DNA from: Bosea beijingensis
Lineage (GTDB): Bacteria; Pseudomonadota; Alphaproteobacteria; Rhizobiales; Beijerinckiaceae
Assembly: GCF_030758975.1 (NCBI RefSeq)
Contig: NZ_CP132359.1
Span: 5,354,702-5,418,701 of the forward strand
Direction of reading: 5' to 3'
Length of the DNA: 64,000 bases
A program made the translations under genes and the position numbers. Within the stretch, counting starts at the first letter, position 1, and each line of letters begins with the position of its first letter. Under the pieces are notes generated by a model that searched no databases, had not been told where the DNA came from, and saw nothing but the letters and a program-made list of their open reading frames with translations. This document shows positions 1 to 64,000 of the stretch, in pieces.

Positions 1-735
1 ACGTCCCGACAGCTTGCCGTCGTCATGTGCTGCTTCGGTGAAGCCCATCGATATGCCTGCGCCGATGGACGCCGACAGGCCGATCAGAAACGTCGTCCAA
101 GGGTTCTGCGTCGCGAAAGCCGTCGCGAAGATGGGCGCCAGTGTCGAGACCGAGCCGTCCATCAAGCCGGCGAGCCCCGGCTGAATCCAGGTCAGGACAA
201 ACTGGCGCTTCGCGGTCTCCTCTTCCTGCCGGCCCTCGTCGCCTGTCGATAATCCATCTTCAAGCGCGACCGCGCGGCGCTCATGGGCAGCTTCGGCAAC
301 CGCGAGGTCTCCGAGCAGCTTGCGGGTCGCTGCGTCCGTGCTGCGCGACGCAGCCAGCCGATAGAACGTTTCGGCCTGTCGCTCCATGTCCGCCGCCTCG
401 GCGCGTGCCCGCTCCAGCGGCAGGGTCTTCGCCAGCCAGAGAGGCGGCCGCGCATAGAATCCTTCGACGTGCTCGCGCCTGATCGGGACAAGCGTCGGCC
501 CGAACTTGCTCACATAGAGATCGAGCAGGGCGCGTCGATGCTCGTCTTCCTCGGTGGCCATCGCGTCGAACATCGCGGCCGAGGCAGGATAAGTCTCGCG
601 CAGGTTGGCAGCATAGGCTGCGTAAATCCGCCCGTCCTCCTCTTCCGACAGAATGGCGAGCGACAGGATTTCCTGTGGACCCAGATCGTCGAACCGGCGG
701 CGGCTGGAGCGGAAGATCGGAAAGAGGGATGGCAT
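1..735 (-). CDS. mbfA: MbfA-like rubrerythrin/VIT1 iron exporter, C-terminus outside window
   Basis: The frame is open from an ATG to the window edge, giving 245 residues. Residues about 20-160 form a ferritin-like four-helix domain with acidic and His iron-site motifs (EEED at 31-34, EEDEH at 62-66, Glu/His near 113-122 and 148-151). From about 185 a VIT1/CCC1-type membrane domain begins ([15 protein letters not shown]). MbfA proteins of Bradyrhizobium and Agrobacterium export iron across the inner membrane and protect against iron and peroxide stress. An Irr-type box lies 31 bp upstream. The remaining VIT1 helices are outside the window. Confidence 0.9.
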
Positions 736-765
736 CGTGCTGTCACCGGATATCGATGCCCGTTC

Positions 766-782
766 TTTAGAATCTTTCTAAA
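766..782. promoter_or_regulatory. Irr box (iron control element) upstream of mbfA
   Basis: A perfect inverted repeat, TTTAGAA-TCT-TTCTAAA, stands just upstream of mbfA. It matches the iron control element bound by the haem-responsive regulator Irr in rhizobia. Known Irr control of mbfA in related bacteria supports repression when iron is low. Seen: the palindrome and its position. Inferred: Irr binding. Confidence 0.8.
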
Positions 783-851
783 CTGAAATCCAGCCTCTTT
801 CTTGCGACTGCGGCCCGCCATCGCCACCGGCCTGAGCGCGTACAGTGGTTG

Positions 852-1919
852 TCATTGGCTGGTTCCATGAGGCCTGTTGCGTCGGTCGAGCCAGAGCACG
901 GCAAAGAGCACGACATTGAGGAGCGCGAGGGACAGTAGCGCGCCGAACGTCGGCACCGAGCCCATGCGATCGAGTAGCAAGGCGCCTGCGGTCGGTGCGA
1001 TTGCTTGTGCGATTAGGCTTGGCCGCGCCAGCCTTCCGATCAGCGCCGCGTAGCGCTGAGGGCCGAACTGGGCCAGCGGAAGCGTGCCTTTGGCGATGGA
1101 GAAGACCCCGTTGCCCGCGCCATAGAGGATGATTGCAAGCCCGATCGGGCCGACATCGAGCGCCATCAATCCGAGTCCGATCGTGATCAGCCCGAGTGCG
1201 GCACTCATGGTCCAGAGTGGATGATGCCGCCCTCCGCCCGCCATCTCGATAACCCGTCCGCCGACCTGCGCTGGACCGACGAGTGCGCCAAGAGCCACGG
1301 CCGCCGCGAGACCGATCCCTTGTGCCTGGAGCAGCGTCAGCAGATGAACGCCAACGATGGCACCGATCGCGCCACCGATGACGACGATGCCGGAGAGAAG
1401 GAGGAATGCGCGACGCTCCGCCGGGAGCAGGACGGATGCTTCCCCGGAAATCCCCGTCGTCGCGCTCGGCAGGTCCGGCGGAACGCGCGGCAGCATCGTA
1501 AGCACGAGCGGCAATGAGATCAGAAGCTGCATGGCTGCATAGACGAAGCAGGTCCCCCGCCAACCGAATTGCTCGACGAGATAGGCTGACAGCGGCCAGC
1601 AGACCGTGCTGGCGAAGCCGCCCCAAAGCGTCAGCACGGTGATCGCCGATCGCGCGCTTCCGCCATACAGGCGCCCGAGGGTCGAGAACGCCGCGTCATA
1701 AAGACCGGCCGCCATGCCGGCCCCCAAGACGACCCAGCCGAGGACGAATATGGGAAGGTTCGGCGACAGACCGAGGATGAGCTGCCCGCAAGCGATGACA
1801 ATGGCCGCAGCAGCCAGGACCGGCCTTCCGCCAGTCTGCCCGATGAGGCGTCCGACATAGGGCGCAACGGCGCCCGCCGTGAGCAGGCCGACCGAAAGCG
1901 CGCCTACGATCCAGGACAA
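852..1919 (-). CDS. MFS transporter missing its first transmembrane helix
   Basis: The 355 residues show MFS hallmarks: an early helix followed by GRLIGQTGGR, the loop-2 signature type, and about 11 hydrophobic segments. Family members usually have about 400 residues and start with another helix and a motif like LLAAPIAADTG. That motif is present here upstream of the TTG at the given start, but in a frame running into the 3' end of the DUF1365 gene, with no helix 1 in front. The start is therefore uncertain and translation may be coupled to DUF1365. This looks like a 5' deletion product and is probably not functional. The substrate is unknown. Confidence 0.7.
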   Translation of the reverse strand: MSWIVGALSVGLLTAGAVAPYVGRLIGQTGGRPVLAAAAIVIACGQLILGLSPNLPIFVLGWVVLGAGMAAGLYDAAFSTLGRLYGGSARSAITVLTLWGGFASTVCWPLSAYLVEQFGWRGTCFVYAAMQLLISLPLVLTMLPRVPPDLPSATTGISGEASVLLPAERRAFLLLSGIVVIGGAIGAIVGVHLLTLLQAQGIGLAAAVALGALVGPAQVGGRVIEMAGGGRHHPLWTMSAALGLITIGLGLMALDVGPIGLAIILYGAGNGVFSIAKGTLPLAQFGPQRYAALIGRLARPSLIAQAIAPTAGALLLDRMGSVPTFGALLSLALLNVVLFAVLWLDRRNRPHGTSQ

Positions 1920-2458
1920 CGGCCATCCCGTATCGGCAGCGATGGGGGCCGCGAGAAGTAGCGCATGTCGAGGTTCATGAACGGCGAGACGTGGAAGACC
2001 TTGTCTGCTTCCTGCCTCAATGCGCCTTCCGAACGATCGGCAGGCGCGACATAGCTATGGATCTCGCCGAAGGTGTTGTGCACCTCGTAGACGGTGGCGC
2101 AAAGGCTGCCGTCGCGGCGATAGCAGAAATAGGTGCTGAGCGGGTTGAAGGCGTAGCCGAGAATGCGGGGCATGGTCAGCAGGCGGATCGGGCCGCCGTC
2201 ATGCGCGATTCCGGTTTTCGCCAAGGTTTCTTCGATCTGGGCGCGTAGTGGCCTGCCGCTGCGATCCCCATAATCCGTGTCGCGAAAGGCGTAGAGATTG
2301 AAGCGGTTGCGCGAGAAAAATCTGAGCTTCGCCGAAATCCGATCGATCTCGTCGATATCGAGCAGCATCCAGAACACGCGATAGGCCAATGCATGCGGCC
2401 TGGGCCGGAACCGATGGTGCCTGACACGGCCGACATAGAGAGCGGATTGCAAGGTCAT
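1904..2458 (-). CDS. DUF1365 protein, C-terminally truncated (UfaO-like candidate)
   Basis: The N-terminal part is a clear DUF1365 protein (ALYVGRVRHHR, FNPLSTYFCYR, EVHNTFGE, KVFHVSPFMNLDMRY). At 184 residues it is about 70 short of the usual 250 or more: after NLDMRY the sequence turns into unrelated residues because the downstream MFS gene has been fused in. It overlaps the FAD oxidoreductase stop by 4 bp, so the two are one operon. In Rhodobacter a DUF1365 protein next to an FAD oxidoreductase takes part in furan fatty acid synthesis under RpoE control (recalled, gene assignment not verified). Loss of the C-terminus probably weakens or ends its activity. Confidence 0.8.
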   Translation of the reverse strand: MTLQSALYVGRVRHHRFRPRPHALAYRVFWMLLDIDEIDRISAKLRFFSRNRFNLYAFRDTDYGDRSGRPLRAQIEETLAKTGIAHDGGPIRLLTMPRILGYAFNPLSTYFCYRRDGSLCATVYEVHNTFGEIHSYVAPADRSEGALRQEADKVFHVSPFMNLDMRYFSRPPSLPIRDGRCPGS

Positions 2459-3813
2459 GCCGCCTGCTCCAGCCGGGGCAGGATCGGAATGCGACCGGAT
2501 TCGTTGGGGAGCCTCCAGGGCCGGCGGACGCCGCCGAGCGCCTCGGCGACGGCGAGCCCCGCCTGCAGGCCGTCCTCGTGGAAGCCCGATCCGAAATAGG
2601 CGCCGCAGAACCAGCTTCGGCGCGCGCCCTGCAAAGACCAGAGCCGTTCCTGCGCGGCGAGCGCAGCCGCATCGAACAGCGGATGCTCGTAGATTTCCTC
2701 GTGCAGGATGCTGCCTTCGCGCAGCGTATCCGGCGGGTTGAGCGTGACGAAGAAGGGCCGAGCTTCCGGCAAACCTTGCAGTCGGTTCATCCAGTAGGTG
2801 ACCGCGCAGGCTGAATCCGGCTGCGCGCGATGGCCGATATGATTCCAGCTCGCCCAGGCGCGGCGGCGCTTCGGCATCAGTGTTTCGTCGCCATGCAGCA
2901 CGGCGCGGTTGCGGCTGTAGCGGAAGGCGCCCAGCGCCTGAGATTCCGCCTGGCTGGGATCGGCGAGCATGGCGAGCGTCTGGTCGGCATGGCCCGCGAA
3001 GACGACGTGATCGAAGGCCTCCGCCCAGCCGTCACCCGCCAGGACGACATCATTTGCCCCCCGCTGAACCTGACGCACCGGCGTACCGAGCCTGACTTCC
3101 CCGGAAAAGGCTGCGCGTAGCCGCTCGACATAAACGCTGCTGCCGCCGGTCACGGTGCGCCAGATCGGCCGGTCGCTGAGTTGGAGCAATCCGTGATTGT
3201 GATGGAAGCGCAGGAAGGCGGCGGCCGGATAGGACAGGATCTCCGAGCAGGGAGCCGACCAGATCGCGGCCGCCATCGGCAGGAGATGATCGTCCCGGAA
3301 AGCGGTGCCGTAGCCTCCGGCGACGAGATAGTCGCCGAGCGAGATATCGGCAGCGTGCCCCGCCAGCACATCCCTTGATGCATTCCGGTAGAAGCGGGTG
3401 ATGTCCTGCAGCATGGCCCAGAAACGTGGGCGTACCAGATTGCTGCGCTGGGCGAACAGCCCAGCGACGCTGGTGCCGCTATATTCGAGCCGCCCACCAT
3501 CGAGCGAAACGGCGAAGGACATTTCGGTCGGCTGCGTAGCGACACGCAGATGCTCCATCAGCGCGATGAAGTTCGGATAAGTCGCCTCGTTGTAGACGAT
3601 GAAACCGGTATCGACCGCCGTCTCGCCGCCGATACCCGTCACGCGAACCGTGTTGGCGTGACCGCCAAGGCGAGAATCCGCCTCGAACAGCACCACGTCA
3701 TGGGCCTGTCCCAGCAGCCATGCCGCCGAGAAACCGGAAATGCCGGCACCGATCACGGCAATCCGCATCCCCTTGGCCTGTAAGCGTTCCATCGTCGCTG
3801 CTGCATTTGTCAT
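2455..3813 (-). CDS. FAD-dependent amine-oxidase-like oxidoreductase (UfaD-like candidate)
   Basis: A Rossmann FAD-binding start, MRIAVIGAGISGFSAAW, is followed by EADSRLGGHA and a flavin monooxygenase/amine-oxidase fold of about 450 residues (COG2907 type). These proteins sit beside DUF1365 and CFA-like genes; the Rhodobacter counterpart is reported to desaturate methylated phospholipid acyl chains on the way to furan fatty acids. The ATG at 3813 lies almost on the transcription start predicted from the ECF-type promoter, so the mRNA would be nearly leaderless; ATGs at 3792 and 3768 are alternatives. A longer upstream frame exists but overlaps the divergent promoter and is not preferred. Confidence 0.8.
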   Translation of the reverse strand: MTNAAATMERLQAKGMRIAVIGAGISGFSAAWLLGQAHDVVLFEADSRLGGHANTVRVTGIGGETAVDTGFIVYNEATYPNFIALMEHLRVATQPTEMSFAVSLDGGRLEYSGTSVAGLFAQRSNLVRPRFWAMLQDITRFYRNASRDVLAGHAADISLGDYLVAGGYGTAFRDDHLLPMAAAIWSAPCSEILSYPAAAFLRFHHNHGLLQLSDRPIWRTVTGGSSVYVERLRAAFSGEVRLGTPVRQVQRGANDVVLAGDGWAEAFDHVVFAGHADQTLAMLADPSQAESQALGAFRYSRNRAVLHGDETLMPKRRRAWASWNHIGHRAQPDSACAVTYWMNRLQGLPEARPFFVTLNPPDTLREGSILHEEIYEHPLFDAAALAAQERLWSLQGARRSWFCGAYFGSGFHEDGLQAGLAVAEALGGVRRPWRLPNESGRIPILPRLEQAA

Positions 3814-3819
3814 GATGGG

Positions 3820-3847
3820 TATACGCGGCCAAGGCCGGACTGGATTT
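3820..3847 (-). promoter_or_regulatory. ECF-type promoter for the FAD oxidoreductase operon
   Basis: On the minus strand AAATCC (-35) and CGTATA (-10) are separated by exactly 16 bp. This matches the spacing and -10 of the sigma factor's own promoter in this window. The first two bases of the -35 differ (AA for TG). Confidence 0.55.
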
Positions 3848-3879
3848 GCCGCTGCGTCAGCAAAAGCGCGCCGGCCGAG

Positions 3880-3907
3880 TGAGCCACAGCAACGCTTCGT
3901 GCGTAAA
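3880..3907 (+). promoter_or_regulatory. ECF-type promoter for membrane protein / DUF2147 operon
   Basis: TGAGCC-N16-CGTAAA lies 35 bp upstream of the membrane protein start and is divergent from the FAD oxidoreductase promoter. One -35 mismatch relative to TGATCC. Confidence 0.55.
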
Positions 3908-3941
3908 CGAAGACAGGCCGGGACTTTCCGCGAGGGCGACG

Positions 3942-4541
3942 ATGCCGATGAGTCGAATGAAGCGGGTCGCTGCGGCGATCGGCGCCTTCGCGGCGCATCC
4001 CGATCCACGGGCCGCGATCGCCAATACCGTCGCGCTGGTCATCGTCTCGAACCAGCCCTTCTACCCGCTCTATCTTTATTGGGCGGTCTCGCCCGTCGTC
4101 ACGCCGTCCTATGTCACCTTCCTGTCGACGCCCTTCTTCGCGGCGGTGCCGGCCCTCATGCGGCGCAGCGCCGTGCTCGGGCGATCGCTGCTTCTTGTCG
4201 CCGGCATCGGCAATACCTTGCTCTGCCGGGCCGCCTTTGGCCCCGGCTCAGGGGTCGAGGTCTTCCTGTTTCCTTGCCTCATGCTGGCGCTGATGCTGTT
4301 TCGCCGCTCGGAACGCGCCTTTGCGTTCGCCTTCACCGCGCTCGCCTTCGCCGCGTACTTGCTGCCGGCAGCGTGTCTCGGCGCGCCGATACATCGCTAC
4401 GCGATCGACGAATATGCAGCCCTGCAGCGCTTGAACTTCCTCAGCGCCGCATCCCTGACGGCTCTGATCGCATGGCTCTTCGCCGGGCGACTCGACACAA
4501 TTTCGCACGCCGATGAAACCAACGATGTCCGCGGAGCGTAG
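3942..4541 (+). CDS. Integral membrane protein of unknown function
   Basis: About 200 residues with roughly six hydrophobic segments (for example AIANTVALVIVSNQPFYPLY, LGRSLLLVAGIGNTLL, ALMLFRRSERAFAFAFTALA) and a short polar tail. It resembles stand-alone versions of the membrane sensor part of some cyclases, but no catalytic domain follows, so no function is given. The ATG at 3942 has an upstream GAGGGCGA stretch and suits the promoter at 3880; an ATG at 3948 is also possible. The DUF2147 gene follows after 30 bp, suggesting one transcript. Confidence 0.7.
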   Translation: MPMSRMKRVAAAIGAFAAHPDPRAAIANTVALVIVSNQPFYPLYLYWAVSPVVTPSYVTFLSTPFFAAVPALMRRSAVLGRSLLLVAGIGNTLLCRAAFGPGSGVEVFLFPCLMLALMLFRRSERAFAFAFTALAFAAYLLPAACLGAPIHRYAIDEYAALQRLNFLSAASLTALIAWLFAGRLDTISHADETNDVRGA

Positions 4542-4571
4542 ACGAGACGCATCTGCCGAAAGGACAACGCC

Positions 4572-4940
4572 ATGAAGCGTCTTCCGCTCGCCCTCGTCCT
4601 GGCCGCCCTTTGGTTCGGAGGCGCGGCCGCTCAAGATCTCGACGGGACATGGTTGCGCGATGACGGCAATGCGCGTGTGCGGATCGCGCCCTGCGGCGAC
4701 AAGATCTGCGCCACCAATCTCTGGATCGGCGACACCAGCAAGGGCGAGGCGGCCGGCGACAAGCTCGTCATGACGCTGGCCCGCCAGCGCGACGGTACGT
4801 TTTCCGGCAACGCCTACGACCCCAAGCGCGACTGGACCTACTCGATGACGATTACCGCGACGCCGGGTGCGCTCACCACGCGCGGCTGCATCGTCGGGCG
4901 GCTGATCTGCCGCGATGTGAACTGGAAGGCCGTGGAGTGA
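4572..4940 (+). CDS. DUF2147 secreted protein
   Basis: A 122-residue protein with a Sec signal peptide (MKRLPLALVLAALWFGGAAA, cleavage probably before QDLDG) and a complete DUF2147 domain: DGTWLRDDGNARVRI, CGDKICATN, NAYDPKRDWTYS and a conserved Cys pair near the end (GCIVGRLICRD). DUF2147 is a periplasmic lipocalin-like family of unknown biochemical role. AAAGGA upstream supports the start. Co-transcription with the preceding membrane protein would place it under the same ECF-type promoter. Confidence 0.85.
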   Translation: MKRLPLALVLAALWFGGAAAQDLDGTWLRDDGNARVRIAPCGDKICATNLWIGDTSKGEAAGDKLVMTLARQRDGTFSGNAYDPKRDWTYSMTITATPGALTTRGCIVGRLICRDVNWKAVE

Positions 4941-4961
4941 TGGCCTCCGATCTCGTCCCGG

Positions 4962-4989
4962 TGATCCGGAGCGGTTCCGCCCGCGTATC
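4962..4989 (+). promoter_or_regulatory. Autoregulatory ECF promoter of the sigma-chrR operon
   Basis: TGATCC-N16-CGTATC directly precedes the sigma factor gene. TGATCC and CGTA are the core elements of promoters used by RpoE/ChrR-type (ECF11) sigma factors as recalled, so the operon is probably self-activated. Confidence 0.7.
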
Positions 4990-5028
4990 TCGTATATGGT
5001 TCCCGCACTCGCCCTGACCGTGGATGGC

Positions 5029-5616
5029 ATGCGCAACGCGGGATTTGTCGCGCAAGGAGGTCGGTTCATCGTCTTGTTCGACGCCAACAGTCTGATTGCC
5101 GCCATCGCGCGCTCGGGTGATCGGGCGGCCTTTGCTGCGCTGTTCAACCATTTCGCGCCGCGCGTGAAGGGATTGCTGATGCGTGGGGGCGCCCCGGCGG
5201 AGCTGGCCGAGGAAGTCGCGCAGGAAACGCTCCTGGCCGTCTGGCGGAAGGCCGCCCTGTTCGATCCGGCGAAGGCCAGCGCCTCGACCTGGATCGCAAC
5301 GATCGCGCGCAACCTGCGCATCGACATTGCCCGACGCGAGACCCGGTCGCGGCTGTCGCAAGTTTACGAGATCTTGGATGAAGAAGCCCCCGAACAACCC
5401 GATGCAATGCTCTCCGGCGCCGAACGCGATGCGCGCGTGCGAGCCGCGATGACCCAGCTTTCACCCGACCAGTACCGCGTGGTCGAACTCGCCTTCATCG
5501 AAGGTCTCAGCCATCAGCATGTCGCCGATCAGCTCGCCATTCCCTTGGGCACGGTGAAATCCCGCCTGCGCCTGGCCTTGTCGCATCTGCGCGGCCGGCT
5601 GGAGGATCTGCGATGA
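5029..5616 (+). CDS. rpoE: ECF sigma factor, RpoE/ChrR type
   Basis: An ECF sigma factor with region 2 (AFAALFNHFAPRVK through FDPAKASASTWIATIARN, LRIDIARRE) and region 4 (LSPDQYRVVELAFIEGLSHQ, IPLGTVKSRLRLALSHLRGR). The ATGA overlap with a ChrR-family gene places it in the group that answers singlet oxygen and photo-oxidative stress in Rhodobacter and Caulobacter. The start is uncertain: an ATG at 4996 would sit on the predicted transcription start, the ATG at 5029 is chosen, and a TTG at 5074 follows an AAGGAGG with a 13-bp gap. Likely targets are the similar promoters around it. Confidence 0.9.
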   Translation: MRNAGFVAQGGRFIVLFDANSLIAAIARSGDRAAFAALFNHFAPRVKGLLMRGGAPAELAEEVAQETLLAVWRKAALFDPAKASASTWIATIARNLRIDIARRETRSRLSQVYEILDEEAPEQPDAMLSGAERDARVRAAMTQLSPDQYRVVELAFIEGLSHQHVADQLAIPLGTVKSRLRLALSHLRGRLEDLR

Positions 5617-6236
5617 GCATCGTGCATCGCCCATCCGACGAGACGCTGGCCGCCTTCGCAGCGGGTCAGCTCGACGAAGGTCTGGCGGTCGTCGTCGCCT
5701 GCCATGTCGAGGCGGATCAGGAGAGCCGGCGACGCCTGCGCGAGCTCGAGGCCGTCCAAGGCGCATTGCTGGATACGGTCGAGCCCGTCGCAATGGCTTC
5801 CGGCCCAACTGATGCAGCCACAGCAGCGCCAGCCGAGCCGTCATCGGCGACTGCCCCGATGTCCGAGGCAGGGATGCCGCAGGTGCTGCGCCCCTATGGC
5901 CTCGGTCCTTGGCGCCCGATTGGCATCCGCATCGCCATGCGACGCGTCGAGGTTCCCGGGGCAGATGCGCGCGTCTTCATGCTGCGGGCCGGCCCCGGCA
6001 TCGCCTTGCCGCACCACAAGCATACGGGTTTCGAATGGACGACGATCCTCGCCGGCGCCTACGAGCATGAATACGGGCGCTATACGGCCGGGGATTTCGA
6101 CGAGGCGGATGCCGAGCATGATCACACGCCGCGCGTCGACCCGGTCGAGGGCTGCACCTGCATCGTCGCGATGACGGGCAGCGTGCAGTTGCAGGGATGG
6201 CTCGGCCGACTGCTGCAACCGCTGGTGCGGTTTTGA
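5613..6236 (+). CDS. chrR: ChrR-family anti-sigma factor lacking the CxxC zinc ligands
   Basis: The 207 residues have ChrR architecture: an N-terminal anti-sigma helix domain (SDETLAAFAAGQL), an Ala/Pro-rich linker, and a C-terminal cupin with metal ligands in HHKHTGFE and a later His near EHDHTP. Rhodobacter ChrR binds zinc in the anti-sigma domain through two His and two Cys. Here His5 and His31 are present, but the Cys positions read Asp35 and Ser38 (HVEADQES). The only nearby Cys is Cys30. Either zinc is not used or the site is altered. The start overlaps the sigma stop by 4 bp. Confidence 0.85.
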   Translation: MSIVHRPSDETLAAFAAGQLDEGLAVVVACHVEADQESRRRLRELEAVQGALLDTVEPVAMASGPTDAATAAPAEPSSATAPMSEAGMPQVLRPYGLGPWRPIGIRIAMRRVEVPGADARVFMLRAGPGIALPHHKHTGFEWTTILAGAYEHEYGRYTAGDFDEADAEHDHTPRVDPVEGCTCIVAMTGSVQLQGWLGRLLQPLVRF

Positions 6237-7033
6237 CGATCGCGTCCTTCGCCGCGGCTGTTGTCTTCGTGGCCTTGGCCATGTCTGCCTTCATGGCCCT
6301 TGCGACGGCTGTCGAGCGCCGAACAGGCAATTCCGGCTGGATCGACGTGGTCTGGACTTTCGGACTGGGCCTGACAGGTATCGTCGGCGCGTTGCTGCCT
6401 TTCGGGGAGGGGCCGATGCCGCGACGCCTGTTCGTCGCGACGCTCGCTTTGGCATGGGCCTTGCGGCTCGGGCTGCATATCGCGCGACGGACAGCCGGCA
6501 TCACCGAAGATCCTCGCTATGCGAAGCTGAAGCGCGACTGGGGTAGCGATGCCCCCCGGCAGCTCGCCCGCCTGCTGCAGATGCAGGCGCTTGTCAGCAT
6601 TCCCCTGGGATTGGGAATCGTCCTCGCTGCACATAGCCCCGCGCCATCGCTGGGCTGGCGGGATTTCGCTGGCTTGGCCCTGTTCGGCGCCGGCCTTGCA
6701 GGGGGAGCCATCTCTGACGGGCAATTACGGGCATTTGCGCGCTCGGGAGCGGGCGGCGTCTGCGACCATGGCCTGTGGCGCTGGTCGCGGCATCCCAACT
6801 ACTTCTTCGAGTGCCTGCTCTGGTGCTCCTATGCGCTGATCGCACCAGCGGCTGACTATCCCTGGGGCTGGCTCGCCGTGCTGGCGCCGGCCTGCATCAC
6901 GCTCCTGCTCACCCGCATCTCCGGCATACCGCCCCTTGAAGAGCACATGCTCGCCAAGCACGGCGAGGCCTATCGCGCATACCAGCATCGAACCAGCGCC
7001 CTGATCCCGCTGCCGCCGAAAGGAGCGACGTGA
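6233..7033 (+). CDS. DUF1295 membrane protein (steroid reductase-like fold)
   Basis: A polytopic membrane protein with the DUF1295 signature near the C-terminus: SDGQLRAFARSG, GLWRWSRHPNYFFECLLW, and a tail of the type LEEHMLAKHGEAYRAYQ. The family resembles isoprenylcysteine methyltransferases and 5-alpha-reductases and often lies next to CFA-like methyltransferases. A TTG that overlaps the chrR stop (TTGA) is taken as the start because it gives translational coupling; an ATG at 6197 inside chrR has poor ribosome-binding spacing. It is the third gene of the sigma operon, so it is expected to be induced with it, probably in lipid modification. Confidence 0.8.
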   Translation: MTIASFAAAVVFVALAMSAFMALATAVERRTGNSGWIDVVWTFGLGLTGIVGALLPFGEGPMPRRLFVATLALAWALRLGLHIARRTAGITEDPRYAKLKRDWGSDAPRQLARLLQMQALVSIPLGLGIVLAAHSPAPSLGWRDFAGLALFGAGLAGGAISDGQLRAFARSGAGGVCDHGLWRWSRHPNYFFECLLWCSYALIAPAADYPWGWLAVLAPACITLLLTRISGIPPLEEHMLAKHGEAYRAYQHRTSALIPLPPKGAT

Positions 7034-8055
7034 TGACGATCATGCAGAGGCTCTCGACCTGGGGTGAAGGCCTCCCTGTTCCCGATGCCGTCAGCCGCAT
7101 GGTGATTGCGTCACTGGTCGGACGCACCGCGCGTTCGCTCGCGGCTCAGTCGGCGGATGCCGCAGCCTTCGCCCGTGACATGGCGGATTTTCCGATCGCG
7201 GTTCACACCGATGCCGCCAACGCCCAGCACTACGAGGTGCCGGCCGCCTTCTTCGACCAGGTGCTCGGCGCACGGCGCAAATATTCCTGCTGCTACTATG
7301 CCGATCCCGGCGACACGCTGGCAGCCGCCGAGGAGAAAGCGCTCGAACTGACCGCAGAGCATGCCGATCTTGCGGACGGGCAGGACATCCTCGAGCTCGG
7401 CTGCGGCTGGGGCTCGCTGTCGCTATGGATGGCTGAGCGCTATCCGCGAGCCCGGATCGTCTCAGTCTCCAATTCGGCCTCGCAGCGCGCCTATATCGAA
7501 GAGCGGGCGCAGCGCCGCCATCTCGGAAATCTTCGCGTCGTCACTGCCGACATGAACGCGTTTGGTACGGAGGAACGTTTCGACCGTGTCGTCTCCGTCG
7601 AAATGTTCGAGCACATGGCGAACTGGCGCGAACTCCTCGGGCGCGTTCGCGGCTGGCTGAAGCCGGACGGCCGGCTCTTCATCCATGTCTTCGCCCACCG
7701 GCAAGGCTGCTACCGCTTCGATACTGCGGACACAGGCGACTGGATCGCGCAGCATTTCTTCACCGGCGGACTAATGCCGAGCGCGACGCTTGCGCACCAG
7801 TTTCCCGATCTCTTCACGGTGGAGGCCGAGTGGCGCTGGAGCGGCGAGCACTACCGCGCCACAGCCGAGGACTGGCTGGCGAATTTCGATCGCAATCTCG
7901 GGACGATCAATCCGATCCTGCGTGAGACCTATGGCGCGGAAGCGCCACTCTGGCGCCGGCGCTGGCGGCTCTTCTTTCTCGCGACCAGCGGACTGTTCGG
8001 CCATGCCGTTGGCGATGCCTGGGGCGTCCATCACTATCGGTTGCGGGCAGCCTGA
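7033..8055 (+). CDS. SAM-dependent CFA-synthase-family lipid methyltransferase
   Basis: A 340-residue cyclopropane-fatty-acid-synthase family enzyme: HYEVPAAFFDQVLG near residue 70, then YSCCYYADPGDTL, the SAM site ILELGCGWGSLSLWMAE, and the family segments SVEMFEHM and FIHVFAH. Such enzymes transfer a methyl group from SAM to the double bond of phospholipid acyl chains. In Rhodobacter the RpoE-controlled homologue makes methylated unsaturated chains that precede furan fatty acids. AAGGAG is spaced 7 bp from the ATG at 7033; a GTG at 7030 is possible. Its stop ends the sigma operon; the next gene is convergent. Confidence 0.9.
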   Translation: MTIMQRLSTWGEGLPVPDAVSRMVIASLVGRTARSLAAQSADAAAFARDMADFPIAVHTDAANAQHYEVPAAFFDQVLGARRKYSCCYYADPGDTLAAAEEKALELTAEHADLADGQDILELGCGWGSLSLWMAERYPRARIVSVSNSASQRAYIEERAQRRHLGNLRVVTADMNAFGTEERFDRVVSVEMFEHMANWRELLGRVRGWLKPDGRLFIHVFAHRQGCYRFDTADTGDWIAQHFFTGGLMPSATLAHQFPDLFTVEAEWRWSGEHYRATAEDWLANFDRNLGTINPILRETYGAEAPLWRRRWRLFFLATSGLFGHAVGDAWGVHHYRLRAA

Positions 8056-8075
8056 CGGATTGGCTGGGCCGGGGA

Positions 8076-8489
8076 TTAGACCCAGCCCCAGCCGACAAGG
8101 CGCCGGACCACGATAAAGGCGACCCATGCGCACAGGCCGACGACGACCGTGCCATAGACAAGGTCGACGAGCGTGATCGTCAGCGTCCAGGGCCGCAGCG
8201 TGGCATAGTTGGTGAGGTCGTAGGTCGCGTAGGCGAGCAGGCCGATGAGCGCGCCATTGAGCAATGCGGTACTCGCGCTACCGTCACGCAGCGCCGGCAT
8301 CAGCGCGAAATAGACGACCCCGAGCGGAAAACCGAAATAGAACAGCGCCGCCGGCCAGTAGCGCACCTGCTCGACGATCAGGTCGCCGAGCACCGGCCGA
8401 TAGAGCCTGGCCGTCATCGTGCTCAGCCAGATGGCGTCGCAAATGCCGAATGCGATGAGGAAAGCGATGTAACCGGCAACGAAGCGCAT
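8076..8489 (-). CDS. DUF2177 membrane protein
   Basis: A 137-residue protein with four hydrophobic segments and DUF2177 motifs: AFGICDAIWLSTM, LYRPVLGD, YFGFPLGVVYFAL, AYATYDLTNYATLRPW, LVDLVYGTVV. The function of the family is unknown; members recur in ECF sigma/ChrR regulons. It has its own promoter of the shared ECF type on the minus strand and lies tail to tail with the methyltransferase gene. Confidence 0.85.
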   Translation of the reverse strand: MRFVAGYIAFLIAFGICDAIWLSTMTARLYRPVLGDLIVEQVRYWPAALFYFGFPLGVVYFALMPALRDGSASTALLNGALIGLLAYATYDLTNYATLRPWTLTITLVDLVYGTVVVGLCAWVAFIVVRRLVGWGWV

Positions 8490-8513
8490 GGCGATCTCCC
8501 TGATCCTGCGAGA

Positions 8514-8541
8514 GATACGCCGCGCGGGCTGACATGGTTCA
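8514..8541 (-). promoter_or_regulatory. ECF-type promoter for the DUF2177 gene
   Basis: TGAACC-N16-CGTATC on the minus strand, with one -35 difference from the sigma operon promoter and an identical -10. The predicted RNA start is about 18 bp before the ATG. Confidence 0.6.
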
Positions 8542-8570
8542 GTTCCGCTCGCGATCCTGTCTCGTCACGG

Positions 8571-8598
8571 AAATCCGTTCCCGCGGGCGGAGCGTATA
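8571..8598 (+). promoter_or_regulatory. ECF-type promoter for the lipoprotein hydrolase gene
   Basis: AAATCC-N16-CGTATA, the same sequence pair as at the FAD oxidoreductase promoter, 32 bp upstream of the hydrolase ATG. Confidence 0.55.
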
Positions 8599-8629
8599 GG
8601 AGACGATACCTCCTCGCCCCCAGGTGACC

Positions 8630-9529
8630 ATGACGCTCCGGATTGCCCGACGCACGATCCTGCCGCTGCTCGCCGGGCTTGCCTTGCCTGCCTGCGCAGC
8701 CTTGCGCCCCGGCGCCTTGACCAAAGGCGCGCGCGATGTGGCCTACGGCCTGCATCCCCGGCAGCGAATGGATATCTACGTGCCTTCCGACTGTGGCAGC
8801 GCGCCGAAGCCGGTGGTTCTCTTCATCTATGGCGGGTCCTGGGCCAATGGCGCCAAGGAAACCTATTCCTTCGTCGGGGACGCGCTTGCTGCTCGCGGCT
8901 TTGTCACGGTGATCGCGGATTATCGCCTGGTCCCGGAGGTCCGTTTCCCGGTCTTCATCGAAGACGGAGCGCTGGCGCTGCGCTTCGTGCGAGACAACAT
9001 CGCCCGCTTCGGCGGCTCCCCGGGAGCCATCCACCTGATAGGGCATTCGGCTGGCGCCTACAACGCGATGATGCTGACGCTGGACAGGCGTTATCTCGCC
9101 GCCGTCGGAATGCATGCCGGCGAGATCCGCTCCACCGTCGGCCTTTCCGGCCCTTACGACTTTCTGCCCTTCGACATCGACGTCACGAAGGAAACGTTCG
9201 GAAACGCGCGCGACCCCGCCCGGACGCAACCGATCAACTTTGTGCGTCGCGACGCTCCGCCGATCTTTCTGGCGACGGGCTCGGACGACACAACGGTCCT
9301 TCCCCGCAATAGCGAGCACCTTGCGCGGGCGCTCAAGAAGGCCGGCGCCGCATCGGTCTCGCTGAAGATCTATCAAGGGCTCGGCCATGCCAGCACGGCC
9401 ACAGCGCTGTCCCGGATTCTGCAATGGCAAGCCCCCGTGCTCGCCGACGTCGTCACGTTTCTCCGAAAGAGCGCAACATCGGTCTCCTGCCGGATTGAGC
9501 CACACTCAAGCTTTGAGAAGCTAGCTTAG
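8630..9529 (+). CDS. Alpha/beta hydrolase, predicted lipoprotein esterase
   Basis: The N-terminus RIARRTILPLLAGLA followed by LPAC fits a lipobox, so the mature protein is probably lipid-anchored; the RR pair also resembles a Tat start. The hydrolase core has the oxyanion segment FIYGGSW, the nucleophile elbow GHSAG and a late Asp/His pair (GSDDT, GLGHAS), as in carboxylesterases of the BD-FAE or acetyl-xylan-esterase type. A GTG at 8624 is an alternative start. The stop overlaps the convergent htpG stop by 9 bp. The shared ECF promoter suggests a role in the same lipid/photo-oxidative stress response; the substrate is unknown. Confidence 0.8.
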   Translation: MTLRIARRTILPLLAGLALPACAALRPGALTKGARDVAYGLHPRQRMDIYVPSDCGSAPKPVVLFIYGGSWANGAKETYSFVGDALAARGFVTVIADYRLVPEVRFPVFIEDGALALRFVRDNIARFGGSPGAIHLIGHSAGAYNAMMLTLDRRYLAAVGMHAGEIRSTVGLSGPYDFLPFDIDVTKETFGNARDPARTQPINFVRRDAPPIFLATGSDDTTVLPRNSEHLARALKKAGAASVSLKIYQGLGHASTATALSRILQWQAPVLADVVTFLRKSATSVSCRIEPHSSFEKLA

Positions 9530-11416
9530 CCCTCCCCTATCGCCGAAGCTTCGCGTCACCAGCCGGTTGAGCCTTTCAGCGAATGCGTTCGCGTTTGTCG
9601 GGCGATCGCCGTCCAGGACGCGCGCGGTATCCAGGAGCAGATGGGCGACGTCGCTACGCAACGCATCATCTTCGACAGACGCGAGGGCTGAGACCATCGC
9701 ATGGCGCGGGTTGACCTCGAGGATCGGCTTGGCCGCGCTGTCGACCCGGCCGGCGGCGCTGAGCAAGCGTTCGAACTGGCGATCCGGCCCCTTGTCCGAT
9801 GCAACTAGGCAGACCGCGCTCTCGGTCAATCGATCGGAGGTTCGGACGTCAGCGACCTCGTCCGCCAAGATCTCCTTCATCGACGCGAGCAGGGCACCGA
9901 TTGTCTCATCCGTTTCAGCGGAAGAAGGCGTTGCGCCGTCGAGTAGCGGGATGAGACCGAGATCGGCCGCACCTTGGGTCACGGATTTGAACGCATTGCC
10001 TTCGAAATCCGGTGCTGCCGAGGCCCAGAAGCTGTCGATCGGATCCGACAGCAGCAGCACCTCGATGCCTCGCGCCCGAAAACCTTCGAGCTGCGGGGAG
10101 TTGGCGATCCGGGAGGCGTCGTCGCCGGCGATGTAGTAGATCGCGGTCTGGTTGTCCTTGAGCGCGCCGACATAGTCCTTGAGGCTGCGCCACCCTTCGC
10201 CGGAGGCCGTGGTCCGGAAGCGAGCGAGGCCGAGCAGTTGCTCCCGGCGCGCGAAATCCTCGTACAGTCCTTCCTTGATGACGACGCCGAAATTGTCCCA
10301 GATCAGGCGGAATGTATCCGGTTCCTGTTCGGCCAGTTTCGCGAGATCGGCGAGGACACGGCTGGTGACACCCTTCTTGATCGCCCCGAGCATCGGGCTG
10401 TCCTGGATCATCTCGCGAGAGACGTTGAGCGGCAGGTCGGCGGTGTCGACGATGCCGCGCACGAAGCGCAGGTAGCGCGGAAGGAGCTCGGCTTCGTCCG
10501 TGATGAAGACGCGCTTCACGTAGAGCTTGATCCGCCCCTTGCGGTCGGCGTCGAAGAGATCGAACGGACGCGCGCCCGGGACGAAGGCGAGCGCGGTATA
10601 TTCGTGCAGGCCTTCGGCGCGAAAATGGATCGTGGCCGCCGGCTCGTCATATTGTCCCGCAACGCTGCGGTAGAAATCAGCATATTCGTCCTTCGTGATC
10701 TCGCTTTTCGGCCTGGTCCAGAGCGCGGCTCCGTCGGAGAGGGCGACCGCATCGGCGCCCGGCTCCGTGATCAGCGAGATCGGGACCGGTACATGGCCGG
10801 ACTGTTCCGTGACGATGCGCTCCAGCGTCCAGCGTTCGGCATAGGACTTGGCCTCCTCCATCAGGTGAAGCGTCACGCGCGTCCCGCGGGACGGAGCCGC
10901 GTCCAGCGCCGCAGGCGCCACGGTGAACTCGCCCTTGCCGTCCGAAGACCAGATCCAAGCTTCGGCGCTGCCGGCACGGCGGCTGAAAACCTCGACCTTC
11001 TCGGCCACCATGAAGGCGGAATAAAAGCCGACGCCGAACTGGCCGATGAGCTGCGCGCCGTCCTTGCCATCAGCGGTTGCTACCCGCTCCATGAAGCTGC
11101 GCGTGCCGGAGCGGGCGATCGTGCCGAGAGCTTCGATCATCTCGTCATGGCTCATACCGATGCCGTTGTCGGCAATGGTCAGCCTGCCGGCCTCCGGATC
11201 GGCCGAGATGGTGATCGTGAGCTTCGGGTCATCCCCCAGAAGCGCGGGGGTGCCGATCGCGTCGTAGCGCAGCTTCTCGCAGGCATCAGCTGCGTTCGAT
11301 ATCAGCTCGCGCAGGAAAACGTCCCGGTCGGAATAGACCGAATGCACCATCATGTGGAGCAGGCGGGAGACGTCGGCTTCGAAGCTGCGATGCTCGGCTG
11401 TGGCGGTCGTTGTCAT
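9521..11416 (-). CDS. htpG: HtpG, bacterial Hsp90 chaperone
   Basis: The full-length 631-residue Hsp90: ATP-binding GHKL motifs FLRELISNAADACEKLRY, TIADNGIGM, LIGQFGVGFYSAFMVA, the middle-domain KRVFITDEAELLPRYLRF and VSREMIQ, and a C-terminal dimerisation domain. The ATG giving MTTTATAEHRSFEADVSRL is the natural start; a longer frame upstream has no homology. It ends the chaperone cluster read leftward from groES. Confidence 0.97.
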   Translation of the reverse strand: MTTTATAEHRSFEADVSRLLHMMVHSVYSDRDVFLRELISNAADACEKLRYDAIGTPALLGDDPKLTITISADPEAGRLTIADNGIGMSHDEMIEALGTIARSGTRSFMERVATADGKDGAQLIGQFGVGFYSAFMVAEKVEVFSRRAGSAEAWIWSSDGKGEFTVAPAALDAAPSRGTRVTLHLMEEAKSYAERWTLERIVTEQSGHVPVPISLITEPGADAVALSDGAALWTRPKSEITKDEYADFYRSVAGQYDEPAATIHFRAEGLHEYTALAFVPGARPFDLFDADRKGRIKLYVKRVFITDEAELLPRYLRFVRGIVDTADLPLNVSREMIQDSPMLGAIKKGVTSRVLADLAKLAEQEPDTFRLIWDNFGVVIKEGLYEDFARREQLLGLARFRTTASGEGWRSLKDYVGALKDNQTAIYYIAGDDASRIANSPQLEGFRARGIEVLLLSDPIDSFWASAAPDFEGNAFKSVTQGAADLGLIPLLDGATPSSAETDETIGALLASMKEILADEVADVRTSDRLTESAVCLVASDKGPDRQFERLLSAAGRVDSAAKPILEVNPRHAMVSALASVEDDALRSDVAHLLLDTARVLDGDRPTNANAFAERLNRLVTRSFGDRGGLS

Positions 11417-11528
11417 TCGGATTTCTCGAATAGATTGGCGGCGGGGAGACGCTGGCAGAGAGCGATATCGCGCGGGCCCGCGGCGAGCCAGCCTGTTTGC
11501 TGACGGCCGGGGGTATAGAGAGCGCCGT

Positions 11529-11837
11529 TCACCCGCTCCCCGACGCTTGTCGGTTAGACAACGTCCTGACCAGAGCAAGTATGGCGTTCAGGCGCGCGGT
11601 CGCGAACTCGCCGGCGCCAGGCAACTGAGCCTCGATGTGAGCGGCGACGGTCTGCCACGTTGCCGATCCATCCCGCGTCATGACGGCTAGGAGATTATCC
11701 TTGAGCCCATACGTTGCGCTCTCAGCATTGGTGATGAGGGCCTTGAAGCGGTCGGAAGGCGAGAGGTCCTTAGGTTCTTGTGGGGCATCGGTCATGTCGG
11801 ATATCTGATGCGATTGAGGAAATGTCGGGGATTTCAT
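11529..11837 (-). CDS. Small conserved hypothetical protein between groEL and htpG
   Basis: A 102-residue soluble acidic protein, mostly helical (DRFKALITNAESATYGLKDN, TWQTVAAHIEAQLPG, ATARLNAILALVRTLS). A GAGAGG 5 bp before the ATG supports this start; an ATG at 11795 giving MTDAPQEPKD is possible. It lies between another small gene and htpG in the same direction. I do not recognise a family, and its position suggests heat-shock co-expression. Confidence 0.6.
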   Translation of the reverse strand: MKSPTFPQSHQISDMTDAPQEPKDLSPSDRFKALITNAESATYGLKDNLLAVMTRDGSATWQTVAAHIEAQLPGAGEFATARLNAILALVRTLSNRQASGSG

Positions 11838-11849
11838 GCGGCCTCTCGC

Positions 11850-12065
11850 CTAGGCCTTCTCGCGAAACCGGTCGATCGCGCGTTGTGCGAGATCATCCTC
11901 GTCGAGCGCCAGCGGAACCAGCGAAGCCACGATATAGGCGAGGTTGTTTCGCTCCAACTCGTCCGAACCTTCCGGAAGCGCCGGCTTGAGTTTCGACCAC
12001 GCCTTTTCCAAAGCAGCTTCGGCGCGGGCCAAGTCGATGGGATCGGTCAGTGATGAAAAGGGCAT
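11850..12065 (-). CDS. Small conserved hypothetical protein downstream of groEL
   Basis: A 71-residue helical protein (MPFSSLTDPIDLARAEAALE, then a Trp-containing helix and LAYIVASLVPLALDEDDLAQ). GAGGGGAG directly upstream selects the ATG at 12065 over one at 12080. It starts about 70 bp after groEL and ends 12 bp before the next small gene, consistent with one operon. The function is unknown. Confidence 0.6.
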   Translation of the reverse strand: MPFSSLTDPIDLARAEAALEKAWSKLKPALPEGSDELERNNLAYIVASLVPLALDEDDLAQRAIDRFREKA

Positions 12066-12137
12066 GGCTCCCCTCAGCATGCCTAGAAATTTGGACGTTA
12101 GAAGTGGGCGCCGCGGAAACCGCGGCGCCCACGATGC

Positions 12138-13769
<1,632 letters not shown>

Positions 13770-13821
13770 TCACTCCTTCAGACTTGAGGTTTCAGGTTGA
13801 TGATGTGGGATGAAGGCCCCG

Positions 13822-14136
13822 TTAGGCGGCCTTCTTGAGGGCGGCCGTCGTCTCGACGACGCCCATGATGTCGGTCTCCTTCATGATCAGGAGATCCTGG
13901 CCGTCGATCTTGACCTCGGTGCCGCTCCATTTGCCGAAGAGCACGCGGTCGCCGACCTTGACGTCGGGTGGCACGAGCTTTCCGGTCTCGTCGCGCGCGC
14001 CGGCGCCGACGGCGACGACCTCGCCCTCCTGCGGCTTTTCCTTGGCGGTGTCGGGAATGATGATCCCGCCCTTGGTCTTCTCCTCGGCGTCGATGCGCTT
14101 CACGACGACGCGGTCATGCAGTGGCCGAAACTTCAT
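13822..14136 (-). CDS. groES: GroES co-chaperonin (10 kDa)
   Basis: A complete 104-residue Gro[17 protein letters not shown], the mobile loop [38 protein letters not shown] and [12 protein letters not shown]. It caps GroEL. It is the first gene of the chaperone operon, and a CIRCE-like operator lies about 140 bp upstream. Confidence 0.97.
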
Positions 14137-14275
14137 GAGTTCCTCCAGTTTCCATGTCGGTCACATGTCAAAGCGGGCCGGCCCTGTTCAGGTCTCGCGG
14201 CGAGGTTCCGCGCGCCCTGAGGCGCCGTGCCCGCGCGAAGATTTGGGTTGCCCGATTTTTGCCTTCAAGAGGTCG

Positions 14276-14302
14276 GCAGCACTTTTTTTGATCGAGTGCT
14301 AA
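14276..14302. promoter_or_regulatory. CIRCE-like HrcA operator, one arm degenerate
   Basis: On the groES strand TTAGCACTC is followed by 9 bp and AAGTGCTGC. The CIRCE consensus is TTAGCACTC-N9-GAGTGCTAA, so the first arm is perfect and the second keeps AGTGCT but has three changes. The 9-bp spacer is exact. HrcA control of groESL is likely but may be weakened. Confidence 0.7.
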
Positions 14303-14397
14303 CAGGCTGAAAAGGCAGCACAAACGCAACTTTTTATCTTGCCAGAGCGTTGAGAATCCGCTGCCATCGGCGCAGTGAAACCAGGGAGCTGAAAGGA

Positions 14398-14667
14398 ATG
14401 GCTTCGACGGACTTCGCCCGCCAGATCGCCGGCTACGGATTGACCACCGCCGGCATCCTCTACCGCCTGCCCGACCACCCTTCCATCCTCCAGGAATATG
14501 TCTGGCAGGACTACGACCTCGCTCCGCGCTTTCCCGAGCTCAACAAATTCCTCGCCTTCTGGCAGGCCAAGCTTGATGGCAGGCTGTTCCGCATCACCGT
14601 CGCCCACAAGGACCTGATCGGCCCGGCCGACCTCAGCGCGGTCAGCGGCGAGTTCCGGCTTCAGTGA
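14398..14667 (+). CDS. usg: Usg family protein
   Basis: An 89-residue protein matching the Usg family of alphaproteobacteria: DFARQIAGYGLTTAGILYRL, PDHPSILQEYVWQDYDLAPR, FPELNKFLAFWQAKLDG, GEFRLQ at the end. The family was named for its location near tryptophan genes; its biochemical role is unknown. GAAAGGA precedes the ATG. It is divergent from groES. Confidence 0.85.
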   Translation: MASTDFARQIAGYGLTTAGILYRLPDHPSILQEYVWQDYDLAPRFPELNKFLAFWQAKLDGRLFRITVAHKDLIGPADLSAVSGEFRLQ

Positions 14668-14838
14668 CGTCGATGCGTCGACGGGCTTGATCCGAGGAGA
14701 ACACATCCCAAAATCATCGCAGCCGCCGACAGCTACAGCGCGCTCGACGCGGCGATCGACCAACCCGGATCCATGTTGCTTCCAGGAGGATATGGCTATG
14801 GCAACGTTGGCAATCGCTCCCCGCCGCGGGAGGACTGC

Positions 14839-15135
14839 ATGATGACATCAGACGACTTCGAGAGGCCGGTCGTGATCCTGACCGGTCTTGGGCATCCGGC
14901 GGCGATCGCGTCTGCCATGGAGGCCTATATGTTCCTGGCCGACTGGCCGGCGAGCAGGCGCGATGCGGTCCACGGCTTCGCGCTGAAGGCCTGCCTGGCG
15001 GCGATCCGCGGCGAGATCGAAGCGGATACGGCGCGCGGCTTGTTCGCGTCCTGGGCGGAGAAGCATGATCTCCTTGCTCCCGACGTGGCCGCGTTCGCCA
15101 GCGGCCGCAAGGAAGGCTCGCGCGGCCACGCCTGA
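14839..15135 (+). CDS. DUF982 domain protein
   Basis: A 98-residue protein with the DUF982 pattern: an N-terminal strand PVVILTGLGHPAAIASAMEA, then LADWP and a helix of the type AVHGFALKACLAAIRGEIE, and a C-terminal helix FASWAEKHDLL. The family is small, alphaproteobacterial and uncharacterised. GGGAGG lies 7 bp before the ATG at 14839; an ATG follows immediately at 14842. Confidence 0.8.
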   Translation: MMTSDDFERPVVILTGLGHPAAIASAMEAYMFLADWPASRRDAVHGFALKACLAAIRGEIEADTARGLFASWAEKHDLLAPDVAAFASGRKEGSRGHA

Positions 15136-15205
15136 CAAGGAGCCCGGCACCGCGGCGGCGGGGCCGGGCGACTTTTGAGGCGAAGGCGCCATTGAAAGGA
15201 TATGA

Positions 15206-15772
15206 ATGTTTCAGAGCGAGAAAGTGCCGTTGTTTCGCTTGCCTCGCATCCGCCTGGAGGTCAGCAAATGCGAGAAGAGATCCGTGCGGGCGCTCGCACA
15301 GAACGCTCCGAGCGGGAGCGGTCGAGCCGCCAAGGCCCTCGGATGGGCCTGTGATGCGCGGACGTTATTGAGCACGGGAGCGATCTGGTGGCTGGTCTCG
15401 CCCCCGGGGAAGCGACAAACCTCTCTGCGCTATCTCGCCGTTTTCGCCACGACGACGATTCTCCACCACGGAATCAAAAGGTTTGTCGATCAGCAGCGTC
15501 CCGATCGCGTCATTCGGCCCCCTGTAAGGCATCAATTGATCGGTAGGGCGAGCGATGCGTTTCCCTCCGGGCACGCGATGCATGCCGGCGCCTTGGCATC
15601 GTTTCTGGCCGGTTCCGGGACCGGTTCGCCGCCATGGCTGTGGAGTGCCTTCGGCGCGCTGGCGCTGTCGCGTGTCCCTGCCCTGGCTCATTGGCCTTCA
15701 GGAGTCGCGGCTGGGTTTGCGGCCGGGGTCGTCGTCGAAAGACTATCGCGGCGCATTCATGCTCTGCGATGA
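15206..15772 (+). CDS. PAP2-family membrane phosphatase
   Basis: The three PAP2 motifs can be followed: KRFVDQQRPDR, FPSGHAMHAG and SRVPALAHWPSG, with several membrane segments. PAP2 enzymes dephosphorylate lipid phosphates such as undecaprenyl pyrophosphate at the membrane. In the last motif the Asp usually four residues after the catalytic His is Gly; the three core residues (Arg/Lys of motif 1, His of motif 2, His of motif 3) remain. The first 40 residues are not membrane-like, and the true start may lie further in. Confidence 0.75.
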   Translation: MFQSEKVPLFRLPRIRLEVSKCEKRSVRALAQNAPSGSGRAAKALGWACDARTLLSTGAIWWLVSPPGKRQTSLRYLAVFATTTILHHGIKRFVDQQRPDRVIRPPVRHQLIGRASDAFPSGHAMHAGALASFLAGSGTGSPPWLWSAFGALALSRVPALAHWPSGVAAGFAAGVVVERLSRRIHALR

Positions 15773-15982
15773 CCTCCGTCCCGAGCCGGTCCCGAAAAGG
15801 AACGGTCTATGGAAAATAAAATCGTACTGATTTCCTGTTTCGTGATTGCTGTGAAAGAATTTCCTTGCGTTTTTGAAAGTCATCTCATAAATATAAGTAC
15901 ATCGAGATTGCTTGGTTGGTTTTTGTTTTGCCGCGCTCCGAGCGTGGGTTCGATGATCCCCCCTTTCAAAATCGTTCTGAAC

Positions 15983-16005
15983 TCTCCCGACATCCTGTCG
16001 GGGAG
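15983..16005 (+). other. Hairpin in the cold-shock gene leader
   Basis: CTCCCGACA and TGTCGGGGAG face each other around a TCC loop, about 30 bp before the csp start codon. The segment from 15773 to 16035 has no gene and is locally AT-rich. The hairpin may be part of the structured 5' leader typical of cold-shock mRNAs, or a terminator for the PAP2 gene. Confidence 0.35.
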
Positions 16006-16035
16006 CGACAGAGTTTGCCAGAAGGAGGGTTATTC

Positions 16036-16245
16036 ATGACCACCGGCACCGTGAAATGGTTCAACTCGACCAAGGGCTTCGGCTTCATCCAGCCCGACGA
16101 TGGCGGTCAGGACGTGTTCGTTCATGTCTCCGCCGTCGAGCGGGCTGGCATGCGGGATCTCCGCGAAGGCCAGAAGATCGGGTTTGAGGTCGCTCGCGAC
16201 AACAAGTCCGGGAAGATGGCGGCGGAGCAGCTCCAGACCGCGTAA
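16036..16245 (+). CDS. cspA: CspA-family cold-shock protein
   Basis: A 69-residue single cold-shock domain: [20 protein letters not shown] (RNP1), [13 protein letters not shown] (RNP2), GQKIGFEV and a basic tail. It binds single-stranded nucleic acid and melts RNA structure. A strong AAGGAGGG is placed 7 bp before the ATG. A long leader with a hairpin precedes it and a strong terminator follows, so it is monocistronic. Confidence 0.95.
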
Positions 16246-16303
16246 TCAGGCGATGCGTCAACGGCGACCACGGATGTACTGGCGCCTTGAACATAGCCAT
16301 CGG

Positions 16304-16332
16304 AAAGGCCGGGCTCATGCTCGGCCTTTTTT
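16304..16332 (+). terminator. Rho-independent terminator after cspA
   Basis: An 11-bp stem (AAAGGCCGGGC paired with GCTCGGCCTTT, one G-T pair), a TCAT loop and a run of six T. Confidence 0.85.
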
Positions 16333-16391
16333 GCTTTCAGCCTACTTGCGCTGAACATTCAGTGCTCGACGAGAACCCAAGGAGAAGCGGC

Positions 16392-16631
16392 ATGCTTCAA
16401 CAATCCAAGCAGCGCATGACAGCGGACAATCAATTCCTCAAGCTTCAGACCAAGTCGCTGGCGAGAGGTCGGATGACATCGGAGATGGACAGCATCATCC
16501 AACAGCGCGCCGAGAACACAGCCCGTCTGCGGGGCCTTCGGCTTGCAAAGGAGGCACAAGACCAGGCCATGGCTCTCGCGTTGCCGCCGGTCAAAGCCAA
16601 GCGCGCGAAGGTGTCTAAAATCTCCGCATAG
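16392..16631 (+). CDS. Small basic helical hypothetical protein
   Basis: A 79-residue protein, helical and charged (DNQFLKLQTKSLARGRMTSE, QQRAENTARLRGLRLAKEAQ) with a Lys-rich tail. AAGGAGAAG before the ATG at 16392 selects this start; a longer in-frame extension crosses the cspA terminator and is rejected. No family is recognised. Confidence 0.6.
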   Translation: MLQQSKQRMTADNQFLKLQTKSLARGRMTSEMDSIIQQRAENTARLRGLRLAKEAQDQAMALALPPVKAKRAKVSKISA

Positions 16632-16695
16632 TCGCCCGGAACTCGGCTCTGTGGCCTTGTGTTGCGGTCTCACCCGTTCAGGTGAGAGGACATCC

Positions 16696-17523
16696 ATGGA
16701 CATTCGCGTCGGCTACCGGATCGAGATCGGTACGATCCAGGCTACTCCGGGAATCTTGCTGCTCGACCCGCATCCGAGCCGACAGCCGGATTTCGTGACT
16801 GGACCCAACGCGCGGGCCGCCTCCGTCGTCGACGGAAGCGATGTGCCCGTGGAGGAGTACACGGACGGCTTCGGCAATCTCTGTCGCAGGCTCGTCATTC
16901 CCGCAGGCGGGGCGATCCTCACCAACGATATGGTCGTCCGCGATTCCGGCACGCCCGATCAGTTCGATCCGGCGGCGGTGGAGATATGGCCCGCCGATCT
17001 GCCTTCTGACGTGATCGAATACATGCTGCCGAGCCGCTATTGTGAGGTCGACGAGCTGTCGGCCACAGCTTGGAATCTGTTCGGGAGTTTTGCGCCGGGC
17101 TGGAACAGGGTTCAGCAGATCTGCAATTACGTGAACGCGCAGATCTGCTTCGACTATCAGTGCGCCCGCAGTACGCGGACTGCCGCGCAAGCCATGAACG
17201 AGCGGGTAGGCGTCTGCCGCGACTTCACTCACCTAGCCATCGCGTTGTGTCGGGCGATGAATATTCCGGCGCGCTACTGCAACGGCTTCCTCGGCGATAT
17301 CGGGGTTCCCCCCGATCCGGCGCCCATGGATTACAACGCCTGGTTCGAGGCTTATCTCGGCGGGACGTGGTGGACCTTCGATGCGCGCCACAACGTGCCG
17401 CGCATCGGTCGCATCCTCGTGGCGCGAGGGCGCGACGCAGCCGACATCCCGATGGTCCACACCTTCGGGCCGCATGTGCTGAACCGCTTTGAGGTGATTA
17501 CCGAAGAGGTGGCTGTGGACTGA
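16696..17523 (+). CDS. Transglutaminase-like protein with altered catalytic triad
   Basis: A 275-residue protein with an N-terminal beta domain and a transglutaminase-like core. The nucleophile Cys174 is in VGVCRDFTHLAIALCRAMN and Asp229 in WWTFDARHN. The position usually held by the catalytic His, before AWFEAYLGG, is Asn214 (DYNAWFEA). Related bacterial proteins may also vary here, so a peptidase or a non-catalytic role are both open. GAGAGGA precedes the start. Often found near stress or circularly-permuted ATP-grasp genes, but not here. Confidence 0.75.
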   Translation: MDIRVGYRIEIGTIQATPGILLLDPHPSRQPDFVTGPNARAASVVDGSDVPVEEYTDGFGNLCRRLVIPAGGAILTNDMVVRDSGTPDQFDPAAVEIWPADLPSDVIEYMLPSRYCEVDELSATAWNLFGSFAPGWNRVQQICNYVNAQICFDYQCARSTRTAAQAMNERVGVCRDFTHLAIALCRAMNIPARYCNGFLGDIGVPPDPAPMDYNAWFEAYLGGTWWTFDARHNVPRIGRILVARGRDAADIPMVHTFGPHVLNRFEVITEEVAVD

Positions 17524-17614
17524 TCGGATCGCGCGACCAGACGGCCGTTCCAGTCACGCGGATACCGAATGAGAAACTGTTGACACGAGCAAACTAGCAG
17601 CCGATGCCAGCCCC

Positions 17615-20600
17615 ATGATGACCGGTCAAATTCGCGACGTTTCCCTCACGCCCGAGCTCGACGATTTCATATCCGAGCAAGTGGCCTCTGGCGATTTTGC
17701 CGATACAAGCGCGGTCGTCCGCGCAGCCTTGAAGGCCCTCCGGGATAAGCCTCGCCCTTGGACGGCGAAGGAACTCTCGGCGTGGCCGGTGGCCGGGGGA
17801 GAATGTGGTGCGTTGATCCGGAATCGGGACTGGGCCGCGACCAGCCTGGGCGCAGTCGACACCTGGCCCGTCGAAATGCGCGCGACGATCGCCAACATCG
17901 TGAACTCGCCGGTGGCCAAGGTGCTGATGTGGGGGCCCGATCACATCATGCTTTACAACGATGCCTACAGGACGATTGCCGGGGAACGTCATCCTTCGGC
18001 TCTCGGCAGCCCGGTTGCGACGGCGTTTCCCGAGGTATGGGACTGGAACCGCCCCATTCTGGAAGCCGGCCTGCGCGGCGAAACCATCTCCTATCGCGAC
18101 CAGCCCATCGAATTCGACAGGCCGGACGGCGCCAAAACGCTCTATCTCGACCTCTTCTATACCCCGGTTTACGAAGCCGATGGCCGCGTCGGCGGCGTCA
18201 TGTGCACGATCGTCGACAACAGCGCACGGGTCGAGGCGGAGCGGCGCGTTGCCGTCAGCGAGACCGAACTGCTCAGGGTCACGGACGCCCTGCCGATGCT
18301 TGTCTCCTATGTCGACCGGGAGCATGTCTATCGCTTCGCGAACATCGCCTATGAAACCTGGTTTGGGATGTCGCCGGCGGGCATGATCGGGCGGCATGTC
18401 AGGGACGTCATCGGCGATGCCCCTTATCAGGATCGCCGAGCTGATCTCGACCGTGGGCTTGCGGGTGAGCGCTTCACCGCCGAAACGACGATGCCGCACC
18501 GCGACGGCGTAACCCGGAGGCTCGAGGTTCGATATGTGCCGCGCGTCGAGCCGGACGGTTCGATCCCTGGCGTATACGTCCTAGGAATCGATGTGCAGGA
18601 GCGCGCCCTGCGCGAAGCTGCGCTGGCCCGGAGCAACAGCCGGTTTCGGACGGCGATGGATGCCGTGCACGGGGTATTGTGGACCAACAGTCCCGATGGC
18701 CGGATGGAGGGCGAGCAGCCGGGCTGGGCCGCGCTCACCGGTGAGGCCTATGAGGAGTACCAGGGCTTCGGTTGGGCGGAGGCGGTGCACCCAGATGACC
18801 GGTCCGGATCGGTCGAAAGCTGGAACGCGGCGGTCGCGGCGAAGAGCATGTACGTTCACGAGCACCGCGTGCGCCACAGAAATGGCAGCTGGCGCAACTT
18901 CGCAATCCGGGCCTTGCCCATGCTCGATACGACCGGCGAGATCGTCGAATGGGTCGGCGTCCATACCGACATCACGCACCAGCGGGCCGCCGAAGCAGCC
19001 CTTCGCGCGCAGGCCGAGGATCTCTCCCGGCAGGTCCGGCATCGCGAGCGGGCCGAGGCGCAGCTGCGACAGCTCAACGATACTCTGGAGGCGCGCGTCA
19101 TCGCAGAGATCGACGAGCGGCGCCAGGCTGAGGCCAAGCTCGCGCAAGCTCAGAAGATGGAGACGGTCGGCAAACTGACAGGTGGCGTCGCGCACGACTT
19201 CAACAACTTGCTTCAGGTCGTGGCTGGCAACTTGCAACTTCTCGCCAAGGACATCGCCGGTAACGAGCGCGCCGAGCGACGCGTCACCAACGCGATGGCC
19301 GGCGTCTCCCGCGGGTCCAAGCTCGCCTCTCAGCTTCTCGCCTTCGGCCGCCGCCAGGCGCTCGAACCCAAGGTCGTCAATGTCAGCCGCTTCGTGCGCG
19401 GTATGGACGATATGCTGCGCCGCGCGCTCGGCGAGGCGATCGAGATCGAGACCGTGGTCGGCGGCGGCTTGTGGAACACGTTCATCGACCCCGCCCAGAT
19501 CGAGAACGCCTTGCTCAATCTCGCGATCAATGCCCGTGACGCGATGGAGGGGCAGGGCAAGCTTACCATCGAACTCGCCAACACCATGTTGGACGATGCC
19601 TATGTCCGCGCCCATGACGAGGTGACGGCGGGGCAGTACGTCATGCTGGCCGTCACCGACACGGGCAGCGGCATGGCGCCCGAAATCATCGACAAGGTGT
19701 TCGAGCCGTTCTTCTCGACGAAGGGCGAGGGCAAAGGTTCGGGCCTGGGCCTCTCCATGGTCTATGGCTTCGTCAAACAGTCGGGCGGCCATGTGAAGAT
19801 CTATTCCGAGGTTGGGCATGGCACGACGATCAAACTCTATCTACCCCGCGCGTTGGAGAGCGAGGATGTAGAGGTCGCGGTCGATACCGGACCCGTGGCG
19901 GGCGGAACCGAGACGGTGCTGGTGGTCGAGGACGACGAGGAGGTCCGCGCGACTGTCGTCGAGCTACTCGCCGATCTGGGCTACCGCGTCCTCAAGGCCG
20001 TCGATGCCGCGAGCGCGCTGAATGTGATCGAGAGCGGCATTCCCATCGACATACTCTTCACGGATGTGGTGATGCCCGGCACGTTGAAGAGCCCCGAGCT
20101 GGCGCGAAAAGCGCGCGAGCGCCTTCCGAACATCGCTGTGCTGTTCACCTCCGGCTACACCGAGAACTCGATCGTCCATGGGGGAAAGCTCGATACGGGC
20201 GTCGAGCTGCTTTCAAAGCCGTACACGCGCGAAGCGCTGGCGCGGAAGTTCAGGCATGTGCTTGCAAACCAGCAGCAACGCAACGCCGCGGCGGCGCACC
20301 AACGCCCTCAGGAGAGCGCTGCGGTGCCGGCGCCGACCGTTGCCGATGCACGACGTACCGTGCTGCTCGTCGAGGACGACGCGCTGATCCGGATGAACAC
20401 CGCTGAAATCCTGGAGGATGGTGGGTTTATCGTCGTCGATGCAGGGAGCGCGGAAGAAGCGATGGCGGCGCTGCAGACTGCTCCGGTCGACATCCTCGTG
20501 ACCGACATCAACCTTCCGGGAGCGTCGGGAACGGAGCTCGCGGCGAGAGCGCGAGAGCTGCGGCCGCAGGTCGTCGTTGTCTTCGCGACGGGTGACGCCT

Positions 20601-20737
20601 CGACGGTCGGCAAGGACGATCAGGCGTCAATTCTCGTCAAGCCCTATGCCGAGCACACGTTGCTGTCGCTGCTGGGTACAGCTTCGTCCTCAGCACCTGC
20701 CCCGCTGGTCAACAAGACGGACGTCGATCAAGCGTAG
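17615..20737 (+). CDS. ParD-like RHH fused to PAS hybrid histidine kinase with two receiver domains
   Basis: A 1040-residue predicted cytoplasmic sensor. Residues 1-46 (VSLTPELDDFISEQVASGDF, then ADTSAVVRAALKALRD) look like the ribbon-helix-helix of ParD antitoxins. PAS-like domains follow at about 60-210, 215-330 and 335-460, then a coiled coil. The HisKA His is His527 (GGVAHDFNNLL). The ATPase has NLAINARDAM, DTGSGM and GSGLGLSMV. Two receivers have predicted phospho-sites Asp817 (FTDVVMPG) and Asp964 (VTDINLPG). It likely senses an internal signal and phosphorylates its own receivers and an unlinked partner. No toxin gene lies upstream. Confidence 0.85.
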   Translation: MMTGQIRDVSLTPELDDFISEQVASGDFADTSAVVRAALKALRDKPRPWTAKELSAWPVAGGECGALIRNRDWAATSLGAVDTWPVEMRATIANIVNSPVAKVLMWGPDHIMLYNDAYRTIAGERHPSALGSPVATAFPEVWDWNRPILEAGLRGETISYRDQPIEFDRPDGAKTLYLDLFYTPVYEADGRVGGVMCTIVDNSARVEAERRVAVSETELLRVTDALPMLVSYVDREHVYRFANIAYETWFGMSPAGMIGRHVRDVIGDAPYQDRRADLDRGLAGERFTAETTMPHRDGVTRRLEVRYVPRVEPDGSIPGVYVLGIDVQERALREAALARSNSRFRTAMDAVHGVLWTNSPDGRMEGEQPGWAALTGEAYEEYQGFGWAEAVHPDDRSGSVESWNAAVAAKSMYVHEHRVRHRNGSWRNFAIRALPMLDTTGEIVEWVGVHTDITHQRAAEAALRAQAEDLSRQVRHRERAEAQLRQLNDTLEARVIAEIDERRQAEAKLAQAQKMETVGKLTGGVAHDFNNLLQVVAGNLQLLAKDIAGNERAERRVTNAMAGVSRGSKLASQLLAFGRRQALEPKVVNVSRFVRGMDDMLRRALGEAIEIETVVGGGLWNTFIDPAQIENALLNLAINARDAMEGQGKLTIELANTMLDDAYVRAHDEVTAGQYVMLAVTDTGSGMAPEIIDKVFEPFFSTKGEGKGSGLGLSMVYGFVKQSGGHVKIYSEVGHGTTIKLYLPRALESEDVEVAVDTGPVAGGTETVLVVEDDEEVRATVVELLADLGYRVLKAVDAASALNVIESGIPIDILFTDVVMPGTLKSPELARKARERLPNIAVLFTSGYTENSIVHGGKLDTGVELLSKPYTREALARKFRHVLANQQQRNAAAAHQRPQESAAVPAPTVADARRTVLLVEDDALIRMNTAEILEDGGFIVVDAGSAEEAMAALQTAPVDILVTDINLPGASGTELAARARELRPQVVVVFATGDASTVGKDDQASILVKPYAEHTLLSLLGTASSSAPAPLVNKTDVDQA

Positions 20738-20776
20738 CGGCCATCGGCCGCCTGTCGTGCGCAGTGGCAACACAAA

Positions 20777-20806
20777 AAAGCGAGCTACCTTTCGGTAGCT
20801 CGCTTT
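20777..20806. terminator. Bidirectional terminator between the hybrid kinase and csbD
   Basis: A perfect 13-bp stem (AAAGCGAGCTACC with its complement) around a TTTC loop, with A-run on one side and T-run on the other. It serves the two convergent genes. Confidence 0.85.
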
Positions 20807-20824
20807 GCGTCCCATCGGTAGTGA

Positions 20825-21016
20825 TCAAGCCTTGTCGACGACCTTCTTCACCGCTTCCTTACCTTTGCCGAGCGCCTGCTGTGCCTCGCCCTTGCGCTCC
20901 TGAGCAATGCCCTCGGCCTGAAGGCCTGGCTTGTCCAGCGCCTTGCCGGCGGCCTGCTTGACGTTGCCGGCGGCCTCATTGGCCAAACCCTTAATCTTGT
21001 CCATGGTGCTGCCCAT
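20825..21016 (-). CDS. CsbD-family stress protein
   Basis: A 63-residue CsbD-like protein: DKIKGLANEAAGNVKQAAGK, GLQAEGIAQERKGEAQQALG, then a Lys/Val-rich tail. CsbD proteins are small, hydrophilic, abundant under general stress, and of unknown mechanism. The product would be helical and heat-stable. It has its own upstream region and is convergent with the hybrid kinase. Confidence 0.9.
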   Translation of the reverse strand: MGSTMDKIKGLANEAAGNVKQAAGKALDKPGLQAEGIAQERKGEAQQALGKGKEAVKKVVDKA

Positions 21017-21409
21017 CGGAATATCCCCTGTCGACTAAGCTGGCCGCTCGATGACGGCGTCGACGGGCATAACGACTAGGTTTGGAACAGGTTCCATTGC
21101 CTCGTGGGTCATCGCGCCAGCATTATCTCGTCGTATGAGCGCCTGCGGAACGTATCCCATGCTTCTTGCTCGGCGATGCGAAGGTAGTTCAAGGCTGTGG
21201 CCGCTGCCGAGGCAGCAGCGGGAAGCGCGTGATCAGGCTCATGAATTCCTGCTCCAAAAGCCGCGCTGCCGTTTAGCCCGTTCGAAATAAAGAGAGAGAG
21301 ATTCGCTGCGCGGCAGCCAGCAGGTCGTTCATCTCAAAAAAGAAAGGGATGTTCCGGGAACAGTCCACCTCTCCTGCCGTTCGGCATCATGGGGTCGGAG
21401 AGTAACGCG
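21017..21409. other. Intergenic region without a clear gene
   Basis: About 390 bp between divergent genes. A minus-strand frame ending at 21109 reads like a protein tail (LNYLRIAEQEAWDTFRRR) but has no start codon. It may be a remnant. Otherwise only promoters for csbD and the DUF6894 gene are expected here. Confidence 0.4.
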
Positions 21410-21691
21410 ATGCCTACCTATAATGTGCGCATGGATGTCGGCGAAGGGCCCGACGGGGGAGAGCCGATGGAATTCTCCGACGCACAGGCGGCCCGCCGTG
21501 ATGCACAGATCGCAATGACGGAGATGGCCCGTGATCATATCCCTGGAAAGCGCAAGGCTCATTTGGCTGTCGAGATAGACGACGACAAAGGCGCTGCCAT
21601 CTATCGCGCGAAACTCGAATTCAGCGGTTACGACGGCGAAGAGCCGGAGACGGACCCAGACCAGCGGCATTCGAACGGACCACGTGAGTGA
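21410..21691 (+). CDS. DUF6894-family small protein
   Basis: A 93-residue protein of the DUF6894 pattern: MPTYNVRMDVGEGPDGGEPM, then EFSDAQAARRDAQIAMTEMA, and strands ending in YRAKLEF. The family is small, common in Hyphomicrobiales and uncharacterised. GGAGAG precedes the ATG at 21410. The stop overlaps the GTG of the receiver gene (GTGA), so the two are translationally coupled and may act together. Confidence 0.7.
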   Translation: MPTYNVRMDVGEGPDGGEPMEFSDAQAARRDAQIAMTEMARDHIPGKRKAHLAVEIDDDKGAAIYRAKLEFSGYDGEEPETDPDQRHSNGPRE

Positions 21692-22044
21692 GCAAACCAA
21701 TCGCTTTGATCGTAGAAGACGAGCCTTTGCTGATGATCCACGCGGTGGATATCGTGGAGAGTGCGGGGTTCGAGGTTCTGGAAGCGGCCAACGCGGACGA
21801 GGCGGTCGCCATCCTAGAAGGCCGCGACGATATCCGCGTCGTCATCACCGATGTCCAGATGCCCGGCAGCATGGACGGGGTCAAGCTGGCCAATGCCGTG
21901 CGCGATCGATGGCCGCCGATCCTGATCATTGTCGTGTCCGGTCACCACAAGCTGCAGGCGGGCGAATTGCCGGACGATGTAACTTTCCTGACCAAGCCCT
22001 ATTCCGAGCGCCAGATGCACCAGGCGCTGTCGCTGATCGGTTAG
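21688..22044 (+). CDS. Single-domain response regulator
   Basis: A 118-residue stand-alone receiver: acidic pocket VEDEPLL, phospho-Asp in VVITDVQMPGSMDG, Ser in IIVVSGHH, and Lys in FLTKPYSE. There is no output domain. Such receivers often work with HWE kinases in alphaproteobacteria. It starts with GTG overlapping the DUF6894 stop, and its own stop overlaps the convergent LOV kinase stop by 4 bp. The LOV kinase is the closest candidate partner. Confidence 0.9.
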   Translation: MSKPIALIVEDEPLLMIHAVDIVESAGFEVLEAANADEAVAILEGRDDIRVVITDVQMPGSMDGVKLANAVRDRWPPILIIVVSGHHKLQAGELPDDVTFLTKPYSERQMHQALSLIG

Positions 22045-23570
22045 TCTAAGGATGAGCTGATATTGCGCCGGAAGAGCTCCTCGTCGTCCGGCGTGCCGCT
22101 GATCTTGTCCTGGTCGGGGAGCGGCGCTTCGAGCGTGAACACGACGCCCGAAGGCAGATAGCGTAGTGAGCCCTTGCCATTGAGTTCTGCGGCCAGCACC
22201 TTCTCGATAAGCCGGGTGCCGAAGCCGCGGCGGGTGGGCTTGCCGGTGACCACAGGCCCGCCGACCTCTTGCCAGCGGAACTCGATCACCTTCGAGCCGG
22301 CGTGATCAGCGACGTGCCAGTCGATGACAACATGCCCGTCTGGCACCGACAACGCGCCGTACTTCGCCGCGTTGGTCGACAGTTCGTGCAAGGCCAGCAC
22401 CATCGCCATGGCGGCGCGCGGCGGCAGGCTGATAGCTGGACCGCCGACGCGAAAGGGCCTGGCACCAGGGACGTCGAAGGATTCCGTGGCACTCGCGACG
22501 ACCTCTGCGATGGTTGCGCTCTGCCATTCCTCACGGGTGAGCAGATCGTGAGCCGATGCCAGCGACTGCATGCGGGCAGTGAGGACCTCCGTCGCCTCCT
22601 TGAGCGAGCCCGCGTTACGCAGGGTCTGCGTCGCGATGGACTGTATGGTCGCCATCGAGTTCTTGACGCGATGCTTCAACTCGGCGGTGAGCAGCAGCCG
22701 CTGCTCCTCGTTGCGGCGACTTTCGGTGATGTCGAGGGTGACACCGGCCATGCTGAGCGGCTTGCCTTCCGCGGAGTAGTAGGGCCGTGCACGAGCCATG
22801 ATCCAGCGGGTCTCGCCGGAGGGCGTCTCGATTCTGTACTCCTGCTCGTAGTCGTGATGGTTCTCGATCGCGTCCTTGACCGATTGCTGCATGCGCGGCC
22901 GCTCGTCCGGCAGGATCGTCGAAATCAGGTCCTGATAGGTAAAAGGCTCGTCAGGCTCGCGCCCGAAATTGCGCTTGCAGATGTCCGAGCAGGTCAGTCG
23001 CATATCGGTGAGGTCGAGCGTCCATGAGCCGAGGCGGGCGGCCTGGATCGTGAACTTGAGGCGTTCCTCGGAAAGCCTTAGCTCCCGGGTGCGGCGTTCG
23101 ACCTCCTTCTCCAGCTTGTCATGCTCGCGCTGAAGCCGCACCAAGCGGTCGCGCTCCAGCGTGACGTCGAACTGCGACGCGAAGAAATAGGTCAGGTGAC
23201 CGTCGTCGTCGAAGACTGGCGAGATCAGCACGCGATTGTAGAAGCGCGAGCCATCCTTCCGGTGATTGATAATGTCCATCTCAATCTGCGAACGGCGTGC
23301 GATGGCGTCCCGCAACTTCGCGACGTCCTTTGGATCAGTCTCTGGTCCTTGGAGGAACCGACAGTTCCGGCCTAAAACTTCCTCGCGCGTGTAGCCCGTC
23401 AAACGCGTGAAGGAATCGTTGGCGAATACGATCGGATTGTCGGGCTGGTTAGGGTCGGTGATCAGCATCGGCATCCGCGTCGCGCGAACCGCAGATGCGA
23501 AGGGGTCCGACGACTTGCCGACCTTCTCGATCTCACTCTCGATCCGGTCGTGCTCGGTCTCGGCGGTCAT
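22041..23570 (-). CDS. LOV-PAS HWE-family histidine kinase, blue-light sensor
   Basis: The first PAS domain (about 25-145) is a LOV domain: TGYTREEVLGRNCRFLQGPE carries the photoactive Cys70, and NHRKDGSRFYNRVLISPV follows. A coiled coil and a second PAS (about 170-290) lead to an HWE kinase with His in LTAELKHRVKNSMATIQSIA and LHELSTNAAKYGAL, GFGTRLIEKVL. The layout resembles LOV-HK of Brucella. Blue light should form a flavin-Cys adduct and switch autophosphorylation. It is convergent with a single receiver and divergent from another HWE kinase. Confidence 0.92.
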   Translation of the reverse strand: MTAETEHDRIESEIEKVGKSSDPFASAVRATRMPMLITDPNQPDNPIVFANDSFTRLTGYTREEVLGRNCRFLQGPETDPKDVAKLRDAIARRSQIEMDIINHRKDGSRFYNRVLISPVFDDDGHLTYFFASQFDVTLERDRLVRLQREHDKLEKEVERRTRELRLSEERLKFTIQAARLGSWTLDLTDMRLTCSDICKRNFGREPDEPFTYQDLISTILPDERPRMQQSVKDAIENHHDYEQEYRIETPSGETRWIMARARPYYSAEGKPLSMAGVTLDITESRRNEEQRLLLTAELKHRVKNSMATIQSIATQTLRNAGSLKEATEVLTARMQSLASAHDLLTREEWQSATIAEVVASATESFDVPGARPFRVGGPAISLPPRAAMAMVLALHELSTNAAKYGALSVPDGHVVIDWHVADHAGSKVIEFRWQEVGGPVVTGKPTRRGFGTRLIEKVLAAELNGKGSLRYLPSGVVFTLEAPLPDQDKISGTPDDEELFRRNISSSLD

Positions 23571-23761
23571 GTGTCGTTGATCTCCTGACGTGCCTCTTAG
23601 CCCAAGGCAATTGCGGTGGTCATGTCATTTGCTGCGTGACGCGACCGCACATTGCTATAGCGAGATGGCAACTCTCTCGGCCTCGCCGAGTTCAATCGTT
23701 GATTCGTCAAACAGGCTGTACGTCCTTATGGATGGAACGCCACCTCAGATTGCAGAGCAGA

Positions 23762-24724
23762 ATGACCTCCGCAGAACGCGAAGCCCGTTTCATGCGCAGC
23801 CTCCTTGCTGCATCCGACGATTGCATCAAGGTCCTCGATCTCGACGGCAAGCTGACCTTCATGAGCGAGGGCGGCCAGCGCGTGATGGAGGTCAGCGACT
23901 TCAATGCGCTCGCGGGTTGCCCGTGGCCGGACTTCTGGGCCGATGCCGGGAACACCGAAGCCAGGCATGCGATCGCCGAGGCTCAGGCCGGTCGCAGCTA
24001 CCGCTTTCAGGGGGCCGCCAACACGGCGGCCGGTAATCCCCGATATTGGGATGTAAAGGTTTCTCCGATCATCGGGCTCGATGGCAATCCTGAGCGGATC
24101 CTCTCCGTGTCCCGCGATATCACCGAGTTGAAGGCCGCCGAAGATCGCTTGCTGCTGCTTGCGCAGGAACTCAAACACCGGATGAAGAACACGATCGCCA
24201 TGATCCAGGCGATCGCGGGCCAGACGCTGCGCGGTGATGACATCCCTTTAGCTGCCCGCGAGGCCTTCAACGACCGAATCCGCGTTCTCGCCGACGCCCA
24301 GGATCTGCTGATGCCGTCAGCCTGGGCGCGCGGTCCGATCCGCGACGTCGTCGAACGCGCCGTCGCGCCGCACGGTCTCGACAGGTTTGATATCGTCGGG
24401 CCGCAACGCGACATCGCCTCGAAATGCGCTGTCGCCTTGGCCCTGGCCCTCCATGAGATGGCGACGAATTCGGTCAAGTACGGCGCGCTCCGCGCAGACG
24501 GACGCGTCCACGTAGAATGGTCCGTCGACGACGAGTTTCGCTTCACTTGGGCGGAAGCCGGAGGCCCGAAGGTCCAAGAGCCGACCCGAAAGGGCTTCGG
24601 CTCACGCATGATCGAGCGAGTGCTCGCGAGCTATTTCCGTGGCACGGGCGGCGTTGAGTATAGGCCGGAAGGCCTGGTGTTCACACTCGTTGCTCCACTC
24701 GACGCACTCGACGACGAGAGCTGA
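23762..24724 (+). CDS. PAS-containing HWE-family histidine kinase
   Basis: About 320 residues: one PAS domain (LLAASDDCIKVLDLDGKLTF to SVSRDITELKAAED) without a LOV Cys motif, then an HWE kinase with His in AQELKHRMKNTIAMIQAIAG, LHEMATNSVKYGAL and GFGSRMIERVL. The kinase part is a relative of the LOV kinase next door, which suggests an old duplication. The start is uncertain: the ATG at 23762 gives MTSAEREARFMRSLL, and one at 23732 is possible. The region between it and the LOV kinase should hold both promoters. Confidence 0.88.
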   Translation: MTSAEREARFMRSLLAASDDCIKVLDLDGKLTFMSEGGQRVMEVSDFNALAGCPWPDFWADAGNTEARHAIAEAQAGRSYRFQGAANTAAGNPRYWDVKVSPIIGLDGNPERILSVSRDITELKAAEDRLLLLAQELKHRMKNTIAMIQAIAGQTLRGDDIPLAAREAFNDRIRVLADAQDLLMPSAWARGPIRDVVERAVAPHGLDRFDIVGPQRDIASKCAVALALALHEMATNSVKYGALRADGRVHVEWSVDDEFRFTWAEAGGPKVQEPTRKGFGSRMIERVLASYFRGTGGVEYRPEGLVFTLVAPLDALDDES

Positions 24725-25107
24725 TTACGAGAACGCCCTAGCAACGAGGAAATACGCGCTTATAGCGATACCACGAGGCCGGGGAGGCTTGGAACACGAT
24801 GGACGAAGCGGCGCTTACCCGTCTGCGCGGCTCATCTCCAAACTGAAGTGCTTTAAACCAAAAGCTCCGGACGTCCGTTCTTGGCCGGCTTTTTTCTTTG
24901 CGGCGCGGCGCACATTGAATTGCCCGTAAGCAGAAGTTCTAGACGTCGGCTATGGGCCACAAACGTCGGTCGTGGGCGAAATGCGCCATCAGCTGACATT
25001 CAGCCACCTCCAGGAAGCAGACGTTCAGCCCCCGAACTCGACCTCGCAGCTATGAGCGAGGATGCCTTCACTTGCGCCGCTAGAAATATTTCGATAAGTC
25101 TCGACAT
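24725..25107. other. Intergenic region upstream of the ars operon
   Basis: About 380 bp with no convincing gene. Just before the arsR start there is a short dyad (TCGA, 6 bp, TCGA) that could be part of the ArsR operator. A GC-to-AT change occurs near 24850. Confidence 0.35.
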
Positions 25108-25464
25108 ATGGAAAATGAACAGATCATCCTCGCGCTGGCAGCCTTGGCGCAGAGCACGCGGCTCGATGTATTCCGCATTCTTGTGAGCGCCGAGCCGGAG
25201 GGATTGGCGGCAGGCGAGATCGCGCGGCGCCTCGACGTCCCCCACAACACGATGTCATCGCATCTCGGCATCCTCAGCCGGGCTGGCCTCATACGCTCAG
25301 AGAGGTCCAGCCGCTCAATCGTCTATCGAGCCGATCTCAATGCCCTAAGGTCAGTTGTCGCCTTCCTGCTCAAGGATTGCTGCGGCGGGCGACCAGAGAT
25401 CTGCGCACCGCTGATGGCCGAACTGAGCCCGTGCTGCCAACCGAAGGCAACCGCCAATGTCTGA
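25108..25464 (+). CDS. arsR: ArsR-family arsenic-responsive repressor
   Basis: A 118-residue winged-helix regulator: LAALAQSTRLDVFRIL, AGEIARRLDVPHNTMSSHLG, ILSRAGLIRSERSSRSIVYR. The C-terminal Cys cluster (KDCCGGRPEIC and ELSPCCQP) is a likely arsenite site, as in C-terminal-type ArsR proteins, rather than the ELCVCDL helix site. It represses its own operon and is released by As(III). It overlaps arsC by 8 bp, which indicates a tight operon. Confidence 0.9.
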   Translation: MENEQIILALAALAQSTRLDVFRILVSAEPEGLAAGEIARRLDVPHNTMSSHLGILSRAGLIRSERSSRSIVYRADLNALRSVVAFLLKDCCGGRPEICAPLMAELSPCCQPKATANV

Positions 25465-25894
25465 GCCGATCGACGTAATCATCTATCACAACCCAGCCTG
25501 CGGAACCTCGCGGAACACGCTCGGGCTGATCCGTAACGCTGGCGTCGAGCCGCACATCATCGAATATCTCAAGACCCCGCCCAACCGCACCTTGCTGAAG
25601 CAGCTTCTCGATCGCGCCGGCATGAGCGTCCGGGAAATCCTCCGCGAGAAGGGCGCGCCTTTCGCCGAACTCGGCCTCGGCGATCCGAGCATGAGCGACG
25701 AATCTCTCTTCGACGCCATCGAGGCGCACCCGATCCTGATGAACCGACCGCTAGTGGTCTCTCCGAAAGGCGTGAAGCTCTGCCGCCCATCCGAAGCCGT
25801 TCTGTCGCTCCTGCCGCCGCAACGCGGCGAGTTTCGCAAGGAGGACGGCGAACTCGTCGTCGACGCGGCCGGTCGGCCCGCAGCTCTCGCCTGA
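25457..25894 (+). CDS. arsC: Arsenate reductase, glutaredoxin-coupled
   Basis: A 145-residue ArsC of the ArsC/Spx fold: IIYHNPACGTSRNTLGLI has the catalytic Cys, and the supporting Arg residues are in the usual places (for example NRPLVV). It reduces arsenate to arsenite with glutathione and glutaredoxin. It lies between the repressor and the efflux pump, 7 bp from the latter. Confidence 0.93.
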   Translation: MSEPIDVIIYHNPACGTSRNTLGLIRNAGVEPHIIEYLKTPPNRTLLKQLLDRAGMSVREILREKGAPFAELGLGDPSMSDESLFDAIEAHPILMNRPLVVSPKGVKLCRPSEAVLSLLPPQRGEFRKEDGELVVDAAGRPAALA

Positions 25895-25901
25895 GGTCAG
25901 C

Positions 25902-26954
25902 ATGTCCACTTTCGAACGTTATCTGACCGTCTGGGTCGGACTGTGCATCGTGGTCGGCATCGCACTGGGCCATGTCATGCCCGGCGTCTTCCAGGCCGTC
26001 GGCGCCGCCGAGATCGCCAAGGTCAATCTGCCCGTCGCCGTGCTGATCTGGCTGATGGTCATCCCCATGCTGCTGAAGATCGACTTCGCCGCGCTGAGTC
26101 AGGTCGGCAAGCACTGGCGCGGGATTGGCGTGACCCTGTTCATCAACTGGGCGGTGAAGCCTTTCTCGATGGCGGCACTGGGGTGGATCTTCATCGCCTG
26201 GCTGTTCCGGCCGTGGCTGCCCGCTGACCAGATCGACAGCTACATCGCCGGGCTCATCATCCTGGCGGCGGCGCCCTGCACCGCGATGGTCTTCGTCTGG
26301 TCGAATCTGACGAAGGGCGAGCCGCACTTCACGCTCAGCCAGGTCGCACTAAATGACGCCATCATGGTCGTCGCCTTCGCCCCGATTGTCGGCCTGCTGC
26401 TCGGCCTGTCCGCGATCACCGTGCCATGGGGAACGCTCGTACTCTCGGTCGTCCTCTACATCGTCATTCCCGTGATCGTCGCGCAACTCGTCCGCAGCCG
26501 CGTTCTGGCGAAGGGCGGGCAGGCTGCGCTCGATCGACTGCTCGGCCGACTGGGACCTGTTTCGCTCGTGGCCCTGCTCGCCACCCTCGTCCTGCTCTTC
26601 GGCTTCCAGGGCGAGCAGATCCTCGCCCAGCCGATGGTGATCGCGCTCCTGGCGGTGCCGATCCTGATCCAGGTCTACCTGAATGCCGGGCTGGCCTACG
26701 TCCTGAACCGGGTCGCGGGCGAGCAGCATTGCGTCGCGGGGCCGTCTGCCCTGATCGGCGCCTCGAACTTCTTCGAACTTGCCGTCGCCGCCGCGATCAG
26801 CCTGTTCGGTTTTCACTCCGGAGCGGCGCTCGCGACCGTTGTCGGCGTGCTGATCGAGGTCCCGGTTATGCTCACCGTCGTCTGGATCGTGAACCGATCG
26901 AAGGGCTGGTACGAGCGCGGTAACGGCGTCCGGAAGGTTCAAGCCCCAGAATAA
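25902..26954 (+). CDS. acr3: Acr3-type arsenite efflux pump
   Basis: A 350-residue, ten-helix BASS/ACR3 transporter: ERYLTVWVGLCIVVGIALGH, the signature Cys in AAAPCTAMVFVWSNLTKGEP, LNDAIMVVAFAP, and ALIGASNFFELAVAAAI. It exports As(III), the product of ArsC, across the inner membrane. It completes the arsR-arsC-acr3 operon. Confidence 0.95.
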   Translation: MSTFERYLTVWVGLCIVVGIALGHVMPGVFQAVGAAEIAKVNLPVAVLIWLMVIPMLLKIDFAALSQVGKHWRGIGVTLFINWAVKPFSMAALGWIFIAWLFRPWLPADQIDSYIAGLIILAAAPCTAMVFVWSNLTKGEPHFTLSQVALNDAIMVVAFAPIVGLLLGLSAITVPWGTLVLSVVLYIVIPVIVAQLVRSRVLAKGGQAALDRLLGRLGPVSLVALLATLVLLFGFQGEQILAQPMVIALLAVPILIQVYLNAGLAYVLNRVAGEQHCVAGPSALIGASNFFELAVAAAISLFGFHSGAALATVVGVLIEVPVMLTVVWIVNRSKGWYERGNGVRKVQAPE

Positions 26955-26996
26955 TTCGGTGATCATGGAAATAGCGCTTGACCGTCCACTGACGGT

Positions 26997-27015
26997 ATGG
27001 AATTTATATTTCCAT
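26997..27015. promoter_or_regulatory. Operator-like dyad over the second arsR start
   Basis: ATGGAA and TTCCAT form a perfect dyad with 7 bp between them; its right arm overlaps the ATG. The position fits an ArsR-type autorepressor site. Confidence 0.45.
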
Positions 27016-27166
27016 GGATATCGAAACAGCAGCGGCGCAGCTTGAGGCACTCGGCAACCAGACGCGTCTAGAGGTCTATCGGGTTCTCGTCCGTGCCGGG
27101 CATGACGGCCTTCCGGTCGCGCAGGTGCAGGAGCGTCTCGGTATTCCGGCCTCGACGTTGTCCCAC
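27014..27166 (+). pseudogene. Second ArsR-family gene, cut after 51 codons
   Basis: The frame encodes the first half of a second ArsR-like winged helix ([37 protein letters not shown]). After STLSH, where the recognition helix continues in the family, the sequence switches to IS3-family transposase DNA. The gene is broken. It may have controlled a second arsenic gene set now lost. Confidence 0.85.
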
Positions 27167-27991
27167 GTGCCTGGCCTTGACGATCGACCGCTCGACGGTG
27201 CGCTACACGAGCACCCGACGGGACGATGCCCTGTTGCGCGAGGCGATGAAGGCCGTGGCAGGAGAGCGCCGGCGGTTCGGCTATCACAGGATCCACATCA
27301 TGCTGGACCGCCAGGGCATCGTGATGAACCAGAAGAAGCTGCGGCGGCTCTATCGCGAGGAGAAGTTGCAGGTGCGCCGGCGCGGCGGCCGCAAAAGGGC
27401 ACTGGGCACGCGGAGGCCCATGCTCGCGCCTGATCGCGCCAATGCGCGCTGGAGCCTCGATTTTCTCTCCGACACGATCACGGATGGTCGCCGCTTCGGG
27501 ATGCTCGCCATCGTCGACGACTACACGCGCGAGTGCCTCGCGCTTGTCGCCGACACCTCGCTGTCGGGCCTGCGCGTGGCTCGCGAGCTGGACGCCATCA
27601 TCCGCCTGCGCGGCCGGCCGGAGACGATCGTGTCTGACAACGGCACCGAGTTCACCTCGATGGCGATCCTGCGCTGGTGCCAGGAGACCCGCGTCGCATG
27701 GCATTACATCGCCCCCGGCAAGCCGACGCAGAACGCTTTCGTCGAGAGCTTCAACGGACGCTTCCGGGACGAGTGCCTCAACGACATGCTGTTCTCGACG
27801 CTCGCCGAGGCTCGCAGCGCCATCACCTCATGGAAGGAGGACTACAACCGCCACAGACCCCACTCGGCTTTCGGTAACATGACGCCTGCCGAGTTCGCCC
27901 TCAAATCCACGCTGGAAAAACAGGCCGCCTGAGGCCAGAAACGAAACCTAGGACTCTCTCTCAGGTCGGAGGAGAAAAGGGTCTCAGGTCA
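27167..27991 (+). mobile_element. IS3-family remnant, right part only
   Basis: The remnant keeps most of orfB and the right end but lacks the left end, orfA and the first part of orfB. The transposase frame (27171-27932) has the DDE residues in [16 protein letters not shown] and FVESFNGRF. The likely right tip is GGGTCTCAGGTCA at 27979-27991. A deletion from inside the IS into the neighbouring arsR gene explains the structure. Exact tip inferred. Confidence 0.75.
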
Positions 27992-28236
27992 CGATTTGAC
28001 ACGTTCATCCGCATGGCGGCGAGCGGGCCTTCAGCGCCCCCTTTGGCCCGTGCCAAACGGCTCGCAAAGGCGCCCTTGGTCGGCGTCCAATGTTGCCCCT
28101 TGATCGTGGTTCAGAGCCAGGAGGCGCGCCCGGCGGAACTGGTCTGGCCTGCGCAGACGCGCACCGCCTCCGGACCGCCAGGGCGCCGGAACCTCAGAAG
28201 CTGTCCTTGAAGCGCCGGCTCCCGTTGTTCGCTCGG
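27992..28236. repeat. IS-end-like sequence between the ars and polysaccharide regions
   Basis: No gene seen. Positions 28082-28105 (minus strand) match 55484-55507 (plus strand) at 20 of 24 bases; both contain GGGGCAACATTG. This suggests a leftover insertion-sequence end here. Confidence 0.4.
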
Positions 28237-29862
28237 CTACTTCATTTTAAGCGAGTAGCCTTGCGACGCCGTCACCAAATGGGGCGTGCGTCTCGGTCGC
28301 CCACCGATCAAGGCCGCAGTTTTCGGCCGCTTCGATGAACTGCATTCCGGCGCAGCCGCCTTGTAGCTGCGAAGGGCAATGACCAGCCCCATCATGACGA
28401 ATACGAGCATCTGCGTGTCAATCTGCGAAAGAACAAGCTTTGTGCTGGCATACGCGCAGAGCGACAGCGCCACTGCCGCCCCCAGATAGTTCGGCCCCTG
28501 GCCTTGCTGCAGGCTGAGACGAAATCCGACGATGATCGTCCAGATGATCATGCCGACGAACCCGATCGTTCCGACGATGCCAACCTCGAGCAACAGGCTC
28601 AAAGCATAGCTGTCGATGGTCAGCACGCCAGCCAGGTTTCGAAACCCGAGCGTTTCTCCGGCGACACCGAGACCATGTCCGAAGACAGGCCTTTCTGCGA
28701 TGCGCGGAATGGCCCTTTTGACCTGCTCGAGCCGGCCTTCGGTACTGGCCTGATGCTGACCTCCGCCGATCGTCATCGATTGCAATCGCGGACTGGCGAC
28801 ATAGGCGGCGGCAAACGCCGCGAGGGCGAAGGGAAGCATCAACAGGAGGAACGGCCCCAGCATGCTTCGCTTGTTGATCTTCTTTACGCGGACCACATGG
28901 ACGATGAGCAGCAGGAAGAAGATAATGAGCGTTCCCACCGTGCCCAGGCGTGCGCCCGACAGGAACTGAGCCGGCACGATCGCGGCAGCCGTCACAAACC
29001 CCGCCATACGGACGAAGCGCGTGCGGCCTTCAATGACGGCAAATATCGCGAAAGGCAGCATCAGCACGAGGAATTCCGCATAGATCAGGCTGACCGAGAA
29101 CGAGCCTTGAACGCGGTAAGTGCCGCCCCTGAATTGCCCCTGAATGATGCGAAGCAGGAACTCGGTGTCGGCGCCGAAGCCAGGCGGAAGGAAGTCCAGC
29201 CAGAGCAGCCGCTGGAGCCTCGCCTCAATAAAGCCCATGCTGCACTGCACGGCGGCGAAAACAATGAACAGAGCTGCAACGAGACGAAGGCGCTGCTCGG
29301 TCCGCGCGAGCGAGATCATCGCCAAGAAGGGAAACGTCCAGATGAATTGGAACAGCAAGAAACGGGTCAGCGATTGCGCGGGCGATCGCGACGTGAGCAG
29401 CCCGAAGATCTGTGCAGCGACGAAAATTCCGAAAAATACAAAAAAAGCCCGGTTCTCGCGGATATGCCGGCGCAGCGTTTCTTCCATCACCGCGGAATGC
29501 CGAAAGGCGTAGAGCCAGACGAAAAACAGCGCGGCAAGCACGATGCGAACCGGGCTGAGCCAAGGCAGCCCGCTTATCCGCAATGAGATGTAGTGAGGAT
29601 AAAGAGAGTATAGCGACAAAAACGTGACGAACAGAATCCAGCAGGTTCGGTCGTTGAACGTTTTCTTTCTCGGCATCGAGAAAATGATGACGACAATAAT
29701 AAGTGCGAGGATAAGGAAATAAATCTCGAGCCCGCCCTCAAACGCAGCCGGGAGGCACAACCCGACCAACGCGCCGAACAACAGCGCAGCCGATGTCCAG
29801 CGGACATTGGCCGTGACTGAAGGAACTGACTTGGGCGCGTCGGATAGGCTCGTCAGGCTCAC
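28237..29862 (-). CDS. Wzy-like / O-antigen ligase-family polymerase
   Basis: A 541-residue membrane protein with about 11-12 helices and a large periplasmic loop (about 360-410: SPRLQSMTIGGGQHQASTEG, RAIPRIAERPVFGHGLG) typical of the O-antigen ligase/Wzy fold. The GHGLG-type motif and the later ALSLLLEVGIVG helix fit polysaccharide polymerases. It overlaps the Wzz-like start by 4 bp, and polymerase with length regulator is the usual pair. It would join repeat units on the periplasmic face. It could instead be a ligase. Confidence 0.8.
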   Translation of the reverse strand: MSLTSLSDAPKSVPSVTANVRWTSAALLFGALVGLCLPAAFEGGLEIYFLILALIIVVIIFSMPRKKTFNDRTCWILFVTFLSLYSLYPHYISLRISGLPWLSPVRIVLAALFFVWLYAFRHSAVMEETLRRHIRENRAFFVFFGIFVAAQIFGLLTSRSPAQSLTRFLLFQFIWTFPFLAMISLARTEQRLRLVAALFIVFAAVQCSMGFIEARLQRLLWLDFLPPGFGADTEFLLRIIQGQFRGGTYRVQGSFSVSLIYAEFLVLMLPFAIFAVIEGRTRFVRMAGFVTAAAIVPAQFLSGARLGTVGTLIIFFLLLIVHVVRVKKINKRSMLGPFLLLMLPFALAAFAAAYVASPRLQSMTIGGGQHQASTEGRLEQVKRAIPRIAERPVFGHGLGVAGETLGFRNLAGVLTIDSYALSLLLEVGIVGTIGFVGMIIWTIIVGFRLSLQQGQGPNYLGAAVALSLCAYASTKLVLSQIDTQMLVFVMMGLVIALRSYKAAAPECSSSKRPKTAALIGGRPRRTPHLVTASQGYSLKMK

Positions 29863-31310
29863 CTCGCCGCCTCTACCGCGTGCCCGAGCATCCTGGGCGC
29901 ATCGTCGCGGAGCCGGCCGGCCATCCGATCAAGACCCGGCGGCAGCTTGGTCATGGCCTTCGACAGCTTCTGCCCTCTGATATCTCCCAACAGCGGCGCA
30001 TTGAAATAGGCTGTCAGATCATCCGAACAGCGGACCCGGCGGTCGAACATCTCGCGAAGGAACGCGAGTGCCAGACCGAAAGCCAATCCCAGCACTGCGG
30101 CCAGGGCAATGATGAGCGGAATGCGCGGCCAGCTCGGGCTCGCCGGAACGGAGGCTTGCGACAGAATGCTCGTGTTGCTCTGGGACGCAGCGCTCTCGAC
30201 GATTGAACGCTCACGCCGCTGGACGAGGACATCGATCTGCGACCGTAGGCTCTCGAGCTCCCGATCAAGCGTGGCGGCGGCAGCACGACTCTTCACCTGA
30301 TCATGTCGCCGCGTCTCGTCTCGACTCATCTGCGTCGCCGTTTCCTGCACGCGCCGCTCCGCAGCAGCAAGCTCGCGCTCCTTGTCGGCGACCAATTCCG
30401 CGCGCAGCCGAACCGCGGCGGCCTCGACCTGAACTTTCGACTGCTGCAGGTTCGTCCTCAGGAACTGAATTCTCCGATGGCTCTCGCCAAGCAGCGGCAG
30501 CTCGCGTTTCAGCGCGAGTTCGGTATCGGTCACCTGCCGCCGCAGGGCCAGAAGCTCGGGGTTCTCGGCGGCCGGGCTCTGCCCGCTACGTGCCAGTTCG
30601 AGTGCCGCCTTCGCCTGGAAGACCGCGTTGCGAGCATTCGCCACCTGGGTCGTCATGGACGAGAACGGGTCCTGCGCACCTGCCGCCTCGACATCGCCCC
30701 GACCGATCGCCTCCAGCCTGAGCTCGGATCGCTTCGTCTCCACATCCAGGAAGCGCGTCCGCAGCAGCGCCAGCCTCTCGTCGTACCACTTCGAAAGCTC
30801 TTGAGCCGATCCCGTCCGAAGCTCGACATCCTTCCGCAGGAAAGCCCCGGCGAAAGCATTGGCCATCCTGGCGGAAAGCTCCTTGTTCTCGCTGCGGTAG
30901 TTGACGGAGATCACGTCGCTCGCCCCTTGGCGCGCCACCTCCAGCCCGCGCAGGAGTACGCTGGCGATCCAGTCCTCGATCCGCTCGCCATCCTGCTGGC
31001 TCGCAGCGAACGCCGCCTGCCATTGCGGATCGGCGGCCAAGTTCTCGCGCTCAACGACCACCAGCGCCGTCCCGCGGCTACGGATAGCCTCGACCTGCGT
31101 GCTGATGTAGTTTCTTACGACCGCGCCGGGGACCTGCACATTCGTGGCGCCATTGGCATCGGCCAGATTGACGTAAAGTTGCGCAGTGGCAGTGTATTGC
31201 GGCTTCAGGAAGCGCGTTGCGACCAAGGCCGACAAGACGGAAGCCGCAAAAACGCACCAGATAACCCAGTGCCGGCTCAACAATATTTTCCAAAGCTGGT
31301 GCAGATTCAT
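29859..31310 (-). CDS. Wzz/GumC-type chain-length determinant
   Basis: A 483-residue polysaccharide co-polymerase: helix 1 at about 14-34 (WVIWCVFAASVLSALVAT), a Wzz domain, long coiled coils (about 160-380, e.g. LVADKERELAAAERRVQETA), and helix 2 near 400-420 (PLIIALAAVLGLAFGLALAF). No C-terminal kinase domain is attached, so a separate CpsD-like ATPase would be the partner. It sets polymer length together with the Wzy-like protein downstream. Confidence 0.88.
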   Translation of the reverse strand: MNLHQLWKILLSRHWVIWCVFAASVLSALVATRFLKPQYTATAQLYVNLADANGATNVQVPGAVVRNYISTQVEAIRSRGTALVVVERENLAADPQWQAAFAASQQDGERIEDWIASVLLRGLEVARQGASDVISVNYRSENKELSARMANAFAGAFLRKDVELRTGSAQELSKWYDERLALLRTRFLDVETKRSELRLEAIGRGDVEAAGAQDPFSSMTTQVANARNAVFQAKAALELARSGQSPAAENPELLALRRQVTDTELALKRELPLLGESHRRIQFLRTNLQQSKVQVEAAAVRLRAELVADKERELAAAERRVQETATQMSRDETRRHDQVKSRAAAATLDRELESLRSQIDVLVQRRERSIVESAASQSNTSILSQASVPASPSWPRIPLIIALAAVLGLAFGLALAFLREMFDRRVRCSDDLTAYFNAPLLGDIRGQKLSKAMTKLPPGLDRMAGRLRDDAPRMLGHAVEAAR

Positions 31311-31562
31311 GTATAATCTCGCCCGCCGGTGGCCCTGTACTCACGCTTTCCGTAGCAACCGGGACGCTCTGGCGCTCCGACGCAGCTATTCTCGCAATGA
31401 TCGAGGAAGCTCGGACGTGATCTTCGCTAGCCTGTTTGAATAACGTTTTCTACGCTGCAACGCAACGACCGCATGACAAAAAGCCCGGCAGGGTTAACCC
31501 TGCGGCACCCCGCCGCCCGCGGAAGCCGCCGCATTGCGACGGCCCGCGGATCGAAAAAGTGC

Positions 31563-32945
31563 TCAACTTGAAGGGTGGAATGCCTGGACGCTTGCCTGGG
31601 CTCGCGGAAGCCTGCCCAAGGCGCGTCCACACAAGATCGAGATACAAAGCTCCGCACGAGGATCGACGAACTGGGACAAGGGTACAGGGCCGGGCGTGGT
31701 GGTCAGCAGGCCGAATTCCGGCGACGCCAGAAGATCGATCGCCTGCTGGACCCGCTGGACGCAGTCGGCGCTTGCCGGCGGATTTGTGAGCACTTCGCAG
31801 ACATCACTGACCGTGAAACGGTCCGAAGAGTCCCGCCTGCACCTAAGCATTGCGACGAAGAGCGACACATTCGTCGCCGAGGCGCCGATAAAGCGGCCCG
31901 CCTGGCCAAATCCCGCGGAATCGAGATAGCCGAGGAGTTCCTCCGTTCCCGATCGGAAATCCTCGATCTCGACATAAGGGGAGCCCCGCAGAAGGGACAT
32001 TTTCGCGGCCTTGAGCCCCACAAGGCGTGCAATATACGGGCGACCGTAGGAAATACTGACGATAGCCTCCGTCACATCCGGCAGCATCTCGACCTCGGCA
32101 TATCTGGAGGCCAATGCGAGCGTGTCCCGGATCTGCTGATCCGACATGCTCGTCAGGCGCACGACGTAAAGCACTCGCGCGATCGAAGAGTGCTCACCGA
32201 CCAGATTGTCCACGACGTCGCCGACGCCGACGATAACGATCTGCACCGGAATGGCGCGATCCGACAGCACCTTCATGATCTCAGTGAGACCCCGGGTCAG
32301 AGTCTGGTTCTCGTTTCGGTCGAACTCGTCGATCACGATCAGGAGCCGCGTGCTCCTTATGCGCGCCAGCAAATCCGCCAGGACCTGCGGCGTCATCTCC
32401 ACCTGCGGCGCCAAGGACTCGAAGCTGAGATTGGGATCGACCTCCTCGTTGCGCGGATCGAACTGATGATCGTAGCGGATCGGCAACTCCGACAGCGCGG
32501 AACGGAAGATCGAGTCGATCGTGCTCTCGCGCGTGCAAGATATGTACGAGCAGTGATAGCCGGCACGACGCGCAACGGACGACATCGCCAGGGCGAGAGA
32601 GGTTTTGCCCGTTCCGCGCCCTCCGAACAGAACCAGATGGTTGCGGTGTTCTTCGATCGCGGTGATCACCTGCGTCAGAATATCGGCACGGCCGGCGAAC
32701 TGCGCAATGTTCTGCGTCGGCTGGCTTGGCGCAAAGGACTTGATCGCGCGCAGCAGCTTCTCGCTTCCGACGTCCCCAAGCATATTGTCGGAGGCCTGGA
32801 AGCGGAAAACCATTTCCTCTTCGGAAGCCGCGACCGCGCGACCGCGCGACCGCGGGTCGTGGCGCTGGCTCATAGCTGCGGATTGCAATCCCGGCTTCCG
32901 GCCCGACAGGCCTGCAATCATCGCTTTGACAAACGACATCATCAC
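31563..32945 (-). CDS. AAA+ ATPase in the polysaccharide locus
   Basis: A 460-residue AAA ATPase: Walker A LFGGRGTGKTSLALAM near residue 105, Walker B LLIVIDEFDRNENQ near 205, and a later arginine-rich lid region. The architecture resembles ExeA-type or Orc/Cdc6-like STAND ATPases. No membrane segment and no partner domain are seen. ATGs at 32945 or 32870 are possible. It is flanked by polysaccharide genes, so a regulatory or assembly role in export is possible, but this is inference from position only. Confidence 0.7.
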   Translation of the reverse strand: MMMSFVKAMIAGLSGRKPGLQSAAMSQRHDPRSRGRAVAASEEEMVFRFQASDNMLGDVGSEKLLRAIKSFAPSQPTQNIAQFAGRADILTQVITAIEEHRNHLVLFGGRGTGKTSLALAMSSVARRAGYHCSYISCTRESTIDSIFRSALSELPIRYDHQFDPRNEEVDPNLSFESLAPQVEMTPQVLADLLARIRSTRLLIVIDEFDRNENQTLTRGLTEIMKVLSDRAIPVQIVIVGVGDVVDNLVGEHSSIARVLYVVRLTSMSDQQIRDTLALASRYAEVEMLPDVTEAIVSISYGRPYIARLVGLKAAKMSLLRGSPYVEIEDFRSGTEELLGYLDSAGFGQAGRFIGASATNVSLFVAMLRCRRDSSDRFTVSDVCEVLTNPPASADCVQRVQQAIDLLASPEFGLLTTTPGPVPLSQFVDPRAELCISILCGRALGRLPRAQASVQAFHPSS

Positions 32946-33160
32946 CTACCGTTTCACCAAGCACTTCTTCGGAGCGGAGCGAAAGCCCTGATACTTCTCA
33001 GCGTCTAACACAGCGTTGGCAAAAGGCACATCACAACCATCTGCCACAGAAGCATCATGCAGCGTCAGAACTCTGCGGCATCGCGCGGCGCGGGACACTC
33101 TGCCCACGCCTGCGCGTCGCACTGATTAGCCAATACAGCCGCTCTCTTGGAGAAACGGCA

Positions 33161-34687
33161 TCAGATCAGCGTGCCGCCCCCGCCAGCATAATTGTTGTAC
33201 ATATTCGAAAGCTGAATATCGAGAACGTACCCGTTGTCATCACGGATCGAGAGCTTGATAAGGTCGGTCGAACCTTTCCGCGAAATCGTCACCGCATCCA
33301 GCTTCGACAACTCGATCAAATCGGCGACCGAATTGATCAGAACGCTCGACGTATGCGCATCGGATACGAGATCGACGCCGGCGGCCTTTCCGAACGTCCG
33401 GGCGCCAAATCCGCTCAGCTCGATCATATCCCCCTCTTCAAAGGACAGATCCATGATGCGCTCGTTTTCCAGCCCCTTGGCACCAAGGCCGAAAAAGACG
33501 AACCGATCAGCCCCGGCGCCGCCCAAGGACATGTCATCGCCGGATCCACCTATGATAACGTCATCGCCGCGCCCACCGGACAAAACGTCGTTGCCGGCGC
33601 CGCCCAGGATCACGTCGTTCAATTTCGTGCCCGTCAGGCGGTCGTCACCATCGGTACCCCGCATGATCGGCGCATCATGACGAAGCTGCGCAATGTCATC
33701 TGCCGTCAATGGTTTAAACCCATCGACAAATTTGCTTACGGCAACGTTACCATCTACCGACTGGCCATTGTTATTTGTCAAAGTTATAGCATTTGCTGTA
33801 TTGTTGATAACAACAACATCAGAAGAATCCTTGATTGCAAGGCTCAACTTGTAATTCGAATCCTCAACAGCCAATGCTGTATTATTTGATACCTTCACAC
33901 CAACTGCGTTTGCAAGCAAAATTCCATTCGGAGCGCCCGACTGAATAAGATTGTTCTCGATGACGACATTTTTGTAAGGAATATTATCGTCGTTATCCAT
34001 GAATATACCTTGAACCGACAGCCCCCCCTTTGCCTGAATCAGGGTATTGTCGTGAATATAGATATTCTCGGACGCAACCTGGGTTTTCGTCGTCCAGAAT
34101 TGAATGAAATCCGGGTGATCGCCTGCGGCCGGGTTGAAATCACCCATCTTGTTGCCGGAAACCTCGACATCCTTGACACTTGAGAAATTGAACCCTTCGC
34201 TTCGCATGCCGTAGACCGAATTGTCGGTCACCTTGATGTCGTCGCTGGCGGAAAACACGCCGCCACGCATCAATCCGGAAAATTCGTTGTCATAAACGCT
34301 GACACCTGACGATTTCTCGACAACCAGGCCGCGCTGCGAAAACTCCATTGCAGTCGGCCCACCGACAAATGCATTTTTTGTGAGGCTGACATCTTCGCAA
34401 TTTCGCAGAGTCAATCCGTTGGCATACTTGACACCGTCCTTGGGAGTAAACGTGACACCCTCAATACTGACTCCGTTGGCATTCGAGATCGTCAGGGAAC
34501 CAAAGACAGGCGGCTTCGTCGGATCGGCGGCTACGAGGTTGATTGCACGAGGGCTCTCGGCCGCGTTGAAACCGAAGTCACCGTAATTTCCCTGCTTCAG
34601 CATAATCACCGTATCGTCTGCGCGCCCCTTGAGCGCGGCGGAAAGCTCTGCTGAATTCGACACCACGACGACATGACCGACCGACAT
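33161..34687 (-). CDS. Beta-helix protein with RTX repeats, predicted type I secreted
   Basis: Residues about 1-330 are a right-handed parallel beta-helix of alginate-epimerase/lyase type (many N-x-I/V turns). It contains GDHPDFIQFWTTKTQ. From about 340 come RTX calcium-binding nonapeptides (GTDGDDRL, GGAGNDVLSGGRGDDVIIGG) and a C-terminal domain typical of type I secretion substrates; no signal peptide. It is probably exported and acts on the polysaccharide as a lyase or epimerase. No type I transporter is in the window. A paralogous helix domain lies at 36181. Confidence 0.85.
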   Translation of the reverse strand: MSVGHVVVVSNSAELSAALKGRADDTVIMLKQGNYGDFGFNAAESPRAINLVAADPTKPPVFGSLTISNANGVSIEGVTFTPKDGVKYANGLTLRNCEDVSLTKNAFVGGPTAMEFSQRGLVVEKSSGVSVYDNEFSGLMRGGVFSASDDIKVTDNSVYGMRSEGFNFSSVKDVEVSGNKMGDFNPAAGDHPDFIQFWTTKTQVASENIYIHDNTLIQAKGGLSVQGIFMDNDDNIPYKNVVIENNLIQSGAPNGILLANAVGVKVSNNTALAVEDSNYKLSLAIKDSSDVVVINNTANAITLTNNNGQSVDGNVAVSKFVDGFKPLTADDIAQLRHDAPIMRGTDGDDRLTGTKLNDVILGGAGNDVLSGGRGDDVIIGGSGDDMSLGGAGADRFVFFGLGAKGLENERIMDLSFEEGDMIELSGFGARTFGKAAGVDLVSDAHTSSVLINSVADLIELSKLDAVTISRKGSTDLIKLSIRDDNGYVLDIQLSNMYNNYAGGGGTLI

Positions 34688-35216
34688 TTAGGGCTCCTGC
34701 AAGATTTGATAGATCGAATAATTTGGTGACTTTGTGTCGCCACGCTTGCAGGATGGCATCATACTTCTAATTTAAAGCACCCTTCAAAGATCAAATTTTA
34801 TCGTGAAACCTAGGATCGACTTTAACGTTCAGTGAATAGCCGCGCGTTTGCGGCGGGCCCGAAGCACCAGTTCGTTTTATCTCAACAGTTGCGGGGGGCT
34901 CTTGCTAAACGGGCTTCAGCCTTGGCCATGCTGCCGCCAAGCTTTGGCGCGTTGAGGCTGGTCAGATCGGGCGCCTGCCACCCAATCCCGGTGAAGCACC
35001 TGACTGTTATAGACATAGAGATACCGGCAGATCGAGGATCGCGCCTCCGACACGCTCGTGCAGGCACGCAGTAGACTTCTTCGCATTTTTGACCCAATTG
35101 CCAAAGGCGCCCGGCTGGGCCGAGACCATCTGCTGGAGCACGGAGGCTGAAACTTCCAACCTTCGACCCCACACGCAATCAACGTAAACCACGCCTACAC
35201 AATCAGAAATCGCACC
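34688..35216. other. Intergenic region, AT-rich, no supported gene
   Basis: About 530 bp of lower GC than its surroundings. Short minus-strand frames near 34900-35190 read like fragments (VSASVLQQMVSAQPGAFGNW) interrupted by stops, so a decayed gene is possible but unidentified. The promoter of the RTX beta-helix gene should lie at its left end. Confidence 0.4.
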
Positions 35217-35870
35217 TCACTTGATGGCAATTATTGACTTCGTAAGCTGGAATGCCTTCTCCTTAACAATAACAGACCCGGGAAACAAGCTTTTCATCAT
35301 CCCAATATCGATAAGTTCAGAGCTCTGTATTGTCCTCATCGCACTGTCGACAGTCGCGCATTTTGACCAAAACCCGCACTTAAAAGCCATGACAATTCGA
35401 TACCTGATAGGTTCAGGAAGCCAATGCAAAAAAGCGGTCCGAGCGTGCGGCTCGATAGGGAACCAAAAATACGGTGTTTGCACAAAGTACGATGGTGCGA
35501 CACGCGCAACCTCTTGGGCCATCGCGACCATATCCGTCCATCGCCCGACATGCTCGATGACCGAATTCGAGTGAACGATGTCAAATTGATTGTCACCGAA
35601 CTGGGGCATATTTCGAGCGTCCCCCGCTACGGATAAGAAATTCGCCGCGCTCGTTTCAACCTGATGGATATTCAAAAGAGTGACATGCACGTCTCTCTTA
35701 ATCATCGCGATCTTGTCTGACCAATATGATTCTGTCCCCCCAACATCCAAAATAGTGACAACCTTCTTCGAACTCGGCATCTCGTTTATGATTTTTGCAA
35801 AAAGCTCGAATCTTTTATGACGATACGAAGATACAGGCGACGTCGACTGAGCAGGCGTTTGCGAGTCCAA
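35217..35870 (-). CDS. Class I SAM-dependent methyltransferase
   Basis: A 217-residue Rossmann methyltransferase: motif I VVTILDVGGTESYWSD, motif II-like VHVTLLNIHQVE, GDARNMPQFGDNQFDIVHSN (motif III region) and SVIEHVGRW. The base composition is AT-richer than most of the window, suggesting recent acquisition. Methyltransferases of this kind modify sugars or lipids in polysaccharide loci; the acceptor is not known. Confidence 0.8.
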   Translation of the reverse strand: MDSQTPAQSTSPVSSYRHKRFELFAKIINEMPSSKKVVTILDVGGTESYWSDKIAMIKRDVHVTLLNIHQVETSAANFLSVAGDARNMPQFGDNQFDIVHSNSVIEHVGRWTDMVAMAQEVARVAPSYFVQTPYFWFPIEPHARTAFLHWLPEPIRYRIVMAFKCGFWSKCATVDSAMRTIQSSELIDIGMMKSLFPGSVIVKEKAFQLTKSIIAIK

Positions 35871-36180
35871 AATCCTATACCCCCAGATTCGACAAAACGA
35901 TCAATTCTTGTCGAGGCAGCCAGTAAACGTCACCACCTGCAGACGTCAAGCAATTGGAGGGCGCGAAGAATCTGACCTGAGACCTTAATTGTCTTCCAAG
36001 TTTTAGCAGCGCCGGCCGATCACGGAGACGGACGATACGTCGGCAGATGGAAGGCTCGAACATTATCTACGCAATCGCCTTTGGCGCCCTTACGGCACCG
36101 ATAGAGATAGAAGCCCTTCCAACCGGCATACGGTCGCCCCAGGAACGGTCGGCATTCTGTTCCCGCCTCAATAACTGATC
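35871..36180. other. Intergenic region between methyltransferase and beta-helix gene
   Basis: About 310 bp; no gene and no strong hairpin seen. It probably carries the methyltransferase promoter. Confidence 0.3.
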
Positions 36181-37728
36181 TCACTCCACCATCAGTGTTC
36201 TTGTTCCGACCACGCGCGTGCCATTCCCCAGCGTTACCGTGACGGAGACGCGAGGCGATCCCCGCTCAGGAAAGCGGTGAGTCTGCACCAATCCTGATTT
36301 GCTCACGCCATTTCCAAGGTCCCAGACCGCGCTGGCACCCGTCATGTCGATCCTGCCTCCGGGGCCGTACACCAGGGAAGCGTCGAGCCGTTGTTCGGCG
36401 CTCATTTTTCCGGGTACGGGCGACGACAGGATGACGACGGTCGGTATGGCGGGCTTAGGGTCAAAACGCGTCAGCGGCGCGCCGATATCGTCCTGGCCGG
36501 CTGCGTCCGAAGGAAGCCGCTGAAGCTTCGACAGCGGAATGCTCCCTTCAGCAAGCGCATCGACAAAGATGTTGGTGTAGAAATCCTTTGCCCGCGGAAA
36601 ACTGCGCTGCACACGCAGGTTGTTTGCGAGCCTCCATCCATCCTTCGGGTTGCTGCCAACATCGGGGAAGCGCGGTGCGATGTTGTTTTCGATCCGAACG
36701 TTCTCGGAGGAGGACTTTACGTTGATGCTCGGCACCGTGACATGCTGGGGGCGCGGCGCCGCCTCGGCCTGAATGAGCGTGTTGTTGGAAATCGTCAGGC
36801 CGGCCGTTTCTCCGACCGTGATGCCGTGCAGATGCGAATTCCGGATCACATTCCCGGTGATCGTCACATCGCGATAGAACATCTCGGGCCCAGCCCGCTT
36901 GCTGTCGACCTCTTCGTTACGCATGAAGATCGATTGGGTCCAGCTACCCTCGCCCCGGTCGAGAATATTGTCCCGAATGGTGATACCGACCGACGGCGCC
37001 TTGGTCTTGTTCGTCCAGAACTGGATCATATCGGGATGGTCCGTCCCCCCAGTCTGCCCCTTGAAGTCGTGGAGATGGTTTCGTTCAATCAGAACGCGCT
37101 CGACTTGCGCAAAATCCAACCCGTCCGAACGAATCTGAGATATGTTGTTTTCACGAACGTTCAGGTCGCTGGTCTCGTGGAAGACTGCCGCGCGGTGCCA
37201 CTGCCGGAAGACGTTACGCTCGATATTGACGGAAACGGAATCGCCAATGATCAGCCCTGTGCCGGTCCCGAAACCATCGGCTGGCGTGCCGGTTCCACTG
37301 GCAAGGCTCCCGACGAAGCTCGAATCGGCAATCGTCAGTCCTTTCACGCCGCGGAATGAAAACGGGCGTATGTTCACCTTGTCCGCCGGGGCGAAAGCAT
37401 AGTTGAACGCGACATTCGAGAAGGCGAGGTTCTGAACCCCGACCAGGCTGACCGACGAGAATGACGCCGGGCGGGCTGGATCGGCTGACACCAATGTCAC
37501 CTGCGAGCTGTACGTTCCCCACCGCTCGCGCGTCGCGTTCAGAAGCAGCGCACCGTAATCGCCCGGTGCCAACACAATGCGCTCGCCGCCCTTCGCCGCC
37601 TGCATAGCCTGAAGCAGCTCTTGTGGAGACGAGACCAGGTTCTGGCTTCGCGCAGGCGTCGCGGACAAGCTCGTCAGGCAAATGAGCGTGTATGCTGCTA
37701 TCGGGAAGAAATTCGATCTACGCTTCAC
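36181..37728 (-). CDS. Secreted parallel beta-helix protein, paralogue of the RTX protein
   Basis: A GTG at 37728 with GGAG 7 bp upstream starts a signal peptide (VKRRSNFFPIAAYTLICLTS, cleavage near ATPARS). A longer upstream frame has no signal and is rejected. The mature protein is a right-handed beta-helix with DHPDMIQFWTNKTK, SDGLDFAQV and SIFMRNEE, matching the RTX protein's GDHPDFIQFWTTKTQ, SEGFNFSSV and GIFMDND. About 100 C-terminal residues form a separate beta domain instead of RTX repeats. It probably works in the periplasm on the same polymer. Confidence 0.85.
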   Translation of the reverse strand: MKRRSNFFPIAAYTLICLTSLSATPARSQNLVSSPQELLQAMQAAKGGERIVLAPGDYGALLLNATRERWGTYSSQVTLVSADPARPASFSSVSLVGVQNLAFSNVAFNYAFAPADKVNIRPFSFRGVKGLTIADSSFVGSLASGTGTPADGFGTGTGLIIGDSVSVNIERNVFRQWHRAAVFHETSDLNVRENNISQIRSDGLDFAQVERVLIERNHLHDFKGQTGGTDHPDMIQFWTNKTKAPSVGITIRDNILDRGEGSWTQSIFMRNEEVDSKRAGPEMFYRDVTITGNVIRNSHLHGITVGETAGLTISNNTLIQAEAAPRPQHVTVPSINVKSSSENVRIENNIAPRFPDVGSNPKDGWRLANNLRVQRSFPRAKDFYTNIFVDALAEGSIPLSKLQRLPSDAAGQDDIGAPLTRFDPKPAIPTVVILSSPVPGKMSAEQRLDASLVYGPGGRIDMTGASAVWDLGNGVSKSGLVQTHRFPERGSPRVSVTVTLGNGTRVVGTRTLMVE

Positions 37729-37818
37729 TAGACTGCTCCAGCGCTGGCTTCTCGGCAAACATACGCGACCTTCCCGCTCTAACACGCTTACCTTGCGGCC
37801 CGAAGCCGCGATTTGCGC

Positions 37819-39258
37819 TCACTCTTTGCCGCGCACGAGCCGCCATACCTGAGGCAGCGACAGGCGACAGCGCCTGAGCAAGTAGAGAATGCCTGGAAGA
37901 CAGATCGCAAGCACGCCGACCCCGATAACAGCACGCCAAAACCAGTCAAGGCAGGATGCAACCTGCGCGCCGATGGCGAGGCCGAGCAGGACCACCATGG
38001 GGCCGATCAGGCTCGCGCCGGCGACGACCATGTCGAACAGGAGCTTGCCCCGGCTGGCGCGGATCGAGATTATCAGCGCGGTGAATTCGAACAGGCTCAT
38101 CGTGAGCAGGAAAATCGCGAGATCGTGGCTGTAGACGAGCGTCAGCGCAGCCGCCGCCATGCCAAGAAGGCTGCCGGCGGAGCCGATCAGCACGAGCCGC
38201 GTCTCTCCGAAGGCAAGCACAGGGACCGACACGATCCCGAACAGAATTTTGGTGGTCATCATGATCGCAACCGCACTTATCAACGGTTGGGGGACGAGAT
38301 AAGTCGCGCCGAAAACCAGGGAAATCACGGGCTGGCCGATGGCCCAGAGGCCGGTTCCGAGCACCGTGGCAACAGTTCCCGACAAGATGGCGAAGGCGCT
38401 GACGATTGGAACCGTCTGGGGGCCGTGTCCGGAATTGACCATCCGTGGCAGGAAAACGGCCACCAGGTAGCGAAGCACGATGCCCCGCGGCATCAAACCG
38501 ACCATGACGGCGACGCTGTAGACAGCCAGCGCGCTGGCGCCTGCGACCAACCCGACGATGAGGCGATCACCCACATTCTTCAGCGCCAGGGATATGCCGT
38601 TCGGGACCAGCGGCAGGCCATAAGCAACGGCCTTGCGCGCTGCGGCAGCATTCCAGCGCAGCCGCCAGGGCTGCGGCGCCAATCCATGCGACACGAGCGA
38701 CTGAATGACCTGCCCCGCAACGATCCCGTACACCATGGCGGTATAAGAATGGGTGATCCATGCGACCATGATGGTGATCAGGGTGGTCGACACATAGAGC
38801 GCCAGGTTCGTCAGCCCCTCGGGACCGAACTTGTAGTCGCGGGTCATCTCCTTGACGCCAAGATGCAGGAAACCACGAGCCAGCGCGGCGACCGCCAGCA
38901 GGGCAAAGGAGCCCGTGGCGCCCGGCGCCTTGAACAGGACCGCCAGGAAAGGGGCGGCCGCAAGCAGCAAGGCCGCCAACAGAGCGCCTCTCAGGACCGA
39001 CAACAGATGCAGGGTGTCGCGTTCAACATCCGCATCCACGTCCTGGCCCAGCCGGATGATCGACTTGTCCAACCCGATATCCGAAGCAATGTCGACGAGC
39101 GTGATCACCAGCATCAAGGAGATGGCGATCCCGAACTGATCCGGCGGCAGGATGCGTGCGAGCGCGACGGCTCTCAGCAGCGAGCCCACCAGTTCGGCGA
39201 TAATTCCCATCTCGAACAGGAACGGCAGCCCTGACGCCGCGCGCAGCCATCGCACCAT
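37819..39258 (-). CDS. Wzx-like polysaccharide flippase (MATE/MVF superfamily)
   Basis: About 480 residues with 12-14 helices, starting GLPFLFEMGIIAELVGSLLR and containing ILPPDQFGIAISLMLVITLV. This is the polysaccharide_synt family, moving lipid-linked repeat units across the inner membrane. The ATG at 39258 begins just before the first helix; a 50-residue longer version has a low-complexity charged extension and is less likely. With the Wzy-, Wzz- and Wza-like proteins it makes a nearly complete Wzx/Wzy-type export system. Confidence 0.85.
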   Translation of the reverse strand: MVRWLRAASGLPFLFEMGIIAELVGSLLRAVALARILPPDQFGIAISLMLVITLVDIASDIGLDKSIIRLGQDVDADVERDTLHLLSVLRGALLAALLLAAAPFLAVLFKAPGATGSFALLAVAALARGFLHLGVKEMTRDYKFGPEGLTNLALYVSTTLITIMVAWITHSYTAMVYGIVAGQVIQSLVSHGLAPQPWRLRWNAAAARKAVAYGLPLVPNGISLALKNVGDRLIVGLVAGASALAVYSVAVMVGLMPRGIVLRYLVAVFLPRMVNSGHGPQTVPIVSAFAILSGTVATVLGTGLWAIGQPVISLVFGATYLVPQPLISAVAIMMTTKILFGIVSVPVLAFGETRLVLIGSAGSLLGMAAAALTLVYSHDLAIFLLTMSLFEFTALIISIRASRGKLLFDMVVAGASLIGPMVVLLGLAIGAQVASCLDWFWRAVIGVGVLAICLPGILYLLRRCRLSLPQVWRLVRGKE

Positions 39259-39813
39259 CGTTCCGGTCGCTCCATCTCGCCGCGATGCCCCATGCGGGCC
39301 AACTGCGACATCTCTTTGTCGGTCTGCCGGTCTTTGCTCCGACAGACTTGGCAAACCGTCGACGATCCCGGCCGCTTCGCTTTTGTTCCGCAGCGGCAAC
39401 TCTGGCAAGCACTGTCACGTCAGCTACGATTTGAACAGCCGTCTCATCCATCTCGTGAAGCGCATTATCGCTGCCATCTTGTGCGGTCAGAGGATCGACT
39501 CTGTCGGCCTGCCGCACGAACCCATGGTCACGGCCGCAGGCAAGGCTGTTGGAATTCTGCCGGCAGCTTTAAAAACAACGGAATCGAAACGCATATCGTC
39601 ATACTTGCAGCGTTGAACGCAGCTAAGCCGCTGCCTGACGCTGCGGAGCCGCAGGTTTCCGCCAGCGATGACGGGCCGGAGGCTGGCCGATGCGTTGGTC
39701 GGCGATGCCAGGGGAGGCAGAGATCTCGTGATCGGTTATCGCATCGACCGGCAACGCCCGGCACGGGATCGCCAAGTACCATGCAATGCAGGTGCGCCGT
39801 CCGGACCTCGCGC
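39259..39813. other. Divergent intergenic region
   Basis: About 550 bp between the flippase and acyltransferase genes. No gene is supported; both promoters are expected here. Moderately lower GC around 39400-39600. Confidence 0.35.
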
Positions 39814-40509
39814 ATGAACGCGCAAGGCGACGAGCTGAAGACCAGTGCGATCTCCCCCCTGCTGCTACGGCTTTACCGCACGAAGCGCCTGCGCCGGCGC
39901 GTGCTGGCGCTTGCCAGCCGCCTGGAAGGCGGACAGTTCCGCAGCGCCACGCTGCGCCTGATCCTCGCGCGCTTCCATGACACCGAGATCGGCGCCCACA
40001 GCTATGGCTCCTGCTTCGAGCCCGGCCAGTTTCCGGGCGGGGCCCGGATCGGGCGCTATGTCTCGATGGCGAGCGGCGTAATGCGGCGGCTCAACCATCC
40101 GCTCGATCACCTGATCATGCACCCTTATTTCTATAACGAGAGCCTCGGCCATGTCGGCCAGCGCACCATCAAGCATGAACCGATCGTGATCGGCGCGGAT
40201 GCCTGGATCGGCCAATCGGTCATCTTCACCGAATCCTGTACGCGGGTCGGCATCGGCGCGGTGATCGGCGCGGGCACGATCGTCACACGCGATGTCGATG
40301 ATTTCGAGATCGTCGCAGGAAATCCTGGCCGGGTGCTGCGGAAACGGTTCGATCCCGAGATCCGGACACGGATCCTGGCCAGCCGCTGGTGGGAGCGGCC
40401 GGTGGAGGAACTTGGTGGCTTCGTGGCAGATCTCAATCTCCCCGTCGCCGGCTGGCCCGAAGGACATCCGCTCCTGGCTGCGGCGAACGACGGGCGGGAA
40501 CCGGTATGA
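39814..40509 (+). CDS. Left-handed beta-helix (hexapeptide) acyltransferase
   Basis: A 231-residue protein with hexapeptide turns (ARIGRYVSMASG, EPIVIGADAWIGQSVIF, TRVGIGAVIGAGTIVTRDVD, FEIVAGNPGRVLRKRF) of the XAT/WbbJ acetyltransferase type. The His in RRLNHPLDHL is a plausible catalytic residue. It would transfer an acetyl or similar group to a sugar of the polymer. The ATG at 39814 is chosen; ATG 39781 is possible. It reads the opposite way from the flippase, in the same direction as the FrhB-like gene. Confidence 0.8.
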   Translation: MNAQGDELKTSAISPLLLRLYRTKRLRRRVLALASRLEGGQFRSATLRLILARFHDTEIGAHSYGSCFEPGQFPGGARIGRYVSMASGVMRRLNHPLDHLIMHPYFYNESLGHVGQRTIKHEPIVIGADAWIGQSVIFTESCTRVGIGAVIGAGTIVTRDVDDFEIVAGNPGRVLRKRFDPEIRTRILASRWWERPVEELGGFVADLNLPVAGWPEGHPLLAAANDGREPV

Positions 40510-40671
40510 GGCTTGCTCCGATCGCTTCGCCGGCGCATGGCGATGCCGCCTCGTCATGCAGATCATGGCTGCACTGGCCGGGCCAGCGGCGGCTCGCACC
40601 CCAAGAAGATGCGGAGGCGCGGCTCTTGCGTCACGGGGCGCTTTCACGAGGCAGGCAGGTATAGGCATTCC

Positions 40672-41880
40672 ATGCTTCTAGCGACCGTTCTCAAGGCCAA
40701 TCTCTGCTCAGGCTGCGGTCTGTGCGCCGCGATGCTCGGCCCGTCACGGGCCACCATGGCGATGACCGAACCCGGCTTCCTGCGCCCGGTGCTGACCGGG
40801 GCGCCAACGCCGTCCGAAGACGCGGTGATTGCCGACATCTGCCCCGGGAGCCGGGTCCATCTCCCCGACGGGCGCATCGATCCCGACTTTCCGGAATGGG
40901 GCCCGCTTGAATCGGTTGCAACAGGCCATGCGGTCGATACCAACCTGCGGCAGGCGGCCTCGTCAGGCGGCGCGCTCTCGGCAATACTGGAACATCTGCT
41001 GCTGTCCGGCCAGGCCAGCTACGTCCTGCAGGTGGCGGCGAGCGAAGACGTCCCCTGGCTCAACCGCGTGATGCGAAGCACGAGCGAGGGACAGATCCGT
41101 CACGCCAGCGGCTCTCGCTATGCGCCCTCCGCCCCGCTCGCCGCGATCGTCGCCTGCCTTGAGGAAAGCCGGCCCTTCGTCGTGGTCGGAAAGCCCTGCG
41201 ACATCGCCGCCCTGCGCGCCTATGCCCGACACGATCCGCGCGTCGACCGGCTCGTCGTCGCGATGATCGCGTTCATGTGCGGCGGCATCCCCAGCGAAAC
41301 GGGCATCCGCCACCTGATCAGCCGGATGGGCGCAGCGCCGGACGATGTCAAAGCCTTCCGTTTCCGGGGCAATGGCTGGCCCGGTCGCACCGTGGCACGC
41401 ACCGATGACGGGCAGGAGTTCAGCTTGTCCTACTCGCAATCCTGGGGCGACGTTCTCAGCAAGCATGTCCAGTTGCGCTGCAAGATCTGCGCGGACGGCA
41501 CCGGGATGTCGGCCGACATCGTCTGCGCCGACGCCTGGTACGGCGACGATTCGGGCTATCCGACGTTCGACGAGCAGGAAGGGCGCTCGCTGGTCCTCGG
41601 CCGCACCGCTTTGGGCGACAGCATCATCACCGCCGCACGGCAGGCAGGGCGATTGGCAACCGAGCCGCTGGCGACGCGCGAGATCGCCTTGATGCAGCCC
41701 TATCAGCTTCGCCGCACGCGCCTGACCTTGTCGCGCCTGCTGGCGATGCGGCTGACTGGGCGGCCCGCGACACGGTTTTCGGGCCGCTCGCTTTGGCCGC
41801 TCGCCGCACGCTCCGGCCTCAAGGCGAATATCGAGAGCTTCCTCGGCGCGATGCTGCGCGCCGTAAGGGGAAGGCTATAG
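40672..41880 (+). CDS. FrhB-like protein (F420 hydrogenase/dehydrogenase beta-subunit family)
   Basis: A 402-residue protein with an N-terminal CxxCxxC cluster (NLCSGCGLCAAM), the FrhB N-domain, and the FrhB C-domain with VVVGKPCDIAALRAYAR and LRCKICADGTGMSADIVCAD. The same family is common in polysaccharide clusters, often beside pyruvyltransferases, where its reaction is not settled; an iron-sulfur flavoprotein is expected. GGCAGG precedes the ATG at 40672. No pyruvyltransferase is seen in the window. Confidence 0.82.
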   Translation: MLLATVLKANLCSGCGLCAAMLGPSRATMAMTEPGFLRPVLTGAPTPSEDAVIADICPGSRVHLPDGRIDPDFPEWGPLESVATGHAVDTNLRQAASSGGALSAILEHLLLSGQASYVLQVAASEDVPWLNRVMRSTSEGQIRHASGSRYAPSAPLAAIVACLEESRPFVVVGKPCDIAALRAYARHDPRVDRLVVAMIAFMCGGIPSETGIRHLISRMGAAPDDVKAFRFRGNGWPGRTVARTDDGQEFSLSYSQSWGDVLSKHVQLRCKICADGTGMSADIVCADAWYGDDSGYPTFDEQEGRSLVLGRTALGDSIITAARQAGRLATEPLATREIALMQPYQLRRTRLTLSRLLAMRLTGRPATRFSGRSLWPLAARSGLKANIESFLGAMLRAVRGRL

Positions 41881-41928
41881 AGAGGCGCTGAGGGGCCCAA
41901 GAATCCAAGAAATCCGGGGCCCCGGCCT

Positions 41929-42663
41929 TCAGAAGTCCAGCAAAACGCTGCCGCCGATGACGCCGCCGCAATTCTTGACGACCTCCTGAAAAGCAATCAG
42001 CGCGTTCAAACGCGACTTGTTGGCGCGGGCGACCATGATCGTGCGCTCGACGGCAGCTACGACCGCCAATGTCCCGGAAACATCCGACATGGGGGCACAG
42101 TCGCAGATCACGACATCAAACATGCGCGACATCTCGAGGATGAGGCCGCGAAGCTCGGTCGCAAGATAAGCCTCTCCCTCCTTGAGGGCGTTTCCGGCAG
42201 CCATGACCATGAGGTTAGGACAGGCCGGCTGCATGTACCCGGCCCAGGACTGCACATCCCCCAGTCCCGCCATCCATTCAGACAAGCCTGGCTTGCTACT
42301 GTCGATGCCGAACATCGCCGCGACCCGCGGCGACCTCAGATTCGCCTCCACCAGGATCGTCCGTTGGCCGCTCATGGCAAAGGCTGCGGCTACGTTGGCG
42401 GCCACCACGGTGGTGCCAACCTTCCTGTTGTCCCCGATAAAGCAAAACGACCTTGTCCCGAGATCGACATGCATATGCTGCAGTTGCGATGCGACCGAGA
42501 CGAGGCGCTCAGCCGCAGCGGAACCGGGCGACACCATCACCGCGAGTTCGCTGGTGACATGGGTCGGATAGCTCCAGCCTGCTCGCTTCGCCGTCGTCTG
42601 CGACAACGCCCCGGCAGAGCGATTTTTTGCGAGCTCCTGCACCAAACTCTCCGACTGGGCCAC
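41929..42663 (-). CDS. CpsD/CapB-like ATPase with broken P-loop
   Basis: A 244-residue relative of BY-kinases: after a 75-residue lead, the fold VDLGTRSFCFIGDNRKVGTT, then AANVAAAFAMSGQRTILVEA (Walker A' region, with Glu for the usual Asp) and FDVVICDCAPMSD (Walker B). The Walker A usually reads GEGKST; here it is RKVGTT, without the P-loop Lys. There is no C-terminal Tyr cluster. It is probably a non-kinase partner that interacts with the separate Wzz-like protein. Confidence 0.8.
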   Translation of the reverse strand: MAQSESLVQELAKNRSAGALSQTTAKRAGWSYPTHVTSELAVMVSPGSAAAERLVSVASQLQHMHVDLGTRSFCFIGDNRKVGTTVVAANVAAAFAMSGQRTILVEANLRSPRVAAMFGIDSSKPGLSEWMAGLGDVQSWAGYMQPACPNLMVMAAGNALKEGEAYLATELRGLILEMSRMFDVVICDCAPMSDVSGTLAVVAAVERTIMVARANKSRLNALIAFQEVVKNCGGVIGGSVLLDF

Positions 42664-43331
42664 CTTGCGCGAACTCCACCTAACCTACATTGCATCGCGT
42701 AACGAAACCATCGCATCGCAGCAACACACGATAGCATTCGCTTCCGAGTAGACCGCCATTTTCTCAATTTGTGTTTAAGATGACGGCTTCTTAATCGGCT
42801 TACGGCCTTCTACGGCTTACCGGACATACCTTACCGCCGGCACCCTATGCCCGAGGGTCCGGATATCGAAGCCTGCCAAACCTGTACGAGCGGAAGTCTT
42901 GCACGGGACCGGGGCTGCAGTTACGCCCGAAATGTGGCACAAGCGACCATCGTTGCCATTTTGCGACAGAGGCAAAAATTATTCAAAACCACGCAATTGC
43001 GCGCAGGCCATTTTACTGCAACGGGGCCAGCTTTATCACTTAAAACCATAACCGCACATGGCTCCAATACGGAGTTAATGTCGATTTCCCTAGAAAATCG
43101 GCCACTCCGCCTGCAGAATCTGATGGAAACAACTTCCCTCGTCGGATGCTGCCGCTGATGCGCGATGCCAGGATTCCTAAGTGGGCAATTAATCTTCGGT
43201 GCTTTATGCTTGGCGATGGATGGGTCTGACCAAACGTGATTCGCCGCGTTGTTAGGGATATTCGCGGCAAGGGCTTTGCGTGTGGCGGAATTGTGGCTTA
43301 GAGAATACGTCGTTGGGCGGCGAGGTGAATA
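42664..43331. other. Divergent region between the CpsD-like and Wza genes
   Basis: About 670 bp, no supported gene, GC lower than flanks. Three copies of CGGCTT (near 42783, 42795 and 42812) lie close together. Both promoters must be here; regulation of exopolysaccharide genes by MucR-type proteins, which prefer AT-rich DNA, would be a reasonable idea but no site is proven. Confidence 0.4.
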
Positions 43332-44513
43332 ATGAGTTTCCGTAAATTGGTGACGGCCGCGGCTCTTCTGGGCTTGCCGCTCAGCGGATGCACGAGCGGC
43401 TTCATCCCGGAAGGCGGCCCCTCCCAGTTCGCAGCAAGCCAGACAGCCACGGTGCAAGTCGGCTCCACGCAGGAACAGACGAACCTTCCTTTCGTGCTCG
43501 TCGCGCCGTCGCTCGAACTCGCCCGGTCTCTTCCCGGCGAACCCGACCGCTTCGGGTCCCTACCCCGGCGCGCGCAGGCGCAGGTTTCGGCCAAGGTCGG
43601 CGACGTCGTCCTCGTCACGATCTTCGAAGCCGGCAGCGGCGGTCTGTTCACCTCGCCCCAGGCGGCTGGAAATTCCGGCGGCGGTGGCAATTACATCAAT
43701 CTGCCGGCTCAGCAGATCGATCGGAACGGTAACATCTCGGTGCCGTATGCCGGCCAGATCAGCGTCGTGGGACGCAGCCTCCCGGCCGTACAGACGGAAA
43801 TCGAGGAGAAGCTGAAGCAGCGCGCCATCGAGCCGCAGGTCGTCGTGACCATGCAGGAAGACCGCGCCTCGCTCGTCAGCGTCATCGGTTCGGTCAAGGC
43901 CGGCGGCCAGTTCCCGGTCCGGAACACGCAGATGCGCATTCTCGACGCCGTCGCCAAGGCCGGTGGCCCCGACGGCACGTCGCGCAGCCTGGAAGTCGTC
44001 TTGCAGCGCGGCTCGCACAGCTCGCGCGTCTCGATGCGGCGGCTGATGATGGACCCGGCGGCGAACGCCGCGGTCCTGCCCGGCGACACGCTCTATGTGC
44101 AGCCCGTCTCGCGCAGCCTCAATGTGTTCGGGGCCAGCGGCGAGAACCTGCGCGTCGATATCGATGTCGACAACATGTCGCTGACGGATGCGCTTGGCCG
44201 GGCCAAGGGCTTCAACGATACGCGGGCCGATATCAGCTCGATCTTCGTGCTCCGCATGGAGGATCGCCGGGTGATCCCGGCCGATACCGAGAACCTCGTC
44301 AACTTCACCAGCGCGACGGTCCCGACCGTCTACCAGATCCGCTACGACACGCCCGGCGGCATCTTCGTCGGCAACCAGTTCAAGGTTCGCCACGGCGACG
44401 TCGTCTACATCTCGAATGCGGCCGGCACTCAGTTGCGTAAGCTTCTGGAACTGGTCGGTCTCGTGACGCGCCCGGCGCGCGAGATCCAGGGCGGGTTCAT
44501 CCCGAACTATTGA
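43332..44513 (+). CDS. Wza-family polysaccharide export lipoprotein
   Basis: A 393-residue outer-membrane auxiliary protein. The signal ends in a lipobox LSGC. A Poly_export domain (GDVVLVTIFEAGSGGLF, DRNGNISVPYAGQISVVGRS) is followed by SLBB domains (VIGSVKAGGQFPVRNTQMRI; VFGASGENLRVDIDVDN). It forms the outer-membrane channel for the polymer. A complete start and stop are present; it reads toward the GT4 gene. Confidence 0.92.
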   Translation: MSFRKLVTAAALLGLPLSGCTSGFIPEGGPSQFAASQTATVQVGSTQEQTNLPFVLVAPSLELARSLPGEPDRFGSLPRRAQAQVSAKVGDVVLVTIFEAGSGGLFTSPQAAGNSGGGGNYINLPAQQIDRNGNISVPYAGQISVVGRSLPAVQTEIEEKLKQRAIEPQVVVTMQEDRASLVSVIGSVKAGGQFPVRNTQMRILDAVAKAGGPDGTSRSLEVVLQRGSHSSRVSMRRLMMDPAANAAVLPGDTLYVQPVSRSLNVFGASGENLRVDIDVDNMSLTDALGRAKGFNDTRADISSIFVLRMEDRRVIPADTENLVNFTSATVPTVYQIRYDTPGGIFVGNQFKVRHGDVVYISNAAGTQLRKLLELVGLVTRPAREIQGGFIPNY

Positions 44514-44664
44514 GACTGGCGCAACGCCCAATCCTCTCGCACCGCTGCCGATCCGACGGCGGCGGTGCGGTGGAAGATCAGGAGCGAAGCGAGACGGCCG
44601 GAGGATAACTGTGCCTTGCCGGGACGAGCCGGCGAGCCATGCCGACCGCGTGAAGAAAGCTGCC

Positions 44665-44706
44665 TAGTTACTTTACGGTAGCTACTTTGCGATAGTTACT
44701 CTACGA
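44665..44706 (+). repeat. Three tandem 14-bp repeats upstream of the GT4 gene
   Basis: The copies TAGTTACTTTACGG, TAGCTACTTTGCGA and TAGTTACTCTACGA follow one another without gaps in the 262-bp gap between wza and the glycosyltransferase. A 14-bp period suggests binding of a multimeric regulator, or an iteron-like array. No further copies were found nearby. Confidence 0.7.
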
Positions 44707-44775
44707 AAGTTCCAGCTTTCTAGGGCAACGCCCCTGCCTGAAGATGCACCGCGACGCCTCTGCATTGGGAATGAC

Positions 44776-46020
44776 ATGGCTCCTCATGTTCTGATGATTG
44801 TCGAGAACCTGCCGGTCCCGTTCGACAGGCGGATGTGGCAGGAAGCTACGACACTTCTAGAGGCAGGCTACAAGGTCACGGTGATCTGCCCCGTCGGCAA
44901 GGGCTATACTTCACTCGACGAAACCATCGACGGCGTGCGCGTGCTGCGGCACTGGCTACCTGACGAGGGGCGCGGCGCTCTCGGCTTCATCCGCGAATAC
45001 GCGACCGCGCTGTTCCATGAATTCCGCCTGGCCCTGAAGGTCTGGCGCAGCGACCGCTTCGACGTCGTGCATGTCGCCAATCCGCCGGACGTGCTGTTTC
45101 TGGTGGCGCTGCCCTTCAAGCTCGCCGGGGTCCGACTGGTGTTCGACCATCACGACCTGACGCCCGAGCTCTACAAGGAGAAGTTCGGCAAGGCCGGCTT
45201 CGGCCATTTTCTGATGCGCGTCACGGAATGGCTGACGTTCAAGGCTGCCGACGTGGTGATCTCGACCAACCAGTCATATCGCCAGATCGCCTTCGACCGT
45301 GGAGGCAAGGCGCCCGCGGATGTCTTCGTGGTGCGCAGCTCGCCAAAGGCCGACCAGATGCGCACCGGCGTCGTCGATCCCGCGATCCGGGCGCGCGCCA
45401 GCGTCATTCTCGGCTATGTCGGCATCATGGGTTCTCAGGACGGCATCGACGTGCTGCTCGATATCCTGGCGCGACTGATCTCTGTCCATCAGGTGACGGA
45501 TTTCCACGCCGTCCTGATCGGCGACGGCCCGGAACTCGAGGCATCGAAGCAGCGCGCCGTCGAACTTGGCCTGTCCGACCATGTGACCTTTACCGGCTAT
45601 CTGTCCGGCAAGGATCTGCACAATGCACTGTGCTCGATCGATATCGGCCTGTGCCCGGACCCCTATAACGAATACACACGACGCTGCACCATGAACAAGA
45701 TCATGGAATACATGGCTTTCTCCAAGCCGCTCGTGCAGTTCGACCTCGATGAGGGCCGTGAAAGCGCGAAGGGTGCCTCGCTCTATGCCGGGATTCACGA
45801 TCCCGACGATTTCGCCCGCCAGATCATGGTGCTGATCAACGACCCGGCGATGCGCGAGCACATGGGCAGGATCGGCCGCGAGCGTGTCGAGAAACACCTG
45901 AACTGGTCCGTGGAAGTTCCTCATCTGCTGGCCGCCTATGAGCGCGCCCTGTCCGATCGCAAGGCCAGCGCGGCAGCGCCAGTCGCCCGGAACGCCGCAG
46001 TCGATCCAGGCCGGCGATAA
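44776..46020 (+). CDS. Glycosyltransferase family 4 (GT-B)
   Basis: A 414-residue retaining GT-B enzyme: N-domain VLMIVENLPVPFDRRMWQEA, TTLLEAGYKVTVICP; C-domain GYVGIMGSQDGIDVLLDILA, LIGDGPELEASKQRAVELGL, FTGYLSGKDL, then the nucleotide-sugar segment MNKIMEYMAFSKPLVQFDLD. It transfers a sugar from a nucleotide donor onto the lipid-linked unit in the cytoplasm. The donor cannot be told. It is the only canonical glycosyltransferase seen, so others must lie elsewhere. Confidence 0.9.
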   Translation: MAPHVLMIVENLPVPFDRRMWQEATTLLEAGYKVTVICPVGKGYTSLDETIDGVRVLRHWLPDEGRGALGFIREYATALFHEFRLALKVWRSDRFDVVHVANPPDVLFLVALPFKLAGVRLVFDHHDLTPELYKEKFGKAGFGHFLMRVTEWLTFKAADVVISTNQSYRQIAFDRGGKAPADVFVVRSSPKADQMRTGVVDPAIRARASVILGYVGIMGSQDGIDVLLDILARLISVHQVTDFHAVLIGDGPELEASKQRAVELGLSDHVTFTGYLSGKDLHNALCSIDIGLCPDPYNEYTRRCTMNKIMEYMAFSKPLVQFDLDEGRESAKGASLYAGIHDPDDFARQIMVLINDPAMREHMGRIGRERVEKHLNWSVEVPHLLAAYERALSDRKASAAAPVARNAAVDPGRR

Positions 46021-46238
46021 GACGCGGACCGGAAGACGCCCCGCCGGCATCGCTATCGGCCAGCGTGACGGCCCTGCGCTTCCGGCCGGATCACTCCGCA
46101 TCCGATCAGGCGCCTGGACGCAACCCGGCCTTTGCTTCGGCTTCTGAAACCCCGCTCACCATAAAGCCGGACATCGGCGCGCCTCGCAGGACAGCCCGGC
46201 TGCATCGAAGTCACGGCCGGTATGTTCTTGTTTTGTTC

Positions 46239-46277
46239 TTGACAACGCCCTGCTTCTGATATAGGAATTATATCCTA
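46239..46277 (+). promoter_or_regulatory. Sigma-70-like promoter with overlapping palindrome
   Basis: TTGACA (46239-46244), then TATAGG 15 bp on. A dyad TAGGA-N6-TCCTA covers the -10 (46262-46277), followed by CAGGAG and the ATG at 46291. Spacing is short for a standard promoter. The dyad is a candidate operator for the two-gene unit. Confidence 0.45.
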
Positions 46278-46290
46278 ATTCAGGAGTTCC

Positions 46291-46557
46291 ATGATGCCAG
46301 ACGTCTTTTCGAACCAGAGCCCGGGCCTTTCGTCGCCGCTGATCGGCGGATTTGCGATCACGCCGAACGATAGCACCGACCTGCCCTTCACCACACGCCA
46401 GCTTCGCATCACCGGGGCCGCCGGCACGATCGCCGTGACCTGGCCCGGCGGGGCCGAGACCGTCGAGCCCGTTCTGGCAGGAGAAACCCTGGACTGGCGC
46501 ATCGTGCGGATCAAGGCGACCGGCACCACCGCGACCGGCGTGCGGGGGTATTACTGA
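46291..46557 (+). CDS. Small phage-like protein
   Basis: An 88-residue beta-rich protein (FAITPNDSTDLPFTTRQLRI, AGTIAVTWPGGAETVEPVLA, GETLDWRIVRIKATGTT). The pattern ending in RIKATGTTA is familiar from small structural proteins of prophages next to tail genes. CAGGAG precedes the ATG. The stop overlaps the start of the large beta-helix gene by 1 bp, so the two are coupled. Its presence in a polysaccharide locus is unusual. Confidence 0.6.
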   Translation: MMPDVFSNQSPGLSSPLIGGFAITPNDSTDLPFTTRQLRITGAAGTIAVTWPGGAETVEPVLAGETLDWRIVRIKATGTTATGVRGYY

Positions 46558-48677
46558 TGCCTACGGTCGGAACAGGCATCGGCCGCCGCCACCGTCCCGG
46601 CACACCCGCTCCTGCGGGACCCGCCTCCGATCCTGCGATCACCAGCGCGCGCGCCGATAGTTGGTCGGTTGCCTATACCGCCCCGCCCACGATGGACCCG
46701 GCCGGCTCACCGCGCTACCTGGCGCTATCCCGCGCGGGCTACAGTTCGGCGGGCGCTGCGACGAGCCATGTCGAGCCCCTGATCCTGACCAAGCGCGTGC
46801 GCCAGCCCTATCCGGCGCAGGCCAGTCTCGACGCCAGCCGGGTGGCGCTCTCGGATTATGTCTACGCGACCGATACGATCCTCGGCGGGGCGGCGAATGC
46901 CGCCGTCGAGGTCTCGCCCAAACCCATCGCCAACTGGGCGCTGCCGGACCACCGTGTCGTCGGCAACAGTCTGCGGCTGGAACTGGTCGCCGCCCATCGC
47001 AATGCCCGCTCGCGCAGCCAGATCGCGTTCGTCGAGTTTCGCGCGACGGACGGCACAGCGACAGTGACCCAGATCGTCAGCACGCCGTCGGTATTCGGCC
47101 ATCCCGGCGATCTCAACGCGGTCGTCGGCTATGCCTGCAATCTGGACATCTCCTCTCTGTCGGCGGGGCCGATCACGGCCAATGCACGGGTATGTCCATG
47201 GATCGGCGGCACGGCTTCGGTGCTCAACTCCGCCGACCAGTCCGCCCTGCGCGAATTCCGCCCGCAGAGCTTCCTCAAGAACGTCGCGCTCGCCGCCAAC
47301 CCGCTCTTCGTCTACGTCAACGCGACAACCGGCAACGATACGAGTGGTGCGGTCTCGACCAATGCTGCGACGGCAGAGGCCTCGCCCTGCGCGACCGCGG
47401 CAGGAGCGATCAACCGCGCCATCGCCGTGAATGGCGCCATGGACGGCGTCGAGATCCGGTTCATGGCCGGAACGCATGTCCTGACCACGTCTGGCGTCAT
47501 CATCACGACGCGGCCGCAGACGACGGGCGAGTGCATCTTCACGCGCGACCCCAACGCGACCCGCGCGGGGGTTATCCTTCAGTTCGGCACGACGGCGATG
47601 CGCCCGCGCCTCGGCGCGGCCGGCGGCTGGCTGCGGATCAAAGGCGTGACAATCGACCGGACGGGCACGTCCACTTTCTTTGGCGAGGCCTCGTCGCGCC
47701 TGCGCGTGATCGTCGAGGATTTCGCCTTCGCCAACAATTCGCAGAACGCCACGATCTTCTCGAATAGCGATGTCGGCTGGATCGGCGGCTCCTTCACCGG
47801 ACTGACCGGCAACAGCATCCTCGGCCCGACATCGGCTGGGGACCATCTGCTGATGCGCGGTGTTTCAGGCGATCTGAACGGTGGGGCCTTGCAGCTCTGG
47901 ACGATTCTGGGCTGCAATATCGAACGACCCGCTCAAATCAACTCCGGCACGAAATCGGCCTCCGGCGCCATCCTCGCCTTCAACAGGATCCAGGGCCCGA
48001 CCAGCACGACCTGCATCGGGCTCGCCTCGACGTCGGACGTGGTCGGCTGCGCGATCCTGCAGAACGTCCTGGAATGGACGAGCGCCGCGACCGGGCACTT
48101 CGTCGGCATCTCGAATGACGGCCAGGCCGGCAACAGCACGCATCTCGTCATGCACCACAACACGATCGCGGGCTTCTGGAACAGCGGACGCTGCAACCTG
48201 CTCTATGACGAAGGCCCGACCGCGCGATCGAACAAGCTCTACTCCTTCGTCGGGAACATCCATGTCGCGATCAATACGAAGGGCGATGTCTTCCGTGGTG
48301 CGAATGAAGCCGGCGCGGATGCGGCCTCGCGCACGGGGAACTGGGCCTATCTCTACGGCGTCGGCTGCCGGGGCGAGTTCTCGCAATTCATCGACGCGAA
48401 CAATGGCGGCCTCGGCACGTCCTTCGCGCAGGACTATCCGGGCCTCGATGCCATTATCGGGACGAGCAACAGCACCCGCAACAACCCGCTGTTCACGAAC
48501 GACCAGGCGACCACGAGCGGCCCCACGGCAGGTTCCGGGGGCGGCGACTACAGCCTCCAGGCCGGATCGCCCGCGATCGGCCGCGTCAAGGCCCCCGTGC
48601 TGGCCTTCGATCTCGCAGGCCAGGCCCGCAGCGCCACGGCTTCAGCGGCTGGTGCTTACGAGAGGCTGATACCCTGA
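46557..48677 (+). CDS. Large right-handed beta-helix protein, phage-tail-fibre-like
   Basis: A 706-residue protein. The first 250 residues form a Pro/Ala-rich region and beta sandwich without signal peptide; from about 250 a parallel beta-helix repeat runs to the end (VYVNATTGNDTSGAVS; GVEIRFMAGTHVL; HHNTIAGFWNSGRCNLLYDE; NPLFTN; YSLQAGSPAIGR). The ending is typical of secreted pectate-lyase-like repeats. Together with the small phage-like neighbour it looks like a captured tailspike, which could bind or cut the polysaccharide. How it leaves the cell is not visible. Confidence 0.7.
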   Translation: MPTVGTGIGRRHRPGTPAPAGPASDPAITSARADSWSVAYTAPPTMDPAGSPRYLALSRAGYSSAGAATSHVEPLILTKRVRQPYPAQASLDASRVALSDYVYATDTILGGAANAAVEVSPKPIANWALPDHRVVGNSLRLELVAAHRNARSRSQIAFVEFRATDGTATVTQIVSTPSVFGHPGDLNAVVGYACNLDISSLSAGPITANARVCPWIGGTASVLNSADQSALREFRPQSFLKNVALAANPLFVYVNATTGNDTSGAVSTNAATAEASPCATAAGAINRAIAVNGAMDGVEIRFMAGTHVLTTSGVIITTRPQTTGECIFTRDPNATRAGVILQFGTTAMRPRLGAAGGWLRIKGVTIDRTGTSTFFGEASSRLRVIVEDFAFANNSQNATIFSNSDVGWIGGSFTGLTGNSILGPTSAGDHLLMRGVSGDLNGGALQLWTILGCNIERPAQINSGTKSASGAILAFNRIQGPTSTTCIGLASTSDVVGCAILQNVLEWTSAATGHFVGISNDGQAGNSTHLVMHHNTIAGFWNSGRCNLLYDEGPTARSNKLYSFVGNIHVAINTKGDVFRGANEAGADAASRTGNWAYLYGVGCRGEFSQFIDANNGGLGTSFAQDYPGLDAIIGTSNSTRNNPLFTNDQATTSGPTAGSGGGDYSLQAGSPAIGRVKAPVLAFDLAGQARSATASAAGAYERLIP

Positions 48678-48813
48678 CCCGAGCCGCCGGCTTCCGAATT
48701 GAGGCACGTCCGGGCTTGCGGTCCACGCGCAAACCCTGGTCCGGACGGAGCATCGATGTCGGCAAACCATCCCCTTGGGTCGGGGTTATCTCCATGCCTG
48801 GCCATGCCGCAGC

Positions 48814-50277
48814 TCAGTAGGCGGTTCGCTGCCCCAGGACGACCAGGCCGGTCCGGAGAATGATCATGATATCCAGCCAGATCGACCAGTTGTCGATATA
48901 CCAGATGTCCTTCTCGATGCGCGCCTTCATGTTCTCGACATGCGGCGTCTCGCCTCGCAATCCCTTGACCTGCGCCCAGCCGGTGATGCCCGGCTTGGCG
49001 TGATGGCGGAAGGCGTAATCCTCGATCAGTTGCGAATAGTAGTCATCATGGGCGACCGCGTGCGGACGCGGTCCCACAATCGACATATGGCCCGCAAGCA
49101 CGTTCCAGAGCTGCGGCAGCTCGTCGATGCTCGTGCGGCGCAGCAACCGACCAACGCGCGTGACGCGCGCGTCGCCCCGCTTGGCCTGAACTATGACCCC
49201 GCCATCGTCCTGAACCGCCATCGAGCGCAGCTTCAGGATCAGGAAGGGCTTGCCGCCGAAGCCACGCCGCGCCTGCTTGAACAGGACCGGACCGGGGCTG
49301 TCGAGCCTCACGGCCAGTGCCGCGATCAGGAAAAGCGGGCTGAGCAGGAGCAGCCCGGTCAACGATACCGCGATGTCGAGGCTGCGCTTGAGAAAGCGCT
49401 CGGTGAGCGATAGCGGCGCGCGCTGATACTCCGCCAGGATCAGCGAGCCGACCTTCTTCAACGGGCGCGTCAGGACCTTGCGCGTCACCGGATCCAGCGC
49501 AAACCGGACGGGCACCGGCACGACCCGCAGCCGCTCGACCACCGCGTCGAGATGCGACAAGGCGTCATGACCGGCCAGCAGGATGACCTCGTCGAGCTGG
49601 CCGAGCCTGAACCGTTCATCGACGAAGGCGATGAGCTGATCGATCCGGCCATCGGACGGCCCGATCGACATCACCTGCGACCCGACCGGCCGCAAGCCGC
49701 TATTGCGGAGCTCGCGCATGCGCGCGAGGTCGGCCGTGTTGCCGGCATCGAGATCCTCCCCGATCCGCACGACCAGCACATTCGTGGTGAAGGCGACATT
49801 ATTCTCCATCGCCTGACGGACGAGTCGCGGCCAGAACACGCGGATGAACGTGATTCCCACCGCTCCCCCGGCGGCATGGAGGATGATCGTCGCACGCGAG
49901 TATTGGGCACTTATCTTGAACAAGAAGGCGCATAGCACGATGAACGCCAAAGTCAGCGCCCAGATCTTCATCGCCGACGTGATGCTGGCACGGCGATCGG
50001 CATGCGTCTTCGGCTCGTAACCGCCGGTCAAATAGGACAACGTGACAAACAGCACCGCGGTCATCAACGCGACACTCAGGAAGTCAACGTCGAGAACCTT
50101 TCTGCCTGACCGAATAAAATTCTGGTAGATCCAGGTGGCACAGCCGCCGACCATCATGATCGCGAGGGCGTCGGCAAGGGCCGCCACAGGCTGCAGAGCA
50201 CCATACCCTAACGAGAATCTGGATATGCCCCGCCTAACACCCTCGGCCGAATGCTCACCGACACCAACAGGCAGCAT
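48814..50277 (-). CDS. Polyprenyl-phosphate sugar-1-phosphate transferase (WcaJ/WbaP type)
   Basis: A 487-residue PHPT: four N-terminal helices, a CoA-binding-like middle domain, helix 5 and the catalytic bacterial transferase domain: [82 protein letters not shown]. It starts repeat-unit synthesis by loading a sugar-phosphate, commonly glucose or galactose, onto undecaprenyl phosphate. The ATG at 50277 with GAGGG upstream is preferred over GTG 50301. Confidence 0.92.
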
Positions 50278-50524
50278 CCCGCCAACCCTCGTATACCACA
50301 CACTAACATGGTTACTGGAACCTTAACTATTAATACAAGCAAAGCAAGCCTTTTCTCGCGTGAATCCGAAGTTCGCTGGCGTGCAGAACAGCCGCCATGA
50401 TAGAAGCACGATCATAAGGCATAACGGCATCGAAGAGATGACGTTGCGTTCTTTGAGGCATTAACGCCGTCGCGCAAGCACAACCTTACGTAGCGACGCA
50501 GTCTATCCCAATCAGGAGCAGCGC

Positions 50525-50905
50525 ATGAAGATCGTAATGGTTGGGTCTGGCTATGTTGGCTTGGTCTCCGGGGCTTGCTTTGCGGATTTCGGGCATGACG
50601 TGGTGTGCGTCGACAAGGTGGAGAGCAAGGTCGCGGCGCTGAAGCGCGGCGAGATCCCGATCTTCGAGCCCGGCCTGTCGGAACTGGTGCGCAGCAACGC
50701 GGCGGCGGGGCGCCTGTCCTTCACCACCGATCTCGCCGGGCCCGTCGCGGACGCGGATGCGGTGTTCATCGCGGTCGGCACGCCCTCGCGCCGCGGCGAC
50801 GGCTTCGCGGACCTGTCCTATGTCTATGCCGCGACCCGCGAGATCGCCGGGGCGATCCGCGGCTATACCGTGATCGTGACCAAGTCGACGGTTCCGGTCG
50901 GCACC
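50525..50905 (+). pseudogene. UDP-glucose 6-dehydrogenase, N-terminal third only
   Basis: MKIVMVGSGYVGLVSGACFA with the NAD-binding GxGxxG, VDKVESKVAALKRGEIPIFE, and AVGTPSRRGDGFADLSYVY are standard for UGD. At VTKSTVPVGT the homology stops and the frame enters the 3' part of xthA out of frame. The catalytic Cys region is lost, so UDP-glucuronate is not made by this copy. Family length is about 430 residues. Confidence 0.9.
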
Positions 50906-51359
50906 CAATGGGAATCCCGCCCCCGGCCCCAAATTCGAATACAACCTCCGCTGGTTCGACCGGCTACTAAGCCATGCAGACGAGCTTCTCTCGTACGGTG
51001 TGCCGATCGCGCTCGTAGGCGATTTTAATGTCATGCCGACGGAACTCGACGTTTACGCACCCGAGCGATGGCGAGATGACGCCCTCTTTCGTCCAGAGGT
51101 CAGAAACGCCTTTGCCGACCTGGTCAATCAGGGTTGGACGGACGCCGTCAGGCACCTTCACCCGAGAGAGCGCATCTACACGTTCTGGAAGTACTGGCGG
51201 AACTCGTTCGAACGTGACGCCGGCCTTCGCCTCGACCACCTCCTGCTTAGCCCTACCCTGGCGCCGCTGTTGAAATCCGCGGAGGTCCGACGGTCGCCGC
51301 GAGGCTGGGAGCACACGAGCGACCACGCGCCGGTGATGGTCGAGCTTCTGCCGGCATAG
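50906..51359 (+). pseudogene. Exodeoxyribonuclease III, C-terminal half only
   Basis: From 50907 the frame reads NGNPAPGPKFEYNLRWFDRL, then LVGDFNVMPTELDVYAPERW, ending with SDHAPVMVELLPA, the C-terminal half of XthA with the GDFN and SDHAP catalytic motifs. The N-terminal half is missing. It is joined to the UGD fragment by an internal deletion or recombination. A short product from the ATG at 51000 is possible but would lack half the active site. Confidence 0.88.
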
Positions 51360-51592
51360 CGGAGGGAGTCTCCGCCCAGGCAGTCTCGGGTCTGAGGGAG
51401 GAAGCATCGACGTTCGTGCCTGCCACAACGCCAACAGGAAACTAGCGGAGCTGTACAAAGCCGATGCCCGGGGAACTCGACCGGCACGACTATCGTTCGT
51501 GGGCAGCGTGGCCCCTTCAGTGTCGCGCCTGAAAACCGCGTGGGAGGGGATCGGCAGGTGAGCTGGTCCCCTTTCCGGCTTGCCCTCGGCCG

Positions 51593-52015
51593 CTAGTTTA
51601 TTATTTGGGCTCGTTTATCCGAGAGAAGCGCAGTTAGTCGCTCTTTCCAGGCCTGCATCGCTTCGGGCGTCATACGGGTCCACTCTGCAACTTCTCCAAT
51701 TACCTTTAGCGGTGCGCTGCTTCGATATGACCGCGTCGGGTTTCCGGGGAATTTCTTGTCGGTCACGTTCGGGTCGTTCTCGAAAGCGCCAGTCGGCTCT
51801 ACTACATAGACCCGCGGAATCGCGCGACCTCCATTGAGCTCGGCTGCGATTTCCGCGGCAAGTCCGGCACCATCGACTAGTGCCGTGAAATAGATGTGGT
51901 TCATGATCACTTCGGGGCGATAATTCGAGCGGTATCCTGCGACGAGCAAATCGCCGCCGCGCAAGGCTGCGACGGTACCGTGAAAAAACGGCCCTTCGTC
52001 TGCTATATCGAGCAT
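51593..52015 (-). CDS. arr: Rifamycin ADP-ribosyltransferase Arr
   Basis: A 140-residue Arr: GPFFHGTVAALRGGDLLVAG, YRSNYRPEVIMNHIYFTALV, then VYVVEPTGAFENDPNVTDKK, FPGNPTRSYRS. The His, Tyr and Asp of the NAD site are present. Arr enzymes inactivate rifamycins by ADP-ribosylation; chromosomal copies occur in many soil bacteria. GGGGTAACG supports the ATG at 52015 over the longer frame to 52072. It lies between a gene-fusion scar and insertion sequences in accessory DNA. Confidence 0.92.
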   Translation of the reverse strand: MLDIADEGPFFHGTVAALRGGDLLVAGYRSNYRPEVIMNHIYFTALVDGAGLAAEIAAELNGGRAIPRVYVVEPTGAFENDPNVTDKKFPGNPTRSYRSSAPLKVIGEVAEWTRMTPEAMQAWKERLTALLSDKRAQIIN

Positions 52016-52202
52016 CGTTACCCCATTAGCACTTCCTTGTTGCACTAAGGCTCCAACTGCCCAGGTGTTCACTGGACCGGCTGATATCTAGCCCGGCCCG
52101 CTGCCGCCTGGCTTTTGCGGCATCGCCCCCAGCTCGAAAGAAAGCGGCCATGGTCCGAAATCATCTGAATGATCGTCGGCTTCTTAGGCAGGACATAATA
52201 CG

Positions 52203-52442
52203 TCAGCTGGCGCAGCGAGTGAGCATCTTCCCGCCGGGCGTCGCAAAAAAGCACTCGTCCTCATAGTGCAATGGCGTGCCATCTTCGAGTGAATAGGACA
52301 CGGTCGAGAGGCCGGGCTTGTTCTGCCAAACGATGACCGCGAAACGATTGCCATCCTCGTCCTGGCACTGCTCTCGGTAGAGCTCTCGTCTGGCGGTCTG
52401 CGGACGACGCGGGACCGGCTGGGTATCCTGTAGAGCCACCAT
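52203..52442 (-). CDS. Small hypothetical protein
   Basis: A 79-residue protein with a beta-rich second half (VIVWQNKPGLSTVSYSLEDG, TPLHYEDECFFATPGGKMLT, ending RCAS). It looks like short proteins seen in Methylobacterium-like genomes, but no family name is given. Same direction as arr. The IS3-family element lies 101 bp upstream. Confidence 0.5.
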   Translation of the reverse strand: MVALQDTQPVPRRPQTARRELYREQCQDEDGNRFAVIVWQNKPGLSTVSYSLEDGTPLHYEDECFFATPGGKMLTRCAS

Positions 52443-52621
52443 GGGAACACCTCACGCAGCGCACTGACGCCGGTGTAACAGCGTGTCGTATCATGAGTTC
52501 CTGTGTTTCGGCGTGCAAGTTTGACCCCTTGAGGCGGGGGATCTGGAGTGCGCCCCTTGAGGCGGACAGTGTGACGATAGGGAATTGACCGGGGAGCCGG
52601 GCTTTCGAAGGATGAAAGCCC

Positions 52622-52972
52622 ATGGCCCGACACCGCACCCACAGCATCGAGTTCAAGCGCCAGGTGGCGCAGGATTACCTGGCTGGCGAGACGCTCCACA
52701 GCCTCGCCCGTCGACATGACCTGTCGCGCAACCTGATCCGCATCTGGATTCAGAAGTTCGAGGGTGGCGCCTTCGACGACGAGGCCGTCGCCGTCGATAC
52801 GATCGAAGCCTATGAGGCGCGCATCGCCGCGCTGGAGCGGCTTGTCGGCAGGCAGGCCCTGGAGATCGAGTTTCTAAAGGGGGCTCTGAAGCACGGACCG
52901 CGGCCGAGAAGCGCGACTACATCCGTCGTCACCGGCCCCGCGGCATCTCTGTCGCAGAAGGATGCCGGCTGA
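52622..52972 (+). CDS. IS3-family OrfA (HTH protein)
   Basis: A 116-residue OrfA: helix-turn-helix [40 protein letters not shown], then a leucine-zipper-like helix ([20 protein letters not shown]). The useful part ends around FLKGALK; the frame then runs in a shadow of orfB. An AAAGGGGG run at 52876-52883 is the likely -1 frameshift site that makes the OrfAB transposase. Confidence 0.9.
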
Positions 52973-53769
52973 TGGGGATCTCGCGCTCGACCTACTACGA
53001 CAAGCCGGCCGTGAGCATCGACGACACCGCACTCGTCGAGACGATGGCGGCGATCTCCGAGAGTTTCGAGGCTTATGGCTATCGCCGGATGCAGGCAGCG
53101 CTGCGGCATCGTGGCCTGATCATCAATCACAAGAAGATCAGGCGATTGATGCGCGAGCACGGCCTCCAGCCTCGACGGCGTCGGCGCTACATCGCCACCA
53201 CCGATGGCGATCACGGTTTGCCGATCTTCCCGAACCTGGCGAGAGATATGGTCCCGGACGGGCCGAACCAGCTCTGGGTGGCCGACATCACCTACGTCGC
53301 GATCACCATCGGCTTCGTCTATGTCGCTGTCATCCTCGATGCCTGGTCGCGCAAGGTCGTCGGCTACGCCATCGGCCGCTCGATCGACGTCAGGCTGACG
53401 CTGGCCGCCCTGCGCACAGCCATTGAAAAGCGGGGACCGCCCCCCGGCTGTATCCACCACACGGACCGCGGCTCGCAATACGCGGCCGGGCGCTACCGGC
53501 ACGCCCTCGCCGAACATGGTCTCGTCGGATCGATGGGGCGCCGCGGCAATCCATACGATAACGCCAAGGCCGAGAGCTTCATGAAAACGCTTAAGGTCGA
53601 GGCCGTCTATCCTATGGCCTACGAGACTTTCGACGATGTCGCAGCCGATCTTCCGCGCTTCATCGATCAGGTCTACAACACAAGCCGACTGCATTCCGCG
53701 CTCGGCTATCTCAGCCCGCAGCAGTTCGAGGATCAACACGCCCGGCTCCCGGTCAAAACCGCAGCCTGA
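52972..53769 (+). CDS. IS3-family OrfB transposase (DDE)
   Basis: A 265-residue integrase-core protein: [23 protein letters not shown] Asp in [10 protein letters not shown], Asp in [11 protein letters not shown] and Glu in [16 protein letters not shown]. The same frame continues upstream from the ATG into [20 protein letters not shown], so the natural product is the OrfAB fusion made by -1 frameshifting; the internal ATG is only a nominal start. No stop or frameshift damages it, so the element could be active. Confidence 0.92.
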
Positions 53770-53800
53770 TCCTGTCTACCTGCAGGGGCGCACTCCAATC

Positions 53801-55483
53801 GGCGTCCAACTTTGGGTCTGACTCATTCTCGCTGCAGATAGGCGGTGATCTGGCGCTGTTTTCCAAAAGGAATCAGCGCGATGGATCAGGGAGTTCGGCC
53901 TTCCAAGCTTGTGCCGTCGGGTTTTGCCGTCATCCGGTCCGAGATCGACGGGGATCGCGCCGTCGTCAGCGTTCACGCTACGGCGCCTACGGGCACCTGC
54001 CCATCATGCGGATGCTGCTCGCGTCGGGTCCAGAGCCGATACTGGCGACGGGCCTCCGATCTCCCGATTGCAGGCTTGCGTGTCGACCTCAGGGTTAGGG
54101 TCAGGCGCTTCTGGTGCGATGCCGTGCTGTGTGGCCGTCGCATCTTCGCGGAGCGATTTGGCGACGACGTGCTGGCTCCAATGTCGCGCCGGACGGGTCG
54201 CCTGGAGATGATCGTGCACCAGCTGGGCCTGGTGCTTGGTGGCCGGCCGGCGGCGAGCTTCGCCGAGCGGCTGATGGTCCCTGTGAGCAACGATACGCTG
54301 CTACGCGTTGTCAGGCGCAAGGCGCAGCTACCATCGGACACATTGCTTGTGATCGGCATCGACGATTTCGCGTGGCGGCGCAACCACCGCTACGGCACGA
54401 TCGTCTGCGACCTCGAACGGCGGCGGACGGTAACGCTGCTGCCCGACAGGGAGCCCGCAACGTCAGAGGCATGGCTGCGGCGTCATTCGTCGATCACCAT
54501 CGTCGCGCGCGACCGCGGCGGCGGATATAGCGAAGCAGCGGCCAAGGCCTTGCCGGCCGCCGAACAGGTCGCCGACCGCTGGCATCTTATGGAGAACGCC
54601 AGTCGGGCGTTTCTGGACGCGGTGCGCAAATCCATGCGCCAGATCCGTTCCGTCATCGGCGCGACGGAGATCAATCCCGCGCTCCTAACGTCCGCCGAGC
54701 GCTTGCAATATGAAGGGTATCAGCGCCGGGAAGAGACCAACGCTGCTGTCATGGCAATGTTTAGCGATGGCGTTCCGATCAAGCGGATCGTCAAGCGCAC
54801 CGGCCTGGCGCGCGATACGGTGCGTCGCATCGTCCGCGGTCAGCGCTCCGACATGTTCCGAACGCGGCAGAGTTCGCTGGACGAAATGCTGCCGTGGCTC
54901 GAAGCGCAGTGGGACGCCGGTAAGCGCAATGCCGCAGAGCTCTGGCGCACGATGCGGGCGCGCGGGTTCCGCGGCAGCTTGAGAGTCGTGTCCGAATGGG
55001 CGACCCGCCGCCGGCGTGCCGAAAAGACCGATGCCGGTACACTCGCACGCATCCCTTCCGCCCGCACAATTGCTCGCTTCATGACGAACGGGCGCGACAA
55101 GCTTTCGAAAGCGGAGACGGTGCTCATTGCAGCCATCGAAACCGGATTGCCGCAGTTGGTGAAGGCCCGCGAGGTGATCGCGGATTTCCATCAGATGATC
55201 CGCACCAGGGGCGTCGCCGCCATGACATTGTGGATGGAGCGAGCCGCCGACAGCCTTGTGGCGTCATTCTGCAGCGGCGTCAGAAAGGACGAAGCGGCCG
55301 TCCGCGCCGCCATCACCTCACCCTGGTCGAACGGGCAGACCGAAGGCCAGATCACGAAGCTGAAGCTCGTCAAACGCCAGATGTACGGACGCGGGAAGAT
55401 CGACTTGCTTCAGGCGCGCCTCGTCGGTGCACGATGAGCCGCCTATCTGCAGCGAGATTGCGTCAGACCCAATATTGGACGCC
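53801..55483 (+). mobile_element. ISL3-family insertion sequence (about 1.68 kb)
   Basis: Left end 53801-53845 and right end 55439-55483 form a 45-bp inverted repeat with 4 mismatches, starting GGCGTCCAA. GATC lies outside both ends in mirrored orientation, so the repeat may be 4 bp longer, with the IS3-family copy splitting the left one. No 8-bp duplication was seen. Confidence 0.85.
53881..55437 (+). CDS. ISL3-family transposase
   Basis: A 518-residue transposase: an N-terminal zinc ribbon (TCPSCGCCSRRVQSRYWRRA), then the DDE-like core (VIGIDDFAWRRNHRYGTIVC, ATSEAWLRRHSSITIVARDR, ADRWHLMENASRAF) and the C-terminal SPWSNGQTEGQITKLKLVKR. The ATG at 53881 gives MDQGVRPSKLVPSGF. The reading frame is intact. 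Confidence 0.93.
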   Translation: MDQGVRPSKLVPSGFAVIRSEIDGDRAVVSVHATAPTGTCPSCGCCSRRVQSRYWRRASDLPIAGLRVDLRVRVRRFWCDAVLCGRRIFAERFGDDVLAPMSRRTGRLEMIVHQLGLVLGGRPAASFAERLMVPVSNDTLLRVVRRKAQLPSDTLLVIGIDDFAWRRNHRYGTIVCDLERRRTVTLLPDREPATSEAWLRRHSSITIVARDRGGGYSEAAAKALPAAEQVADRWHLMENASRAFLDAVRKSMRQIRSVIGATEINPALLTSAERLQYEGYQRREETNAAVMAMFSDGVPIKRIVKRTGLARDTVRRIVRGQRSDMFRTRQSSLDEMLPWLEAQWDAGKRNAAELWRTMRARGFRGSLRVVSEWATRRRRAEKTDAGTLARIPSARTIARFMTNGRDKLSKAETVLIAAIETGLPQLVKAREVIADFHQMIRTRGVAAMTLWMERAADSLVASFCSGVRKDEAAVRAAITSPWSNGQTEGQITKLKLVKRQMYGRGKIDLLQARLVGAR

Positions 55484-55507
55484 GATCGGGGGGCAACATT
55501 GCGCGCC
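55484..55507 (+). repeat. IS-end-like 24-bp repeat
   Basis: Directly outside the ISL3-family element; 20 of 24 bases match 28082-28105 read on the minus strand. It may be the end of another, lost insertion sequence. Confidence 0.4.
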
Positions 55508-55584
55508 GTTTGACAGAGTTCCCGGCTGCTAGGCCTTTTATTCAGCACCCGCTCCAGCCTCAGCCCAGCCGGCATGCCGCCGCC

Positions 55585-55926
55585 TCACGCTTTTTCTTCA
55601 GCGTATTTTAAGCGGGATGAAGCGGGGTTTAGCAAGCTGCGGCCTTCGAGCCAGTCCATAAATTGGTCGGGGCGGATGGTGACGATCTGAAGAGCACATG
55701 AATTTGCGGAATCGGCTGGAACATCAATCGAGCCGGGAGCTCTCGATGCGCGACGGCGCTCTTCCGCCTCGCGCGTCAGAACAACCTGGGGTGCCTGTCC
55801 GCGGGCGACATCCTCCGATGACACGATGACCGCCTCTATGTCGGAGGAGGGCAATACGGCGTTCCAGATACGTCTCGGAAGGCCCATTCCGTGCCAGCGC
55901 GGTACACCGTCAAATTTCCGAGCCAT
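55585..55926 (-). CDS. Hypothetical protein
   Basis: About 113 residues from an ATG at 55926 (MARKFDGVPRWHGMGLPRRI, IEAVIVSSEDVARGQAPQVV, IVTIRPDQFMDWLEGRSLLN). The residue pattern is protein-like and acidic/basic balanced. The frame extends upstream to 56127 without clear homology. No family is recognised. The ISL3-family element ends about 100 bp downstream. Confidence 0.45.
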   Translation of the reverse strand: MARKFDGVPRWHGMGLPRRIWNAVLPSSDIEAVIVSSEDVARGQAPQVVLTREAEERRRASRAPGSIDVPADSANSCALQIVTIRPDQFMDWLEGRSLLNPASSRLKYAEEKA

Positions 55927-55965
55927 CAAAATTACCAGGGTCGAACGGGCAACAACGAGACGCGC

Positions 55966-56146
55966 CTTTCCGGATCCCGTTTGCATCTGTCCGAAAAACG
56001 CCAACGAGAAGCCGCTCGTAGCCGCCACCGCTCGCGTCGATTCCACCAAGGTGAAGCTCAGGGGACGAGGCGCCGTCTGGTGGACCGACGGCGCACCAGA
56101 CCTCAATCGCCATTTCGTGAAGAACACCGCCGCCGAGTGGGCTTAG
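55966..56146 (+). pseudogene. Possible gene remnant
   Basis: The plus frame ending at 56146 reads NANEKPLVAATARVDSTKVK, then RGRGAVWWTDGAPDLNRHFV, which looks like the tail of a short conserved protein, but there is no good start and the opposite strand also reads as protein. Kept as a doubtful remnant. Confidence 0.3.
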
Positions 56147-56498
56147 CAGTTGGAGTCGCAGGAAAGGCAGGCGGAACGTAAGAGATCCGCCCCTGGCAAG
56201 CAGGAGCACAACATCAAGCGGCTGCGTCGCCGTGACCACTCGGGCTGGGTCGAAGAGCACCTTCGACGCTGCATTGCCTCTCGAAGCAGCCACGCTGAAC
56301 GAGCGCCTCTTCCATATTGGCCTATGGCTGATCGAAATCCATATTCCGCGTCAGGCCTGCATCGTCTGGGGCCCCCATCACCGGCAAATCCGCATCAGTT
56401 TTCCCAAGGGATAATGCTGGAGCATCCCGTAATCGGTTTGGACCACCAGTGCACTGATCCAGGGAGCGAGCCTGCGTTTTGCTGAAAGGCGAAACCGA
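56147..56498. other. Intergenic region, no supported gene
   Basis: About 350 bp. Short open frames on the plus strand are not protein-like enough to call. Confidence 0.3.
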
Positions 56499-56771
56499 TC
56501 AGACGACAGCGTCAGCGAGGTCCTTGGCGACCTTGAACTTCACAACAGTTTTGGCGGGGACATCGATCACGGCACCGGTCGAGGGATGACGAGCCTGACG
56601 AGCGTCCCGCTTAGCGGAAGACAGCTTGCCAACGCCCCCGAGCGTTACGTCGCCACCGGACTTCAGCGTCTTTGAAACTACGCCGGCAAGCGACATCAGC
56701 ACGGCCGACACATCAGCCTTCGACTTGGCTGTGTCGTCGGCGATCGCGGCGATCAATTCGTTCTTGGTCAT
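56499..56771 (-). CDS. HU-family DNA-binding protein
   Basis: A 90-residue HU: MTKNELIAAIADDTAKSKAD, LGGVGKLSSAKRDARQARHP and the arm residues STGAVIDVPAKTVVKFK. The usual RxGRNP of the arm is here ARHPSTG. HU bends DNA and helps replication, recombination and mobile-element reactions. It lies between IS debris and a MucR gene in accessory DNA, so it may be an extra copy carried by the island. Confidence 0.92.
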   Translation of the reverse strand: MTKNELIAAIADDTAKSKADVSAVLMSLAGVVSKTLKSGGDVTLGGVGKLSSAKRDARQARHPSTGAVIDVPAKTVVKFKVAKDLADAVV

Positions 56772-56795
56772 GGTTCCCTCTAACGCTGCCAGAAT

Positions 56796-57233
56796 TCAGT
56801 TCGTTTTGGAGGTCTTGCTGCGGACAGGCGGTTTCCGCCGCTGCTGTCCCAGACCCATCTGCTTGGCCAAGGCCGAGCGAGCCTCAGCGTAGGCCGGTGC
56901 GACCATAGGGTAATCAGCCGGCAGGCCCCAACGGGCGCGATAGTCCTCTGGCGACATATTGTAAGCCGTGCGCAGGTGGCGCTTCAAAGACTTGAACTTC
57001 TTGCCATCCTCGAGGCAGATCAGAAACTCCGACGTGATCGACTTTTTGATTGAGACGACCGGATTCGGACGATCTTCGACCTCCGAAGCGGGCGGCGCAC
57101 CCAAACCCGTTATCGCCGCATGGGTCGTGGCGATCAGGCCAGGAAGATCAGCAGCTGGGACGCTGTTGTTAGATACGTACGCTGATACGATGTCAGCCAC
57201 CAACGCGATGACGTTTTCGCCTTCCTCAGCCAT
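56796..57233 (-). CDS. Ros/MucR-family transcriptional regulator without zinc ligands
   Basis: A 145-residue MucR-like protein: N-terminal IALVADIVSAYVSNNSVPAA (oligomerisation part), then FLICLEDGKKFKSLKRHLRT with the DNA-binding helix, NMSPEDYRARWGLPADYPMV, and a basic tail. The zinc finger Cys/His set of Ros is incomplete: CLED replaces CxxC and the final His is Tyr. Zinc-free Ros homologues are known in Mesorhizobium. MucR proteins often control exopolysaccharide genes, so the locus at 28-50 kb is a candidate target. Confidence 0.88.
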   Translation of the reverse strand: MAEEGENVIALVADIVSAYVSNNSVPAADLPGLIATTHAAITGLGAPPASEVEDRPNPVVSIKKSITSEFLICLEDGKKFKSLKRHLRTAYNMSPEDYRARWGLPADYPMVAPAYAEARSALAKQMGLGQQRRKPPVRSKTSKTN

Positions 57234-57699
57234 AGCTCTTCTCCTGAAGTTAGGAAGCGAATCGATGCGCCGCCGGTCGACGCGCTGACCATCGGCTAGG
57301 CCGGTTGAATCGCATATTCAAGGCGTAATCACGTGCCCACTCAACAGAAATTCGGGAAGACAACCGCATTGAACTGATCGGCGCTGTTGACCTGTGATCA
57401 CAATCAGAAGTGATATGAAGGAGGCGTCCTTGGTTTCTCGGTAACGTCAGGTTCAGATGCAGGGTTCTTGGTTATTTTCGTCGCGAACACGGGCTGTATG
57501 GGTGAGGACGTTCGTCGTCATAGCATTAGCGGTGACGATCGCCCTTCCCGCGCTTCTTCTTCGCTGACACCGGTATCCACGGCAGAGCAACCGCGCTGAG
57601 CGATGCTACTCGGCTATCGCCGAAGCGCCTTCTCCTGCTGAAAGTCGACAGACAGCCGTTGGCTGATATGACAGCGAACGCTCTGGCTATATGGACATA
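57234..57699. other. Intergenic region, no supported gene
   Basis: About 460 bp upstream of the MucR gene and the umuC remnant. Its left part should hold the MucR promoter. Nothing else is supported. Confidence 0.3.
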
Positions 57700-58557
57700 G
57701 TTCCCGCCTGAATTCGGCATCAGCCCAACGAAGACCCTCGCAAAGCTTGCCAACGAGATCGCCAAAGGTACCCCGCAGCTCGGTGGCGTCTGCGACCTGA
57801 CTAGCGACGACGCGCAAAGGGAAGGGCTTCGGTTGATGCCGCTCGACGACTTCCGGGCATCGGGGCTGCCAGACAGACCAAGCTCAAGGCGTTCGGTTGC
57901 AAGACCGCCGCCGCCGTCGCCGCACTCGATCCGAAACTCGCCCGCCAGACGCTCACTGTCATCGGCGAGCGGATAATCCATGAGCTGCGCGGCCACCCCT
58001 GCATCGACCTCGAGGCGGTAGCTCCGACGCGGGAGGCTGCGCCGTGACGCGTTCCTTCGCCGGCCGCGTCGACGACCTGGACATGATGCAGAAAGCCCGC
58101 AGCGCACGCGACGCGGCTCGGCGAGAAGCTCCGCCATCATGGCCTCGCCATGGACCACGTCACCGTCTTCTACCACACCTCACCGTTCGATGGCGGCCCA
58201 GCGAGGTTGGTATCGACCACGGTGGATTTTCCCGAGGCCACCAATGACACGCGGTCCGGGCGGCGAAGTGGGGCGCTCGTCGGCTCTGGAAGCCGGGGAT
58301 ATCGCTACGCCAAAGCCAAGCTCATGACGGTCTATCTGGCTCCGCTGGAAGCGTCGCAGCGCGCGCTCATCGTAAGCCTCGACCGCGATAAATCCGGGCG
58401 CCACATGGCGGCCCTGGACGCCTGCAAATGGCACGGCCGGGTCACTGTTTTCCCCGCCGCCGCAGGTTTCCCGCCAGCGCAAGGCGTGGGTCACGAGTTT
58501 GATCAGCGCTCGCCGCGCTACACCACGCGGCTAGAGGAAATGCCTGTTGTCCGCTAA
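57700..58557 (+). pseudogene. Decayed UmuC/Y-family DNA polymerase
   Basis: Fragments of a UmuC-like Y-family polymerase appear in order but in different frames: FGISPTKTLAKLANEIAKGT, GGVCDLTSDDAQ, then KAFGCKTAAAVAALDPKLAR, IGERIIHELRGHPCIDLEAV, VTRSFAGRVDDLDMM, MDHVTVFYHTSPFDGGPARL, and DQRSPRYTTRLEEMPVVR at the natural C-terminus. At least three frame changes separate them. The N-terminal 120-150 residues with the catalytic Asp are missing. The gene is dead. Confidence 0.82.
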
Positions 58558-59461
58558 AATTAGCCTCATTATTAGACTTTTGAAAACTTTTGCTAACCGG
58601 GAATCAGGCGAAAAGCCCAACAGTGCCGAGCCTATCGCAGATTTGGCCTTTATGGCTGTTGATATAAGATACGTTATGTCAACAGATTGAGAAGTCCAAT
58701 TCTATCCCGACCGAGAGCGGAGCGAACGGTGCGGGCCGCCGATGACCGGCAAGCAACGGATGCAACCTCTGGCTGGTGAGCCTTTCGTGAGCGGATGACA
58801 GTCCACGGCGGTCGGATTCGAGGCCAGCGTGGCGGAGAAAAGCATGCCAGTGGCGCTGTTCCGCCGATATCACAATGGCCCCGATCGGGGCCATTGTGAT
58901 ATCGGGCAAACGGGATTGCTCAAGCCATGAAAACGAACTGCGAACCGCCGCGCCTCCGCGGCGAACATCATCACCGCCCCAGGGGATTAGCCTAGCAAGT
59001 GGCGCCTGCGCCGGCAGGCGCGACGGCGGTTCACTGGGTGGTTTTCTCACCGCCGAGCACAAATTTCGATCCAGCGGCTGCGAGGCAACGGGCAAACACC
59101 ACCACACTACCGCCCGGCAACTGCTGTCGGAAACTCCCAGCCGCGGCGCATCTGCTCGGCCAAGGTCCGTCGCGGGATGCATGAAACAGCGGCAGCAACA
59201 CGAGCGGTAGAAACGGACACCCAGGTCGATCAGTTAGTCTCAACATCCATGCGGATCGGCGCTATAGGCCCAAGTCGACCCGCCGGTCGCCGGCATAGCG
59301 ACCTGCGGACCGGCAATTTGCTGAGGCACATGGGCTCAAGTACTAGGAAGCCTCTCGGGGCAAGTCGCGCACCTTCCATAGACATATCGTTCTCAACCGG
59401 AATCACATTCCTCACGCTCTAACCGCTCTTACAGGTACACCCTGCCGAAGGCGTTTGCCGT
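58558..59461. other. Gene-poor region between umuC remnant and recombinase operon
   Basis: About 900 bp without a supported gene. The first 130 bp are sharply AT-rich (AAAATTAGCCTCATTATTAG at its start). A 42-bp palindrome follows at 58864. Candidate minus-strand frames at 58679-59182 are low in protein likeness. It could be the end or short cargo of the recombinase-bearing element. Confidence 0.5.
58864..58905. repeat. 42-bp perfect palindrome
   Basis: Both halves are perfect complements with no spacer, centred on GATC between 58884 and 58885; each arm begins CCGATATCACAATGGCCCCG. In single-stranded form it would make a very stable hairpin. It lies 0.6 kb from the recombinase operon and 0.3 kb from umuC debris. 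Confidence 0.9.
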
Positions 59462-59911
59462 CTACGCCGAAATCATTTTCTTCATCGCTGGCAACTTTGA
59501 CCGCTCTTCAGCCAGCCTAGCATTCGCCTTGATCAGGTCCGCCTGCGTCGCCTCAAGCTGCAGGGCGAGCACCTGAATGTGGTTGGCCAGGACGGAGATT
59601 GTGCGCCGCAGCGCCGCAGGGTCCTCCTTTACCCGCCCCTTACGCTGCCTCTGCTGGTCCAGCGATTTTGCTGCCGCTTCGGATTTCGACAAGCTCTTAG
59701 CTAAATCCTCATCCCAAGCCTGCTTGATATCCCGATAATTTGGATGGTTTGCAGTCGATCGCGCAACTCTAGCCTTCTCGAACACCATCTTCCAAGTGAG
59801 GCGCTTCTTACTTGTTTGGTCACCAGAACCGAGCAGATCGGCCATCGCCAGACGCAGTTTGGCGCGGTTGTCGTCAGTGACCCCCACTTGCAGCCTCCTT
59901 GATTTCCTCAA
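59462..59911 (-). CDS. Small coiled-coil protein of the recombinase operon (GinD/TnpC-like)
   Basis: A 149-residue protein: an N-terminal helical DNA-binding-like part (LRLAMADLLGSGDQTSKKRL, TANHPNYRDIKQAWDEDLAK) and a C-terminal coiled coil (LANHIQVLALQLEATQADLI). It overlaps the preceding recombinase by 38 bp. The position as small fourth gene after three recombinases matches GinD of GInt islands, reported as essential for integration and excision. TnpC of Tn554 has a similar place. Name assigned by synteny only. Confidence 0.75.
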   Translation of the reverse strand: MRKSRRLQVGVTDDNRAKLRLAMADLLGSGDQTSKKRLTWKMVFEKARVARSTANHPNYRDIKQAWDEDLAKSLSKSEAAAKSLDQQRQRKGRVKEDPAALRRTISVLANHIQVLALQLEATQADLIKANARLAEERSKLPAMKKMISA

Positions 59912-61844
59912 CGATACGATTTAGGCGGGCGCTTTCCTCGCGCACGATTGCTCGTTGCCCCGGGCCGGTATTGTTTTTGGTAGCTAGTTTTAACAAATCC
60001 TCCAATCGCGCCTGAATTGCGGGCAAATGCTTCAAACGCCAGCAACTGTTTTCGCAGCGGTCGAATTTGCAGGTGTGAGTGACCGGAACTGCATTATCCG
60101 TTTTGCCTCGGACTACTGGCGGAAGGCATTGCGCCCGGTCGCGGTTGAAGAAACAATCATTTACAGGCCGTGGATAGAAACTCGTTGCTCGATGCCGCAG
60201 CATCGCGTCAATCTCCCTCCCGTCCGTAACCACTTTCCCCTCAAAAGAGGCTAGCTCTCCAATTTTCTCCATCTCAGTGTTGATCTCAGAGCTTAGCGGG
60301 CCGGCTACTTTGATCCCTTTTAGATGGTCATCAAAGATCGCGCGCACTTCACGAGCGTTCGCGAGAGCTTGCTGCTCCTCAATGTCCTTAAGCAATCCAG
60401 CACTCGCTGTGCCAGCATACCCCTCAAACATCTGCGCCTTCAAATGGCCAAACTGAATCATTCCCGCAACGATGCCAAAAGGTTGGTTTGCAATATGCCA
60501 TGCGATAGTTTTACGAAACATCCGAGTCGTAATACGCCCAAATCGTTCGACTGGAATAGGTGGATGAGAAGGAGAGCGATGACGTGGCTCCAGGTAATTA
60601 TTCACGTGATCAATAAACGATGCGATATTGTTGTTAATATATGATTTTACTGGAACAGTATCCCCTTCAAACATCGAAGGAGAAATAAACATAAACGATT
60701 TCCCTCCCAATTTACTATTGTAATAGGACAACATTAGAACTGCCATAATAGCGCGCTCAACAGGCTCAACAACGACCCAAGTCCGCAATTTACCGCCTAC
60801 ATGGGATCCTTTGTATTGGGTAGATTCCAAATAACGACGGATAACGTTCGAATTCGAATCGACAGCGATTTCTAAGCCACCTCTCCGGATAGCTTGTACT
60901 TCACTGTCTCGCATACCAGAAAGGTATGCCGTGACAATGTAACAAGCTGCAACCAGATTGCGAAATTCATCAGCTATATCGAGCCCTTCAATCAACTCAC
61001 GCCACCGCAGGCCACTTTCAGCGACCACATGATAGTCACCAACGGCTGCCCTCTCGATCTTGTCTCGGATCACCGCGGCGCGATCTGAAAGCATCGCCTT
61101 GACCATAACTCCCTTTATGCCTTTAATATTCTCACGAATGGCGCGGTGCCCCGCGCTATTCAGTCGTTGGTTATAAAATGCTCCAATGATGTCGTCCGAG
61201 TAATGGTCAACGTACTTCATCGCCCAAATAAGCAATGGACCCATGACGTCAGGCGGGATGACCTTAGTTTTTGTCTCTAGGGATCGCTTAACGTATTTTT
61301 GACCGGTCACCCCCTCCCAAGGCATGAAGCTAAGCCGGTCATTGGTCATAGATTCTCCAGCAGCATAGATCGTTGCGAGATGAGATCTCTCGCGCTGCCG
61401 GACCTCGCCAGAGGAATTAGCTTTCATATCGATGAATTGATTCAGATGAGATTGAGTGAGGTCGCGAAGTGAGCCTATTGAAATGGAATCCATAAACAGA
61501 TAAAGCCGGTATAGGCAACGCACTATTATAACAGCGTAATCTCCTTTGTAACGTTTAAGGCGCCGTTCGCCAACGAATGTGTTCGTATCGTTATTAAGCA
61601 AAAACATCAATAATTCGCGCGCCAGAAGATGACGCTGAGGCAACGGGAATAATTTGTCAAAATCGACAGACATGTTGGCAACGTTTGTATTTTCGCGGTA
61701 GCCAACGGTCCACTGACGGGAGCCAAATTTTGTCTCGCGCATCGCCTGGACAAAATTGACCAGCGGATGCTCTTTCATCACCGGAATATCGTCCGGCCAA
61801 AAGTTAGATTTCAAAATCTGCGGCGAGTTATTCATATAAATCAC
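59874..61844 (-). CDS. Large tyrosine recombinase (GinC/TnpB-like)
   Basis: A 656-residue site-specific integrase. The catalytic domain holds Arg I in YLSGMRDSEVQAIRRGG, the box II region ITTRMFRKTIAWHIANQP, FGHLKAQMFEGYAG with a candidate Tyr, and a C-terminal Cys-rich segment (CKFDRCENSCWRLKHLPAIQ) typical of these long recombinases. It overlaps the second recombinase by 4 bp. Codon use and base content are AT-richer than the rest of the window, so the operon was acquired. Confidence 0.85.
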   Translation of the reverse strand: MIYMNNSPQILKSNFWPDDIPVMKEHPLVNFVQAMRETKFGSRQWTVGYRENTNVANMSVDFDKLFPLPQRHLLARELLMFLLNNDTNTFVGERRLKRYKGDYAVIIVRCLYRLYLFMDSISIGSLRDLTQSHLNQFIDMKANSSGEVRQRERSHLATIYAAGESMTNDRLSFMPWEGVTGQKYVKRSLETKTKVIPPDVMGPLLIWAMKYVDHYSDDIIGAFYNQRLNSAGHRAIRENIKGIKGVMVKAMLSDRAAVIRDKIERAAVGDYHVVAESGLRWRELIEGLDIADEFRNLVAACYIVTAYLSGMRDSEVQAIRRGGLEIAVDSNSNVIRRYLESTQYKGSHVGGKLRTWVVVEPVERAIMAVLMLSYYNSKLGGKSFMFISPSMFEGDTVPVKSYINNNIASFIDHVNNYLEPRHRSPSHPPIPVERFGRITTRMFRKTIAWHIANQPFGIVAGMIQFGHLKAQMFEGYAGTASAGLLKDIEEQQALANAREVRAIFDDHLKGIKVAGPLSSEINTEMEKIGELASFEGKVVTDGREIDAMLRHRATSFYPRPVNDCFFNRDRAQCLPPVVRGKTDNAVPVTHTCKFDRCENSCWRLKHLPAIQARLEDLLKLATKNNTGPGQRAIVREESARLNRIVEEIKEAASGGH

Positions 61845-63631
61845 CCTAAAAGGTATTCCGGCGGAATGTAGACACTCGATGCCTGAATCTGCGTTAACAA
61901 CATAGCGTCTTCCACATAAGCGCGGGGAAAACTAGGTAATATGCTGTACTGAATCTGGGCACACGGCTTCGCGAAGAGGTCAAGCCAACGCGCTAGCTCA
62001 ATCTTGCTCCTCATTTCGATCAGGTATTTTTGCAAAGCAAGAATATCAGGCAGGTGCGAACGGGTTATTACCGCATTCTTACAATTGAAGCAGCCGATAA
62101 CTGGTGTAGCGCAAAGCCCGCTCTCGGGATGAGATCCTATCGGAGAGTTTTTTATGTCCTTGCAGCTTGCTACCCCGAGATTTTCATACTTGCCTTGCGC
62201 GCTATCGCCCTCTATCACGTCACCCAGATTGCCGTCGATCTCTGAATTGGTGGCCATATTTATTGCCGCCATCATAGCATTTTCGATGGCTGCTTCGTGA
62301 AGTCGCTTAAGTGCCTTTACGCTCAGATAGCGAGCATCTTGAATAGTCTTGGAGTGATCTCTTACCTTTCTAGCCCTGACAGGGTCCTTTTTGTAGGCCT
62401 CGACCTTCGTCGTCTTGCGAATTCTCCCAGGCTGGAAGCCATCGAGAATGCTTCCGTCAGGCGCTTTAATATTGTAGCGGTTGCAAAGCGCGCGAGCATA
62501 TTTCAACGAACGAGTAACCACTCGACCGACCTTCGACGGCGTACCCCGCCCTCTCGGCGTACGCCCCAAGAACAGCCAAACCCGTTCATGTTCCGCCGTA
62601 TTGCCTCTCGCCGACGCCGTGAGATCCTTAAGCAGCCGGATGCAATATACCGCCGAATAATCCCCGGCCACCGGAACAGTAAGATACATCGGGGTGTCTC
62701 TTTTGCCGGACTTACTTTCTCGCCTTTTGATATACTTCAGACGAGCGCTAACTGCTCCGATGTCTTCTAGGCAGTCTTCGTCCAGCTCATATATCGACTC
62801 GATTGGAAGACCTGTCTCGACGGCAATAAGCGTAGCGAAGCAGAAAATATCGTAAGGATTCAGATATATTAGGTCGCAAAATTGGGTATATGTCCGATAA
62901 ATTTTCCTGTGGACCGCGATTCGTTTCCGAAGGGATACACTCCCACCGGGATCTTCATATATAAAATTTAGTATATTTGGAATAGAACTCCAGCTGACAT
63001 CAGATTCATTTCTTTGAGCGAGTAAGCTAAATCCATAAGCGATTCGGCGCCTTACGTGATTTACGTGTCGCCGCGCCGCATGAACGACCTGATCGCAAAT
63101 CTCTGGATCAAGAGGTTCTTTCGGGTCGTATTGTGTAAAGGGAATATAACGCGCAACAACTTTCAGACGATGCGTAAATTCATCCTTTAGAAGACGTTGT
63201 TTATCGGCGGCGCGAAGCAATCGAATAAGGCAATTTATCTGCGCCCAAGCCCGAGCGAGATTATCGGCGTAAGTTTTCAGTAGGAACTTCTCATAGCTAT
63301 CGATATCTTCGACAGATATATCTGACAATCTAATGAAATTAAGTTTGTTTAATGATGCGTATTCTAAAAATGTTCTAAACGAGAACACAGATGACAAAAC
63401 CGAATCAGGCGAGCTGATAGCCCCTTCATCGTGAGCCTCTTCCGTAAGTAAGTTGAATAACTCCTGCTCGAAGGCGATTCCGACCGCGCGGGTTACATTA
63501 ATATCCGTGGAGCGGCCTCCCGTGAAATTTACCTTAAACCGAATTTCAGCGCGCACGGTTTCTGCGTCCTTCTTGTTTGAATCGGGCCAAGTTCCGCGGT
63601 CAGAGCTAGAATTCATTTGGCCATGCTCCAA
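61841..63631 (-). CDS. Large tyrosine recombinase (GinB-like)
   Basis: A 596-residue integrase-like protein: an N-terminal SAM-like domain (FRTFLEYASLNKLNFIRLSD), a catalytic part with ALIAVETGLPIESIYEL, GRIRKTTKVEAYKKDPVRAR and KVRDHSKTIQDARYLSVKAL (Arg, His and Tyr in order), and a C-terminal Cys motif (GCFNCKNAVITRSHLPDILA). It overlaps both neighbours: 19 bp with the first recombinase, 4 bp with the third. In GInt elements the three recombinases are all needed. Confidence 0.82.
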   Translation of the reverse strand: MEHGQMNSSSDRGTWPDSNKKDAETVRAEIRFKVNFTGGRSTDINVTRAVGIAFEQELFNLLTEEAHDEGAISSPDSVLSSVFSFRTFLEYASLNKLNFIRLSDISVEDIDSYEKFLLKTYADNLARAWAQINCLIRLLRAADKQRLLKDEFTHRLKVVARYIPFTQYDPKEPLDPEICDQVVHAARRHVNHVRRRIAYGFSLLAQRNESDVSWSSIPNILNFIYEDPGGSVSLRKRIAVHRKIYRTYTQFCDLIYLNPYDIFCFATLIAVETGLPIESIYELDEDCLEDIGAVSARLKYIKRRESKSGKRDTPMYLTVPVAGDYSAVYCIRLLKDLTASARGNTAEHERVWLFLGRTPRGRGTPSKVGRVVTRSLKYARALCNRYNIKAPDGSILDGFQPGRIRKTTKVEAYKKDPVRARKVRDHSKTIQDARYLSVKALKRLHEAAIENAMMAAINMATNSEIDGNLGDVIEGDSAQGKYENLGVASCKDIKNSPIGSHPESGLCATPVIGCFNCKNAVITRSHLPDILALQKYLIEMRSKIELARWLDLFAKPCAQIQYSILPSFPRAYVEDAMLLTQIQASSVYIPPEYLLG

Positions 63632-64000
63632 ACCTGATCAATATGCCTGTTCCAATTGGCGAAATCGTGCTCGATCTCGTCTTGATTTTGATCGATATAT
63701 GTCAGGTATATCATCGTTGTATCTATAGAGCTGTGTCCCAACCACCGCTGCAAAGTGCGCAAAGGGTCCCCGATGAGTTCCTGATAGGCGGAGGAACTTG
63801 ATCTATGTTTCTCTTTTTCGAGATCTTTACTAGAACCAGTCAGGCGACGGATTAACCCAGTCAAAGTGTACACAGCAAACGTATGGCGAAGCATGTGGGG
63901 TGATACACCAAGCGCCTTTCCATAGCGTGTCTCCAGCAAGCGATTGGCCCTTTCAAACGCCGCGCTAAATGTCGTGTTAGCGGCTGGCTGGCCATTTTCT
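63613..64000 (-). CDS. Tyrosine recombinase, C-terminal part (GinA-like), start outside window
   Basis: The open frame runs to the window edge. It encodes the end of a canonical tyrosine recombinase: VSPHMLRHTFAVYTL (HxxR), LQRWLGHSSIDTTMIYLTYI (GH and nucleophile Tyr). It is the first gene of the four-gene operon. The N-terminal part, and the element end beyond it, are not in the window. Confidence 0.9.
   Translation of the reverse strand, partial: ENGQPAANTTFSAAFERANRLLETRYGKALGVSPHMLRHTFAVYTLTGLIRRLTGSSKDLEKEKHRSSSSAYQELIGDPLRTLQRWLGHSSIDTTMIYLTYIDQNQDEIEHDFANWNRHIDQVWSMAK

Follow-up and report, generated by a model that had tools for sequence, protein, structure and literature searches.

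Five conserved promoter sites of a probable local ECF11 RpoE-ChrR regulon, and a ChrR without the anti-sigma-domain cysteine pair, in Bosea beijingensis

Genetic organization of the rpoE-chrR block

The window (the whole stretch of B. beijingensis DNA that was analysed, 64,000 nucleotides) carries a block of genes homologous to a locus of other Bosea. The block and its genes are:

1958..9462, entire block; the coordinates mark how far homology to the B. robiniae locus L047 extends (86.4% identity over 7518 columns)
1904..2458 (-), truncated ufaO (DUF1365), with 167 residues of homology followed by a foreign tail, PF07103 positions 1-156 of 235
2455..3813 (-), FAD oxidoreductase, ufaD-like (RSP1091 type), intact, PF01593
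3942..4541 (+), integral membrane protein, MASE7-like, below the family cut-off (PF20967, 22.2 bits; cut-off 26.2)
4572..4940 (+), DUF2147 protein, second gene of its unit (PF09917, 53.2 bits)
5074..5616 (+), ECF11 sigma factor RpoE; TTG start shortly 3' of AAGGAGG; closest solved chain 2q1z_A
5613..6236 (+), ChrR anti-sigma factor without the anti-sigma-domain Cys pair (TIGR02451, 161.3 bits; cut-off 124.5)
6230..7033 (+), DUF1295 protein (frame as scanned), PF06966
7030..8055 (+), cyclopropane-synthase-like methyltransferase encoded in the sigma operon, distinct from the ufaM-position gene, PF02353
8076..8489 (-), DUF2177 membrane protein, PF09945
8624..9529 (+), alpha/beta hydrolase (BD-FAE family; PF20434, 103.3 bits)

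The gene order and the names ufaD and ufaO are those of PMC7380195. The block is an ECF11 RpoE-ChrR system, a known system with a published promoter that a preliminary description of this DNA had left unnamed. Among solved chains, both the sigma factor and ChrR are nearest to R. sphaeroides SigE/ChrR, the best match of RpoE being SigE itself (2q1z_A; 8.5e-40, 139.8 bits; next chain 87.7). Against the narrower model NF051881, ChrR scored 188.4, under the cut-off of 300. The DUF2147 gene is present in 17/18 Bosea-type loci and absent from L063. The N-terminus of the hydrolase, read by eye, appears lipoprotein-like. The relative of the membrane protein at locus L089 also stays below the MASE7 cut-off (24.3 bits), but the likeness of the membrane protein to MASE7 is probably real, because many of its 120 homologs, among the matches listed, have PF20967 annotated.

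The block in the window is a second copy, located on a plasmid-like stretch. Its ufaO is truncated, compared with 266-267 aa in all 17 relatives that have the gene, and another part of the assembly carries an intact DUF1365 gene. The ufaM-position gene is missing; a second CMAS gene, 27-30% identical, is found in 17 of the 18 relatives. Lacking both intact ufaO and ufaM, this copy does not represent a complete core regulon. The two copies are 91.6% identical over 6.4 kb and form a sister pair on the sigma tree (100/89). Between them dS is 0.14-0.37, and dN/dS is 0.05-0.31 for the eight genes tested, a set that leaves aside ufaD and ufaO. Despite the sister position, a very recent duplication was rejected on the identity and dS values. 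As the end of the assembly resembles unplaced contigs joined by single Ns, the two copies possibly come from a mixture of strains rather than from one cell; the listed contamination is 1.74%. A plasmid-borne ECF11 system was also rejected as a novelty, since ChrR relatives, all of them below 60% identity, occur in 87 plasmid records.

Five predicted promoter sites with a 16-bp spacer

Each transcription unit of the block is preceded by one site:

3822..3847 (-), predicted ECF11 promoter of ufaD-ufaO, AAATCC-N16-CGTA
3880..3905 (+), predicted ECF11 promoter of the membrane protein-DUF2147 unit, TGAGCC-N16-CGTA
4962..4987 (+), predicted ECF11 autopromoter of the sigma operon, TGATCC-N16-CGTA; matrix rank 1 of 127,946
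8516..8541 (-), predicted ECF11 promoter of the DUF2177 gene, TGAACC-N16-CGTA
8571..8596 (+), predicted ECF11 promoter of the lipoprotein hydrolase, AAATCC-N16-CGTA

The preliminary description had reported five such dyads, each with 16 bp and then CGTA, at sensible distances from start codons. All five were found to be exact. The distances stood for four units, with CGTA-to-start intervals of 36 nt (membrane protein), 86 nt (sigma factor, TTG at 5074), 26 nt (DUF2177) and 27 nt (hydrolase), but not for ufaD, where the interval is 8 nt; the ufaD transcript would have no leader or hardly any, or the start of ufaD would be a later ATG.

In the window, WRANCC-N16-CGTA has seven matches, while 0.90 were expected from 100 shuffles (largest, 3), and the seven other spacings within 13-20 gave 0-2 matches each. 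The two additional matches are at 6072-6097 (-), within chrR, and at 34532-34557 (-). Chance occurrence in shuffled DNA, named in the preliminary description as a possible refutation, was rare: the frequency per shuffled leader was 0.0004-0.0017 over the five leaders, and in 20,000 shuffle sets of the five leaders one leader matched in 85 sets and two leaders in none, odds that are biased because the pattern was derived from the same five sites and the leaders pair on shared DNA. A matrix was also built from outside the block, with the sigma-gene upstream regions of other loci (32 distinct sites from 53 loci). The five sites ranked 1, 3, 4, 15 and 16 among 127,946 positions on this matrix, whose hexamer weights are inflated by collection through a GATC/CGTA pattern. 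Both AAATCC sites score low on it and are weak by sequence alone.

Conservation of the sites in relatives

The preliminary description had proposed a comparison of related genomes, and this comparison bore it out: in the Bosea relatives the boxes are kept while the spacers drift, with a mean identity of just 46-62% to the spacers of the window. There are 18 Bosea-type loci (L046-L063), and the row counts also include the window and the second copy. For the ufaD and membrane protein sites, 17 of the 18 loci could be aligned (L049 is cut), and for the DUF2177 and hydrolase sites 16 (L054 and L063 have no hydrolase match). AAATCC-N16-CGTA precedes ufaD in 18/19 rows and WRATCC in 19/19; TGASCC-N16-CGTA precedes the membrane protein-DUF2147 unit in 18/19, the exception being TGGGCC in L061; and the sigma autopromoter is kept in 19/20 (TGATCT in L059). 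The DUF2177 site reads TGAACC in 15/18 rows and WRAWCC in all 18. The -35 box of the hydrolase site is looser (WRATCC in 11/18 rows, NRATCC in 16/18), with an N17 spacing in L058, ATCG in L059 and TGATCC in L047 and L051. When the aligned leader boxes were examined at eight other spacings, one match was obtained altogether. All five sites are retained in the other copy of the block in the same assembly.

The motif extends to more distant relatives. An unsupervised search of the regions upstream of sigma at 62 other loci (L064-L125) ranked GATC-N17-CGTA first among dyads (42/62). TGATCY and CGTA were separated by N16 before the sigma gene in 41/62 loci, and by N12-N15 or N17-N21 in 0/62. TGATCC-N16-CGTA is also the published consensus in P. 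syringae, where it is supported by ChIP and qRT-PCR (PMC5507510, in the part available).

Conservation in relatives thus makes a local sigma regulon over the five units of the block well supported at the level of sequence. The five sites are very probably promoters of the ECF11 sigma factor RpoE, belonging to one local regulon for singlet oxygen and organic peroxides.

Proposed mechanism and comparison with known systems

While sites, spacing, conservation, gene families and ChrR residues can be read from the sequence, the stimulus, the release of sigma and the roles of the genes, namely the remodelling of lipids and the removal of oxidised membrane products, are suggested by analogy with the family. 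ChrR, made together with the sigma factor, would keep RpoE inactive. Photo-oxidative stress would act through the cupin domain of ChrR and lead to its loss. Freed RpoE would then transcribe its own operon (rpoE-chrR-DUF1295-cfa-like) together with ufaD-ufaO, the membrane protein-DUF2147 pair, the DUF2177 gene and the hydrolase gene.

The system shares with R. sphaeroides SigE-ChrR (2Q1Z/2Z2S) the sigma and anti-sigma families, the pairing of the two genes, the cupin H-H-E-H ligands and regulon genes of the ufaD/ufaO type, whereas the R. sphaeroides regulon extends to rpoHII. With the PSPTO_1043 regulon of P. syringae it shares TGATCC-N16-CGTA, variants of which there include aGATCC and TGAgCC; that regulon covers many loci genome-wide, according to the available part of PMC5507510, whereas in this genome the exact matches placed as promoters are nearly confined to the block copies. 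Shewanella oneidensis RpoE2-ChrR also has TGATCC-N16-CGTA before rpoE2, with starts mapped for rpoE2 and pgpD, but RpoE2 has other targets, glutathione peroxidase and photolyase (PMC4336711). No report of a Bosea ECF11 system was found among the best-ranked literature matches. What is added here to the known system is a ChrR without the Cys pair and a second block copy on a plasmid-like stretch.

Loss of zinc ligands in the anti-sigma domain of ChrR

R. sphaeroides ChrR binds zinc in its anti-sigma domain via H6, H31, C35 and C38. The corresponding residues here are R6, H31, D35 and S38, so that three of the four ligands are lost, and the ZAS motif H/C-X24/25-H-X3-C-X2-C (form as given in the available part of PMC6432622) is unmet. 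The Cys pair is absent in 27/27 close relatives and present in 31/38 other loci with His31. The latter were drawn from 53 more distant loci, of which 44 gave usable ChrR rows and 9 did not; six of the 44 (L087, L088, L097, L102, L105 and L115) have another architecture without His31 and stand outside the 31/38 count. By parsimony on the sigma tree, the Cys2His2 state changed four times in ECF11, at least three of these changes being forced by well-supported branches. The cupin zinc ligands are present as H135, H137, E141 and H171 (R. sphaeroides H141, H143, E147 and H177); they are invariant in the 35-sequence ChrR alignment A1 and kept in 26/27 close relatives, the row of L070 being broken. 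A search of literature listings and the openings of abstracts, together with the available parts of PMC6432622 and PMC7406223, found no cysteine-free ChrR.

In this clade of close relatives, as judged from these residues, the anti-sigma domain would have to fold and bind sigma without Cys2His2 zinc, which would leave sigma release to the cupin domain. We tentatively propose, as a reading that may well prove wrong, that Bosea/Phreatobacter ChrR is naturally zinc-free and answers singlet oxygen by the cupin alone, the Cys2His2 site, which has been put forward as the singlet-oxygen sensor, being dispensable and repeatedly lost in ECF11 systems, and that the same clade added the membrane protein, DUF2147 and the lipoprotein esterase under the same sigma factor as an envelope-repair module. 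RseA and RskA pair with other ECF sigma factors, unlike ChrR here, and to our knowledge have no ChrR cupin domain. Their anti-sigma domain fold is stable without zinc, as proposed here (PMC6852236, PMC7406223, both in part).

That stability also speaks against an unlikely alternative, in which the regulon is a real ECF11 regulon but the ChrR of the clade is a failed anti-sigma factor, leaving RpoE unrestrained and the genes constitutively on. The lost ligands would agree with it, as would the zinc dependence of inhibition in R. sphaeroides (PMC6852236, in part), but chrR adjoins rpoE in every one of the 27 close relatives, the cupin ligands are kept, and dN/dS of chrR between the two copies is 0.14. 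It is about as unlikely that the anti-sigma domain still binds a metal, with H31, D35 and further side chains as ligands, and that sensing is unchanged. In its favour, A1 has H31 in every sequence and position 35 is commonly D or N, but over the 27 close loci positions 35 (D, N or S), 38 (S, T or A) and 6 (R, L, F or H) vary, unlike a kept site. A clade that keeps locus, promoters and cupin ligands without the cysteines offers a natural experiment on the part of zinc in sensing. The available part of PMC6432622 terms the role of the anti-sigma-domain zinc under debate.

Genome-wide distribution of the motif

A whole-genome scan, covering the exact TGANCC and AAATCC -35 forms with N16-CGTA, revealed no wider regulon beyond the two block copies. 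TGANCC-N16-CGTA had 15 matches (13 in the reversed control), six of them within the two blocks. AAATCC-N16-CGTA had eight (one in the reversed control): four block promoters, one within chrR and three elsewhere. A larger genome-wide regulon marked by the exact motif was rejected, as the matches elsewhere are mostly antisense in coding-like frames (10 of the 12 beyond both blocks); another is sense (L006, weak coding likeness). The one remaining, L008, is promoter-like and lies 41 nt before an ORF starting with GMDCASC, presumably a metal-ATPase-like motif.

Over 37 same-genus genomes, TGATCC-N16-CGTA averaged 5.05 occurrences where a close sigma homolog (E < 1e-80) is present (20 genomes) and 3.8 where none is (17 genomes, five of them with a homolog at roughly 50% identity). 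The difference of about one site per sigma-bearing genome fits the autopromoter alone. The reversed control was lower (0-2 per genome) with or without the sigma gene, so the excess over this control is no evidence for a regulon.

The genome has eight matches to the sigma query (E <= 0.001), and a different sigma factor might mainly read the dyads, the block being a mere neighbour. This is very improbable, given that the same dyad lies upstream of ECF11 sigma genes at many other loci and equals the published ECF11 consensus (PMC5507510, in part). That the five dyads are chance matches picked afterwards is scarcely credible: the near-equal TGANCC counts and a pattern drawn from its own sites would allow it, but it is contradicted by conservation at each of the five leaders, by the single match at eight other spacings and by the rarity of matches in shuffles.

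Hydrolase, membrane protein and DUF2147 as candidate regulon members

The promoter set points to these three envelope genes as candidate responders to lipid photo-oxidation. The preliminary description had taken the DUF2147 and hydrolase genes as undescribed in such regulons. DUF2147 was not found as a sigma-regulon member among the best-ranked open-literature matches, a coverage that leaves out the 2008 core-regulon paper, and its membership would be supported only within Bosea. The novelty of the hydrolase is weakened by PSPTO_4843 of P. syringae, an esterase/lipase-family gene likened to it by description, which has TGATCC-N16-CGTA and 10.13-fold induction (PMC5507510, in part).

The membrane protein was found in 0/189 other genomes of the class and is nearly Bosea-restricted within the genomes searched. 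A hydrolase homolog occurs in 33 other class-level genomes; a sigma match is listed for 25 of these, and in none do the two lie within 50 kb on one contig, under strict E limits and among the matches listed. In G221 both lie near contig ends, and adjacency is possible. Over the class as a whole, the matches listed show no link of the hydrolase to the sigma factor. At L064 and L066 the hydrolase gene is found near by on the opposite strand, and no site is listed upstream of it. At four distant loci the hydrolase gene is inside the sigma operon, and one of these operons also holds the membrane protein gene, which lends support to the membership of both.

Promoters and identity of the system

The region 1904-9529 of the window is filled by five transcription units, each headed by one promoter dyad:

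3822-3847, minus strand: AAATCC, 16 bases, CGTA, before ufaD-ufaO
3880-3905, plus strand: TGAGCC, 16 bases, CGTA, before membrane protein-DUF2147
4962-4987, plus strand: TGATCC, 16 bases, CGTA, before sigma-chrR-DUF1295-cfa-like
8516-8541, minus strand: TGAACC, 16 bases, CGTA, before DUF2177
8571-8596, plus strand: AAATCC, 16 bases, CGTA, before the hydrolase gene (lipoprotein-like start)

The sites and their identical spacing are exactly as in the preliminary description, whose reading of the block as a local sigma regulon was right; the system is an already known one, ECF11 RpoE-ChrR. Among solved chains, R. sphaeroides SigE is the closest to the sigma factor, and the anti-sigma factor matches the curated ChrR family model. 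The consensus TGATCC-N16-CGTA has been published for ECF11 in P. syringae, using ChIP and qRT-PCR (PMC5507510), and in Shewanella, where starts were mapped (PMC4336711).

In the 64 kb, WRANCC-N16-CGTA gave 7 matches against 0.90 expected from shuffled DNA, and 20,000 sets of dinucleotide shuffles of the five leaders gave one match in 85 sets and two in none. Since this pattern was derived from the same five sites, conservation is the stronger test. An unsupervised dyad count of sigma-gene upstream regions, taken from 62 loci that do not belong to the closest Bosea set (L064-L125), had GATC-N17-CGTA on top (42/62); TGATCY and CGTA were separated by N16 in 41 of the 62 and by N12-15 or N17-21 in none. 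With a matrix of 32 sites upstream of sigma in other loci, gathered via the GATC/CGTA pattern so that its hexamers are overstated, the window sites ranked 1, 3, 4, 15 and 16 of 127,946 positions. Both AAATCC sites score low with it and are outranked by several matches, which were taken as chance. At the hydrolase promoter, L047 (B. robiniae) and L051, two Bosea-type loci, have TGATCC in place of the window's AAATCC; this speaks for AAATCC as a genuine, though weak, box.

In related genomes, the boxes stood out in all three intergenic alignments (19, 20 and 18 rows, including the window and copy 2, the second copy of the block in the same assembly). At N16, AAATCC was found before ufaD in 18/19 rows, TGASCC before the membrane protein in 18/19 and TGATCC before sigma in 19/20. 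DUF2177 had TGAACC in 15/18 rows and WRAWCC in 18/18, and the hydrolase WRATCC in 11/18 and NRATCC in 16/18, one row having N17 and one ATCG. On average, 46-62% of spacer bases were identical to those of the window, and eight other spacings of the same boxes yielded one match in total in the aligned rows. Outside both blocks, the sole promoter-like match among the genome's exact hits to TGANCC- or AAATCC-N16-CGTA is TGAACC-N16-CGTA at L008 1501-1526, 41 nt upstream of a metal-transport-ATPase-like ORF.

The sites had also been described as lying at sensible distances from start codons. This holds for the membrane protein (36 nt from CGTA), sigma (86 nt), DUF2177 (26 nt) and hydrolase (27 nt) genes, but not for ufaD (8 nt; 3813-3825, minus strand), whose gap is kept within about 1 base in aligned relatives. 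If ATG 3813 is the start, the ufaD mRNA is likely leaderless or nearly so. For sigma, TTG 5074, downstream of AAGGAGG, is the best start.

A ChrR without the Cys pair of the anti-sigma domain

The zinc ligands of R. sphaeroides ChrR are H6, H31, C35 and C38 in the anti-sigma domain and H141, H143, E147 and H177 in the cupin domain (PMC6852236). The window ChrR (5613-6236, plus strand), aligned without gaps to the R. sphaeroides chain over the anti-sigma domain, has R6, H31, D35 and S38. Unlike R. sphaeroides ChrR, it lacks the Cys pair and H6, while the cupin ligands are kept; they are invariant across the 35 sequences of a ChrR alignment. Cysteine at 35 or 38 was found in none of 27 close relatives (L046-L072; sigma identity at least 73%, mostly titled Bosea or Phreatobacter), and both were present in 31 of the 38 more distant rows that have His31. 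The pair is also absent in L077, L080, L085 and L096, and a single Cys is left in L081, L083 and L086. Copy 2 has C38 and lacks C35. On a 67-row sigma tree the state of the pair requires four changes by parsimony, at least three being forced by well-supported branches, with a root-dependent direction.

In R. sphaeroides, inhibition by ChrR requires zinc binding (PMC6852236), and the literature reports that the cupin domain is required for the response. Singlet oxygen rapidly oxidises and unfolds a peptide modelled on the zinc site, a result that the authors of the study took to support a sensing role of that site, a role under debate (PMC6432622). RseA folds without zinc (PMC6852236), and the zinc motif occurs in about 72% of soluble class I anti-sigmas (PMC7406223), so that some manage without it; together, these make loss of the zinc site in ChrR structurally plausible. 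No earlier report of a cysteine-free ChrR was found in the literature searched. It is this clade that lifts the finding, as a directly testable variant bearing on an open question.

The promoters, gene set and ChrR residues are the sequence-based parts of the following mechanism. As in the family, ChrR would bind RpoE, singlet oxygen would lead to loss of ChrR, and freed RpoE would transcribe its own operon and the lipid genes. The anti-sigma domain would work zinc-free, the signal entering via the cupin domain, and the hydrolase and membrane protein may act on oxidised envelope lipids.

Proposed members of the regulon

Furan fatty acid synthesis involves UfaD (RSP1091), UfaO (DUF1365; RSP1090) and UfaM (RSP2144) (PMC7380195). 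A second methyltransferase gene, 27-30% identical to cfa-like, lies beyond ufaO in 17/18 Bosea-type loci (the other locus is cut); from its position we infer that it is ufaM. The cfa-like gene (7030-8055) is a separate paralogue.

The hydrolase and DUF2147 had been proposed as undescribed members. An esterase/lipase-family gene already belongs to the P. syringae regulon (PMC5507510), which weakens the case for the hydrolase as a new member; for DUF2147 no report was found in the literature searched, the 2008 core-regulon paper lying outside that search. DUF2147 follows the membrane protein in 17/18 Bosea-type loci. Four distant loci (L073, L086, L089 and L096) have the hydrolase gene flanked by chrR and DUF1295. 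In the Acetobacteraceae-titled L089 (9713-14369) the order is sigma-chrR-hydrolase-DUF1295-cfa-like-membrane protein; the listed reading frames of sigma, chrR, hydrolase and DUF1295 have 4-base overlaps, and a family check covered both the hydrolase and the membrane protein. L064 and L066 carry the hydrolase close by, on the opposite strand and without a listed site. Besides the window's own, 33 of 190 class-level genomes have a hydrolase homolog (E <= 1e-35), 25 of them with a sigma match (E <= 1e-32). None of these 25 has the two on one contig at most 50 kb apart (in G221, where each is close to a contig end, they may be adjacent), which counts against a general rule linking hydrolase to sigma. 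The membrane protein was found in none of 189 other class genomes; among the 120 homologs listed of 582, all nine whose source names an organism are from Bosea.

Second copy and genomic setting

Copy 2 (L126 6395-13003, reverse orientation) is 91.6% identical over 6.4 kb and keeps all five sites; it is flanked by broken contigs with single Ns at the joins. Between copies, dN/dS was 0.05-0.31 for eight genes (ufaD and ufaO left out), which therefore look maintained. A close sigma homolog occurs in 20 of 37 same-genus genomes, two being listed only in the window's own.

The window's ufaO (1904-2458, minus strand) is truncated at residue 167, compared with 266-267 aa in 17/17 relatives, and the gene at the ufaM position is missing; elsewhere in the assembly there are a complete DUF1365 gene and fragments of a ufaM-type gene. 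The truncated ufaO continues into an MFS transporter gene whose own start is short. Furan fatty acids are needed for ChrR turnover in R. sphaeroides (PMC6852236). The window copy alone is probably unable to make them and would rely on copy 2.

Homology to the B. robiniae locus is confined to 1958-9462. The right flank (9521-14667), with htpG-groEL-groES-usg, is 86.6-90.6% identical to the Bosea plasmids pB32-1 and Tri-49 unnamed1 (455-459 kb), the match beginning at 9539-9540. No sigma or chrR gene is listed in their annotated stretches around the match, where the annotation tables are incomplete. The window is read as a plasmid-like replicon that acquired the block from a Bosea chromosome. 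Its end is low in GC (48%), and two further features were noted:

25108-26954, plus strand: small arsenic-type-like cluster (ArsR-like, arsenate-reductase-like by eye, SBF-family transporter)
52622-55437, plus strand: IS3-type and ISL3-type transposase genes, identified through matches to annotated plasmid genes
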